Positions 1 through 64,000 of a DNA stretch of 64,000 nucleotides are shown piece after piece. How positions within the stretch are numbered: position 1 is the first letter of the stretch; each line of letters begins with the position of its first letter. This DNA is from Arenicola marina. Lineage: Eukaryota; Annelida; Polychaeta; Arenicolidae. The position numbers were made by a program, and so were the translations under genes. The stretch is from positions 17,449,971-17,513,970 of the forward strand of contig OZ025257.1 in the NCBI GenBank assembly GCA_964019135.1, read 5' to 3'. Below the pieces are notes generated by a model. It saw only the letters and a list, made by a program, of their open reading frames with translations. It searched no databases and was not told the DNA's origin.

Positions 1-1980
1 CGAAAGAGTACGTTAGCACTAAATAACACATTAATATGTATAGGTGTCACCTAAATGGCGAGCGAAGTAGTACCGCCATCTGACCGTCAATGTTAAAACT
101 TAACATGCAGGATTTTTTCATAAGAAATATTTAGATGTTTTCCATGCACCCGGATGATGCATTTGGATTCTTATTCAATTATATACAATGATATAGTATG
201 ACGTGATTATATATGTTGTGTGGGTCACCCTAGACCTCCAGTATTAACGGTACATTGTCGAAAATCTAATATTGCTATAATTTAATACCCTTAATATTGA
301 AACAGATACAACAGAGTGATCATTAAATTTATATATTTTGAAGAGACTAGGACTCGCCAAATCAGACAGTAATATTTTCAATGGATCTATGTATTTAGAT
401 GCTATTGATATGAATACAAATACCTGTAGAATGGCATGTTGTTTACAACACTTCCTTTATGATTTTGAGATATCTCGCGAGGAAATGTGTTGATAAATTA
501 TATATATAACATTGTATTGCATTTGTTTGCTTCTTTACAGGTAGGTACATATTATAACCACCTATATATAGATCTACTACCAAGATCAAGTACATTTTCA
601 TGAGAATATTTTGAATTGTGTATTTTCTGCTTGAACAAATTGAAGAGCTATAAGAATGGCAACTGTAATAATAAAACGAATATTATATGAGACAAAATGC
701 TGACCCTACTTTTCTAACTTGGACAACATTATATACAAGTTAACGAATGTGTTTAATTTGTATAATGGCAATGAGATTAGTAAACTAATGATGATTTATT
801 TCGGAAAGTAAAGTAAATAATATTAAATGAAATGCAAATACATGTATTAGTAGAGAATAAATACATAGTATGTACATGTAGGCAAAATGGGAAATATCAC
901 AATTGAGATATTTCATAAAAGGATTATACGTTTCAAAATCTGTATGCATACTTGTATATCATTTAATAATCCTTTACCAGGCACTTTACAGACTAGCCCC
1001 ACGAACACTAAACAATTTATCAATCAGATATACCTTGAGCAAAGTATGCTTGTGTAGTCAACACAATGTCACACATGTCATGCCAGTAGATCTCTAGTAT
1101 CAAATGAATGAAACTTAAACTAGTCACTATGGTCGTTCCTAAAATCAGGAATCTTTGTTATCGTCATTAAAGAACAGTCACTCAATAGTAGATGTGAAGA
1201 ATACTGACTTGCTTCTATCTACAATGCCTCGAATGCAACTGGTGTTTTCACATAAATTGCCTTTGTTAAACTGAGTTGTATTTCGCAACATATCTGAACA
1301 AGGCAAGTAATATAATACAGTGAGCTTAGCCTTGAAATGTTAAATGTCATGTTAGCAACTATTGATGGGCTAAGAATGTGTATACTGACTCAATGCCAGT
1401 CCATGGTAATGGATATTGTGTAAGTTTCTATGGTCACACTGCATATGAATGGAACTGTGAAGTCCACAGATTTAATAATTTATCTCAACCACTTAGCTTT
1501 TGTCTACCAGGTTTCCTTGGTTTAATAGATTGTTATGCCAATAGATTATTTTTTCAACAGATTTAATTTTCAAGGTGAAGACCTTGGCACTTATTCAAAT
1601 GCAATATTTCGTTTTTTACTTTTCCTCAATTCATGGCCGTCTTTGTGCACTTTTTTGAGTACCTTTTTTTACTTCAATTGCTTCTTTTCTTCACCAAGTT
1701 CATTTCCATTTACAAATTATTTTGGTCAAAATAGGCAGAACATGTGGTGGTCAAAGAATGCCTTATTTGATCAACTATTGTTTTCTCCAAAAAGCCCTTG
1801 ACTCTTCTACCAAGCCAATTATTATTTACTTGGCTTATCTAAGCGAATTGCCTCTTTTGTCCTTTTTTTGCTTCAATGGCTTCTCAACAAATTCGCAGTG
1901 GCTCTAAAGATTGGATTGCTTTTTGTGAATTTCACTTTCTTCATTCATGAATGTTTTTCCTTTCGTATCATTATCTCTTT
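1..1980. other. AT-rich non-coding stretch, no gene recognised
   Basis: Only short open frames without recognisable motifs are present. At about 1,535-1,935 the plus strand is rich in TTTT/CTTC runs. The opposite strand reads as a lysine-rich, coiled-coil-like fragment in the sister copy (52,736-52,963), possibly part of an old retroelement ORF, but I cannot assign it. The sister copy at 51,012-52,990 is equally featureless. Confidence 0.5.
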
Positions 1981-1984
1981 TGTA

Positions 1985-2165
1985 TCGAATGGCTTGACGC
2001 ATTGTCAGGATTTATTCCACAACACTGACAAGGGCTCGTCTTGCTACGCTACAAGGGTGTATGCTTAGCCCGCTGTTGTTGGCGTTGTATATCAGCGAAT
2101 ACATTGACATGCTCTCCGAGGCGCACTGTCCAGACATGTTACTAGGGCGAGTTTGGTCCTAACTG
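1985..2165 (+). pseudogene. Non-LTR reverse transcriptase fossil (QGC..SPLL..LYISEYI motif)
   Basis: The frame around 2,045-2,160 reads QGCMLSPLLLALYISEYI followed by DMLSEAHCP. This matches the block before the catalytic YxDD motif of non-LTR reverse transcriptases (family pattern RQGC.LSPLLF.LYI). Nothing after it continues the domain; degenerate ~40-bp repeats follow. The same fragment recurs in the window at about 4.4, 11.5, 14.2, 17.8, 18.3, 20.6, 53.1, 55.5 and 62.6 kb, so it is part of a repeated fossil LINE and not a gene. Confidence 0.7.
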
Positions 2166-2480
2166 CGAGATGCCGGCATACTGACAGGAAAAGCTTTGTC
2201 CTGACTTTGGCATAAGTCGCCATACTGTATTTCAGTGCTTTAGCCTAACTTAGACGAGTCGCCATCATATCCTGGATTTGGCAGAAGTCAAAATACTGCA
2301 ATTCAGAGCTTATCGTAACTTTGGCATGCGTCGGTATACCGGCAGGAAGAGTTCTGTTCTAACCCCCGACATGTCCGAACATTGTATGGCAGGGCTTTCG
2401 TTTGCAGCGCTGTATCCTTACTTAGACATTCGTGGGCCATTACAGCGCTTATTTCAGAACATGGAAGTGGTTCCTTTGAC
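2165..2480. repeat. Degenerate ~40-bp tandem repeats after the RT fossil
   Basis: Loose repetitions of a phrase like GGCATGTCGGTATACTGGCAGGAAGAGCTTTGTCC in several variants. Related, better-preserved arrays follow the same RT fragment at 12.1-12.35, 14.33-14.5 and 20.7-20.95 kb. The array is repeated in the right duplicate at about 53.17-53.49 kb. Confidence 0.55.
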
Positions 2481-3020
2481 ATAACTCAAAGAAGTTAAAA
2501 CGTTTATTTCAATTTTATTTTATTACCCTTCAGATATACATTGATACCAAGTAATTAATAATACCTGAATAAATATACATAAAAAATAATGTTGAGATTA
2601 TGGCCTTATTGCTAAGTCACTAGGCCGTAGTGTGCAAGAAGAGAAGACTGGTGGCTATACTTGATCATATATATTTTATATATATATAAATATTCGAAAA
2701 GAAACCACAAACCATTCGCACCCCTCTCAATATTTTATAATTATGTACCCGCTTAGTTCGACATAATATTAACGTAGTCCGGTAATGCATCATTTTTCAC
2801 TTAATGGTAGATGTATCTCTCCGCCAAGCTGCGTGCTCTGGTCATATAAACCGACAGATGTGATTTACCCCTGTTTGCACCTGGTCACTGAAGCAAACGC
2901 GTACCAATTAAAAGACTTTGAATTGACGCAATGACATGCAATATGTTTTTTTACCAAGACACCGAAATACCATTGCCTTCTATGTATGATTGAACTGTGA
3001 AATCTCATATATATGTTAAT

Positions 3021-3027
3021 AAAAAAT

Positions 3028-3068
<41 letters not shown>

Positions 3069-3072
3069 TATT
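3021..3072. repeat. (TA)n microsatellite
   Basis: An almost pure TA dinucleotide run. The sister locus at 54,040-54,080 has a different length and interruptions, so it differs between the two duplicates. Confidence 0.85.
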
Positions 3073-3276
3073 AAATTATTGCATGCAACATAACTATATC
3101 AATATCAGTGTTGCCGGGCTACAATCTCTTCCAACAAAAGGACTGTGTCGACATTCTTTGAGGGACCTTTTTTCATTATCTAATTAGCATATTCCTTAAT
3201 GCCGCAAGTTGGACCCACGCCGACCTACGTAACAACATTAAAGTCTTGGACCGAGTCACGTGGACAGGTAGTTTCT

Positions 3277-4190
3277 CTAACTGATAAAGTAAGGATTTAA
3301 CCTCCCTACTGAAAACCCTTGTGTTTTTTCTGGTCGACAGTTGCATTGAAATATCTCGATGACCTGCCCTGCCCTCTTGGCTGACTCCCAGACGTCGCCC
3401 AGCTCCTTCTTCCACCTGCCTTTGTCCGGGTAGTTGTCCAGCAGGATGATGTTGTCCACGCTGGCCATCTGCCGGAAGTTATTGTAGTCCGCAAGACACA
3501 CTGGGTTTGTGTGGCCCCCATCGATGGATATGACGTCACACTTCACTGCGGGATTCGCTTGGCGGAACGCCGGAATCGATGTCGTAGAATCGCCCCACAT
3601 GACCGTCAGTCTCCCTGGAAACCGTTGCTGTAGGTAATCGGCCATCGGGTGTGCGTAGCCATGTTTACCGATGTCAAAGGAGTACACAGTGGTGTTGGGG
3701 TTAGCCTGTAGCCACATAAAACTGCTGTGGCTACCATTAAACCCGGTCTCACATACCGTCCTGACAAACGGCGCTCGCACTATATGGTAATAGGCGATAA
3801 ACTCTTCTATGTAGTTTGCACTTGAGCCCTCCCGTATGCCACCCACCGCCTTTAACCTTTCCCTAATCTGATCATACTCCCGTTGGAATGTGTCAGGAAA
3901 AGGATTATCCTTGTCCACGTTCTTGAATAGATCTTGACAACGCCTCAGGGCGTTCGGTGCAAAAGAAAATATATAAAGACAAGTCCCTCGGGTCGGCTGG
4001 GTGGCGGGCCTAGTACGATGGAACCCAAGGCCGCCGTGGTCCGGGAGTAACCACTGTGACCGGTGCTGTACAGATAAAGGACGCCGAGGAGAACGAGGGC
4101 TGAGAAGACGAACCACAGACTGACTCTTTTGGGGATACGCCATTTTGAACTGCGAGTACCGGGTTTGCCCGAGCTTGGCTCCTGCATCAT
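3277..4190 (-). pseudogene. Class I methyltransferase (Methyltransf_24-like), copy A, frameshifted
   Basis: This copy is almost identical to the intact gene at 54,286-55,227. It keeps the N-terminus MMQEPSSG, the membrane segment, the SAM-binding loop and the C-terminal half. Between about 3,961 and 3,983 it lacks 28 bp relative to that gene, which shifts the frame after residue ~75. The reading frame from the ATG therefore ends shortly after PSRPEGLV, and the methyltransferase domain lies in another frame. In the SAM loop the second glycine of GFNGGH is also serine (GFNGSH). A frameshift in only one of two ~98-99% identical copies points to recent inactivation, a segregating null allele or an assembly error. 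The polypeptide as encoded would be a short membrane peptide without catalytic domain. Confidence 0.85.
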
Positions 4191-4429
4191 GTCGAATAAC
4201 ACGCGTTAGTCTCGGCCAAATTCTTCAATCCTTATAACATGAATGTAGCATAGGTAAGTAATTGAATTTAATAACATTTGCATCATTTCAGTCGGCTGCG
4301 ATATGCGATATGCGATGATTGGCTAAGCCCCCACCCACCATCTCCCCACCATAGACTCACATAGAGCGTCAAACAAAACACGTGGCCATTGAAATCGATC
4401 ATTGAGCTGCGCTTGAATAAGCTTAGCCG

Positions 4430-4500
4430 GCTGTTGTTTGCATTGCATATCAGCGAATACATTGGCATGCTCTCCGAGGCGCATTGTCCATGCATAAGTC
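4430..4500 (+). repeat. RT fossil fragment upstream of MT copy A
   Basis: A short copy of the LFALYISEYI..MLSEAHC reverse transcriptase block, lying just 5' of the MT gene as in the other MT blocks (about 14.23-14.31, 20.59-20.65 and 55.46-55.53 kb). It marks the upstream edge shared by all MT blocks. Confidence 0.6.
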
Positions 4501-4878
4501 AGGAGGAGCTCTGACCTATCTGCGACATGTCGGCATTCTGCAGGACGGAGGATTCTACAACTCCTGACTTTTCTAATATAACGTCATGTGCTGGATGCAA
4601 GAATGGCTGCACGAGGGTGGGTGGGAGATTTTATCCAGCGATTCTTGTTGCCAAACCAAAGGACAATGTCGGGAAATAAGTATTGATCTAGTTGCACATT
4701 TTGGAACTCTCACCAGTACAAAGCCCCATACCTGTGTTCAAGGGCTTGAATGCTCGAATGCTTAAAATGTTCTAACAATTGTCAAAATCAGAAACATAGA
4801 CGGTCTAGTTTTCCCGTATGTTGGAATCCTTCCAGATCTATCAAGTGGTATGAACGCTATCTTATGACCTCTAAGACG

Positions 4879-4951
4879 TGCAGACTTTGTTGGGGAGGCG
4901 CCATTTGAATTTGTGCTTGATACTTTGGCCCAAGCTAGGCTCTTGCATCAT
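4879..4951 (-). pseudogene. Relic of a second methyltransferase 5' end
   Basis: On the minus strand the frame from 4,951 begins MMQEPSLGQS and continues to KWRLPN. This is clearly related to the start of the MT genes (MMQEPSSG...KWRIPNRV). After about 24 residues the similarity ends and no methyltransferase domain follows. Equivalent relics lie at about 14,753-14,824, 21,358-21,406 (truncated) and 55,915-55,988. Each MT block therefore carries one gene and one older 5' fragment, probably from an ancestral tandem pair. Confidence 0.65.
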
Positions 4952-4999
4952 ATTAACTTAATATATAACTCATTAAAGAGTTATGAAGTTAACGCAGTT

Positions 5000-5530
5000 A
5001 ACAAGTTAACACTTGTGGAATTACTTTTTATCACTTTGGATGGTAGGCGATTACTTGATAAGGGTTAAAACCTGCACGATGCACGCACACTCCCACCAAT
5101 TCCTGGTCTCATGTGGGTTGCACTTCATGGCTCTGTCGCGCGTCGGGTACCAGTGGGTATGAGCAGCCATGTATCAGGGCTAAGCGTTAACATGTCTCCT
5201 GCTTTTTGGGTTTAACTTTCGCATACTACGTTTGAACTAAAATGTCTAGCGCTCACATACCTTCCCATATCTTGTGCACCAGTCGCCTTTAAACCACATA
5301 TGTATATATCAGTATGTCGTAACCAAGAAACGCACAGCTAGACAACTAGGCAGCGAGGCAGGCCATTTAAATCGATAACCATCAAGTATTTTGTGTGACG
5401 TCATGTTTCAGTGTTCTGCGCCATGTAACTATGGCAACCACTGTTTATTGAAGGGGTCGCATGGCGGTTTGGATCAGATTACAGTTCAGCGGCAAGTAGC
5501 CCTAGCCACCACTGAGCCAGATTAAGTAGT
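5000..5530. repeat. Interspersed repeat R1, copy in block A
   Basis: It begins near the phrase ACACTTGTGGAATTAC and ends near GGTTTGGATCAGATTAC. Copies occur at about 15,660-16,210, 27,925-28,218 continuing at 31,561-31,790, 37,245-37,565 (partial) and 56,040-56,560. No coding capacity is evident. Most copies travel with the MT block, but the 37.2-kb copy sits alone in an IR intron, so it may be an old transposon in its own right. Confidence 0.6.
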
Positions 5531-5559
5531 GGGTTGTATTGTATGAGAGTTTTGCTGTA

Positions 5560-6430
5560 GCACTAACCGAGCAAGAAAAGACAATGACATTAACTAGATG
5601 AATTACTAGTGTGTTTGAATCCCTCGTCAATAGCAAAAAAATAATTACATATTTTAACTCACATAAACTAAATAATTGTGTTCATAAGTAATATATCGAA
5701 GTACGCCATGGTCATACACTTTAAATCCTCTGCATTCTGAAAGATATTTTATCAGGCATATCATCATTTCTAGTATCGCTTTTCAATTAAAAGAGTATTC
5801 ACTGGTCATAAATTGAAACTCCAGACGCTATGTTCTCTATGGTTAATCGATAATTGAAATTACTCATGCAGTACTTTAGTCTCTTAATAAAGAATATTAC
5901 ATTACTTCGTACGAGTGATATGGAGAAGCCTGAATTCGTGAACGATATATATCCATATTTGCATTTATCTTTAGTTTAAATGGTAAGCGGAAAAACAAAT
6001 ATCATATAATGTAATTGAAAATGATATCTCGCAATAAAACTTTGACCTTTTGGGGTTTCACATCTCCACTCATACGCAGGACAAAGTATTTAGGGGCAAG
6101 TTGGAGCTTGCTATTCCTATAAATGAAGTCGGACCTGTCAACGGTTTTACAAGGTACGACGTTTCCATTACATTACGTTTCGAAACCTGCGCAGTTGATT
6201 AGGTATTAGCTCTTATATGTTAGGCAGCTTAAAGCCACGATTTCCTGATCGTAGATATATTATTCAGTATTATCTACACCTGGCAGTATGATTGTTACAT
6301 TGTTACAACAAACATCATTATCGGCGCACTGATCAAGAAAAATCAGACTGTATACGTTAACGAATGATTTCAAAACGAACTATTGTCGCGGTGTTGTCAA
6401 ATTGTTCCATGAGTGTCGATTAAATATCAA
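5560..6430. other. Non-coding spacer between MT and IR copies (A)
   Basis: Conserved with 32,110-32,900 and 56,590-57,468, and partly with 16,520-16,880, by duplication. I see no coding frame or RNA gene in it. Confidence 0.5.
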
Positions 6431-6575
6431 CTAAAGCCGTTCTCTTCTGAGGCGGCGCCACTGCGTCATACAACACTCAACCACCAGAACGAGGCCGGAC
6501 GTGTGTAGAAGACGCCGTAGATCAGTTGCATGGAGACGACGGGCGAGCCGAGGCGGGCGGTGGCGGCCATTTCGT

Positions 6576-6755
6576 GGCAATGAGAAGGGTCACTTTGAAA
6601 GTTAATAGGAGCCGTGTCTCCGAAATAAGCCCTTACTCTTTGCGAAAATACAAGATGTCATGGCATCTTCATCCAACATGGACATTTAGAATTCGAACCC
6701 CGAATCGAATAAGCGGATGCACTAGTAATCACGTGGTTACTGCGCAAAAAGTGGC
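6576..6755 (-). repeat. tRNA-derived SINE, copy A
   Basis: On the minus strand it has a tRNA-like head with a B-box (GGTTCGAATTC) followed by a body containing TGGATGAAGATGCCATG and TTTTCGCAAAGAG. Relatives are at 33,200-33,372 (in the intron between IR exons 10 and 11), 57,612-57,786 and 45,735-45,930. In this copy a deletion has joined the SINE directly to the remnant of IR exon 11. Confidence 0.65.
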
Positions 6756-9700
6756 CCGAAGACCAACTCCTATCAGTCATTGGGTCGCAGTGTCTCAGAA
6801 GAGCTTGATAAATTGCATGTGACGTTAGCGGCTTAGATCTTGCGAAAACGGCGGAGGTACGTTCATAACATAACTAAGAATAACGCTCCTCATGCATAAA
6901 CAGTAAATATAACATATTATATATAGGTGAAATGTCAAGAATAATTTGCGTTTTCTTGTCTCGGAAAGCAGATTAATGTAGGAAGTGGTTATAACCATTA
7001 TTTGACGATTTGTTTTGACTGGGGTTTAACGATGTCTTGCACCTACATGGCTGAAATAGGTTCGCAGTACCGCGAGTTCTTCTGTAGTCCTATCGATTGC
7101 TGGCTATAAATCTCTGAAGTGATTGGGAACAATTTCATCCGGGGATCAGCCGCTATGTATGGCTTGGCCAAGCGTGATGACGTCACTAATGCGAAGGGCT
7201 CTGATTGGACCTTGTCGAGCAAAGTGGTTATATTGAGAGCCATAATGGTGGGATCAGTTTGATGAAAGGTCACCATTCGACTCCATAAGGTCACCCAGGG
7301 CTCCGCTGTCGATGACTGCCAGGCAATCACCATTAAAAAAAAGGTTAAAAAGGATAAAATGTCATATATACCCATCAGGTTATCTTAGAGACGAAGATAT
7401 TTTGTCACCAGTACCTGTTAATGTTATATTCAGGTAGAAAATATCCGTGTCACATATAAACGAAAAACACGAGGCACGTGGTGGACAAATATAAGTTTTG
7501 TATTTAAATACATCATATAATATGTATCATCAAAACGTTCCTTCCATGTTATCATTCCGTTATAATATTGTCCATTTGTCACTGCTTTTTTTACAATACA
7601 ATAGTGGCTCATAAGTATAGATGCCTTAATCATGGAAGGAATAGCTTTATTCACAATAAAAAAGTGGATCATATGTACGGACATTGTGATTATTAGTAAA
7701 ACCGAAACGAATCATGCTATATTGGTATGCTACTTTAAATTCGATTTAAGTTACATGTAGTGGAAATACGGTGGCATGTACTTACTTCTATAATGTTCAC
7801 GAAAGAAGCTTCTCCAAGAGTTCCAAATTTGTATTGGTTTTGTTTTACGAGTTTTTCCAGCGAGTTGAAGGGGCAGTGGGAACTTAGGGACTGACACAAG
7901 TGCCACCATGTTGCCGAGGTAGGTGTCACTCATCACCATATTGTTTCTTTTGGTTACTTGTTGGTATTCTGTGACCCTACAACATTTACTAAGCAGTGCA
8001 ATAATTGATTTGTTTTTCAATGTGCTAAAGTATCAAATAATGCTAACTGATATCATTATAATCAACTCACATTGCGCCATTAACACTCCAAAGGCAAACC
8101 AAAGCGACTGAGGCCAGTAAGACAAGGCTTGATTCCCTTACCGCTTGCTGTGATCTAGCATGTCATTGGCCAGCCAATCACCAGCCTGGTTGACCAACCA
8201 CGTGACGAGCGCTCCCAACGGTAAGGACGTCAATATACAAAGCCACACGGTGGTCGAGAAAGGCCTCAACAGGAAGTGTAGGCCATCGGTCTCCAGCGAA
8301 TGAAGCCAGAACATTACGACACGGCCGTCAACATCCATTGGAATATCGGGAAAGTCAATGACCTCGTGGCGAAGTGGATTGTGGGACAATTGTGCGGACA
8401 CAAGGTCCACTTCCTGAAATTATGATGAGATATATAAAACTCTACCCCTACGGTAAAAGCAATGTTCACAATCATAAGCCTAATACATAACATATACATA
8501 TAAATTGCAGATGTTCACTAGCAAAAAGCAGATCATATATATTCATGAAGAAAAGAACACACCACTTAATTGTTACATAAGGTAGCTGTCTCCTATATGA
8601 AAATGAGTAAAGACTCAAATGTAATCAAATGTAGTCAACACATTAAGCTCATACTAACTGATCAAAGGAAATGTCTAGCCATGTATACTATATGTTGTTA
8701 AAATTCGAAGTTTTTATGACTATGTATCAAAAATGAAAGTGGCACGTTTCTTTCCGTGGGTATATACAGACGTTTATATCAATACATAAGTCAAGGATGG
8801 TCAATGTTTCAACTCGTCCTGTTTTTGTTGCCCGATGTGTCACCATAGGCGCGACCACACGTCACCATAAAGAAATATCACACAGGAACATATGTACCTA
8901 GTGGTAATGTGACTGTAATGTTGATCTTGTGTTCGTTTGAACTATTCCACTTTTGGGTCATGACGGATCGTCTCAATGCGATGGACTTTGCTATCCAAGT
9001 GATACTGATGACGTCGGATCATATGAATTTCAGCCATTGGCCTGTATTCACTTGAGCGAAATTGATAATATAAATTCACTACAGGTACTCAATGTAAGAA
9101 AATCTTGCTCAGCAAAATAATTGTTCTAGTCGCGGAATTACAATCAAGGCTCCTTTGATTAGATTGCGAATGAAATAAATCGTGGCCGAAGTAATTGAGC
9201 CATAATCTCAGGGTTTGGACTATGTTGTCACGAAACAATAGGAAAGCGTGCCCTGATTGGTGATAACGTGACCTTTCTCTGAAGCATTCCGACGAGCCCA
9301 GTCCAACTTCCGTCTGGCTCGATACCTCCTCATGCGCCGTCAGGGGGCTCCACTAGTGTGTAACTATAATGCAATGGTATACACGACACTACGGTTTAAC
9401 ATTACATAAAGGAATGTTCATTTACCTGTTCCCAGGTATGGGGTTTTGTGTACCGGATCGTAATTCTAAATTGTACAAATAGATCTAGAACTGTGGACCA
9501 ATTGCAGATTCTGCATCCGTTTACCTATTTCTGACCAGTTCCCTTGGTGTTGAAGCAAGAACAGCTGCACAAATTTCCCGCGACCCCTAGTGTAGCCAAT
9601 TATACTTTCATCCAGTACATGACGTCATACTTTGCGGCTATAGGGCCTCAGTACGAATAGTTGTTTAATAGTAGTTGTTACAAAAACCTCAGACCAACAC

Positions 9701-9802
9701 GAGGTCATATTTTCTCTTACATGTGCCTTCGTTTGCCTTCGCATAGTATTTTAGTGATTTATACCTTGTCATTGCCATTCAGCCAACCTTTATGCCTTGT
9801 TA

Positions 9803-9955
9803 TTACTTCGCCCATTACCCATATTCCTGACTTCATCCCACCCTCCATCCGTCGTCATTACTTCACTCACTACCCCTATTCATCACTTCACCCCACCCTC
9901 CATCCGTCGTCATTACTTCACTCACTGCCCGTATTTCTCCCTCCTCCCATATGAG
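9803..9955 (+). repeat. 55-bp minisatellite in IR intron, copy A (~2.5 units)
   Basis: The unit begins ATTACTTCACTCACTACCC and ends CCATCCGTCGTC, 55 bp long. There are two full units plus a partial one here, versus three plus a partial one at 39,283-39,480 and at 60,835-61,045. Because 55 is not a multiple of 3, the PSSLLHS reading frames through it are coincidental. Confidence 0.85.
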
Positions 9956-10455
9956 AAGGCACGACTGAAAGCGCTAGCCCGCCGCCTTCATCTGCCTGTT
10001 GCAGTTGATCGCTGTCCATTTATTGTCAGTTAGCAACCCTTTCATTCGCACCAAATGCAAATGCGTGATTTAATCATATCCCATACCTCGCCAGCCATTG
10101 GTCTTGCTTCCCTGCCATTATATTGGCTAATGCATGTATCAATTAACGCGGGTCACCCCCACAATTGTTGTATCTGTACTATTCGATTGCCTCACCGCTG
10201 TGCGGTAACGTTGAATAGCAAGGTGGTGCTGGACGGCATGCGTTGCTATGAAAACCACGTTGATGATGTCCTGTAGGGCGGTCGATAGCGGGGACAGAAA
10301 GGCGGCCTCCGTCAGCAGAAGCCACCGGGTCGCCCAGGTAAAGTGGGCCTGCTCCTGCCACTCCCTGTCCGCCAGGTTGGCCTGTGGGTGTGTGGGGGTG
10401 GAAATGGGGTGGATCGATGTAGCAGTTTAACATAGTATATATATCAGTGGCAACG

Positions 10456-10535
10456 TTGGGGGTGAGCGTGTAAGGGGGTGTAAGGTCGGGTATTGGGGAT
10501 GTAGGGGGGAGGTGTAGGGGGTGTAGGTTGTCTAT
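10456..10535 (+). repeat. G-rich minisatellite (GTGTAGGGGG-like)
   Basis: Irregular repetition of GTGTAGGGGG and GATGTAGGGGGGAG. It lies in the intron upstream of IR exon 4. Homologues are at about 40,010-40,112 (expanded) and 61,548-61,620. Confidence 0.7.
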
Positions 10536-10539
10536 TTAT

Positions 10540-12000
10540 ATCAACAGAGTAGGAGCGTTTTCATTTATCGTTTACCAGAGCTGTTACATTGTTGATTGCA
10601 TTTAACAGTGTGTAATGTACTCACCATAATCTATTTTTCATATCTATATTAAATGATATGTAAAAGCCTTATTATCGTATTTGTGTACCTGAAACGATAT
10701 ATAGCTATGCTTGATGTTATGAGCCTTAATATTTATCTGTGCTTAACTAAAATTGTGATTTTAGCATTGTCTGTATTCATTTATGTCCATAGCTTTCCTT
10801 GCTGATGGAAGAATACGATTTTTGAATGGCGTGCCTTTACAATAATCTCGTGACAAAACACCACAGAATTCTATTTGTTACCTTTGAAATCTGGTGCATG
10901 AGTATCCGCTCTCTTTTAAGGGCATCATAAAAGGCGAAACGAGTCTTCAGAGTACCATATAATTCTAAATTCTAATATAATAATGTATTGTATTAGTTTG
11001 TATTGTCTCAAGCTGTATCCATTGGATTTCAAATGCTCGTGATTGATTTGTTTTTACGCAATTATGTCTCTTTCAACCTAATTTCTTGGTGAAGACCCCT
11101 CATATGCGTATTGGATATTATTTCTCAAGAAAGAAAAGGGAATAACGGTCTTGCAAACTCGGGTTCGGGCTTAGAAGTCAAATCATTTTCTTTCCTTTGC
11201 AAATGTTGTTACTTTTGCTATACTATTTCCACAGTAATAATCGTTCCAACTATTGACAGCAGCGTTTGATCACTAACACTGCTCAACTGCTGAACGCTTA
11301 TATTTGGACGCTCTTACGAATCATAACGGCCCGCTGTTCGTTATGGATGCATTATGAGATATTACGAAAACTGCATTTTTGTTATCGCTTCAGTAGCTAG
11401 ATGTGATGGTATTCTTAAACCCTAATGCGACATCTATATGCTGGCAGGTTGGTAACCAAATAACAAAAACCTTCTCGTGACAATTGAATATGGTCAGCCG
11501 GCTGTTGTTCGCCACGTGCATCAGGGAAAACATTGATATGTTCTCCGATGCGTACAGTCCATGAATTTTGGCAGGATGACCTCTGTTCTAACTGCGACAT
11601 GTCGGCATTCTTAGCCAGAGTCAGAATACATATATTTGACCAAGAAAAACATATGTGGCAACAAGGTTACATTTCTTGACGGATTAAATAAAATAATAAC
11701 TTGATCGGGAGACTCGCATTAAGGCATGGAAGGCCGCTATCGTGTCAGCCACCATGATTCAAGAAAAATATAATTGAACTAAGAGTTCAACAAATAGTGA
11801 CAAAACCCTAAAAATAAACTACTGCTATATGGAAATAATACAAACAGGTGAACATAAGAAACCTTGTAATATGATCAATACAAATAATTCCTAATAATAA
11901 TAATCATTTAATCACCTGTAATTTGTCTCATTGGTGTTATTTTAACGGAAACTTTTTTACGATACATGTTGGCAAATCTAGCAGCTGACATGTGAACCTT
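10540..12000. other. Intergenic stretch with one RT fossil fragment
   Basis: Homology to the intact IR locus stops near 10,870. Beyond that I see only a degenerate copy of the RT block at about 11,495-11,570 (CATCAGGGAAAACATTGATA...). No gene is recognised. The right duplicate of this stretch is 61,630-63,090. Confidence 0.5.
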
Positions 12001-12089
12001 CACAGTTGTACAATCCTACCAGATAATTCTTGACATATAAAGTGACGCCCTTCAAACTATGCGTACAATCGTTTCTCTCACAATCAGAT

Positions 12090-12900
12090 ACAGTAAATTC
12101 TGCCAGCAAGAGCTTTGCAATGACTGTAATCATACTGCGTTTCGGTGCTTTTGTCATACTACCAGGAAGAGCTTCTAACTTTGGCAGAAATCAACAACAC
12201 TGCATTGCAGAGCTTGTCCTAGGCATGCCGACATACACAATTATGACCTAACTTGGGCATGTCGGAATACCGTATGGCAGGACATGTTTCATTTGCAATG
12301 CTTCATCCTAGTTTTCGCGGACGTCGGCATACGTCACGCTTATCTCGGAACGTACAGAAAATTGTTCTTTTGAATTCTATTTTATTACCCATCAAGTACA
12401 TACTTATACAATACGATTGGTGCATTACATGTAGCTGAATAAATGTACATGACCCGAATTGCTTAAATCCAATCTTGATGCTTAATCATAAAGCCATAAT
12501 GCACAAGAAGAGTTGCTTCACTTGATTACATATATCTTGGAATAAAATTTTAAATCATTCGCATCCCTCTAAACTGCTTATGATAATATAATACCCACGC
12601 TTAGTTCGACGTAATAATACCTGATTTGTCCTTTGAATGTGCATTTTATTGATCCGCCAAGATGCGTGCATGGTGGCTGTTCATATTCTTCAACATACGT
12701 GATATATCCGTGTTCACATCTGGTCGGCCCAAAAAATCGCTTAACTCTTTAATTACATGTATTACATATAAACCTAAAAACTCTGTACAAGTATATTTGA
12801 ACCGGAGAAAACCAGACATATATATTTTAGATTATGCCAATACAAGTTTTTTACTACCCATATATATTAATGCATGAACAATATTTGCATAAATATCAGT
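12090..12900. repeat. Start of MT block B: degenerate repeats and AT-rich spacer
   Basis: This stretch matches 2,200-3,110 and 18,360-19,250 (degenerate GGCATGTCGGCATAC repeats, then TTTTATTACC, then AATTATTGCATG-like sequence before the MT gene). It marks the left edge of the repeated MT block. Confidence 0.6.
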
Positions 12901-13068
12901 CTTGTGGGGCTACACTATCTTCCAAAAAAAGGGAGTTGTAGACATTCTGTGAGGAACTTTTCAATCTACGTAGAATATTCCCTGATGCCACAACTATGAG
13001 TTGAGCCCACATGGATCTAAGTGACAACGTCCAGGTTTGGAACCGAGTCACGAGGACTGGTAGTTTTC

Positions 13069-14009
13069 CTAAGTGATAGAATAAGAATTTAATCGCCCCA
13101 CTGAAAACCCTTGATTGCTTTTTGATTCATAGTTGCACTGGAATATCTCGATGATCTGCCCTGCCCTCTTGGCTGACTCCCAGACATCGCCTAACTTCTG
13201 CATCCACCCATATCTGTTATCCGGGTAGTTGTCCAGCAAGATGATGTCCACGCTGGCCATCTGCCGGAAGTTATTGAAGTCCGCGAGACACACGGAATTT
13301 GTGGCCCCCGTCGATGGATATGACGTCACACTTGACTGCGGGGTTTGCCTGGGGGAACGATGGAAGCGTTGTCGTGGAATCGCCCCACGTGACCGTCAAT
13401 CTCCCTGGAAATCGTTGCTGTAGGTACTCGGCCATCGGGTGTGCGTAGTCATGTTGACCGATGTCGAAGGAATACGCAGCGGTGTTGGGATTCGCCTGTA
13501 GCCACATAGAACTACTGTAGGTACCGTTAAACCCGGTCTCACACAGTGTCCTGACTAACGGAGCGCGAACTATGTGCTAATAGGCGATAAACTCCTATGT
13601 ACGTTGCATTTGTGCCCTCCTTTTTGCCACCCACAGATTTCAGCCTTTCATTAAACAGATCATACTCGCTTTGGAACGGTTCCGGCAAAGGCGAATGCTT
13701 GTCAACGTTGTTGAATAAATTCTGACAATGCGTCAAGCCGTTCGGTACAAATAGAAGATATCATCCCAGTTCCATGTTTGTCTGAGCGGGCTGACTAGAC
13801 CCTCGGGTCGGCTGGGTGGCTGGAATAGTACGATGGAATCCAAGGCCGCCGTATTCCGGGAGTAACCATTGTGAACCGTGCTCTACAGACACAGGATGGC
13901 GAGGAGGACGAGGGCTGGGAAGACGAGCCACAGACTGACTCACAGTGTTGAGGATACGCCATTTCAAACTGTGGGTAACGGGTCTGCCCGAGCTTGGCTC
14001 CTGTATCAT
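13069..14009 (-). pseudogene. Class I methyltransferase, copy B, degenerate
   Basis: Fragments in several frames align along the whole of the intact gene at 19,415-20,359: MMQ-like start region (here MIQEPSSG), a membrane region whose frame is lost, NLFNNVDKHSPLPEPF, the stretch MWLQANPNTAAYSFDIG, CDVISIDGGH, and the C-terminal FQCNYESK..NQGFSVGRLN. Lesions visible by comparison include an in-frame TAG where the intact gene reads YYHLVR, a 2-bp loss near 13,592, a 2-bp loss near 13,300 (after IDGGH) and a 3-bp loss near 13,245. The accumulated damage marks this as an older pseudogene than copy A. Confidence 0.88.
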
Positions 14010-14229
14010 GTCGAATAACACACTTTAGTCTTGGCCAAATTCTTCAATCCTTATAGCATGGATGTAACATAGGTAAGTAATCCAAATCAATTGCATTTGC
14101 ATTGATTTGCCTCAGCTGCGATATGCGATAATTGGCTAAGCCCCCACCTACCATATCCCCACCATAGACTCACATAGACCGTCAGACAACACACATGGCA
14201 ATTGAAATCGATAATTGAGCTGCGCCACA

Positions 14230-14500
14230 GTCGACTTAGCCGGCTGTGGTTCGCATTGTATATCAGCGAATATATTGGCATGCTCTCCGAGGCGCAATGT
14301 TCATGCATTTGTCAGGAGGATCTCTGACCTAACTGCGACATATCGGCATTCTGGAAGGACGGAAGGTATGCTACCAGAAGGAGATTTGTCCTGACTGTGA
14401 CATGTGGTATACTGCCAGGACGCCCTCTGTTCTAACTGTGGCATGTCGGCATACTAATAGCAAGAGCTTATAACTTTGGCACAGCTTATTCTAGCTGAGG
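14230..14500. repeat. RT fossil fragment and degenerate ~41-bp repeats (block B)
   Basis: The RT block (ATATCAGCGAATATATTGGC... CTCTCCGAGGCGC) is followed by repeats with TGTGACATGTGGTATACTG. It has the same order as in block C at 20,590-20,955 but with fewer units. Confidence 0.6.
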
Positions 14501-14752
14501 CATACGTCTCATGCAGAGACGTCACTTATGGGGGACACGGGGAATAGGTAAACGGGAGCAGACTTTGGCACTAAGTATTGATCTAGTTGCCCACCAGTAC
14601 AAAGTCCCATACCTGTAGCCAAGGGCTCGAATGCTCGAATGCTTTTCTATGAATTGTCAAAATCAGAAACATAGACGGTCTAGTTTTCCCGTACGTTGGA
14701 ATCCTTCCAGATCTATCAAGTAGTATGAACGATCTCTTGTGGCCTCTAAAAT

Positions 14753-14824
14753 GTACAATCTGTTGGGGAGGCGCCATTTGAATTTGTGGTTGATACTTTG
14801 GCCCAAACTAGGCTCTTGCATCAT
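14753..14824 (-). pseudogene. Relic of a second methyltransferase 5' end (block B)
   Basis: The minus-strand frame from 14,824 reads MMQEPSLGQS and then KWRLPNR, like the MT N-terminus, then diverges. It is the block B counterpart of 4,879-4,951. Confidence 0.6.
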
Positions 14825-15317
14825 ATTAACATAATAACATATCATAGTAACAGATGTAATTCTTTGAACAAATTATACAATCCCTCCAACATAGATGTAA
14901 CGCAGGTAAGATAGAGGGCAGCGGCTTGTATCACAAAATCAATGATCGACACAATGCAAGTGCAGTCAGTGCCATCATTAACACGTAAACTCAAGACATA
15001 AGCCAATTACACTAGCATTCGTATTGCTACATCAGTAACAATCCCGTGATATGGGATGGTTGATTTGACCCCACACACTTGTCACCTCACCTCATAGACA
15101 CGAGTGACCGAACTAGACCCGTCTGACTAAACACTTGGCTACACACGTGACATATCAGATTGCATGATTACGCTGATCAAAAGGACACCGAGCGGGTCTG
15201 CATGGAACTGGGACACTTGTAAATTAAATAAGACATTGTTCACTTTTTATTGACACAGTATCGGTAGATAGCACTTTCAGCTTGTAGTTCTCTATGATAC
15301 CAGTCATGCTCAGTAAA

Positions 15318-15328
15318 GCCACCGGCCG
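15318..15328. other. Empty target site of the LINE (paralogue)
   Basis: GCCACCGGCCG occurs here once, in sequence homologous to both flanks of the LINE at 22,582-27,550, where the same 11 bp occur on each side. This paralogue shows the state before the LINE inserted. Confidence 0.85.
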
Positions 15329-15659
15329 GGTGATTTCTAAATATTTGCACTGATCTGGAGTGATCGGATGACAAGTATGGGCTACTGAGAACAGTACTCT
15401 ATATTTATTGTGGTAACAGTATCTTTCCTTGCTTAAGTTTATTTCCAGTCGTATTTTGACAATCAAAATAAACACCAAATAGACCAGTAGTGCTACTTCT
15501 GCGTTTACACAGAAGACGTTCACATATACGTATCATATTTTGGATCAACGTGTGCGTCATTTATAGTTGAAACTGGTGTGCTTAACTTACTTTTAAAAGA
15601 AGTATATACGTGTATGTAGTTTGCTTCAGTCATATCTTATCTTACTTGCTTCATAACTC

Positions 15660-16210
15660 ATTGAAAAAATTCGCAGTTAACAAGTTAACACTTGTGGAAT
15701 TACTTTTTATCACTTTGGATGGTAGGCGATTAATTGATAAGGGAAAAACACTACACAATGCACGCTTACCCTCACCAATTCCGGGGCCCCGCGGGGGCAA
15801 AATGTCTTGCCCTCGCGTGACGTGTTGCCTCTATTTGGCCTCGCCCCCAACTTTTCGCCCTAATCTAAAGTTAGAAAAACTCTCCCTGAAATTAGCCCCG
15901 AATTTGCCTCTACTTTGCCCCAAATGAAGGACAGCTTCTGAGCCGGCCCTGATCGGGGGCTAAGATATATTTTTTGGTTTAACTTTCGCATACAAAGATC
16001 TTCTTTAAACCATATCAGTATATGTCAGTATGTCGTAACCAACAAACGGCACGCACAGCTAGGCAACTATATAGGCAGCGAGGCCGCCCATTTAAATCGA
16101 TAACGATGTGTTATTTGTGTGTGACGTCCTGTTTCATTGTTATGCACCATGTAATCATAGCAACGATTGTTTATCGAAGGGGCCGGTTTGGATCAGATTA
16201 CATGAGTTCA
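15660..16210. repeat. Interspersed repeat R1, copy in block B
   Basis: An uninterrupted counterpart of the R1 copy at 27.9-31.8 kb, with ~50 bp around 15,790-15,960 replaced by unrelated sequence rich in CCCC/GGGG. It is otherwise non-coding. Confidence 0.6.
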
Positions 16211-16243
16211 GCGGTAAGTGGCCCTAGCTACCACTGACCCAGA

Positions 16244-16513
16244 TTAAGTAGTGCGGTACGGCAGTTGTGAGTATAGGCGGGTCAATGGGTCTACTCTAAC
16301 ACACTTCCTTTGCCACTGTGGTTGTATAGACTGTTTAACTAATCGTGATTGTGGTACGTACTGCCAATCCACAAGGAATACAGTATCATTGACTTTGGGC
16401 CTTTCGATGGCTATCATGTCTTTCCTTAAAAACTCACGCAATTGTTCATTGATGCATAGCTGCGACGTTTGCCTGCAGAAGGTAGGGGCGGAAATGTCCG
16501 TTACGGTTATCAC
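16244..16513 (-). other. Unassigned exon-like frame, 89 codons
   Basis: An open minus-strand frame with DISAPTFCRQTSQLCINEQL near its start and VFLVDWQYVPQSRLVKQ in the middle. The homologous stretch at 31,815-32,080 is frameshifted (it keeps DISVPTFCRQASQLCINQQL), and block A lacks it. I do not recognise the family. The clean frame here and the decay in the paralogue fit an old gene or transposon fragment better than an active exon. Confidence 0.3.
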
Positions 16514-16879
16514 AAATCATTGAGTTCATAAGTAATATATCGTCGCACGCCATGGTCATACACTTTAAATCTTCTGCATTCTGAAAGATATTTTATCAGG
16601 TAGATCATTTAAAGTATCGCCTTTCTGATGAAGCGTTTTTAGTGATCATAAATGCAAACTCCAGACGCTATGTTCTCTATGGTTGATCGATAATTGAAAT
16701 TACTCATGCAGTATTTCACTCTCTTAATAAAGAATATTAGAGAACTTCGCACGAATGATATGGAGAAGCCTGAATTCGTTAACGATATATATTCGTATTG
16801 GCATTGATCTTTAGTTTAAATGGTAAGCGGAAAAATAAATATCATATAATGTATCTCGCAATAAAACTGTGACCTTTTC

Positions 16880-17270
16880 GGGGGGTTCGATGGCCGATGG
16901 GTTCGATCTTCTGACAGAAGGCGTTTTAACATTGTGTAGTTAATGCATCAATAATGACCATAGAGATTCGAAATACGTCATGGCATAGAGGACCCATGCA
17001 AGGGGAACACCATACTAAATGACAGATGGCTGTCAAAACTTAGATAAAACATTTCAAAACTGCCGCCTTATCAACAATAATCAATGGAAAGCAAGCGATC
17101 TCTCCCCAGTTTCGTTATGTAGGTCGCACTCTTGTAATTTAACTGCGCTCTTAAATTATGTCTGACACTCAGCCTACACTAACACAGGCACAAACTGCAC
17201 TAACGCAGGCACAGCCTACACTCCGCCGAGCACATCATGCTCAGCCTACATCATATGGATTCTCTCCCTG
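16880..17270. other. End of MT block B and short unique spacer
   Basis: Homology to blocks A and C stops near 16,880, so block B lacks the IR half. The short spacer has GCACAAACTGCACTAACGCAGG-like direct repeats at about 17,165-17,220 and no gene. Confidence 0.5.
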
Positions 17271-17279
17271 GTCTCTAGT

Positions 17280-17880
17280 TTACGCAATACTTAATATTTC
17301 TCTTTAATATCATCCTTAGAACTGGACATTTCCCAGGACAATGGTGTCTGACACTGATCACAAAACTGCAAAAGAAAGGTGTTAAGACAGATATGAATGA
17401 CTATAGAGGAATATCATTCCAAACAGCATTCAGTAAGGTACTTATAATCTCTTACAGCAAGGTTATCCTCATGGGCTGATGAACATCGTTTGCGACAAAA
17501 GGAGCAGGCAGGTTACCGAAAGGGGTATTGTACAATCGATCATATTTTTTAACTCGCATATAATACAGAAATATATTTCGAGACCAAAAGGGACGCTGTT
17601 ACGTACTGTATATCGATTTTTCAGCATACCAGCATGCCACATTCCGCACTATGGTATAACTTTATTGGTAAAGGTATTCGTCGAAATATAATCAATATTG
17701 TACGATCTTTTCATTCAAAATTTAATTCCGCAGAAAACAAACCCCATGGATGGCTTGCTATTTCAACTCCAGTATTGGTACACTACAAGGGTGTATGACC
17801 GCTGTTCGCCTTCTATATCAGCGAATACATTTACATGCTCTCCGAGGGACACTGTCCAGGCATGTTACTAGGGTGACAGA
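17280..17880 (+). pseudogene. Degenerate non-LTR reverse transcriptase fossil 1
   Basis: Across frames it encodes GHFPGQW, KKG..TDMNDYRGISF, QAGYRKG..TIDHIF and, at the end, FYISEYI.MLSEGHCP. These correspond in order to reverse transcriptase blocks of CR1/jockey-type LINEs (NYRGIsl, gfRkgrsTiDhif, LYI). Several frameshifts and stops, and absence of the YxDD catalytic motif, make it a dead fragment. Confidence 0.8.
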
Positions 17881-17904
17881 GACACATCATACTCAGGCTA
17901 TATC

Positions 17905-18345
17905 ATAGGGATTCTCTATCTGTTGTCTAATTAATGCAGTACTTAATGCCTCTTTTTAATATCATGCTTAGAACCGGAAATTTCCCAGGTGAATGGTATC
18001 AGACAATCATCATAGAATTACGCAAGAAATGTGTTAACACAGATATGAATGACTATAGAGGAATAGCTTTATCATCGGCATTCAGATACTTACAAACCCT
18101 TAAAGACAAGGTTATCCGCATGGCAAAAGGAGCAGTCAGGTTACCGAAAGGGGTATTGTACAACCGATCAAATTTTCCTTCTCGAGTATATAATACGGAA
18201 AAATATTTTCTCGAAAGTTCAGTCAGCAATAAAAAGAAACATGCATTGACTAGCTATTTCCACTGCAGTATTGCTACGCGACAAGGGTGTGTGGTTAGTC
18301 CGTTGTTGTTCGCCTTGTATCGCATGGATGTAACACAGGTAAGAT
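17905..18345 (+). pseudogene. Degenerate non-LTR reverse transcriptase fossil 2
   Basis: A 137-codon open frame (17,934-18,347) reads GNFPGEWYQTIIIELRKK, DMNDYRGIALSSAF, then after a deletion YFHCSIATRQGCVVSPLLF. It is a second, shortened copy of the fossil immediately to the left, in the same orientation. The middle of the domain is missing and YxDD is absent. The open frame is a deletion product and not a working protein. Confidence 0.8.
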
Positions 18346-18359
18346 AGACGGGTATGGCA

Positions 18360-19250
18360 GGGCACCTTTCATTTGCAGCGCTTCATCCTAACTTGATCCT
18401 AACTTTGGCACTCGATGACATATACGGCTCGTATTTCGGAACATTAGGGAAATGGTCCTTTTGACATCACACAAAGACGTTCACACGTTTATTCCATTTA
18501 ATTTTATTACCTTTTCACATATATATTTATACCAAGTAATTGATAATACCTGAATAAATATAAATACTAGACCATACTTTCGAAATCTCATATTGATGCG
18601 TCAATGCTAGATCACAAGGCCGTAATGTACAAAAAAAGAAGACCGGTGGCTTTACTTGATCATCTATATGTTACGATCAACTCTAGAAACGAAATCAAAA
18701 TCATCCGCACCTCCCTCAATATTATATAATAATGTACAACGCACAATATTAGTCTTGTATTACATAATTTTTCCTTTAATGGTACATGTATCTATCCGGC
18801 AAGCTGCGTGCTCTGTTAATATCGACTGACAGACGTGATATACCCCTGTTTACACCTGGCCACACCAGTAGACGCTTAGCAATTAAGAGACTTTTAATTG
18901 GCGCAATGACATGTAATCTGTTATTTTGGAAAGACACCAAAAATACAATTGCGTTCTAATAAATATGATGTCGCATCACACCACGGTGTCAATTGCACCA
19001 GGCCTAGCTTGGTTACTATACTTAACTCTAAATCTAAATATATTCTCGATTTATTAAATTCATAGCCGTAGTTCATATGACACGGTCACGCGTACACGTA
19101 AACATGACACATTTATTTCGATGGTAATGCAGCTACAAGTTGATTTCAACCGTCAAACCCCATATATATATATTTTAGAGTATGTTAATTAAACATAATA
19201 TACACATATATATATTAAATTTTACATGCAACATAATTATATTAATATCA
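18360..19250. repeat. Start of MT block C: AT-rich spacer
   Basis: Homologous to 2,370-3,115 and 12,250-12,905. It contains a TATATATA stretch at about 19,165-19,215 and no gene. Confidence 0.5.
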
Positions 19251-19414
19251 GTCTTGTTAGGCTACAATTTCGTCCAAGGAAAGGGTTGTGTCTACATTAT
19301 TTTAGAAACTTTTTCATCTATATAGCAGATTCCTTAATGCCGCAAGTTGGACCCACGCCGACTAATGTAACAACGTCCGGGGTTGCAAACGTGTCACGTG
19401 GACCGGTAGTTTCT

Positions 19415-20359
19415 TTAAGTGATAATATAAGGATTTAACCTCCCCACTGAAAACCCTTGATTTTTTTTCGGTTCATAGTTGCACTGGAATATCTCGATGA
19501 TCTGCCCTGCCCTCTTGGCTGACTCCCAGACGTCGCCCAACTTCTGCATCCACCCGTACCTGTTATCCGGGTAGTTGTCCAGCAGGATGATGTTGTCCAC
19601 GCTGGCCATCTGCCGGAAGTTATTGAGGTCCGAGAGACACACGGGGTTCGTGTGGCCCCCGTCGATGGATATGACGTCACATTTGACTGCTGGGTTTGCC
19701 TGGCGGAACGCAGGAAGCGATGTCGTGGAATCGCCCCACGTGACCGTCAATCTCCCTGGAAACCGTTGCTGTAGGTACGCCGCCATCGGGTGAGCGTAGT
19801 TATGTTTACCGATGTCGAAGGAGTACACACTGGTGTTGGGGTTTGCCTGTAGCCACATAAAACTACTATGGCCACCGTTAAACCCGGTCTCACACACTGT
19901 CCTGACGAACGGCGCGCGGACTAAGTGATAATAGACGATAAACTCCTCTATGTACTTTGCACTTGAGCCCTCCTTTATGCCACCCACCGAATTCAGCCTT
20001 TCATTAAACAGATCATACTCCCGTTGGAACGGTTCCGGAAAAGGCGAATCCTTATCAATGTTGTTGAATAGATCCTGACAATGCGTCAAGCCGTTCGGTA
20101 CAAAAGAGAAGATATCATCCCAGTTCCATGTTTGTCTGAGCGGACTGACAAGACCCTCGGGTCGGCTGGGTGGCGGGCCTAGTACGATGGAATCCAAGGC
20201 CGCCGTATTCCGGGAGTAACCATTGTGAACCGTGCTGTACAGATACAGGACCAATAAGAGGATGAGAGCTGGGAAGACGAGCCACAGACCGACTCTGTTG
20301 GGGATACGCCATTTTAAACTGTGGGTACCGTGTTTGCCTGAGCTTGGCTCCTGCATCAT
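19415..20359 (-). CDS. Type II membrane class I SAM-dependent methyltransferase (Methyltransf_24-like), copy C, intact
   Basis: A single uninterrupted frame. I choose the ATG at 20,359 (MMQEPSSGKHG; 314 residues) because it is conserved in all copies; an in-frame ATG at 20,407 would add 16 residues but has no counterpart elsewhere. Residue numbers here follow the longer form. A basic N-terminus is followed by one hydrophobic segment (39-58, VGLWLVFPALILLLVLYLYS) and a stem, which suggests a type II protein with its catalytic part in the secretory lumen (inference). The C-terminal domain has the SAM-binding loop CETGFNGGHSSFMWL (172-186), an acidic strand end SFDIG (196-200), GDSTTSLPAF (225-234), DVISIDGGH (244-252) and NIILLDN (272-278), the layout of class I methyltransferases. 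The substrate is unknown. Copies A and B are pseudogenes; copy D is intact. Confidence 0.85.
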   Translation of the reverse strand: MMQEPSSGKHGTHSLKWRIPNRVGLWLVFPALILLLVLYLYSTVHNGYSRNTAALDSIVLGPPPSRPEGLVSPLRQTWNWDDIFSFVPNGLTHCQDLFNNIDKDSPFPEPFQREYDLFNERLNSVGGIKEGSSAKYIEEFIVYYHLVRAPFVRTVCETGFNGGHSSFMWLQANPNTSVYSFDIGKHNYAHPMAAYLQQRFPGRLTVTWGDSTTSLPAFRQANPAVKCDVISIDGGHTNPVCLSDLNNFRQMASVDNIILLDNYPDNRYGWMQKLGDVWESAKRAGQIIEIFQCNYEPKKNQGFSVGRLNPYIIT

Positions 20360-20589
20360 GTTGAATGACACGTTAGTCTTGGCCAAATTCTTCAATCCGT
20401 ATAGCATGGATGTAGCATTGGTAAGAAATTCAATTCAATTGCATTTGCATTGCCTCCGCTGCGATATGCGATATGCGATAAATAGTGTAGCCCCCACCCA
20501 CCATCTCCCCACTATAGTCTCACATAGACCGTCAGACAACACACGTGTCAATTGAAATCGATAATTGAGCTGCGCTTGAATAAACTTAG

Positions 20590-20655
20590 CCGGCTGTTCG
20601 CATTGTATATCTGCGAATACATTGGTATGCTCTTCGAGGCGCAATGTTCATGCAT
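20590..20655 (+). repeat. RT fossil fragment upstream of MT copy C
   Basis: TTGTATATCTGCGAATACATTGG and CTTCGAGGCGCAATG match the LYISEYI..MLSEAHC block found upstream of every MT copy. Confidence 0.6.
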
Positions 20656-20705
20656 TTGTCAGGAGGACCTCTGACCTAAGTGCGACATATCGGCATTCTG
20701 CAAGG

Positions 20706-20955
20706 ATGAACTTTGTCCCGTGACATGTCGTATACTACCAGAAAGACCTTTGTCCTGACTGTGACATGTGGTATGCTACCAGAAGTAGCTTTGTTCTGAC
20801 TGTGACATGTGGTATGCTACTAGAAGGAGTTTTGTCCTGGCTGTGACATGTGGTATGCTACCAGAAAGAGCTTTTATCCTGACTGTGACATGTGGTATGC
20901 TACCAGAAGGAGATTTGTACTGATTGTGACCAGTGGTATACTGCCAGGACGCCCT
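20706..20955 (+). repeat. 41-bp tandem repeat array (~6 units)
   Basis: The unit starts TGTGACATGTGGTATGCTAC and ends with a variant of TTTGTCCTGAC, 41-42 bp. Four consecutive units between 20,760 and 20,925 are nearly identical. Looser relatives follow the RT fossil in the other blocks, so the array has been refreshed in this block. Confidence 0.85.
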
Positions 20956-21357
20956 GACATGTCGGCATACTACCAGAAAGAGCTTATAACTTTGGCAGAA
21001 CTTATTCTAGCTTAGGCATGCGTCTCCTATATCTCCTCCTCGATATATGAGGATTCTACAACTCATGACTTTTCTAATATGACGTCATGTGCCGGATGCA
21101 AGAATGGCTACACGAGGGTGGGTGGGAGATTTTATCCAGCGATTCTTGCTGCAAACCAAAGGACAATGTCGGGAAACAGGTAAACTTGACTAAGTATTGA
21201 TATAGTTGCACATTGTGGAACTCCCACCAGTAGAAAGTCCCATACCTGTGGCCAATGGCTCGCATGTTTGAATGCTTTTCTATGAATTGTCAAAATCAGA
21301 AAAATAGACGGTCTAGTTTTCCCGTATGTTGGAATCCTTTCAGATCTATCAAGATCT

Positions 21358-21406
21358 CTCATTTGAATTTGTGGTTGATACTTTGGCCCAAACTAGGCTC
21401 TTGCAT
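21358..21406 (-). pseudogene. Relic of a second methyltransferase 5' end (block C, truncated)
   Basis: The minus strand keeps the tail of the relic seen at 4,879-4,951 (QEPSLGQS...HKFK), with a deletion joining it to downstream sequence. Confidence 0.5.
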
Positions 21407-22570
21407 CAACATAATATTAACATAATAACATATCATAGTGACACACGTAATTCTTTGAACAAATTATAGAATCGTTCCAACATAGAAGTAACACACGAAA
21501 GATACAGGGCAGCGGCTTGCATCATGCAATCAATGATCGACACCATACGTGCAGTCAGTACCGTCATTAACACGTAAACCCCAGACATAAGCCAATTACA
21601 CTAGCATTCGTATTGCTACATCGGTAACAATCCCGTGATATGGGATGGTTGATTTGACCCCCACACACTATGCACCTCACCTCATAGACACGAGTGGCCG
21701 AGCTAGACCCGTCCGACTAAACACTTAGCTACACACGTGACACACGTAGATTGTATGATTACGCAATAAAACCAACAAAATATTCATTGGTTGAGTGGTG
21801 TCTTTTATTATGCTATCTATATTATAGGAAAGAAGTACAGCTTCTATTTACAGCTAATTAATAATAATTCACAACGATTAATTGCTTATCACAGCAAATT
21901 TAGTACTCCGATATGTAGTCAATCACTCATCAAAAACTATAATTCAACTCGATACTTGAGGTGGAGCATTAATGGCAAATCGCAAAGGTAGCTGATCAAA
22001 AGGGCATTAACCGAAATACCACTCAGCCATATTTAACGAAAATAGCATGCGGCAAGTGCCCCCAGGCAAGCCCGCTTCTCTAGGGGCACAGCTGTGTCCA
22101 TGCTAAATTCTTTAGACGCAAATCGGAAATCGACTGTAGCTTTTATCAAAATGTGTGCGCGTACAATCATAGTGTTTACGTAATTTATATAGCTTGTTCT
22201 GACATCAAGAAAGTATGTCAACATTAAGTTGTTTCGGTTATATTTTCTAGAAGAAATGTTAGAGCATATGTCTTTTCCCGACCCTTTTCCTGATCATATC
22301 ATCGTCCTAACGTAACCGAGCTGGTTTCCCGAGGAGAAACTACACCGAGCGGGTCTCCATGGAACTGCAACATAGAGCGGCTCTCCTGCTGGTTACGACT
22401 TAGTACGTGGAACCAGGCAAGCTGCGCGGGCAACACAGCTAGCAAGGGAAAGGTCGCACGCCGTCTTACTTGTAACTTAAATGAAACATTGTTCACTTCT
22501 TATTGACACAATATTGGTAGATAGCACTTTGAGCTTGCAGTTCTCTATGATACCAATCACGCTCGGTAAA

Positions 22571-22581
22571 GCCACCGGCCG
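22571..22581. repeat. 11-bp target site duplication, LINE 3' side
   Basis: GCCACCGGCCG, identical to 27,551-27,561 on the other side of the LINE and single at 15,318-15,328 in the paralogous block. Confidence 0.9.
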
Positions 22582-22937
22582 TTTTTTTTTTTTTTTTTTT
22601 TTTTTTTTTCGAAACAGGCAAGGCACGGTACATAATTCATACTCTGTCGACATTACATGAACATAGTGAGGTAGAAGTACTTCTATGCATGAAAAAACAC
22701 ACAGAAAAACAAAAAACAAGGCGAAATCAAACAGAAGCTGTATCTTAATGTAGTAACCATATCACTAATCCATAATATTCAAGTCGATTGCAATTTGTCT
22801 ATGATGGGATTCCACTTATCAATCAAACATTGCTTGCATCTTTCTGACTTATCTTGTACAACTGTTTCTTCTAGCAAGTGGTAGTATTTGATAAGTTTTA
22901 ACAAATGTATCACATTTGGAATGGAGTTTTTCCATTT

Positions 22938-25900
22938 TCAAGTATAGATGTAATTCTTAACAATAATAAATATCTGATTGACCAGTATCTTGTTTTGTCC
23001 GTTTTCTAACCCTAGCATAGCTGATTTAAAATTTAAATTATCACTTATTACTTGCACATTTCTACCGTCTAGCGCTGTAGATAAGCTGGTCCAAAGTCGC
23101 TGTGCAACATCACATTCCCAGAACATATGTTCCAAAGTTTCATTAACCTTATGACAAATGCAACATTTTTCAGTGTCTACCAATTTACATAGAAACAAAA
23201 ATTTATTGGTAATCATAGCTCTGCATAAAAATTGATATTGAAAGCTTCGCAATTTCTCGTCAACCGTACACTTCAATGGTAGGCAGTACAGAGTTGTTCA
23301 TGAGGTTTCTTCTGAATTAATATTTAAGTTTTCTGCCCATTTTATTTCGTTTGTTTTCGACACTTGTAATTGTTTTACTATCACCTTATACGCCTTATTA
23401 CAAATTTTGTTGTTTATCCGCATAAAATCTAAATATTTACAGCTTACATCCGATGGTTTGGAATGCTCTTGCTGACAATACCGTCTCCATTCTTGGGGTA
23501 CACCGTGAATAAGACTATAGAAGTCAGCAAAGTTTAGTTTAATATTAAACTTATGCGTAAAACTTTGCCATCCTAAAGGTGACCCGTCATCATTTAGTAC
23601 ATCGTTATAATATACAAGTCCCTTATTTATAAATTCCTGCTGTCGGATAACGAGGTTGGGATTTTTCATGAAGTGGGTGTTCCCGAGAAGCATCTTAAAC
23701 GGTGTTTTCGGAGGTAAGATATTTCGAAAATGGATCCATGCTTTTACTACATCAGCCCAGAAAGGGTTAGTTATTTTTTTGCAATCTTTCAAGGATTTAG
23801 TGTCCATTTCCCAAAACAGCGATTTGTTCGTACACACCACGTCCGTGAAGAAATCTTGCCAAGCGCCGTCTGTGGTTATTAACCGACGCATCCATGTAAG
23901 TTTTAGTGATTGGAGGAATGACGGAATATGAGTCAGATTAACACCTCCATCTTCAGCCTCCTGTGCCAAACGGGTGAGCGAGATTTTAGACTTTTTCTTA
24001 CGCCATATAAAAGACCGAATCATACCCTCTAGCTGACTAATATCGGCTTTACTAGGGGAGGGGAGGACTGACAGCACGTGGACCAGTTTAGGCAAAGCCA
24101 GGGTCTTAGCAACAGCCAAGACATAGATCAGGACATATTTTATCTCTGACTTTTGGCTTTCTTCCCAACCACACGGCCTTCGTTTTGCCCACATTCATCT
24201 TCAAACCCGAACATTTATAAAACGAATCAAGGATCCCTAGCGCAGCACGTAGAGATGATTCACTGCCGTCCAACAATAAGAAAGCGTCATCGGCATATTG
24301 CCCTAACTTATATACTTTCTCTCGAATTTGGATACCTTTCACGTCAGGGCAGTTTTTGATGGCCATGGCTAGAGGTTCCACCGCAAGAATAAACAAGTAT
24401 GGGGACAGGGGGTCACCCTGTCTGCAACCTCTTTCCAGCCTAAAGAATTCAGAAAATATACCATTGTTTATGACGCAGCTGTTCGAGTCTTCGTACAACA
24501 ACATATGGTGTCTTATAAACTCATCCCCAAAACCATAGGCCTGTAGAAGCTGTGTAGTATAATCCCAGCTTAAAGAGTCAAACGCCTTTTCGAAGTCAAC
24601 GAATAATAATAGCCCTGTTTTGTTCTCTTAAATAGTGCATTAAATCGTATACAATTCTAGTATTTTCTCCTATGAAGCGATTCTTTAAAAAACCTTTCTG
24701 GTCCGAACTGATGATCGTTGGTAAAATATTTTTCATCCTTAGTGCAAACACACCAGCTAGAACTTTGTAATCTGCATTAAGTAAAGTAATAGGCCTCCAA
24801 TGTTTCAGATATTGTCTAGGTTTTTCTGGTTTAGGTAAACAGGTAATGATACCTTGTCTTTGTGTTATAGATAGAGTACCCTGCTGACATGCATGTCTTA
24901 GACTGTTCATCAGATGTATTCCAATGTCCTTCCAAAAGAACTTATAAACGTCTATTGGGAGTCCGTCGCTCCCTGGACACTTGTCGTTTTTCATATCCTA
25001 TGTAACTTGTTTGACTTCTTCCAAAGTAATTTCTCCATCACATATAGCCTTTTGCTGTTCTGAGAGCTGCTTTATATGCTTGGAATTTAAAAACTGGTTC
25101 ATGTCGCCTTTCGAAGACATATAGTCACATTTTGAATATAATTGCTGTAACACTTATAAAAAGTCATTTGCTCGACCAAGATGTCATTTGGGTCCATCAA
25201 CTCTTTGCCATTAACATCTAGCTTAGTGATTAATTTATTTATATACTTTCTTTTCTCAAGGCTGCAAAAATATCTGCTGGGCTTCTCTTCTTCCTCATAA
25301 TATTTGGCCCGGGCTCGTAACATTGTGGCCTTTATCTTGGGGGAGCGTAGCTTTTCTAGTTCAAAACCTAACTCATCGCGCTTGGCTACCAAATCAGCGC
25401 TCTCTGCTGCATTTAGATCTATTCTCATATCTAGCTTTTCTATATCTTGCTCTATCCCCCAAATCTGCTTGTCTGGTGTCTTTTTCTTAAACGAACTATA
25501 ACTGATAGTTTTACCGCGAATTTCCATTTTCAGCATTTCAAAAAAGAGTTGGTCGTTAATGACTTTCACACCTGGTGTCGCCCTATAGTGTTTCTCTACG
25601 TTTGCAATACAGTCTTTAATTAGCCTAACGTATTCCTTATCGTAAAACAGAGAAGTGTTTAATTTCCAGAATCCCTTCCCTTATTCAGCTGTTAGAATGT
25701 CTATATCAATAGTAGTAAGACAATGGTCCGTTCTATACCCAGGCCGTATTGTGGCACTTTGTGTAACGGCATGCAGATCTGGAGAAGAGAGGTAAAAATC
25801 CAGCCTAGCTCGCTGCGTTTTGCACTGTTGATTGACCCAGGTGAAACTTTTAGTATCTGGGTGTATAACCCTCCAGGTATCTATGAGTTCTAAGGACTCT

Positions 25901-26333
25901 ATCATATTAAGTACCCGGCTCCTAGCCTTTATATTATTTTCTCTTTTATAACCGTGTGTGTCTAGTTCCTGTTTTAATACTAAATTACAGTCTCCGCAAA
26001 GCAGCATGCTAGCGTTGCCCATACTGTCTACTTTTTGCTGTAAGTTTTCAAAGAACTCTGGGGTGTCCTTATTTGGACCTCATACTGTACGCGTTTCGTT
26101 ATAATGATCGCAACGCCCCTAGACTGTGAACAGGAAGAGTTACAAAAACACTCACATCCCCACTCGTCTCTTAAATCTGCCTGAGTTTTTGTATCAAGTT
26201 GAACATCTTGGAGACAATAGACCGATAGTTTTTGCCCCTGTAGCCATTCGCTCACATCTCTCCGTTTTGACGTTGAAGCAATACCTCGTACATTCATACA
26301 TCCACATTTTATACCAGTACTCATCGGGGCCAT
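22938..26333 (-). pseudogene. LINE ORF2 (endonuclease-reverse transcriptase), broken
   Basis: Starting at 26,333, an APE-type endonuclease runs over GCMNVRGIAS, YCLQDVQLD, GVAIII, CGDCNLVL (family GDFN, so Phe is Cys here) and YRTDHCLT (SDH region). The reverse transcriptase follows: CPGSDGLPIDVYKFFWKD (about 24,985-24,930), KHWRPITLLNADYKVLA, motif A FVDFEKAFDS (about 24,600-24,570), GCRQGDPLSPYLFILAVE and catalytic YADD (about 24,300). The thumb/C-terminal part is 23,298-24,194. A Cys/His cluster CCICHK..ETLEHMFWEC (about 23,160-23,100) resembles zf-RVT ends. Lesions include a frameshift near 26,025, one near 25,100-25,150, a TAG just before MKNDKCPGSDG and a frameshift just before motif A. 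Catalytic aspartates are still present. It would have nicked target DNA and copied the element's RNA. Confidence 0.92.
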
Positions 26334-26764
26334 TGATCAGTGCCGATACAATTGTGAACCTTTCTATATATGTATTACAAAAAAAAAATATATATATATA
26401 ACAAATTAATCACACACACACAAAAAAACAAAAAAACAACGAACACGCTTATATAGCTCTTATACCAGGCACTGAGTTACAAGACGGCGAGGTGCACCAC
26501 CAGCCAAGGGATCGATCGAAAGACCAAGAGCACATAAACATATTATAATATTGAGTCCAAAATGTTTGACAGGCATGAGCAACACTTTCACTACCCCGTG
26601 GCAGCAGCTCTGCGCTATACACGTACTCTCCATACCGTACCTGAAATCTGCATCAATCTCCAAACATAGTTATTCCTTGTGTACGGTCGAGATCTTTTAT
26701 AGATCCCCCCAGAGCTGACACTGACCACCCACAACATTCAGGGGCCGTCTCATACGTGATATTA

Positions 26765-27550
26765 TCAAAAGTCTTTCAGCCATATTTCGGGGAGAGTGGA
26801 GGCTGTTTCCACGTTGTAGGTTTTGCCATCTATGATCAGTCTGTATTTTACCACGGAAGCCCTCTTGTCATCCTTTCTGGCTGCCTTCATGATTGTCACC
26901 ATGCCGTCGTTCCTCTTGCATAGGCTTAGGTACCTTTTCACTAATAAACAGCTTAGTGCCCCGCAATGCTTGCTTCTTTTTCCAAACCTCTTGTCTTTCC
27001 GGGAAAAACGCAAACCTGGCGATAATAGGCCTTGGCTTCTCTTGGGCCATGCCTGGTTGCGGTTTCGCTCCGAGACGGTGGAACCTTTACAGTCGGATAG
27101 AGTCCGGGTTATCCATTTTCAGCTTATTCGTCAACATATCCAGGGTAGCATTGTGGCAGGTTTCTTGGTCCCCAAACTCCGGCACCCCGTGAAAAATTAA
27201 ATTTTCACGCCTGCCATATAACTCCAAGGCCACAACGCTGGCTTTAAGTGACTCCAGTATCTTGTTTCTCTAGGACTCTAACCCGTTCCTTCAACTTCGC
27301 GTTTTCCTCTTCCAAATCGTCAACCTTCTTATTATGGTACTCCGACGCTTCCTTCAGGCTAATCATTTCTGACTTCAAGAAGTTTATCGCTTCTTTAATT
27401 TCTGGTAAACAGTCCACTCTCGCCAAGATGTTGTCAATTGCCTCACTTGAATCTTTGGACATGTTTCCGTTGTCTCTCTCTTCTAGTGCTGCCAGATCCT
27501 GGTAGCACTCGGTAATTCGTCTTTGCTTCGTATCCTTTGGACTTTGAAGG
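26765..27550 (-). pseudogene. LINE ORF1 (coiled coil plus RNA-binding-like domain), frameshifted
   Basis: The minus strand from about 27,490 encodes a heptad-rich stretch (IDNILARVDCLPEIKEAINF, then SEMISLKEASEYHN and LEEENAKLKERVRVLEKQ), typical of the trimerising coiled coil of L1-type ORF1 proteins. Downstream, about 27,045-26,770, PRPIIARFAFFPERQEVW is followed by ALRGTKLFISEKVP, and in a shifted frame KYRLIIDGKTYNVET. This resembles the L1 ORF1 C-terminal region (rPIIvrF...). At least one frameshift lies between the two parts of the C-terminal domain, near 26,910, and the region between coiled coil and C-terminal domain is also out of frame. The expected role is an RNA-binding chaperone in retrotransposition. 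Confidence 0.8.
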
Positions 27551-27561
27551 GCCACCGGCCG
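27551..27561. repeat. 11-bp target site duplication, LINE 5' side
   Basis: GCCACCGGCCG, pairing with 22,571-22,581. The sequence after it (GTTGATGTCCAAATATTTACA) continues the block interrupted at 22,581. Confidence 0.9.
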
Positions 27562-27924
27562 GTTGATGTCCAAATATTTACACCGATCTGGAGTGATCGG
27601 ACGACAAGTATGGGCTCCGATCTCCGCCAGCAATTCATGAATGCAAGTACCAATCAAAAAGGCATCTTGCCAGAGAATAGTACCTTATATTTATTGTGGT
27701 AATAGTATCTTTCCTGGCTTAAGTTGATTTTTAATCAAAATAAACACAAAATAGCCCAGTAGTGCCACTTCTCTGTTTATGCTGAAAACGTATCATATTT
27801 TGGATCAAATTGTGCATCATTTAAAATTTAAACTGGTGTGCTTAACTTACTATTAAACGAAGTATAAACATGTATGCAGTTTGCTTCAGTTATATCTTAT
27901 CTTACTTGCTTCATAACTCATTAA

Positions 27925-28218
27925 AGAAGTTCGCAGTTAACAAGTTAAAACTTGTGGAATTACTTTTTATCACTTTGGATGGTAGGCGATTAATTGATAA
28001 GGCAAAAACACTACACAATGCACGCTTACCCCCACCCACTCCTGGCCTCCTGTGGGTTGCACTTCATGGCTCGATCGCGCGCCGGGTACCAGCGCGTACA
28101 TATGAGCAGCCATGTATTAGGGCTAAGCGTTAACATGTCTCCTTGCTTTTTGGTTTAACTTTCGCATACAAAGTTTCAAGTAAAATGTCTAGCGCTTACA
28201 AGCCTTCCCAGACCTGGT
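27925..28218. repeat. Interspersed repeat R1, left part, interrupted by the foldback element
   Basis: R1 runs up to 28,218 and resumes at 31,561. Removing 28,219-31,560 restores the order seen at 5.0-5.5 and 15.7-16.2 kb (…CTTCCCA..CCTGGTGCGCCAG…). Confidence 0.75.
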
Positions 28219-28239
28219 AATCCCGGGATATACCGTTTA

Positions 28240-28520
28240 TGCGTTTTTCCTTTTGCCTCCGGGCTATGGCTCCGGGCTATGGCTCCGGACTATGGCTTTG
28301 GGCTCATTTTCCGGGCTATGGCTGTCGATGCCGGGTTCAGTGCCGGGCTATGGCTCTCGGTGCCGGGCTATGGCTCTCGGTTCCGGGCTATGGCTCTCGG
28401 TGCCGGGCTATGGCTCTCGGTGCCGGGCTATGGCTCTCGGTGCCATCTTATGGCTCTGGGCTATGGCTTTGGGCGTCGGGCTATGGCTCTGTGCGCGAGC
28501 TATGGCTCAGTGCGCTGCGC
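28240..28520 (+). repeat. Foldback left arm: GGGCTATGGCTC tandem repeats
   Basis: The 12-13-bp units CCGGGCTATGGCT give way to a strict 20-bp unit TGCCGGGCTATGGCTCTCGG, repeated in register from 28,341 to about 28,460. The reverse complement of this array forms the right arm at about 28,845-29,150. The open frames through it are repeat artefacts. Confidence 0.92.
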
Positions 28521-28835
28521 TGAAATTGAGATCGCGAGAGTGAGATCGCGAGGGTGAAATCGCGAGAGCGAGATCGCACGAACGCGAGGGGAGATCGCAA
28601 GAAGGCGAGGGCGAGATCGCAAGAACGCGAGAGCGAGATCGCAAAAACGCAATTGCGAGGTCGCGATGGCGCGATTGCGAGATCGCGATCGCGTTATTGC
28701 GAGAGTAAAACCGCGAGATCACGAGAAGGCGAAGGCGAGATCTCGAGTTTTCGCCTGCGCGATCTAGCCCTCGCGTTTTACCGATCTCGCATTCTGGCCC
28801 TCGCGTTATCGCCCTCGCGTTCTCGATTTCAGTGC
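28520..28835. repeat. Foldback centre: GCGAGATCGC short repeats, self-complementary
   Basis: Repetition of GCGAGAGCGAGATCGC-like 8-16-bp phrases, switching to the complementary strand (TCTCGCGTTTTCG...) after about 28,745. The centre is thus itself an inverted repeat and would extend the hairpin stem towards its loop. Confidence 0.85.
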
Positions 28836-28844
28836 GGTGCACAG

Positions 28845-29155
28845 CGCCATAGTCCAGCGCACGGAGCCATAGCCCACGCGCGGAGCCATAACCCGACGCC
28901 CAGAGCAATAGCTCGGAGCCGGCACCGAAAGTCGTAGACCGGAGCCATAGCCCGGCACTGAGAGCCATAGCCGGGAAACCAGAGCCATAGCCTGACACCC
29001 GGAGCCATAGCTCGGACCATAGCCCAGCATCGAGAGTTATATCCCGATGCCCAAAGCCATAGCCCAGCATCGAGAGTCATATTCCGATGCCCAAAGCAAT
29101 AGCCCGGAGCCATAGCCCGGTTACGAGAGCCATAGCCCGGAAGCTGAGCCAGGAG
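28845..29155 (-). repeat. Foldback right arm: reverse complement of the left arm
   Basis: Units such as GGAGCCATAGCCCGGCACC are the reverse complement of the left-arm units but less regular. A lone unit of the same orientation stands at about 31,165-31,215 near the element's right end. Confidence 0.9.
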
Positions 29156-29184
29156 CCATTCATAAAAATGGCCTGACGTCACAA

Positions 29185-31300
29185 TTTTGGCGCGCATGCG
29201 TTGTAGGTGAAAATACGGAGCCTCGTTATCGCGCAGGTGAAAACATTGCCACGTGGTTATAAATCTGCATACAAATCTCGTGTTTTGGTGTCTTTTGTAC
29301 TAGTTTTGTTCCGTGGGTTTGCGTCTGTTGTTCTTTCATTGTGTTATGCCCTAGAACTATTTGGGAACCCTACCTGGTGTAGTTAGTGTCAGGTATCCAG
29401 AAAACTAAAAGTAGTAGAAGTGGGTGACCGTCTTCTTGGGATGAAGCCTGTTGTTATGAGTAGACCCATGCAAAAACTTAATGCAGAAACAAATTTATGT
29501 AGGTCAGAATACATATTGAAAAATCATACTTTCCATTAATCCAGTGGATATCCCCATCCCTCATTTGTTGCTGCCAAGTTCTTACCTCCTGCTTGCTGAC
29601 ACATAATTGGAAACGTACCTAATTAAGTGGTATAATTAATTAATAAGGCCCAAAACAAATGCATACAATGAATTCGGGGAAAGACATTTTCTCTTGCCCT
29701 CAATTTGTGGATAAAAAATATTCTTTTGGAACTTGACAGAAAATTCTCTCCTTAACAAAATGGGGGGTGGAACAGGGTGGTTCGGTTCTCTGATCTCTTT
29801 TTGGGGGTTGGCATATTCTCTGATCTCTGATTTTTTGGTTGGCATGTTCTCTGATCTTAGGCAGTATCTTTGATCTCAGAGTTTTCTCTGATCTCTGATT
29901 TTTCATTTTTCCCAAGGTCTGATCTGAGATCTCTGATGTTTGTGGGCCCATGTACTATGATCTTAGATTGTTTTCCACCCCCACCCCTCCCCCCCCCACC
30001 CCAAAAATAACCTTGCATTGAACTTGACAGAATTGCTTGAATTATAATTTGTCCTTACATTTATTGAAGATGTTGCCTTGAACTTGACGGAAAAAATTAC
30101 TTTCCCTCAATCCTATAACCGTGTGGTGAAAAATAATTCATATTTATTTATTTATTTGATGGTGGGGGGGGGGGGGGGGTAGGGGCTTTTATTTGCGTCA
30201 TGGTAATAGAATGACAATTTTTGTGCGCATGCAGACTAAGCGCACTGAGCCTCGTTATCGCACCCTTGAAAACTTTCCCGCGATTACGTAAGCATAGCGT
30301 CTTTCTCAGTGTTTTCTGTCGTATTTGTCCGTGGTTTCGCGCCCGTTTTCATTTATTTAACGATGTCCTACGATTTTTTGGAATGCCTGCCTTGTGAGGC
30401 TAGTGCCAGGGGGGTGGCTAAAAAGGGTTATATAATGCTCTATAGATCAACACATGTTTTACCCCTAGCTAACAATAATGCTTGCCATATATTTGGCAAA
30501 AAAATAATTAAACCATTGACCGGATAGAAAAAACTTCCCTTCATTTTTCATTTCTTGGGGTAGGGGTGGGGAGGGGGTTTGCTAAACAAAAAAAGGTTAC
30601 ATTAATCTTGCTCCCATATTAGATAAAGACAAATTCTTGCTCTCATATTACCCAATAAAAATAATATTGCTCCCATTGCAGCACAAATATTTGTGGCCCA
30701 AGCTAGAAATGATAGCCAAGAAATAGTCCTGCCCCAACCCCCAGCGTGGATACAGAAATTAGCAAAAGGGGACCGGGGGGGAGTCCAATAAAAGGTTGCG
30801 ACCGAGGGGGAGGGGGTGCACTACAAAAGAGGGGGGTCCACACCTCAGATGGCATAACTTTTGCATTGAAAAACAGCATTCCTCCTCAAAAAGGGAGGGA
30901 AGGTCTCCCCCCCCCCTGGATCCGCCCATGCCCCCCCCCCCCACCCCCTTGTTTCGTCTTGCATATTGTGGTTGGAGCAACCCCAGACCTTGCACTGCTT
31001 CGGCATGATTTTAATTGTACAGGCAGAGCTGTATATATAGGGAAAGTACGGCGTACGATATGGGGAGAATCAGAGCGGAACGCATGCAAATGGCTGGGCC
31101 ATGTGCGTTTGTTTTCACCTGCGCTCTGTGCGCCGCCTGGCGAGTATAGTGCGCATGACTGGAAGTCCATTTCTATGAATAGCCCGGTGCCTGAGGCTGG
31201 AGCCATAGTTCGGAGCTCGAAACAGATTCCCTCTAGTGTTATTCATTTTCGCGAAAAGAGTAACACGGTTTCGCGCGAGTGTTACCTATTTCCGTTTTGT
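29185..31300. other. Interior of the foldback element, no gene recognised
   Basis: Two related stretches start near the phrase GCCTCGTTATCGC (29,220 and 30,247) and run to a short ATG frame (MSYDFLECLPCEAS in the second; a decayed version in the first). There are repeats of TTGAACTTGACAGAA (about 29,735, 30,020 and 30,075) and long G or C runs (30,165-30,178; 30,909-30,950). The 245-codon frame at 30,746-31,483 crosses homopolymers and repeats and has no motif I recognise. Confidence 0.5.
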
Positions 31301-31400
31301 ACTTTACAAAAGGGTAAAAGATATCGCGCAAGTGTTACCTATTTTCGTTTTGCTCCTTTCAGAAAAGGCGAACGGTTTCTGATGACTTTTACCTTTTTTG
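31225..31400 (+). repeat. Two ~67-bp direct repeats near the element's right end
   Basis: TCGCGCGAGTGTTACCTATT at about 31,271 recurs as TCGCGCAAGTGTTACCTATT at about 31,325, each followed by a TCCGTTTTG- or TTCGTTTTG-type run. Possibly a subterminal binding-site repeat of the element (inference). Confidence 0.5.
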
Positions 31401-31560
31401 CTTTTTTATTTTTCAAAACGGTAATGGGAAAAGGAATTGCCGAAACCTTTTTCTGCTTGACCTTTTGTGAAACAAGAAATTGAAAAAGGGAAAATTCTGC
31501 TTTTATAATGTTCAGAAGCAAAGGAAAAACGAAATAACGGTATATCCCGGGATTCCTGGT

Positions 31561-32500
31561 GCGCCAGCCGCCTTCTTTAAACCATATCATTCAGTATATA
31601 TCAATATGTCGCGACCCAGAAACGGCGTGCACAGATAGGCAACTAGGCAGCGAGGCGGGCCATTTAAACCGATAACCGTCTTTTGTGTGCGATGTCATGT
31701 TTCATTGTTCTGCACCAGGTAACTATGGCAACGATTGTTTATTGAAGGTGCCGCAGGGCGGTTTGGATCAGATTACAAAAGTTCAGCGGGAAGTGGCCGT
31801 ATCTACCGGCAGTTGTGAGTACAGGTGGGTCTATTCAAGCACGTGCAGCGTTCACTAAATGGGTCCACCCTAAAACACTGCCTTTGCCACTGTGATTGTT
31901 CAACTAATCGTGATTGTAGTAGGCACTGCCAGTCAACAAGGAACACAATATCATTGACATTGGGGCTTTACAATGACCATCACGCCTTTCCCTAAGCTCG
32001 CGCAATTGTTGATTGATGCATAGTTGCGACGCTTGTCTGCAGAACGTAGGGACGGAAATGTCGGTTGAGATTATCCCAAATAAGTCCACAGATCTGCACT
32101 GTATCCTATGGTGATATTGTATGAGAGATTCGCGGTAGCACTAACCGAGTAAGAAAAGACAATGACATTAACTAGATGAATTACTAGTGCGTTTGAATCC
32201 TTCGTCAATAGCAAAAGATATTTTAGCAGGCATATCATCATTTCAAGTATCGCCTTTCACATGAAGCGTTTTCACTGGTCATAAATTCAAACTCCCGACG
32301 CTATGTTCTCTATGGTTGATCGATAATTAAAATTACTCATGCAGTATTTTACTCTCTGAATAAATAGTATTAGGTTACTTCGTACGAATGATACGGAGAA
32401 GCCTGAATTCGTTAACGATAGACATCTATATTGGCATTTATCTTTAGTTTAACTGGTAAGAAGAAAAAATAATAAAAATCCTATAACGTAATTGAAAAAT
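31561..32500. repeat. R1 right part and remainder of MT block C
   Basis: It continues the block interrupted at 28,218. It includes the frameshifted homologue of the 16.2-16.5-kb exon-like frame at about 31,815-32,080. Non-coding otherwise. Confidence 0.6.
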
Positions 32501-32905
32501 TATATTTTGCAATAAAACTGACCTGTTTGGGGGGTTCACATTCGCAAGTCATATGCCAGTCAAAGTATTTAGGTGCAAATTGGAGCTTGCTATTGCTACA
32601 AAAATAAGTTGGATCTGTCAAAGGTTTTACAAAGTACGACGTTTCCATTACATTACGTTTCGAAACCTATGCAGCTGATTAGGTATTAGCTCGTATATGT
32701 TAGGCAGCTGAAAGCCACGATTTCCTGATCGTCGATTTATTATTTAGTATTAACTACACCTAGCAGTATGATTGCTACATTGTTACAACAAACATCATTA
32801 TCGGCGAACTAATCAAGAAACATCAATCTATGCGTTAGAGATTTGTGTCAAAACGAACTATTGTCGCGGTGTTAAGTCGCCCCGTGAGTGTCGATTAACT
32901 GTCAA

Positions 32906-35900
32906 CTAAAGCCGTTCTCTTCTGAGGCGGCGCCACTGCGCCATGCAACACTCAACCACCAGAACGAGGCCGGACGTGACGAGTACAGCTGCCAGTATGT
33001 AGAAGACGCCGTAGATCTGTTGCATGGAGACGACGGGCGAGCCGAGTCGGGCGGTGGCGGCATCCCCTGGTCCCCGGGGGTGGTAGCGCCTATCCCACTC
33101 CTCAATCAATGCGTGCTGCCAGGCGTCGGCAATGCTAGCGGACGAAGGACAAAGGTTCATTGATGTAAAAATGAAGCTTTAACGTTTCTAGGCCATTTCG
33201 TGGCAATGAGAAGGGTCACAGTGAAAGTTGATAGGAGCCATGTCTCCGAAATAACCACTAACTCTTTGCGAAAAAACAAGATCCCATGGCATCTTCATCC
33301 AACAGGGACATATAGGATTCGAACAACCAACCGGATAAGCGGATGCACTAGTAATCACGTGGTTACGGCGCGAAAAGTGGCCCGAAGACCCACTCCTAGT
33401 CATTGGGTCGCAGTGCTGCAGAGGTGCGTGATAAATTACATGTAACGATGGCGGCTTAGATGTTTCGAAAACGGCGGAGGTACGTTAGTAACCCAAATAA
33501 GAATAACGCTCATCATGCATAACAGTAAATATAACATATTATATATAGGTAAAATTTAAAGAATAGTTTGCGTTTTCTTGTCTCAGAAAGCAGATTAATG
33601 TAGGAAGTGGTTATAACCATTATTCAACGCTGCCTTGCACCTACATGGCTGAAATGGGTTCGCGGTACTGCGAGTTCTTCTGTAGTCCTATCGATTGCTG
33701 GCTATAAATCTCTGAAGTGATTGGGAACAATTTCATCCGGGGATCAGCCGCTATGTAGGGCTTGGCCAAGCGTGATGACGTCACTAAGGCGAAGGGCTCT
33801 GATTGGACCTTGTCGAGCAAGGTGGTTATATTGAGAGCCATAATGGTGGGGTCAGTTTGATGAAAGGTAACCATTCGACTCCATAACGTCACCCAGGGCT
33901 CCGCTGTCGATGACTGCCAAGCAATCGCCATTAAAAAAGGTTAAAATGTCATATATACCTATCAGGTTAGAGACCAAGATATTTTGTCACTAATACATGT
34001 TAATGTGATATTCGGGTAGAACATATCCATGCCACAGATAAACGAAAAACACAACCGACGTGGCGGACAAATATTTTTTGTATTTAAATACATCATATAA
34101 TACGTATCATCAAAACGTTCCTTCCACCTTATCATTCCGTTATAAAATTGTCCATTTGTCACTACTTTATTTACAATACAATAGTTGCACATAAGAAGAG
34201 ATGCCTTAATCATCGAAGGAACAACTTTATTCACAATACAAAAGTGGATGATATGTATGGACATTGTGATTATTAGTAAAACCGAAACAAATCATGCTAT
34301 ATTGGTATGCTACTTTAAATTCGATTTAAGTTACATGTAGTGGAAATACAGTGGCATGTACTTACTGCTATTATGTTCACAAAAGAAGCTTCTCCAAGAG
34401 TTCCAAACTTGTATTCATTTTGTTTTACGAGTTCTTCCAGCGAGTTGAAGGGCAGTGTGAACTTAGGGACTGACACAAGTGCCACCATGTTGCCGAGGTA
34501 GGTGACACTCATCACTATGCAGTATAACCACCAGAAGAAGGCAGTCACGCGCCCAGAGAAGAGTCGTGGAAGACACTGCTGCGCTATCAACCAAATATTG
34601 AATATGCCATATCTTAACGTTTAACAACAAGGCCCTTTGTTTCTTTAGGTTACTTGTTATTATTCTGTGACCCTGCAACATTTACTAAGCAGTGCTATAA
34701 TTGATTTGTTTTTCAATGCGCCAAAGACAAAACTAATATTATAATCGACTCACATTGCGCCATTAACACTCCAAAGGCAAACCAAAGCGACTGAGGCCAG
34801 TAAGACAACGCTTGATTCCCTTCTCGCTTGCTGTGATCTGGCATGTCATTGACCAGCCAATCACCAGCCTGGTTGACCAACCACGTGACGAGCGCTCCCA
34901 GCGGTAAGGACGCCAATATACAAAGCCACACGGTGGTCGAGAAAGGCCTCAACAGGAAGTGTAGGCCATCGGGCTCCAGCGAATAAAGCCGGAACATTAC
35001 GACACGGCCGTCAACATCCGTTGGAATATCGGGAAAGTCAATGACCTCGTGGCGAAGTGGATTGTGGGTCAATTGCGCGGACACAAGGTCCACTTCCTGA
35101 AATTATGATGAAATATATAAAACTCTACCCCTACAATAAAAGCTATGTTCACAATCATAAGCTTAATACATAACATAAACATATAAATTACAGATTTTCA
35201 CTAGCAAAAAGCAGATCATATATATTCATGAAGAAAAGAACGCACCACTTAATTGTTACATAAGGTAGCCTATATGAGCCTTTAATTAGATTGCAAATGA
35301 AATATATCGTGGCCGAAGTAATTGAGCCATGGTCTCATGGTTTGGATTATGTTCTCACGAAACAATAGGAAAGCGTGCCTGATTGGAGATAACGTGACCT
35401 TTCTCTGAAGCATCCCGACGAGCCCAGTCCAACTTCCGTCTGGCTCGATACCTCCCCATGCGCCGTCAGGGGGCTCCACTAGTGTGTAACTGTCATGCAA
35501 TGGTATACACGTCACTACGGTTTAACATTACATAAAGGAATGTTCATTTACCGGCCAAAGTGGTACTCTCATCGACAACTTGAATCGAGGAAAGAGAACG
35601 CCTATTAAATGTGCCGTCATGCTGTTATTGCAGTTCATGTTTGCGAAGGTTTCCGACGTTGCCACAAGACATGGTGTCACAGATTAAGAGTTTTAACCCT
35701 ATATTATAGGTTTACGAGCAACGAGATCAAGCTTTCAGATAATATTACATTTCGGAAACATTGCAATATCTTTATAATAAATTGAATAATTTTGGTGTCT
35801 CTTGGGCTCGGCCAGGTTTTGACGTTTACGAGCACACATTACGAGTAGGATGACATCTCGTCGGCAAGTTCCGTGGCCGTTGTGCAAGTCGGTGGACCAA

Positions 35901-38900
35901 TGAGATATCCCTGGTCTAAACCAACCCAAACGGGGATCTCCACGGCTACAAATTTCAGCCTTACTATCAGATGAGGCCCGAAGCTGTGTTCCACTGTGGC
36001 CATGCCCTACCCTCCACTCGTCCCCCGTATCTGACGTACTCTCCCACATTGATTGCTCCCGAAGCCCTGGAGGATTGATTTACTATCTCGTGGACCTCTG
36101 GACATGTTAATATGAGACCAACCCTGTCGGTGAGAGAAGTGCAACGAACGCGCACCTGGTTGACTAATAAAAGTGCATTTTTTAGAGAGAGAGTCGATTT
36201 CCGAGTCCAGATCACTCGCAATTTGATGGAAGGTCCTGTGATCATTTTTTTGCTATTTTAAACGCGCATTCTCTTCATGCGGCACTGCACACCCTATATT
36301 GTCGGATATATCCCCGCATTTAAAAGCCAAATTTGCGTGGCGTAATAAAATTATAAATACGTTATCAATAAAATGATAATTAAAGTAAATCTGACGAAAC
36401 GTTTTTACTTAACAGCTTACCGTACGTTATAAGATTTGAGCACAACGTCCGAAATGTGTGTAGTTTCTACACCATTTTACGGATGGTGAATTCAGTAACT
36501 GGCAACGAATTTGTGTGACAAGGAAAACACTCTAAAGTCTGACACTAAAACGGGTGTCCTCTATTGTACGAAGGTTCACCGCAAGTATTTGCGATTGCTT
36601 GTAATTAATCATGTGATTAAATATGTGATTATTATCGCTTTAACTCGTGTGTTATCAGAGTTGGAATGCTCGTGACAGATGGTGCGTAGCACGGCATCCA
36701 AATCCCCTCAACATGATGCTGATTACGTGCCACGCATTATAGTAATGCATCACACCATATTTTCTCACCTGAAGTTGAATCTTACTGCTACGTAATCGAG
36801 AATCTCTATGGTCCACCCTCGATATGTGACTTGGCCATCCTGGCTGATCTCTTTGGCTGTAGAGAGGGGCCACTGGAAGCAAAGTAAGAGCGGTTGGTGC
36901 ATTTATAAAAGTAAAATGTCGAACTGCAAGATCCTATGTCATGACTGTAGCAAACAATATATTACAAAGCGACTAAGTACTGATTACTGTACTGATCAAA
37001 CAATTGGCAATCATTCTACACATGATACAATATGACAATAGCGCGAGTTTGCGGGGCGTTAGACAATTTTATTGGCCTGAAATCAAGCTGTAGCAGCCCG
37101 CCAATTTTTATTATTGGCCCGAGGCCGCAAGGCCGAGGGCGGATAATGAAAATGAATGGCTGCTACAGCTTGATGAAGGACCAATAAAATGCCTAAAGCC
37201 ATGCAAAACTCGCGCTATTACTATTATTACGAGTTGAATCTAAATTTAAGGCCTTGACTTGTCTCTGCTTCTTTGGTTTAATTTCCGCATGCAACGAACA
37301 AAGTAAAGCATTTTGGGACTGACTTGCCGCAAATCATAAGCCTTTCCACATATAGTTGGCCAGTCGCCTTTTTGATACCATATATCGTTGCCAAGAAACA
37401 TGGCACGTGCAACTAGGCAACTAGTCATGGAAGCAGGCCATTTAAAGCTATAACTACAATTCTTTTGTGCGCGACGTCATATTTCATTGTTCTATGCAGC
37501 GTCGTTATGGCAACGATTGTCGATTGCATGGGCAGCAGGGCGGTTTGGGTCAGAATACAGCATTTTAGAGGCCTTCAGATGTAATGCTATTGTACTAGTT
37601 ACCATGACCACCAACTCGTAATAATGATATACTAATTACCAACTGATCAAGCAATACAGATCTCTAGTGTAGTGTTAGGTATCGCTATAGCTTTGTATTT
37701 AAGCAGTAGGTGGTGTCCTCTTGTTTTGTGCCACTCATGGCCGAAGGAAAAAAAGATGAATGGTTTTATGATGTACTTTAAGCTTAGTTTCTCATGTTTG
37801 ATTTAGACAGCAGAAGGACTGTAGAAAAAAGAATATTTGAATGCAGATAACCCTATCCTCGAAATATGTCGAACATGTGTAAATGTGTAGAAATATGTTG
37901 TAGGGATGCTACAGAAATGCCTCACACACCATTCCCACGGGATTTCCCCGAAATGTTTAGACTTGTCCTGGGGATCCTATTGCTGGTGACAGGAAAGATC
38001 ATTTTATACGTGATGTGATCAGCAGATTATCATGGTAAATCGTTATTTCTTATACTCCCCCTAAAATAGTCTTCTTTAAGTTTAGACTGTTTCTAGTGTT
38101 CCGATGGTCCTGTTGTCTTTCAAAAAAAGCGATATACACGAAAGCCAAATATGACTCGTAGGCCGGCCAGCTCAACCAATTTCTGTAATTATTATGACCC
38201 GGGCTGACTCGCCGACTTACCGGCATCACAGCCACTACAAGACGCTTTCCGTTTAAGCCGTACTGACGATTAGGGTAGATATCCGTCTTCGTGAGGTTCT
38301 TGGATCTGACATCATATCCATATTTCCGAACCTCGACCCAGTGTATATTGTTGGCGGTCCAGCGCCCACTGTACAAGGTGCTTTCACATGGCGTCATCAA
38401 CTGAAGTGGAAGACATTCAAGTGGTTGGCGGCAAGCCAAAACAACCCGTTGAGCCACTTCGACATACTGATCCATAGCCCTCCGACATACCCGAATTATA
38501 CCCGGGCAGTGGGCAAATTAGCCCCTTAGATGGCAAATCAGCCCCTTAAATGGCATATCAGTCATTAAAGAATCAAAATCTGATATGCCTGTTGTAATGT
38601 ACGGAAAGACATATAGAATAAAATGCGTTCCTTCGAGGAGGGACAAATCAGCCATTGGAAAAAAAAACCCATATGAGAAAGGAAAATTTGTCATTTTGAA
38701 AAGATATTGACCATTCTAGAGAACGAAATTTAAACATAAATACTAGAGAGATGGCTTCTAAAAATCATACAGTAACGAACACTGGATCTACATCTCCATT
38801 AGAGGCCTCCTGAGAGCGTTGATACTACTTGACATATCTGGAAGATGTACTTCCAAATATAATATTTTGTCACAATTTCAAACATTCTCACTTTGATGCC

Positions 38901-41868
38901 CTTGCCCCCAGGTATGGCGTTTTGCGTACCGGATCGTAATTCCAAATTGTACAAATAGATCTAGAACTGTGGACCAAGTGCAGATTCTGCATCGGTTTAC
39001 ATATTTCTGACCAGTTCCCTTGGTTTTGAAACAAAAACAGATGCCCAAATTTCCCGCGACCCCTAGTGCAGCCATTTCATCCACTTTCATCCAGTACATG
39101 ACGTCATACTTTGCGGGTCTAGGGCCTCAATACGAGTAGTTGTTTAATAGTAGTTGCTACAAAAACCTCAGACCAACACGAGGCCACATTTTCTCTTACG
39201 TATACCTTCGTTTGCCTTAGCATAGAATCTTTTAATGACCTATACCTGGTCGTTGCCATTCAGCCAACCTTTATGCCTTGTTATTACTTCGCCAACTACC
39301 CATATTCCTTACTTCGTCCCACCCTTTACCCGTCGTCATTACTTCACCCACTGCCCATATTCCTCACTTCATCCCACCCTCCATCCGTCGTCATTACTTC
39401 ACCCACTGCCCCTATTCATCACTTCATGCCACACTCCATCCGTCGTCATTACTTCACTCACTGCCCACATCCTTCCCTCCTCCCATATGAGCAGGCACGA
39501 CCGAAACAACGCTAGCACGCCGCCTTCATCTGCCTGTTGCAATCGATCTCTGTCCATTTATTGTCACTTAGCAACCCTTTCACTCGCACCAAAGGCAAAT
39601 GCGTGATTTGATTTTGTTATAAATATTTAATCATATCCCATACCTCGCCAGCCATTTTTTTTAATTGCCCTGCTATTATATTGGCTAATGCATGTATCAA
39701 ATAACGCAGGCCACCCCCACAATTGTTGTATCTGTACTATTCGATTGCCTCACCGCTGTGCGGTCATGTTGAATGGCGAGGTGGTGCTGGACGGCGTGCG
39801 TTGCTATGACAGCCACGTTGATGATGTCCTGTAGGGCGGTCGATAGCCGGGAAAGGTGGACGGCCTCAGTCAGCAGAAGCCACGAGGTGGCCCAGGTAAA
39901 GTGACCCTGTTGCTGCCACTGCCTGTCCGCCAGGTTGGCCTGTGGGTGTGCGGGGATGGAAATGGTGTGGGTCGATGTAGCAGTTTAACATAATATATAT
40001 ATCAATGGCAACGTTGGGGGTGAGCGTGTAAGGGGTGTAGGGTCGGGTATTGGGGTTGTAGGGGGGAGGTGTAGGGGGAGGTGTAGGTGGGATGTAGGGG
40101 GTGTAGGTTGTCTATCAATATCCACAGAGTAGGAGCGTTTTTAATAATCGTTTACCAGAGCTGTTACATTTTTGATGGCATTTAACAGTGTGTAATGTAC
40201 TCACCATAATCTATTCTTCATATTTATATTAAACGATATGTACAAGCCTTATTTTCGTATTTCTGTACCTAAAACGATATATAGCTATGCTTGATGTTAT
40301 GAGCCTTAATATTTATCTCGTGCTTAACTAAAATTGTGATTTTAACATTGTCTGTATTCATTTATGTCCATAGCTTTCCTTGCTGATGGAAGAATACGAT
40401 TTTTTAATGGCGTACCTTTACAATAATCTCGTGACAAAACACCACAGAATTCTATGTGTTATCATCATATGTGAAGACAATACATCCCGAGTGACCAATG
40501 TCTAATTCGTGGCAAAATTTATTATAGTTCTAGGGTCTTATTGGTCCAGTGAAAGGGGATCCATAGAAACAAGGATATTTATATTGAAATTGAACTTACC
40601 TGATGGAGGAGGGTCTCTATGCATTCAATGCTGCAGTGTGCGATGATGTTCCGTCCTCTGCTGTTGTAGATGAGTCGCAGGATACCATCAGACGTGTTAG
40701 CGTAATCCGGCCCGGTAACGTGGTGGAGCTGGTACTTCCTCATGGTGTCGCTCAGAGCGCGGTAACCTATTGGCGGTTCGTCTGCTTCATGCGGCCGGCG
40801 ATAATAATGCAATAATTATGCATTGTAAATAATTTGTAGACGGAAAGCACGGTTTTAGTTTTAAATATCGTCCCATTAACAGATAAGCCTTGACATTAAC
40901 AGGTGAACAGCTTCTGTAAACAGCTTGATTGTGATATTCGGCCCTGGTGGCTTGCCAGTATGATTTGCTGTGACTAAGTTTGTCCTTTTGACCTGATAAC
41001 TTCCAAAGAGTTTAGATCATGGCTAATCTGTCATTAGAGAGTGGCAGTTCGCTTCAACTATTATGAGTTAATGAGGTGTGGTTGATGAGGTGAGGTGTAC
41101 CATGAAAATGTTATGGAAATGCTAAAGTTGTTGGAGATATTAATCACGACCTATCATTTCAGTATATTTTGCAGATTATTTTAACTGGCTGGAAACATCT
41201 GTTTAAATAGTCATTTCGATGTTTGAACTAGTTATTTCATTGATAATCACAATTGCTTACCTTGACTATTCCCTGTAATTATCTGTACATTATCCCAATC
41301 CATAGTGGTCAAGAATCGCAATATAACATCGTACTGATCAAGTCGCGTGCAATTTGTTTGGCTACGACTGTTTGTAAAACGTGTACAGGTGCCGTATGCC
41401 GTGCATTCCGCACCGCTGGGAAGTTCTAGCTTTGAAATAAGATGTGTGGAAAGACGCCCCGAAGAGGCGTCAATTGGAACTGAAAAGAAAACAACAAAAA
41501 GAGTGTGACAAAACGACAACGGCTAATTTCCAGATGTCCTTCAGCGGCGAGGAATGCTTAAATATATTGCTTACTGCTTGAACCTAGATGCTTAAAACTG
41601 AAGCCTATACACTCCCCCTTACCTCATGGTGAATTTTCAGATATCAAGCCTATTCAAAATTGTAGAAAATACAGCAACAGATCAAAATGCTGCATACCAT
41701 GAGTGGCAAGTTCATCTCGCGAAGAACATCGCTATATTTGACATGGTAGTCAGCAAGAGAACTAGAGCTAAACAGATAACTTAACTTACCCGGCAGCCAG
41801 AGGAAAACAATTCCGGAACAATAGACAATCAATGCCTGCAAGGAACGTCTTCGTGACATTTGAGACAT
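32906..41868 (-). CDS. IR-like ionotropic glutamate receptor family channel, 11 exons, apparently intact
   Basis: My hand-built model: exons 41,790-41,868; 41,261-41,479; 40,600-40,784; 39,754-39,939; 38,221-38,466; 36,769-36,872; 35,399-35,489; 34,754-35,096; 34,366-34,583; 33,645-33,913; 32,906-33,134. All introns are GT-AG, phases agree, and the sum is 2,169 nt (722 residues plus stop). A signal-peptide-like start (SLQALIVYCSGIVFLWLP) is followed by a short amino-terminal domain, S1 (GLNGKRLVVAVMP, YRGWTIEILDYVAVRF, PPDGAWGGI, GSWTGLVGML, LTHNPLRHEVIDF), M1 (~422-444), pore (~469-484), M3 (~497-522, ending TYLGNMVAL where iGluRs have SYTANLAAF), S2 (GTLGEASF, YSQQSIGLQKNS) and M4 (~687-707). 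The S1 arginine is kept. The S2 acidic amino-acid-binding residue appears replaced (FALVTSSRL), so the ligand may not be glutamate (inference). Least certain: the exon 5 acceptor, the 41,868 start, and a possible missing exon in the short amino-terminal domain. Confidence 0.85.
33200..33372 (-). repeat. tRNA-derived SINE in the last IR intron
   Basis: The minus strand carries a head with a B-box-like GTTCGAATCC and the same body as the copy at 6.6 kb. It lies between exons 10 and 11 of the intact receptor gene. The insertion therefore predates the IR block duplication. Confidence 0.65.
37037..37219. mobile_element. MITE-like palindromic element, 183 bp
   Basis: The left end AATAGCGCGAGTTTGC is mirrored by GCAAAACTCGCGCTATT at the right end. 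Inner parts also pair (ATTTTATTGG with CCAATAAAAT, CTGTAGCAGCC with GGCTGCTACAG, and CGAGGCCGCAAGGCCGAG at the centre). The whole element can fold into one hairpin. It has no coding capacity. A target duplication cannot be fixed; a TA dinucleotide is possible. It lies in the intron between IR exons 5 and 6. Confidence 0.8.
37245..37565. repeat. Interspersed repeat R1, partial copy in IR intron 5
   Basis: It matches the second half of R1 (TGGTTTAATTTCCGCATGC... to GGCGGTTTGGGTCAGAATACAG), more diverged than the block copies and independent of the MT block. This is the best evidence that R1 is itself a dispersed element. Confidence 0.55.
39283..39480 (+). repeat. 55-bp minisatellite in IR intron, copy C (~3.5 units)
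   Basis: The same 55-bp unit as at 9.8 kb, with three full units and a partial one, each with private substitutions. Confidence 0.85.
40010..40112 (+). repeat. G-rich minisatellite, copy C
   Basis: Expanded version of the GTGTAGGGGG/GATGTAGGGG array at 10.46 kb, in the intron upstream of IR exon 4. Confidence 0.65.
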
Positions 41869-42059
41869 ATTCGATGGGCGCTGTCGCCAATTGGCCAGGT
41901 CGCCCACACGCTCGCTGGCCCCGCTATGTGGATCGAAAGCCTTCCGCGGGTTGTGTGCGATGTGGCGTACCATTCCAGCCACCCTCGCCGGCTGCACAAA
42001 CTGAATACACAGCTTTCCATATATAGTCCGTGGTATTCTGCCTGACATTCACGTGTTAC

Positions 42060-43878
42060 CACCCCCCCCCCCTTTTAATAAATCCCGGAGCCCTTGCCTA
42101 GGAAGTTTTCCACCCCATCCCACTTTTTTCCACCATGTGTCTAGCCTGAGGGTCCGGGAGTATTGGCACCAAGCTACACCGCCGGTATTGGTTAATCATT
42201 GATCCGTGCGTAGAAGACATGCGTGATGCGGTATCGTGATACGGATAACGCCGCACGTAGACCTAGGTACGTCTGTTCATCCTATGGTCTACGGCATGAC
42301 AGGGTCTCATTGCCACCACAACCGCACCCCCTACGATACACGCATACCTTACAAATTGATACATGCAAAATATACAAATATTTTTGCCTCCTTTAATGGT
42401 ATTTATTCAATATTAACACAAAAAACATTAGGTCTAATCACTTTAGATGTTGAAAATTGATATATGGCCTATACTGCCGAATCTGCTAGCTCAGTATTGT
42501 AGTAAATATTAAATGATCTTCCTTCCTCGCTCGCGACACGTGAGTCGGGAGCGGGCAGGATGGTGGGTGGATGCTGGGGGGTGGGATGGGGTGGAGTGGC
42601 TGAGGGGGGGTCGGGTGCTTCACAGGCCCTTCAGTCTTTCTTTCCGGATGTGCCTTGATCCGCTTTTAGCATTGCGACCTAAGCACCGTAAGGTGGCCGT
42701 ACGATACGCCTACCCTTCCATCCATTATAGCCCGCCAGTAAAAGCCCTTTCTCCTCGCGGGCTTTGCACCTCGAGCGGCCCGTCAGCAGATTGAACGGAG
42801 ATCCTCTTGGATGAGAAGTCATGGCGGATCGAGCCAATTATGCAAGCTCCCCACCAGGCGGCGCTACCCAAACTCCGCTTTTACGGCTGTTGTCAACCGG
42901 GGGCAAATTTCAAGGTTCTTGGAAAACGGTCAGAATAACGAGCACTGTGTATTTAATGCAGCAAAAACATCATGTACCCTTTCGCAAAAGTTATAATTGT
43001 GACTGAACTTTTTCTTTTTATCCTCTGACACGGTGTGTTATTAGGCTTAGGCTTGGTCTCGTTACTAATTTGCAAAAATGCAAAAATGCAAAAAAAAATC
43101 CTATCAATTTGCGCAGCGCCGCCCTGGCAAACTAGTGTGAAAATGCATTGAGGCGACAACAGAGATATAACAGAGCCCTAGCGAAGTGAGTAGAAGGCAG
43201 AGAGTGGCAATTATAAATATAGCATACAACCTGGGGGCAGGGGCGTGGCGATCAGTAAAAATATGAGGAAGAGGAGGGGGGGGGGAGATTCAAAGTGCAA
43301 ATAGCAGCCGCAACCTGCATAATCAACGATAATTAACCGAGCACATTTTTCGCCAATTTCGTGATTGATTTTGTCGACCCCCCCCCCCCCCCCAGGATCA
43401 CTCGTGCAGTAAGTGGAACCGCTTGAAAAAAGTAAAAATGGGCAGTAAAACGGCATAAAATAAATGATATTGGCACACTGACATATTGCCAGAGAAGCAA
43501 TGATAGCGTTTGTCACAGAGACATTGTGATACAAAGGTGGAACGTTATGATGTATCGTTCCATTTAGTGTATATAATGCATGGGCTTACGCAGATAGACA
43601 GGTAATTTCAACGATGAGCTACAATTTTTAAACCGATCGATATCCCGGACTAAAATTACTTCAAGCGCATATGCATGTGTGGTCTTTCCCGACTGATGAT
43701 CTTTACATCTTGACGGTGCTAAACAAGAGCTATATTCCACGGGGCCATCTCGGACGTAGAAATGGGATTTATTAGAGACAACTAAGAATGTTTAATTTAT
43801 GCAAAGTACACAGTAGAATGGTGTCATGCCAACCCAGAATCATGGGTGTATCCAGACATTTAACAAACACTCTGACTT

Positions 43879-43914
<36 letters not shown>

Positions 43915-44970
43915 CTGCTATATATATATATATTTCTATCGCCGAACGTTTATCCACAATACAGTGTAAGTATGTGCCTGGGTGATTACGCCTGGATACA
44001 CCACTGCCAGTAGCAGATTCACTACCTCCAAACTCCCCAATCCGACTATACTAAGGCGATGAAATCCTGGTTAATATAGTCTTCTAGATCTCTTCCCCCG
44101 GCGCACAGAACGCTCGTGAAAGCAGCATTTAAACATTAATATTTTCCATCCTTCCAAAGGTAACACCGGTGTAGCCAAATGGGCTCGAAACTGTCGCCCA
44201 CAGAGTGAAGCATAATGACTGAATTGGAGCATTCCCGCACACCACCCCTCCCTCCCGTCCCGGAGAATAAGTCATAATCCCCACTGTCTACGTGTGCTTG
44301 GTTGGTCAGGCGCTAATCCCTTTTCTCTCATAGACAGAGTGCTAAAATTACGGAGCCCTCTGAGACGGAAATTATAGGTTTCCGTCATAACAACTGTCGT
44401 GTATTTTACATGTACAAAATTATGTTATCACTTTACCAATACCTAACACAACCAGACAGCACGAGTAACACATCAAGACGAAGGCTGTATTCCACGTCAG
44501 GCCCCTCTTTTACAGGCAGTATACCTTGTGGCCACTGAAGGCATACACTGCATACTCCAACTGGTTTATGACCATGAACACACATTCACCATAACGTGCC
44601 AAACCCTATATATAACCCTGGTATAATGACCAGTACGTTACAACAACGTCTAAGGAACTGTTGAACTTCGACAATAGTTGACGGGTCTCCACAGCTGTCT
44701 TTGATGGACCGCCATGACGGCAGATGGTCCCTGTTTTACGTTTGCGTTATTTTACGTAACGTCCCACCAGGATATTCTGTACAATACTTGTGGGCTATCA
44801 TCGCTCCACCAATATCGGGTGTGTTGGTGGCAGTATGATAAAGGTAGTATGATAAACGTAGCTGACCGTGTGTCGATCTGTGTGATCCTACTATCGTCAC
44901 CACCATGTGTATAACATTGTGGGTTCAGTAATATATACATGTCTTATATGTGACGCATTGCTGCCAGTAA
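42060..44970. other. Unique upstream region of the intact IR gene, no gene recognised
   Basis: Contains C runs (42,061-42,072; 43,379-43,394), a G run (43,277-43,287), a GC-richer patch (about 42,520-42,800) and (TA)n at 43,880-43,935. Short open frames show no motif. As the stretch 5' of the receptor gene it should contain its promoter, but I see no element that I can name. Confidence 0.5.
43880..43935. repeat. (TA)n microsatellite, interrupted
   Basis: Two TA runs separated by TCACCTGC. Confidence 0.9.
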
Positions 44971-44971
44971 T

Positions 44972-45606
44972 GTCGTGATATATGACACATATCGTGATAT
45001 ATGACTCGTATCGTGATATATGACTCACATCGTGATATATGACTGCCTCGTGATGTATATCTCACGTATCATGATATATGACACATATCGTGATATATGA
45101 CTCATATCGTGATATATGACACACATCGTGATATATGACTCATATCGTGATATATGACTCACATCGTGATATATGACTGGCCTCGTGATGTATATCTCAC
45201 GTATCATGATATATGACACATATCGTGATATATGACTCATATCGTGATATATGACTCACATCGTGATATATGACTGGCCTCGTGATGTATATCTCACGTA
45301 TCATGATATATGACACATATCGTGATATATGACTCATATCGTGATATATGACTCGTATCGTGATATATGACTCATATCGTGATATATGACTCACATCGTG
45401 ATGTATGACCCACGCATCTTGATATATGACTCACGCGTCGTGAAGTATGATTCACATTTCGTGATATACGACACACATCGTGATATATAACTAACATCGT
45501 GATATATGACTCACATCGTGATATATGACAAACGCGTCGTGATATATGATTCACATATCGTGATATATGACACACATCGTGATATATGACTCACATCGTG
45601 ATATCG
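44972..45606. repeat. 19-bp satellite array (TCGTGATATATGACTCACA), ~33 units
   Basis: A 635-bp tandem array of a ~19-bp unit, with ACACA/CTCAT/CTCAC variants. The variant GGCCTCGTGATGTATATCTCACG recurs at about 45,046, 45,181 and 45,278, giving a higher-order pattern of 7 then 5 units. CATATCGTGATATATG is close to a palindrome. The MSHISRY-type frames on the minus strand are artefacts of the repeat. Confidence 0.93.
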
Positions 45607-45734
45607 TTTAATAATTCGAGGCGACTTAATCCTCCACCCTCCCTCCCCCATTGCACGATTGAAAAGGCACTTTGGTAAAGTCAATAACAGGAGGACGTTG
45701 GTTGTGTATTCAGAACGCCTTTACCACTTTTGGT

Positions 45735-45930
45735 CATATCGCGTGTGTGGGAGATGGAAGGAAAACGCCATGTCCCTGGGATAATCCCTCACACTTTGCG
45801 AAGAAGGACATGGGATCTTCATCGTACGACCACAAATAACATGATTACAGCGGGGCTCGAACCACAGATCCACGTGCCGTTAGACTCTTAGGTGGCCAGA
45901 GCGCTCCACGCGAGACCGCTCTATCCCATT
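45735..45930 (-). repeat. tRNA-derived SINE, unique-region copy
   Basis: The minus strand reads a tRNA-like head with B-box GGTTCGAGCCC (about 45,862-45,852) preceded by GAGCGCTCTGGCCACC, then the body ATGAAGATCCCATGTCC and TTCGCAAAGTGTGAGG. It is related to the IR-linked SINEs but at an independent location and with a better-kept head. Confidence 0.7.
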
Positions 45931-46249
45931 TTCAAGTGACGTAGATGCAGGTTCCGGCTTAATTGCTAAATGCAGGCAGGTGAAGGATTTATATAATTAT
46001 TCAGATGAACTGATGTTTTTGAAAAAGAGATAGCCAGCAGGTGTTCGGGGCGTTGCCTTAATAATGTTTGCAATGGTATTTTTAAATAAAGACATAATAT
46101 GACTGCCCGTCATACAGCGCCAGCTATTCAATAACGTGAATGTACGTCACGAAACGTTGAATGATCGTTTTTGACTAGTTCTTAATGTTTTAAAGCGTCA
46201 TATTCTTGCATTGAAATTAATTAAACGATCCGGTTGATTGAACTTACAG

Positions 46250-46510
46250 GTTTCATCCCCAACCTTCTTTTCCAAACGCCCTAACCCCGGCCATGCCGCC
46301 GCTGTGCCCTCGTCCCTCTTTCCTCCGACCTGGCCCCGCCGCCGCTGTGCCTCCGTCCCCCTTACCCCGGCCCGTCTCCTGCCCGTCCCCATTTTCCCCG
46401 CCAGTCCCTGTTTCCCCCCCGCCCTGGCCCCGCCGTCGTACCCCTCGCCCCACCCTTCCCGTTTGCCCCGAGGCGGGAGCCCCCCATCCCCGGATGTGGC
46501 CTACATCCCT
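46250..46510 (+). repeat. C-rich, strand-asymmetric GC patch
   Basis: About 260 bp of CCCCGCCGCCGCTGTGCC-like imperfect repeats with almost no G runs on this strand, in an AT-rich surrounding. Open frames on both strands (proline/arginine-rich, glycine-rich) follow from composition alone. Confidence 0.7.
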
Positions 46511-46519
46511 CGGATCGCC

Positions 46520-49500
46520 GCTAATCAGTTCAGAAAGGGGTCATTATGGTGTTAGAAGGACGCTTTCCTCAGAGACAAAACTTGGCGAAACATCTGTTTT
46601 AGAGCATATCGAGAATGTCGGATAGAGGCGCCCCATCCCTCAGAGTTTGACCCACCATCGTCCCCATCGACCACTCTTAAGGCAATAATTGCGTAAAAAG
46701 GCTGAGCCATCACGGTCACCGGGGGTCTAAAGATCGGCGCGGGCCTGGCCGAAAGCCTGCATGAGGCGAACTTCAAGTGGCAGGCGGAGTTTTGCACTGG
46801 AGCCACTTGCGAACGGTTCGATCGAGAGTCGTTGGCGGTCCGACAAGGCGAATGGACCATTTAAATGAGGCATCGTCAGCATGGTAAGCGGTGTGGGATC
46901 TGGAAACCAATGTGTCCACGGGTCCAGTATATATGGCTCGTTACTGGTGTTTTACTGGCGATTAGGGTCCCAGCCGGTGTGTTGACGTTGACATGGCGAA
47001 AGAATCAGTCATGTTCATAACTTCAGAATACCCACCAATCGGGTGTGAGAAATAGGTCGATGCTATAAAAGTTTTTTCAAAAAAATGGCGAACGCATAAA
47101 CTATACTTCCAATTATTCGCAGAAATCACATATTAGGATCGAGGATACTTTGTACAAAACAGACCTCCGTGTGGGTCAAGACAACAATTTCATTAAAGAT
47201 AGTTTTTGTCCGTTGCTGTCTGTAAGCCGCAAAATAATACATCTATTAGGGATTGAACGCACAACCAAACTTCCGGTTTCTTTGTGATCTGGTGGCTTTG
47301 AATGAGCCTACATTTGTACACTCAAGCCAAATTTGCTACAATTTCACCTTTAATGAGGAGGACTGTTTGATACAGAGGTACCAAATGCTGTAACATGAGC
47401 AACCTAAGAAGACTTTCTTCCTCGTGGCATTTTTTTCTTTTGCATCCTGCCTGTCTTTCTGTAACCGGCCAATGCCACATTGTAAGGCAGTGCTGTGATG
47501 TATATATCCCACGCCATATCGTCCATAACGGCTGGGCTTGTGGTGAATAACACTAGCCCACACAATGGGATGGCGGTGTCAGAGGCAAACACTGGGGCAG
47601 TCGGTCGATCTATGGTGGTGCGCCGTCGGCTCTCCTTTAGATTGCTACACGGGGACAGCGGACACCGCGGGTCACCTCACAGAGAGCTGCAGATACTCAA
47701 CTTCCGTGGCTTGGACAATGGACGACTTCCTTCAAGGAATATTACCACGTCATTAAATAGACCCCATGAGACTGGCGATTCAACCTCGGTCATAACTCTT
47801 ATGAGGTAGTTCTTTTCTCTAAGCCGGTAGTACGGGCGCGATGCAAATAGCAACCCGGATGCTAAAATCACGTTTCACTCATAAATGAAGGATTTATATA
47901 TATATATATAATATTTGTCTCAGAAGAAGGTGGGTCCAACAGAGAGGCCAATTTGCATCGAGTATCAGTAGCACCTGCACTGAAATGATGACAAATATCA
48001 CATAAATATAATATCATTTGTATATAATATATCGCATGACACGCAATCACTGAACGATTCAGTATTGTTGAATATAGGGACACATACAGAATAAATAAAA
48101 TTGCTGATCGATTAACGGGGATTGGCTGAGAGGGCTTAGGGGACGCTTGGGGCTCAGGCTGATATAAATAGAAGTGGTGGAAAATATCGGACCGCTACCG
48201 TGACGTCATCATCAGCTGGAATGCGCTACCTCTATGACTAGGGCAGTGGTTAGCGTTCAACAGTTATCAGATTAATATAAAATCTGTCCTTCTGGGAATG
48301 AACTTTGGTTTCATAGTTTTAATAAACAATCATGATCGCTGGTCTTTGTTTCCTCTTAAACACGACCATCAACTCGATATTACTCCCCAACAGTTAGTCG
48401 TTATAGACAGTTCCAGATACACCAGGCGACATCTATCGTCAAAAATATACACTGCGTGCTACGGGTTAGAAGCAGATTCTCGCATGCGTTTACCATGCAT
48501 GCCTATGGAGTTAGTTCATGTGCCTGGCTTCAACGTTTCTTTCGTCAGGGGAAGGTTTGTTCTATGGCATTGTTATTTACAGAACAAACACGCAAGATGT
48601 CTCCATAAACTTTCTTGTCAGTATTATATTATATAATGGAATCACAGCTTATATGTCACTAAATTTGGAACAGTTTAATTTCCTATCTGTTCGGCTTCCC
48701 GTTCGACAATCCTGGTTGCTACGCAACAAGGCCACTTCAGTGCACTCGGATTCGTATTGAAAAGACAGTGTATACCGATCCATATAATCGTTTTATAACA
48801 AGTTATAAATGGTACACATCTGGAACCAAGTTATGTTTTCTGTACAAGATATATCCCTGAATCAGATATGAAACATATCTGGACAAAATAGTCACCGATC
48901 ATTATTTCCGAACTGAAGAACAGCAGCACACCGAGAATATGGCCGCTTTCCTGCCACGCGCAGCGTTGTGACAGTAGTTAGGTTCGCCGGTTGGCATTTA
49001 TATCAGCTGTTTCCTCTGTTTTAATGCCTCCATCTCGTCCTTAAAATGGTATTATTTGATAGTCAAGATATTTATCTGTACAAAGTGGGCTTTGGTTTTT
49101 TTGTTGACCTATGATAAACTGTTGAAAATTATGATAAGTCAGTACTCGCCTTTTGCATGTTATGCAGCACAGAGCGAGCTAGAGTTACCCGAAACACGCG
49201 AACGCCAGAATTTTCCCTGGAACGGTCTATTGACTGAAATTTATCTCGCGGGTAACCTCAGCTTGCCATTGAACAGTGAGCATTTAAAACTCGCGGGTTA
49301 GCGAGCTGCGGAGACGGTGGCACGTGATCGATGACAGGTATCACCCTCACAGACGCATACAACATGAAGACATATTAAATTACGTCAAAGAGCACCGGGT
49401 CAATGCTATCAACTCACATGGTAGAAATCGGTGATCCTTAGCCCAGCTCACTTTTCATGAAACCATTAACTGAATACGCTATTGAGAATTGCTTCACGAT

Positions 49501-50460
49501 ACGTGGCATGGTATGTCCCAGAAAACCAGAAACTCCGAGTAACGGGACTCTCTTCCAGCCTTGATCTTTAGCGCTGATGCGATATGCTCCTAGCGGGGTA
49601 GGGGGGGGATAGCTTTTCTCCTGCCACTTTTTGCACCCGGGTCGAATGCGTGCGCATTCATTCAGTATGCAGATTTTTGCATTTTCCCGATGCAGATTTT
49701 TCAACGTGTAATTAACCATTCCGTTTTCGTACAATCACAGCGCTAAATATTTTAAAATACCTCAAGCTCGAAAACATATATACGGTACCATTAGCAGAGT
49801 AAATCCTGAAAGGGGTATATTTGATTGCAAACTTCAATTTTCAAGTATGAATGATAATTCTGATGGTTAAATGTGACGCAAAGGGACTATAGGGTAAGCG
49901 GAACGCCCTCTGCGGAGGATGTGGAAACAGAGCGCTATACAAAGCCCCGCTCTACGTGTTGGAGCTAACTAATTAATGTCAAACGAGAGTGTTGCTCATC
50001 GATACGCCGGATCCTGTGTGTTTGTATTTTCGAGAGCATTTAGCGACCGCCATTAGGATAAGAATATGGTCTTTAAAAACTTGTGCATATCATTACTATT
50101 TAGCTAAAGTATTTTGAGATAAACAACTTCAAATTCAAATGCATTGGCTTCAAAATCTGTCACTCTGATTCCGGAGAGACCAATGATAAATAATAAACAT
50201 ATCGACACACATGTACACCAAAAAATTCACATGACCATGCGATTGCAAAACCGTGGACACATGAGCGATAATACCGGTCCTTCAGGCCGTTTATTGATTT
50301 TTGGGGCTATGCCGGACTTATTTCGGCCAACTATGATTGGCTTATATTTAGACTGAATTAAACACAATCCATGGGGCTCGCCGATAGGCTGCGAGTCATT
50401 CCAAACTGCCATGTGGGACGTAACGCTTCGTCCGCACAAATTTGGCACTTCGAATCCTAT
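46520..50460. other. Unique region, no gene recognised
   Basis: Several short open frames occur, none with a motif I can name. The one with some exon character is on the minus strand at about 47,404-47,690 (..FASDTAIPLCGLVLFTTSPAVMDDMAW.., ending in a basic tail and TAG). (TA)n-like runs occur at about 47,894-47,912. Confidence 0.45.
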
Positions 50461-50463
50461 TTA

Positions 50464-50686
50464 GATGACTGTGAGGAACAACTGATGGGTCGAATGTTTC
50501 AACGACTACGTGATTAAACCATATCATCTTCGGAAAAGTACCTAAGATAAAAATAACACAAAAGTCTTCGATTAAGATGACTGTGAGAAACAACTGATTG
50601 GTCGAATGTTTCAACGACTACGTGATTAAACCATATCATCTTCGGAAAACTACCTAAGATAAGAATAACACAAAAATCGTCCTCAA
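50464..50686. repeat. 112-bp tandem duplication, two units
   Basis: GATGACTGTGAGGAACAACT at 50,464 recurs as GATGACTGTGAGAAACAACT at 50,576. Each is followed by TCGAATGTTTCAACGACTAC and CATATCATCTTCGG, with about 5% difference. Confidence 0.9.
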
Positions 50687-52989
50687 CGCAACGTACCGCC
50701 CGCTTTTCGATTGGCATGGTGGGGTATTATCGCTCACCTTCCTATTTACTTTCGTAAACAACAGAGATCTGTGTGTTATTTTCGTAACTCTGCCAGGTCT
50801 ACAGACTTTATCCTTGACAAATTTAGTGCAGGCTCACCTGGCTACATATTTTAATCTCCTTATTTGCATTGTCTGGTTGCGACATGACTCACGAGTAGCC
50901 TTTTACTGTAGCAGTACTCAGTGACAGACTGACGCTGTCTGATTGAGTTTTGCGTCACGCCGATCGCACTATCGGCCCTATTTATCGATCTAGTACCTTC
51001 AGCTCCGAAGGCGAAAGAGTACGTCAGCACTAAATAACACATTAATATGTATAGGTGTCACCTAAATGGCGAGCGAAGTAGTACCGCCATCTGACCGTCA
51101 ATGTTAAAACTTAACATGCAGGATTTTTCCATAAGAAAGATTTAGATGTTTTCCATGCACCCGGATGATGCATTTGGATTCTTATTCAATTATATACAAT
51201 GATATAGTATGACGTGATTATATATGTTGTGTGGGTCACCCTAGACCTCCAGTATTAACGGTACATTGTCGACAATCTAATATTGCTATAATTTAATACC
51301 CTTAATATTGAAACAGATACAACAGAGTGATCATTAAATTTATATATTTTGAAGAGACTAGGACTCGCCAAATCAGACAGTAATATTTTCAATGGATCTA
51401 TGTATTTAGATGCTATTGATATAAATACAAATACCTGTAAAATGGCATGTTGTTTACAACACTTCCTTTATGATATTGAGATATCTCGCGAGGAAATGTG
51501 TTGATAAATTATATATATAACATTGTATTGCATTTGTTTGCTTCTTTACAGGTAGGTACATATTATAACCCCATATATATAGATCTACTACCAAGATCAA
51601 GCACATTTTCATGAGAATATGTTGAATTGTGTATTTTCTGCTTGAACAAATCGAAGAGCTATAAGAATGGCAACTGTAATAATAACACGAATATTATATG
51701 AGGCATAAAATGCTGACCCTACTTTTCTAACTTGGACAACATTATATACAAGTTAACGAATGTGTTTAATTTGTATAATGGCAATGAGATTAGTAAACTA
51801 ATGATGATTTATTTTGGAAAGTAAAGTAAATAATATTAAATGAACTGCAAATACATGTATTAGTAGAGAATAAATACATGGTATGTACATGTAGGCAAAA
51901 TGGGAAATATCACAATTGAGATATTTTATAAAATGATTATACGTTTCAAAATCTGTATGCATACTTGTATATCATTCAATAATCCTTTACCTGGCACTTT
52001 ACAGACTAGCCCCCCGAACACTAAACAATTTATCAATCAGGTATACCTTGAGCAAAGTATGCTTGTGTAGTCAACACAATGTCACACATGTCATGCCAGT
52101 AGATCTCTAATATCAAATGAATGAAACTTAAACTAGTCACTATGGTCGTTCCTAAAATCAGGGATCTTTGTTATCGTCATTAAAGAACAGTCACTCAATA
52201 GTAGATGTGAAGAATACTGACTTGTTTCTATCTACAATGCCTCGAATGCAACTGGTGTTTTCACATAAATTGCCTTTGTTAAACTGAGTTGTATTTCGCA
52301 ACAAATCTGAACAAGGCAAGTAATATAATATAGTGAGCTTAGCCTTGAAATGTTAAATGTCATGTTAGCAACTATTGATGGGCTAAGAATTTGTATACTG
52401 ACTCAATGCCAGTCCATGGTAATGGATATTGTGTAATTTTCTATGGTCACACTGCATATGAATGGAACTGTGAAGTCCACAGATTTAATAATTTATCTCA
52501 ACCACTTAGCTTTTGTCTACCAGGTTTCCTTTGTTTAATAGATTGTTATGCCAAAAGATTATTTTTTCAACAGATTTAATTTTCAAGGTGAAGACCTTGG
52601 CACTTATTCAAATGCAATATTTCGTTTTTTACCTTTCCTCAATTCATGGCCGTCTTTGTGCACTTTTTATGAGTACCTTTTTTTACTTCAATTGCTTCTT
52701 TTCTTCACCAAGTTCTTTTCCATTTACAAATTATTCTAGTCAAAATAGGCAGAACATGTGGTGGTCAAAGAATTCCTTATTTGATCAACTATTGTTTTCT
52801 CCGAAAAGCCCTTGACTCTTCTACCAAGCCAATTATTATTTACTTGACTTATCTCAGCGAATTGCCTCTTTTGTCCTTTTTTTGCTTCAATAGCTTGTTT
52901 TCTCAACAAATTTGCAGTGGCTCTAAAGATTGGGTTGCTTTTTGTGAATTTCACTTTCTTCATTCATGAATGTTTTTCCTTTCGTATCA

Positions 52990-53490
52990 TTATCTCTCTT
53001 GTATCGAACGGCTTTGTCAGGATTTATTCCACAACACTGACAAGGACTCGTCTTGCTACGCTACAAGGGTGTATGCTTAGCCCGCTGTTGTTGGCGTTGT
53101 ATATCAGCGAATACATTGACATGCTCTCCGAGGCGCACTGTCCAGACATGTTACTAGGGCGAGTTTGGTCCTAACTGCGAGATGCCGGCATACTGACAGG
53201 AAAAGCTTTGTCCTGACTTTGGCATAAGTCGCCATACTGTATTTCAGTGCTTTAGCCTAACTTAGACGAGTCGCCATCATATCCTGGATTTGGCAGAAGT
53301 CAAAATACTACAATTCAGAGCTTATCGTAACTTTGGCATGCGTCGGTATACCGGCAGGAAGAATTCTGTTCTAACCCCGACATGTCCGAACATTGTATGG
53401 CAGGGCTTTCGTTTGCAGCGCTGTATCCTTACTTAGACATACGTGGGCCATTACAGCGCTTATTTCAGAACATGGAAGTGGTTCCTTTGA
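52990..53490 (+). repeat. RT fossil and degenerate ~40-bp repeats, right duplicate
   Basis: The counterpart of 1,985-2,480, with the same QGCMLSPLLLALYISEYI block. Confidence 0.7.
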
Positions 53491-54285
53491 CATAACTCAA
53501 AGAAGTTAAAACGTTTATTTCAATTTTATTTTATTACCCTTCAGATATACATTGATACCAAGTAATTAATAATACCTGAATAAATATACATAAAAAATAA
53601 TGTTGAGATTATGGCCTTATTGCTAAGTCACTAGGCCGTAGTGTGCAAGAAGAGAAGACCGGTGGCTATACTTGATCATATATATTTTATATATATATGA
53701 ATATTCGAAAAGAAACCAAAAACCATTCGCACGCCTCTCAATATTTTATAATTATGTACCCGCTTAGTTCGACATAATATTAACGTAGTCCGGTAATGCA
53801 TCATTTTTCACTTAATGGTAGATGTATCTCTCCGCCAAGCTGCGTGCTCTGGTCATATAAACCGACAGATGTGATTTACCCCTGTTTGCACCTGGTCACT
53901 GAAGCAAACGCGTACCAATTAAAAGACTTTGAATGGACGCAATGACATGCAATATGTATTTTTACCAAGACACCGAAATACCATTGCCTTCTATGTATGA
54001 TTAAACTGTGAAATCTCATATATATGTTAATAAAAAATAATGTTTTATCTATATATGTATATATATATATATATATATATTAAATTATTGCATGCAACAT
54101 AACTATATCAATATCAGTGTTGTCGGGCTACAATCTCTTCCAACAAAAGGGCTGTGTCGACATTCTTTGAGGGACCTTTTTTCATTATCTAATTAGCATA
54201 TTCCTTAATGCCGCAAGTTGGAACCACGCCGACCTACGTAACAACATTAAAGTCTTGGACCGAGTCACGTGGACAGGTAGTTTCT

Positions 54286-55227
54286 CTAACTGATAAAGTA
54301 AGGATTTAACCTCCCTACTGAAGACCCTTGTGTCTTTTCTGGTCGATAGTTGCATTGAAATATCTCGATGACCTGCCCTGCCCTCTTGGCTGACTCCCAG
54401 ACGTCGCCCAGCTCCTTCTTCCACCTGCCTTTGTCCGGGTAGTTGTCCAGCAGGATGATGTTGTCCATGCTGGCCATCTGCCGGAAGTTATTGTAGTCCG
54501 CAAGACACACTGGGTTTGTGTGGCCCCCATCGATGGATATGACGTCACATTTCACTGCGGGATTCGCTTGGCGGAACGCCGGAATCGATGTCGTAGAATC
54601 GCCCCACGTGACCGTCAGTCTCCCTGGAAACCGTTGCTGTAGGTAATCGGCCATCGGGTGTGCGTAGCCATGTTTACCGATGTCAAAGGAGTACACAGTG
54701 GTGTTGGGGTTAGCCTGTAGCCACATAAAACTGCTGTGGCCACCATTAAACCCGGTCTCACATACCGTCCTGACAAACGGCGCTCGCACTATATGGTAAT
54801 AGGCGATAAACTCTTCTATGTAGTTTGCACTTGAGCCCTCCCGTATGCCACCCACCGCCTTTAACCTTTCCCTAAACTGATCATACTCCCGTTGGAATGT
54901 GTCAGGAAAAGGATTATCCTTGTCCACGTTCTTGAATAGATCTTGACAACGCGTCAGGGCGTTCGGTGCAAAAGAAAAAATATCATCCCAGTTCCATGTT
55001 TGTCTGAGTGGACTGACAAGTCCCTCGGGTCGGCTGGGTGGCGGGCCTAGTACGATGGAACCCAAGGCCGCCGTGGTCCGGGAGTAACCACTGTGACCGG
55101 TGCTGTACAGATAAAGGACGCCGAGGAGAACGAGGGCTGAGAAGACGAACCACAGACTGACTCTTTTGGGGATACGCCATTCTGAACTGCGAGTACCGGG
55201 TTTGCCCGAGCTTGGCTCCTGCATCAT
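54286..55227 (-). CDS. Type II membrane class I SAM-dependent methyltransferase (Methyltransf_24-like), copy D, intact
   Basis: One open frame of 313 residues from the conserved MMQEPSSGKPG start at 55,227; an in-frame ATG four codons upstream (55,239) is possible. It has the same architecture as the gene at 19,415: a basic tail, one hydrophobic segment (VSLWFVFSALVLLGVLYLYS), a stem with PPPSRPEGL, and a methyltransferase domain with CETGFNGGHSSFMWL, YSFDIGKHGYAHPM, GDSTTSIPAF, CDVISIDGGH and IILLDNYPD, ending FQCNYRPEK...VGRLNPYFIS. It differs from copy C near the C-terminus (DKGRWKKELG instead of DNRYGWMQKLG). It is the undamaged partner of the frameshifted copy A at 3,277-4,190, so the block duplication supplied a spare. 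The substrate is unknown. Confidence 0.85.
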   Translation of the reverse strand: MMQEPSSGKPGTRSSEWRIPKRVSLWFVFSALVLLGVLYLYSTGHSGYSRTTAALGSIVLGPPPSRPEGLVSPLRQTWNWDDIFSFAPNALTRCQDLFKNVDKDNPFPDTFQREYDQFRERLKAVGGIREGSSANYIEEFIAYYHIVRAPFVRTVCETGFNGGHSSFMWLQANPNTTVYSFDIGKHGYAHPMADYLQQRFPGRLTVTWGDSTTSIPAFRQANPAVKCDVISIDGGHTNPVCLADYNNFRQMASMDNIILLDNYPDKGRWKKELGDVWESAKRAGQVIEIFQCNYRPEKTQGSSVGRLNPYFIS

Positions 55228-55914
55228 GACGAATAACACGCGTTAGTCTCGGCCAAATGCTTCAATCCTTATAACATGGATGTAGCATAGGTAAGTAATT
55301 GAATTTAATAACATTTGCATCATTTCAGTCGGCTGCGATATGCGATATGCGATGATTGGCTAAGCCCCCACCCACCATCTCCCCACCATAGACTCACATA
55401 GAGCGTCAAACAAAACACGTGGCCATTGAAATCGATCATTGAGCTGCGCTTGAATAAGCTTAGCCGGCTGTTGTTTGCATTGCATATCAGCGAATACATT
55501 GGCATGCTCTCCGAGGCGCATTGTCCATGCATAAGTCAGGAGGAGCTCTGACCTATCTGCGACATGTCGGCATTCTGCAGGACGGAGGATTCTACAACTC
55601 CTGACTTTTCTAATATAACGTCATGTGCTGGATGCAAGAATGGCTGCACGAGGGTGGGTGGGAGATTTTATCCAGCGATTCTTGTTGCCAAACCAAAGGA
55701 CAATGTCGGGAAATAAGTATTGATCTAGTTGCACATTTTGGAACTCTCACCAGTACAAAGCCCCATACCTGTGTTCAAGGGCTTGAATGCTCGAATGCTT
55801 AAAATGTTCTAACAATTGTCAAAATCAGAAACATAGACGGTCTAGTTTTCCCGTATGTTGGAATCCTTCCAGATCTATCAAGTGGTATGAACGCTATCTT
55901 ATGACCTCTAAGAC

Positions 55915-55988
55915 GTGCAGACTTTGTTGGGGAGGCGCCATTTGAATTTGTGCTTGATACTTTGGCCCAAGCTAGGCTCTTGCATCAT
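55915..55988 (-). pseudogene. Relic of a second methyltransferase 5' end (right duplicate)
   Basis: Same as 4,879-4,951: MMQEPSLGQS...KWRLPN on the minus strand, then divergence. Confidence 0.6.
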
Positions 55989-56039
55989 ATTAACTTAATA
56001 TATAACTCATTAAAGAGTTATGAAGTTAACGCAGTTAAC

Positions 56040-56560
56040 AAGTTAACACTTGTGGAATTACTTTTTATCACTTTGGATGGTAGGCGATTACTTGATAAGG
56101 GTTAAAACCTGCACGATGCACGCACACTCCCACCAATTCCTGGTCTCATGTGGGTTGCACTTCATGGCTCTGTCACGCGTCGGGTACCAGTGGGTATGAG
56201 CAGCCATGTATCAGGGCTAAGCGTTAACATGTCTCCTGCTTTTTGGGTTTAACTTTCGCATACTACGTTTGAACTAAAATGTCTAGCGCTCACATACCTT
56301 CCCATATCTTGTGCACCAGTCGCCTTTAAACCACATATGTATATATCAGTATGTCGTAACCAAGAAACGCACAGCTAGACAACTAGGCAGCGAGGCAGGC
56401 CATTTAAATCGATAACCATCAAGTATTTTGTGTGACGTCATGTTTCAGTGTTCTGCGCCATGTAACTATGGCAACCACTGTTTATTGAAGGGGTCGCATG
56501 GCGGTTTGGATCAGATTACAGTTCAGCGGCAAGTAGCCCTAGCTAACACTGAGCCAGATT
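56040..56560. repeat. Interspersed repeat R1, right duplicate
   Basis: The counterpart of 5,000-5,530. Confidence 0.6.
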
Positions 56561-57611
56561 AAGTAGTGCGTTGTATTGTATGAGAGTTTTGCTGTGGCAC
56601 TAACCGAGCAAGAAAAGACAATGACATTAACTAGATGAATTACTAGTGTGTTTGAATCCCTCGTCAATAGCAAAAAAATAATTACATATTTTAACTCACA
56701 TAAACTAAATAATTGTGTTCATAAGTAATATATCGAAGTACGCCATGGTCATACACTTTAAATCCTCTGCATTCTGAAAGATATTTTATCGGGCATATCA
56801 TCATTTCTAGTATCGCTTTTCAATTAAAAGAGTATTCACTGGTCATAAATTGAAACTCCAGACGCTATGTTCTCTATGGTTAATCGATAATTGAAATTTC
56901 TCATGCAGTACTTTAGTCTCTTAATAAAGAATATTACATTACTTCGTACGAGTGATATGGAGAAGCCTGAATTCGTGAACGATATATATCCATATTTGCA
57001 TTTATCTTTAGTTTAAATGGTAAGCGGAAAAACAAATATCATATAATGTAATTGAAAATGATATCTCGCAATAAAACTTTGACCTTTTTGGGGTTTCACA
57101 TCTCCACTCATACGCAGGACAAAGTATTTAGGGGCAAGTTGGAGCTTGCTATTCCTATAAATGAAGTCGGACCTGTCAACGGTTTTACAAGGTACGACGT
57201 TTCCATTACATTACGTTTCGAAACCTGCGCAGTTGATTAGGTATTAGCTCTTATATGTTAGGCAGCTTAAAGCCACGATTTCCTGATCGTAGATATATTA
57301 TTCAGTATTATCTACACCTGGCAGTATGATTGTTACATTGTTACAACAAACATCATTATCGGCGCACTGATCAAGAAAAATCAGACTGTATACGTTAACG
57401 AATGATTTCAAAACGAACTATTGTCGCGGTGTTGTCAAATGGTTCCATGAGTGTCGATTAAATATCGACTAAAGCCGTTCTCTTCTGAGGCGGCGCCACT
57501 GCGTCATTAAACACTCAACCACCAGAACGAGGCCGGACGTGTGTAGAAGACGCCGTAGATCAGTTGCATGGAGACGACGGGCGAGCCGAGGCGGGCGGTG
57601 GCGGCCATTTC

Positions 57612-57786
57612 GTGGCAATGAGAAGGGTCACTTTGAAAGTTAATAGGAGCCGTGTCTCCGAAATAAGCCCTTACTCTTTGCGAAAATACAAGATGTCATG
57701 GCATCTTCATCCAACATGGACATTTAGAATTCGAACCCCGAATCGAATAAGCGGATGCACTAGTAATCACGTGGTTACTGCGCAAA
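57612..57786 (-). repeat. tRNA-derived SINE, right duplicate
   Basis: The counterpart of 6,576-6,755, with B-box-like GGTTCGAATTC on the minus strand. Confidence 0.65.
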
Positions 57787-60700
57787 AAGTGGCCCGAAGA
57801 CCAACTCCTATCAGTCATTGGGTCGCAGTGTCTCAGAAGAGCTTGATAAATTGCATGTGACGTTAGCGGCTTAGATCTTGCGAAAACGGCGGAGGTACGT
57901 TCATAACATAACTAAGAATAACGCTCCTCATGCATAAACAGTAAATATAACATATTATATATAGGTGAAATGTCAAGAATAATTTGCGTTTTCTTGTCTC
58001 GGAAAGCAGATTAATGTAGGAAGTGGTTATAACCATTATTTGACGATTTGTTTTGACTGGGGTTTAACGATGTCTTGCACCTACATGGCTGAAATAGGTT
58101 CGCAGTACCGCGAGTTCTTCTGTAGTCCTATCGATTGCTGGCTATAAATCTCTGAAGTGATTGGGAACAATTTCATCCGGGGATCAGCCGCTATGTATGG
58201 CTTGGCCAAGCGTGATGACGTCACTAATGCGAAGGGCTCTGATTGGACCTTGTCGAGCAAAGTGGTTATATTGAGAGCCATAATGGTGGGATCAGTTTGA
58301 TGAAAGGTCACCATTCGACTCCATAAGGTCACCCAGGGCTCCGCTGTCGATGACTGCCAGGCAATCACCATTAAAAAGGTTAAAATGTCATATATACCCA
58401 TCAGGTTATCTTAGAGACGAAGATATTTTGTCACCAGTACCTGTTAATGTTATATTCAGGTAGAAAATATCCGTGTCACATATAAACGAAAAACACGAGG
58501 CACGTGGTGGACAAATATAAGTTTTGTATTTAAATACATCATATAATATGTATCATCAAAACGTTCCTTCCATGTTATCATTCCGTTATAATATTGTCCA
58601 TTTGTCACTGCTTTTTTTACAATACAATAGTGGCTCATAAGTATAGATGCCTTAATCATGGAAGGAATAGCTTTATTCACAATAAAAAAGTGGATCATAT
58701 GTACGGACATTGTGATTATTAGTAAAACCGAAACGAATCATGCTATATTGGTATGCTACTTTAAATTCGATTTAAGTTACATGTAGTGGAAATACAGTGG
58801 CATGTACTTACTTCTATAATGTTCACGAAAGAAGCTTCTCCAAAAGTTCCAAATTTGTATTGGTTTTGTTTTACCAATTTTTCCAGCGAGTTGAAGGGGC
58901 AGTGGGAACTTAGGGACTGACACAAGTGCCACCATGTTGCCGAGGTAGGTGTCACTCATCACCATTTTGTTTCTTTTGGTTACTTGTTGGTATTCTGTGA
59001 CCCTACAACATTTACTAAGCAGTGCAATAATTGATTTGTTTTTCAATGTGCTAAAGTATCAAATAATGCTAACTGATATCATTATAATCAACTCACATTG
59101 CGCCATTAACACTCCAAATGCAAACCAAAGCGACTGAGGCCAGTAAGACAACGCTTGATTCCCTTACCGCTTGCTGTGATCTAGCATGTCATTGGCCAGC
59201 CAATCACCAGCCTGGTTGACCAACCACGTGACGAGCGCTCCCAACGGTAAGGACGTCAATATACAAAGCCACACGGTGGTCGAGAAAGGCCTCAACAGGA
59301 AGTGTAGGCCATCGGTCTCCAGCGAATGAAGCCAGAACATTACGACACGGCCGTCAACATCCATTGGAATATCGGGAAAGTCAATGACCTCGTGGCGAAG
59401 TGGATTGTGGGACAATTGTGCGGACACAAGGTCCACTTCCTGAAATTATGATGAGATATATAAAACTCTACCCCTACGGTAAAAGCAATGTTCACAATCA
59501 TAAGCCTAATACATAACATATACATATAAATTCCAGATGTTCACTAGCAAAAAGCAGATCATATATATTCATGAAGAAAAGAACACACCACTTAATTGTT
59601 ACATAAGGTAGCTGTCTCCTATATGAAAATGAGTAAAGACTCAAATGTAATCAAATGTAGTCAACACATTAAGCTCATACTAACTGATCAAAGGAAATGT
59701 CTAGCCATGTATACTCCTTGACATTTGTGTTGTTAAAATTCAAATTTTTTATGACTATGTATCAAAAATGAAAGTGGCACGTTTCTTTCCGTGGGTATAT
59801 ACAGACGTTTATATCAATACATAAGTCAAGGATGGTCAATGTTTCAACTCGTCCTGTTTTTGTTGCCCGATGTGTCTCCATAGGCACGACCACACGTCAC
59901 CATAATGAAATATCACACAGGAACATATGTACCTAGTGGTAATGTGACTGTAATGTTGATCTTGTGTTCGTTTGAACTATTCCACTTTTGGGTCATGACG
60001 GATCGTCTCAATGCGATGGACTTTGCTATCCAAGTGATACTGATGACGTCGGATCATATGAATTTCAGCCATTCGCCTGTATTCACTTGAGCGAAATTGA
60101 TAATATAAATTCACTACAGGTACTCAATGTAAGAAAATCTTGCTCAGCAAAATAATTGTTCTAGTCGCGGAATTACAATCAAGGCTCCTTTGATTAGATT
60201 GCGAATGAAATAAATCGTGGCCGAAGTAATTGAGCCATAATCTCAGGGTTTGGACTATGTTGTCACGAAACAATAGGAAAGCGTGCCCTGATTGGTGATA
60301 ACGTGATCTTTCTCTGAAGCATTCCGACGAGCCCAGTCCAACTTCCGTCTGGCTCGATACCTCCCCATGCGCCGTCAGGGGGCTCCACTAGTGTGTAACT
60401 ATAATGCAATGGTATACACGACACTACGGTTTAACATTACATAAAGGAATGTTCATTTACCTGTTCCCAGGTATGGGGTTTTGTGTACCGGATCGTAATT
60501 CTAAATTGTACAAATAGATCTAGAACTGTGGACCAATTGCAGATTCTGCATCCGTTTACCTATTTCTGACCAGTTCCCTTGGTGTTGAAGCAAGAACAGC
60601 TGCACAAATTTCCCGCGACCCCAAGTGTAGCCAATTATACTTTCATCCAGTACATGACGTCATACTTTGCGGCTATAGGGCCTCAGTACGAATAGTTGTT

Positions 60701-60834
60701 TAATAGTAGTTGTTACAAAAACCTCAGACCAACACGAGGTCATATTTTCTCTTACATGTGCCTACGTTTGCCTTCGCATAGTACTTTAGTGATTTATACC
60801 TTGTCATTGCCATTCAGCCAACCTTTATGCCTTG

Positions 60835-61045
60835 TTATTACTTCGCCCATTACCCATATTCCTGACTTCATCCCACCCTCCATCCGTCGTCATTACTTCA
60901 CTCACTACCCCTATTCATCACTTCATCCCACCCTCCATCCGTCGTCATTACTTCACTCACTACCCCTATTCCTCACTTCACCCCACCCTCCATCCGTCGT
61001 CATTACTTCACTCACTGCCCGTATTTCTCCCTCCTCCCATATGAG
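60835..61045 (+). repeat. 55-bp minisatellite in IR intron, copy D (~3.5 units)
   Basis: Three full 55-bp units plus a partial one. One unit more than the otherwise ~98-99% identical copy A, so it has changed since the 51-kb duplication. Confidence 0.88.
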
Positions 61046-61629
61046 AAGGCACGACTGAAAGCGCTAGCCCGCCGCCTTCATCTGCCTGTTGCAGTTGATC
61101 GCTGTCCATTTATTGTCAGTTAGCAACCCTTTCATTCGCACCAAATGCAAATGCGTGATTTAATCATATCCCATACCTCGCCAGCCATTGGTCTTGCTTC
61201 CCTGCCATTATATTGGCTAATGCATGTATCAATTAACGCGGGTCACCCCCACAATTGTTGTATCTGTACTATTCGATTGCCTCACCGCTGTGCGGTAACG
61301 TTGAATAGCAAGGTGGTGCTGGACGGCATGCGTTGCTATGAAAACCACGTTGATGATGTCCTGTAGGGCGGTCGATAGCGGGGACAGAAAGGCGGCCTCC
61401 GTCAGCAGAAGCCACCGGGTCGCCCAGGTAAAGTGGGCCTGCTCCTGCCACTCCCTGTCCGCCAGGTTGGCCTGTGGGTGTGTGGGGGTGGAAATGGGGT
61501 GGATCGATGTAGCAGTTTAACATAGTATATATATCAGTGGCAACGTTGGGGGTGAGCGTGTAAGGGGGTGTAGGGTCGGGTATTGGGGATGTAGGGGGGA
61601 GGTGTAGGGGGTGTAGGTTGTCTATTTAT

Positions 61630-64000
61630 ATCAACAGACTAGGAGCGTTTTCATTTATCGTTTACCAGAGCTGTTACATTGTTGATTGCATTTAACAGTG
61701 TGTAATGTACTCACCATAATCTATTTTTCATATCTATATTAAATGAGATGTAAAAGCCTTATTATCGTATTTGTGTACCTGAAACGATATATAGCTATGC
61801 TTGATGTTATGGGCCTTAATATTTATCTGTGCTTAACTAAAATTGTGATTTTAGCATTGTCTGTATTCATTTATGTCCATAGCTTTCCTTGCTGATGGAA
61901 GAATACGATTTTTGAATGGCGTGCCTTTACAATAATCTCGTGACAAAACACTACAGAATTCTACTTGTTATCTTTGAAATCTGGTGCATGAGTATCCGTT
62001 CTCTTTTAAGGGCATCATAAAAAGCGAAACGAGTCTTCAGAGTACCATATAATTCTAAATTCTAATATAATAATGTATTATATTAGTTTGTATTGTCTCA
62101 AGCTGTATCCATTGGATTTCAAATGCTCGTGATTGATTTGTTTTTACGCAATTATGTCTCTTTCAACCTAATTTCTTGGTGAAAGACCCCTCATATTGCG
62201 TATTGGATATTATTTCTCAAGAAAGAAAAGGGAATAACGGTCTTGCAAACTCGGGTTCGGGCTTAGAAGTCAAATCATTTTCTTTCCTTTGCAAATGTTG
62301 TTACTTTTGCTATACTATTTCCACAGTAATAATCGTTCCAACTATTGACAGCAGCGTTTGATCACTAACACTGCTCAACTGCTGAACGCTTATATTTGGA
62401 CGCTCTTACGAATCATAACGGCCCGCTGTTCGTTATGGATGCATTATGAGATATTACGAAAACTGCATTTTTGTTATCGCTTCAGTAGCTAGATGTGATG
62501 GTATTCTTAAACCCTAATGCGACATCTATATGCTGGCAGGTTGGTAACCAAATAACAAAAACCTTCTCGTGACAATTGAATATGGTCAGCCGGCTGTTGT
62601 TCGCCACGTGCATCAGGGAAAACATTGATATGTTCTCCGATGCGTACAGTCCATGAATTTTGGCAGGATGACGTCTGTTCTAACTGCGACATGTCTGCAT
62701 TCTTAGCCAGAGTCAGAATACATATATTTGACCAAGAAAAACATATGTGGCAACAAGGTTACATTTCTTGACGGATTAAATAAAATAATAACTTGATCGG
62801 GAGACTCGCATTAAGGCATGGAAGGCCGCTATCGTGTCAGCCACCATGATTCAAGAAAAATATAATTGAACTAAGAGTTCAACAAATAGTGACAAAACCC
62901 TAAAAATAAACTACTGCTATATGGAAATAATACAAGCAGGTGAACATAAGAAACCTTGTAATATGATCAATACAAATAATTCCTAATAATAATAATCATT
63001 TAATCACCTGTAATTGGTCTCATTGGTGTTATTTTAACGGAAACTTTTTTACGATACACGTTGGCAAATCTAGCAGCTGACATGTGAACCTTCACAGTTG
63101 TACAATCCTCCCAGATAATTCTTGACATATAAAGTGACGCCCTTCAAACTATGCGTACAATCGTTTCTCTCACAATCAGATACAGTAAATTCTGCCAGCA
63201 AGAGCTTTGCAATGACTGTAATCATACTGCGTTTCGGTGCTTTTGTCATACTACCAGGAAGAGCTTCTAACTTTGGCAGAAATCAACAACACTGCATTGC
63301 AGAGCTTGTCCTAGGCATGCCGACATGCACAATTATGACCTACCTTCGGCATGTCGGAATACCGTATGGCAGGACATGTTTCATTTGCAATGCTTCATCC
63401 TAGTTTTCGCGGACGTCGGCATACGTCACGCTTATCTCGGAACGTACAGAAAATTGTTCTTTTGAATTCTATTTTATTACCCATCAAGTACATACTTATA
63501 CAATACGATTGGTGCATTACATGTAGCTGAATAAATGTACATGACCCGAATTGCTTAAATCCAATCTTGATGCTTAATCATAAAGCCATAATGCACAAGA
63601 AGAGTTGCTTCACTTGATTACATATGTCTTGGAATAAAATTTTAAATCATTCGCATCCCTCTAAACTGCTTATGATAATATAATACCCACGCTTAGTTCG
63701 ACGTAATAATACATGATTTGTCCTTTGAACGTGCATTTTATTGATCCGCCAAGATGCGTGCATGGTGGCTGTTCATATTCTTCAACATACGTGATATATC
63801 CGTGTTCACATCTGGTCGGCCCAAAAAATCGCTTAACTCTTTAAATACATGTATTACATATAAACCTAAAAACTCTGTACAAGTATATTTGAACCGGAGA
63901 AAACCAGACATATATATTTTAGATTATGCCAATACAAGTTTTTTACTACCCATATATATTAATGCATGAACAATATTTGCATAAATATCAGTCTTGTGGG
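61630..64000. other. Right duplicate of 10,540-12,908, no gene recognised
   Basis: Contains the degenerate RT fragment at about 62,580-62,660 and, from about 63,180, the start of the next MT block (homologous to 12,090-12,908). The window ends just before where a copy of the 13.1-14.0-kb MT pseudogene would be expected. Confidence 0.6.

Follow-up and report, generated by a model that had tools for sequence, protein, structure and literature searches.

What kind of element occupies positions 28219–31554 of the 64,000-nucleotide window of Arenicola marina DNA analysed here (C10:17449971–17513970 in the 867-Mb assembly), and how did it come to be there? The first-pass annotation had read it as a foldback-type DNA element, and this reading is borne out by its ends, its 6-bp duplication, its mirror-image arrays and its membership of a multi-copy family. 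We conclude, with a probability of about 0.86, that the element belongs to a foldback-type family of DNA transposons that is non-autonomous, is moved in trans and has arrays that change in place.

The 19-nt end AATCCCGGGATATACCGTT lies at 28219–28237 on the forward strand and at 31536–31554 on the reverse strand. These are its sole two matches within the window when up to three mismatches are allowed, versus 0.02 expected by chance, confirming the inverted ends with a 19-bp core that had been proposed; the inverted match between the two ends of this copy extends over 35 nt at 91%. The hexamer CCTGGT, which had been called as the target duplication, adjoins both ends (28213–28218 and 31555–31560, 6 bp each). 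When joined, the flanks of the copy align without a large insertion to 5216–5328 and 56253–56365 (80%), where a paralogous unit carries a single target copy, TCTTGT (5270–5275 and 56307–56312), versus CCTGGT at the filled site. The empty sites at 5270 and 56307 are not independent, because both lie inside a 98% identical duplication (1–12908 versus 51012–64000, at a spacing of ~51 kb). The earlier claim of an empty site in two paralogous copies is thus correct as to the empty site itself, which is a single site seen twice. A weaker third empty-site match (76% over 46 nt) crosses the junction at 37338–37383. Outside the window, the foldback element is duplicated at C10:17529059, and a third right end lies at C10:17430511. 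Open frames at 23298–26079 resemble, on reading, what we take to be a decayed non-LTR retrotransposon.

Between its ends, the window copy consists of nested repeats in mirror-image order. The left terminal inverted repeat is cut to ~41 nt (28219–28259, forward strand; 95% to positions 1–41 of a 301-nt arm consensus), despite the long terminal repeats of the family. It is followed on the same strand by an array of GGGCTATGGCTC units, hereafter A units (28260–28508; 12 within two mismatches), of which 28340–28444 is a strict 20-bp array (5.2 copies, 97%). The b centre (28527–28825) is made of GCGAGATCGC / GCGATCTCGC units with 14- and 22-bp periods and is itself self-complementary. The reverse complement of the A array, the a array, runs from 28844 to 29157 on the reverse strand, with 13 units ahead of a nested, unrelated repeat at 29158–31180. 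What is left of the a array, together with the point where it joins the right terminal repeat, follows at 31181–31254 (reverse strand; one reverse A unit at 31200). The right terminal inverted repeat is complete (31255–31554, reverse strand; 93.4% to the 301-nt consensus) and contains direct repeats at 53–54-nt spacing. In total, the element has 12 A units in forward and 14 in reverse orientation, alongside 11 centre units, versus four A units and two centre units in the remainder of the window. The order of array, centre and reverse-complement array described previously is therefore present as a 0.9-kb mirror-image core, with the qualification that regularity is lower in the right-hand than in the left-hand array.

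The extent of the element had been given as 28219–31554. Its outer ends and duplication hold, but 2.02 kb of the 3.3 kb (29158–31180) is the nested repeat, which the first-pass annotation missed, as it did the fact that the left terminal repeat is largely gone. Without the nested repeat, the window copy is 1,313 bp long, inside the size range of its relatives. We considered the 2-kb middle as a part of the foldback element and rejected this, since it has no match in 20 fetched loci and is a stand-alone repeat elsewhere. At least 24 near-full copies of it are present elsewhere in the genome at 87–92% identity, in addition to the two duplicates of the window copy; this number is a lower bound from the best 40 of 1,132 candidates. 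In five stand-alone copies whose borders were read, the ends are ATTCATAGAAATGG and CCATTTCTATGAAT, with one end mutated in one copy, and the flanks differ, save that L060 and L065 are surrounded by a similar repeat, in which they are oppositely oriented. In the window, the nested repeat has the inverted ends ATTCATARAAATGG / CCATTTCTATGAAT and interrupts a GAGCCATAGCCCGG unit at AT; the AT at both of its borders is a probable 2-bp target duplication within that unit. Its inverted ends are 14 nt long. A Pfam search of two window frames lying wholly or mostly inside the nested repeat found no coding. An assignment to ISL2EU was also rejected: although an AT duplication would suit it, the borders read lack the A|AT|T context described for ISL2EU targets (PMC4482050).

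The ends of the window copy recur across the genome. The 16-nt end core CCCGGGATATACCGTT has 165 exact copies in 867 Mb (94 forward and 71 reverse), while the same core read backwards has none. In two split searches, 79 and 66 core copies were preceded by AAT; the other 20 of the 165, which were partly listed, were not. Facing pairs with the AAT-core at both ends number 26 and span 333–3,336 bp; C8 carries a group of 11, and two are copies of the window insertion. This tally covers the ends on 15 contigs. Among the ends omitted from it (C17, C19, C20 and a group at C5:43.29–43.46 Mb), inspection by eye found no exact facing partner. The majority of the 165 exact ends lack an exact partner facing them, indicating that many copies are truncated, are rearranged or have mutated partners.

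We read the outer six bases in 20 + 5 two-ended copies, which represent 23 distinct copies after merging those of the same insertion. A perfect 6-bp duplication lies directly outside the ends in 12 of the 23, a match at five of six positions in a further 5, and no 6-mer occurs twice among the 12 perfect duplications. The remaining 6 lack a position-by-position match: L012 and L014 match at 4/6, L015 at 3/6 and L039 at 2/6, whereas in L010 and L017 a shift of 1 nt restores the match (6/6 and 5/6, respectively). Across 20,000 re-pairings, the maximum was zero pairs at 6/6 and one at 5/6 or better; the duplication length is therefore 6 bp. Full copies with 6-bp duplications, which the earlier reading had called for, can thus be collected genome-wide. 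That reading would also have failed had the ends of other copies not coincided with those of the window copy. A shared core is no test of this, because the copies were collected by that core; what bears on it is that a duplication matching at five or six of six positions lies right outside the core in 17/23 copies, and that an element on C11, found via its array instead of the end core, has an arm that matches from consensus position 1.

To define the plan of the family, we mapped 14 copies, the window copy and 13 others. The plan is a terminal repeat, a GGGCTATGGCTC array, a GCGAGATCGC centre, an inverted array and a terminal repeat. All modules are present in order in the window copy and in 5 of the 13 others (L009, L013, L014, L016 and L028). 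One module is absent from another 5: L010 and L011 lack the centre, and L018, L019 and L020, of which L019 and L020 are one insertion, lack the forward array. In the other three mapped copies, little or nothing of the array plan is left: L015 is only 333 bp long and has no arrays, and L012, in which a units directly follow the left end, and L017 are mostly other sequence. The two arms match each other over 192–401 nt in the five complete relatives and over 423 nt in L010, and the numbers of array units per arm can be very unequal (73 versus 4 in L016; 0 versus 40 in L018).

An alignment of 38 arms from 24 chosen sources, in which no more than a single core mismatch was allowed, agrees at positions 2–20 in at least 90% of arms, although positions 4–19 do so by selection. 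Outside the search core, position 20 and most of positions 21–48 are conserved at 75–90% or more in the 38 arms. The inner half of the arm is self-repeating at 70% (156–301 versus 87–247 of the 301-nt consensus). By structure, this is a foldback family: its long inverted terminal repeats hold tandem repeats of variable number; it is multi-copy, with shared ends and a duplication of fixed length (17 of 23 at 5/6 or better); and it has little or no unique coding middle, compact copies being array from arm to arm. It is apparently non-autonomous, and among known foldback elements it resembles Tetris most.

Among these known elements, Drosophila FB has mirror-image arms of short tandem repeats, as does the family described here, but makes 9-bp rather than 6-bp duplications. 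Tetris of Drosophila virilis is likewise apparently non-autonomous with no coding sequence, has terminal repeats in which a flanking part lies outermost and a tandem array, varying in copy number, lies further in, and has array units that also occur as longer tracts elsewhere; the likeness is structural, since Tetris units are ~220 bp and its duplications 8–10 bp (PMC4079207), whereas our family has units of 20 bp and 14/22 bp and duplications of 6 bp. Galileo, a P-superfamily element of Drosophila, shares long, internally repetitive terminal repeats with unequal repeat numbers per arm, and some of its copies are two terminal repeats only; unlike our family, it makes 7-bp duplications and has a known transposase-coding sequence (PMC3573991). 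Tm1, a Mutator/foldback element of root-knot nematodes, has composite terminal repeats that vary in length and occurs in several forms, MITE-like ones included, and in some of its copies a second element is nested, but its duplications are mostly 9 bp and some copies encode a putative transposase (PMC3169594).

From the multi-copy ends, the fixed 6-bp duplications and the empty site, we infer insertion by a transposase, and since no examined copy codes for a recognisable enzyme, movement is probably in trans. A transposase supplied in trans would recognise the conserved ends (AATCCCGGGATATACCGTTTATTCG...) and perhaps also more internal repeats, and insertion at a 6-bp staggered cut would leave the 6-bp duplications. 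By analogy with Galileo, whose tandem repeats hold secondary transposase sites (PMC3688188), the repeats in the long terminal arms may be extra transposase sites. The body of the element would be built of nested tandem repeats (terminal domain, 20-bp array and 14/22-bp centre) arranged as two mirror-image arms, and the arrays would lengthen or shorten in place, one arm at a time, through slippage, unequal exchange or break repair. Such one-arm changes would make the arms unequal and may cause array units to turn up as satellite-like tracts. On this model, CCTGGT would have been the target of the window copy, whose left terminal repeat would have been largely lost either before or after that event; the copy would also have been hit by the unrelated 2.02-kb element and carried in the ~51-kb tandem duplication. 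The modular plan and the nested element are, like the ends, the duplications and the empty site, direct observations.

The alternative that survives best derives this non-autonomous family from one of the known superfamilies (Mutator, P, hAT, PHIS, IS3EU or Polinton), the autonomous member being absent, diverged or overlooked; we consider the odds of this roughly even. It is compatible with movement of a foldback-type family in trans, because it merely names the transposase. P-superfamily transposons make 7–8-bp duplications, and Polintons are 15–20 kb long, with an integrase and AG..CT termini. Duplication length is in its favour for some candidates: hAT duplications are 5–8 bp (PMC4482050), a range that includes 6 bp, and those of IS3EU and Polinton are 6 bp (PMC10045372). 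Beyond the 6-bp length, the latter two differ from our family in their termini, which are AAT..ATT in our family. IS3EU termini are TA..TA, and those of GingerRoot, which shares the 6-bp duplications, mostly TA..TA and occasionally TG..CA (PMC10045372). For Polinton the termini likewise do not fit, and the longest listed facing pair is 3,336 bp. Six base pairs also lies outside the 8–10 bp of Tetris and the 8–10 bp given for Tm1 among Mutator-type foldbacks (PMC4079207, PMC3169594), the mostly 9 bp of Tm1 copies, the 7 bp of Galileo (PMC3573991) and the 7–8 bp of the P superfamily as a whole. Dada elements insert into small RNA genes, and Dada-U6 and Dada-U1 lack terminal inverted repeats (PMC3706591); our family has long terminal repeats and 12 different 6-mer targets, and no RNA family or tRNA gene was found in the window. 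We assign no superfamily, because none of those checked in full combines 6-bp duplications with AAT..ATT ends.

The earlier suggestion that an autonomous relative with a transposase might be found was not borne out among facing pairs, screened loci or domain searches. None of the 26 facing pairs (all at most 3,336 bp; ends of 15 contigs) is an autonomous copy. We screened 22 loci, 21 with an unpaired end (a minority of such ends) plus L012, over 0.9–9.6 kb inward for frames of at least 110 aa, which by eye look like low-complexity repeats, pieces of non-LTR reverse transcriptase and host genes, among them a frame in L026 that is presumably DET1-like. Twenty selected frames, 18 from L012, L021, L035, L038, L043 and L047 and two from the window, gave four Pfam matches, all far under the cut-offs; the four open frames of L012 gave none. 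The best match, DDE_3 (E 0.036, L038:5630–5881), sits 5.3 kb inside an unpaired end and more likely belongs to a neighbouring Tc1-like element. Genome-wide, we found 103 Mutator, 43 P and 22 hAT transposase matches and, for PHIS, the best 150 of 609 candidates. By eye, no Mutator, P, hAT or listed PHIS match lies between two facing listed ends. Within a distance of 15 kb, one Mutator match (C5:43473020) lies on the inner side of an end, 10.8 kb away from it (C5:43462184), and a Mutator match (C13:2600366) and a PHIS match (C8:37192360) lie within 15 kb outside an end; 0 of 43 P-type and 0 of 22 hAT domains lie within 15 kb of a listed end, again by eye.

A more far-reaching alternative is that the family represents an undescribed lineage of eukaryotic transposons with AAT..ATT termini and 6-bp duplications, in which the mirror-image arms act as a motor making new satellites from transposon arms and ends; we regard this as unlikely. 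A literature search that covered few subscription journals found no foldback family with these features; Repbase and Dfam, which were outside its scope, may hold the family. What stands is a well-resolved, multi-copy foldback family whose duplication length fits none of the superfamilies to which the compared foldbacks are assigned.

Copies of the same insertion provide a view of the arrays over time. The 11 C8 pairs (24.568–25.061 Mb; including L019, L020, L049 and L050) are 899–2,238 bp long (908, 908, 950, 908, 899, 908, 908, 907, 1,128, 908 and 2,238 bp) and are apparently segmental copies of one insertion, a reading based on alike flanks in the 3 of 11 that were read and on regular spacing for the other pairs. 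Aligning L019 with L020 (908 versus 1,128 bp) places the 220-bp difference in a block of the b array. By coordinates, the duplicate at C10:17529059 is 20 bp shorter than the window copy from the left end to the nested repeat (911 versus 931 bp), a shortfall equal to the length of one A unit. Because the C8 copies and the C10 duplicate differ in length, arrays seem to gain and lose units after insertion, and a change in array length after insertion is in part shown by these copies. The C8 end pairs therefore amount to a natural experiment on the growth and shrinkage of arrays inside a transposon after it has inserted.

A units also occur away from the ends, consistent with the view that A and b arrays are host satellites and that the family is a satellite that gained transposon ends. 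The first 125 bases of the element have 184 matches among the best 40 of 430 candidates, nearly all listed within A units at many places, and a 2.8-kb A-unit array at C6:44019286–44022073 has no family terminal repeat in its flanks (L071, L072), read over ~400 and 500 bp. Against this, the only other large array examined (C11:16.804–16.807 Mb; L069, L070) sits between family terminal repeats, the left of which is incomplete with its 53-bp repeats multiplied, and the plan recurs inside end-bounded elements. We consider a satellite origin improbable; arrays without nearby ends allow a test of whether transposon arms seed satellites. Chromosome C6 carries several more A arrays. At L031:9606–9901 (C7:14276230–14286130), the outer end of a terminal repeat is fused to flanking sequence and amplified as a 45-bp tandem array, in which seven end copies at 45-bp spacing continue to the edge of the fetched stretch; here an element end seems to be seeding a satellite.

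The first-pass annotation had also noted that the core could fold into a very long hairpin, and this agrees with prediction: as RNA, 28240–29160 has a calculated folding energy of −636.5 kcal/mol versus −383.4 ± 7.05 for 20 shuffles (z −35.9), an extremely stable predicted hairpin. The giant hairpin is accounted for by the mirror-image architecture of the arrays, and a role as a gene product is not required. That the 0.9-kb hairpin is a functional product, a long double-stranded RNA feeding the silencing of the family or of host genes by small RNAs, would accord with the very stable fold and with mirror-image arrays in several other copies, but is highly improbable, since the fold arises from such arrays whether or not they are transcribed and the often very unequal arms make selection for a hairpin unlikely. 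Chance or low complexity as the source of the ends and arrays is ruled out by the end counts, the z-score of the fold and the re-pairing of duplications. Elsewhere in the window, a 19-bp tandem repeat, TCGTGATATATGACTCACA, occupies 44973–45604 in 32.5 copies.
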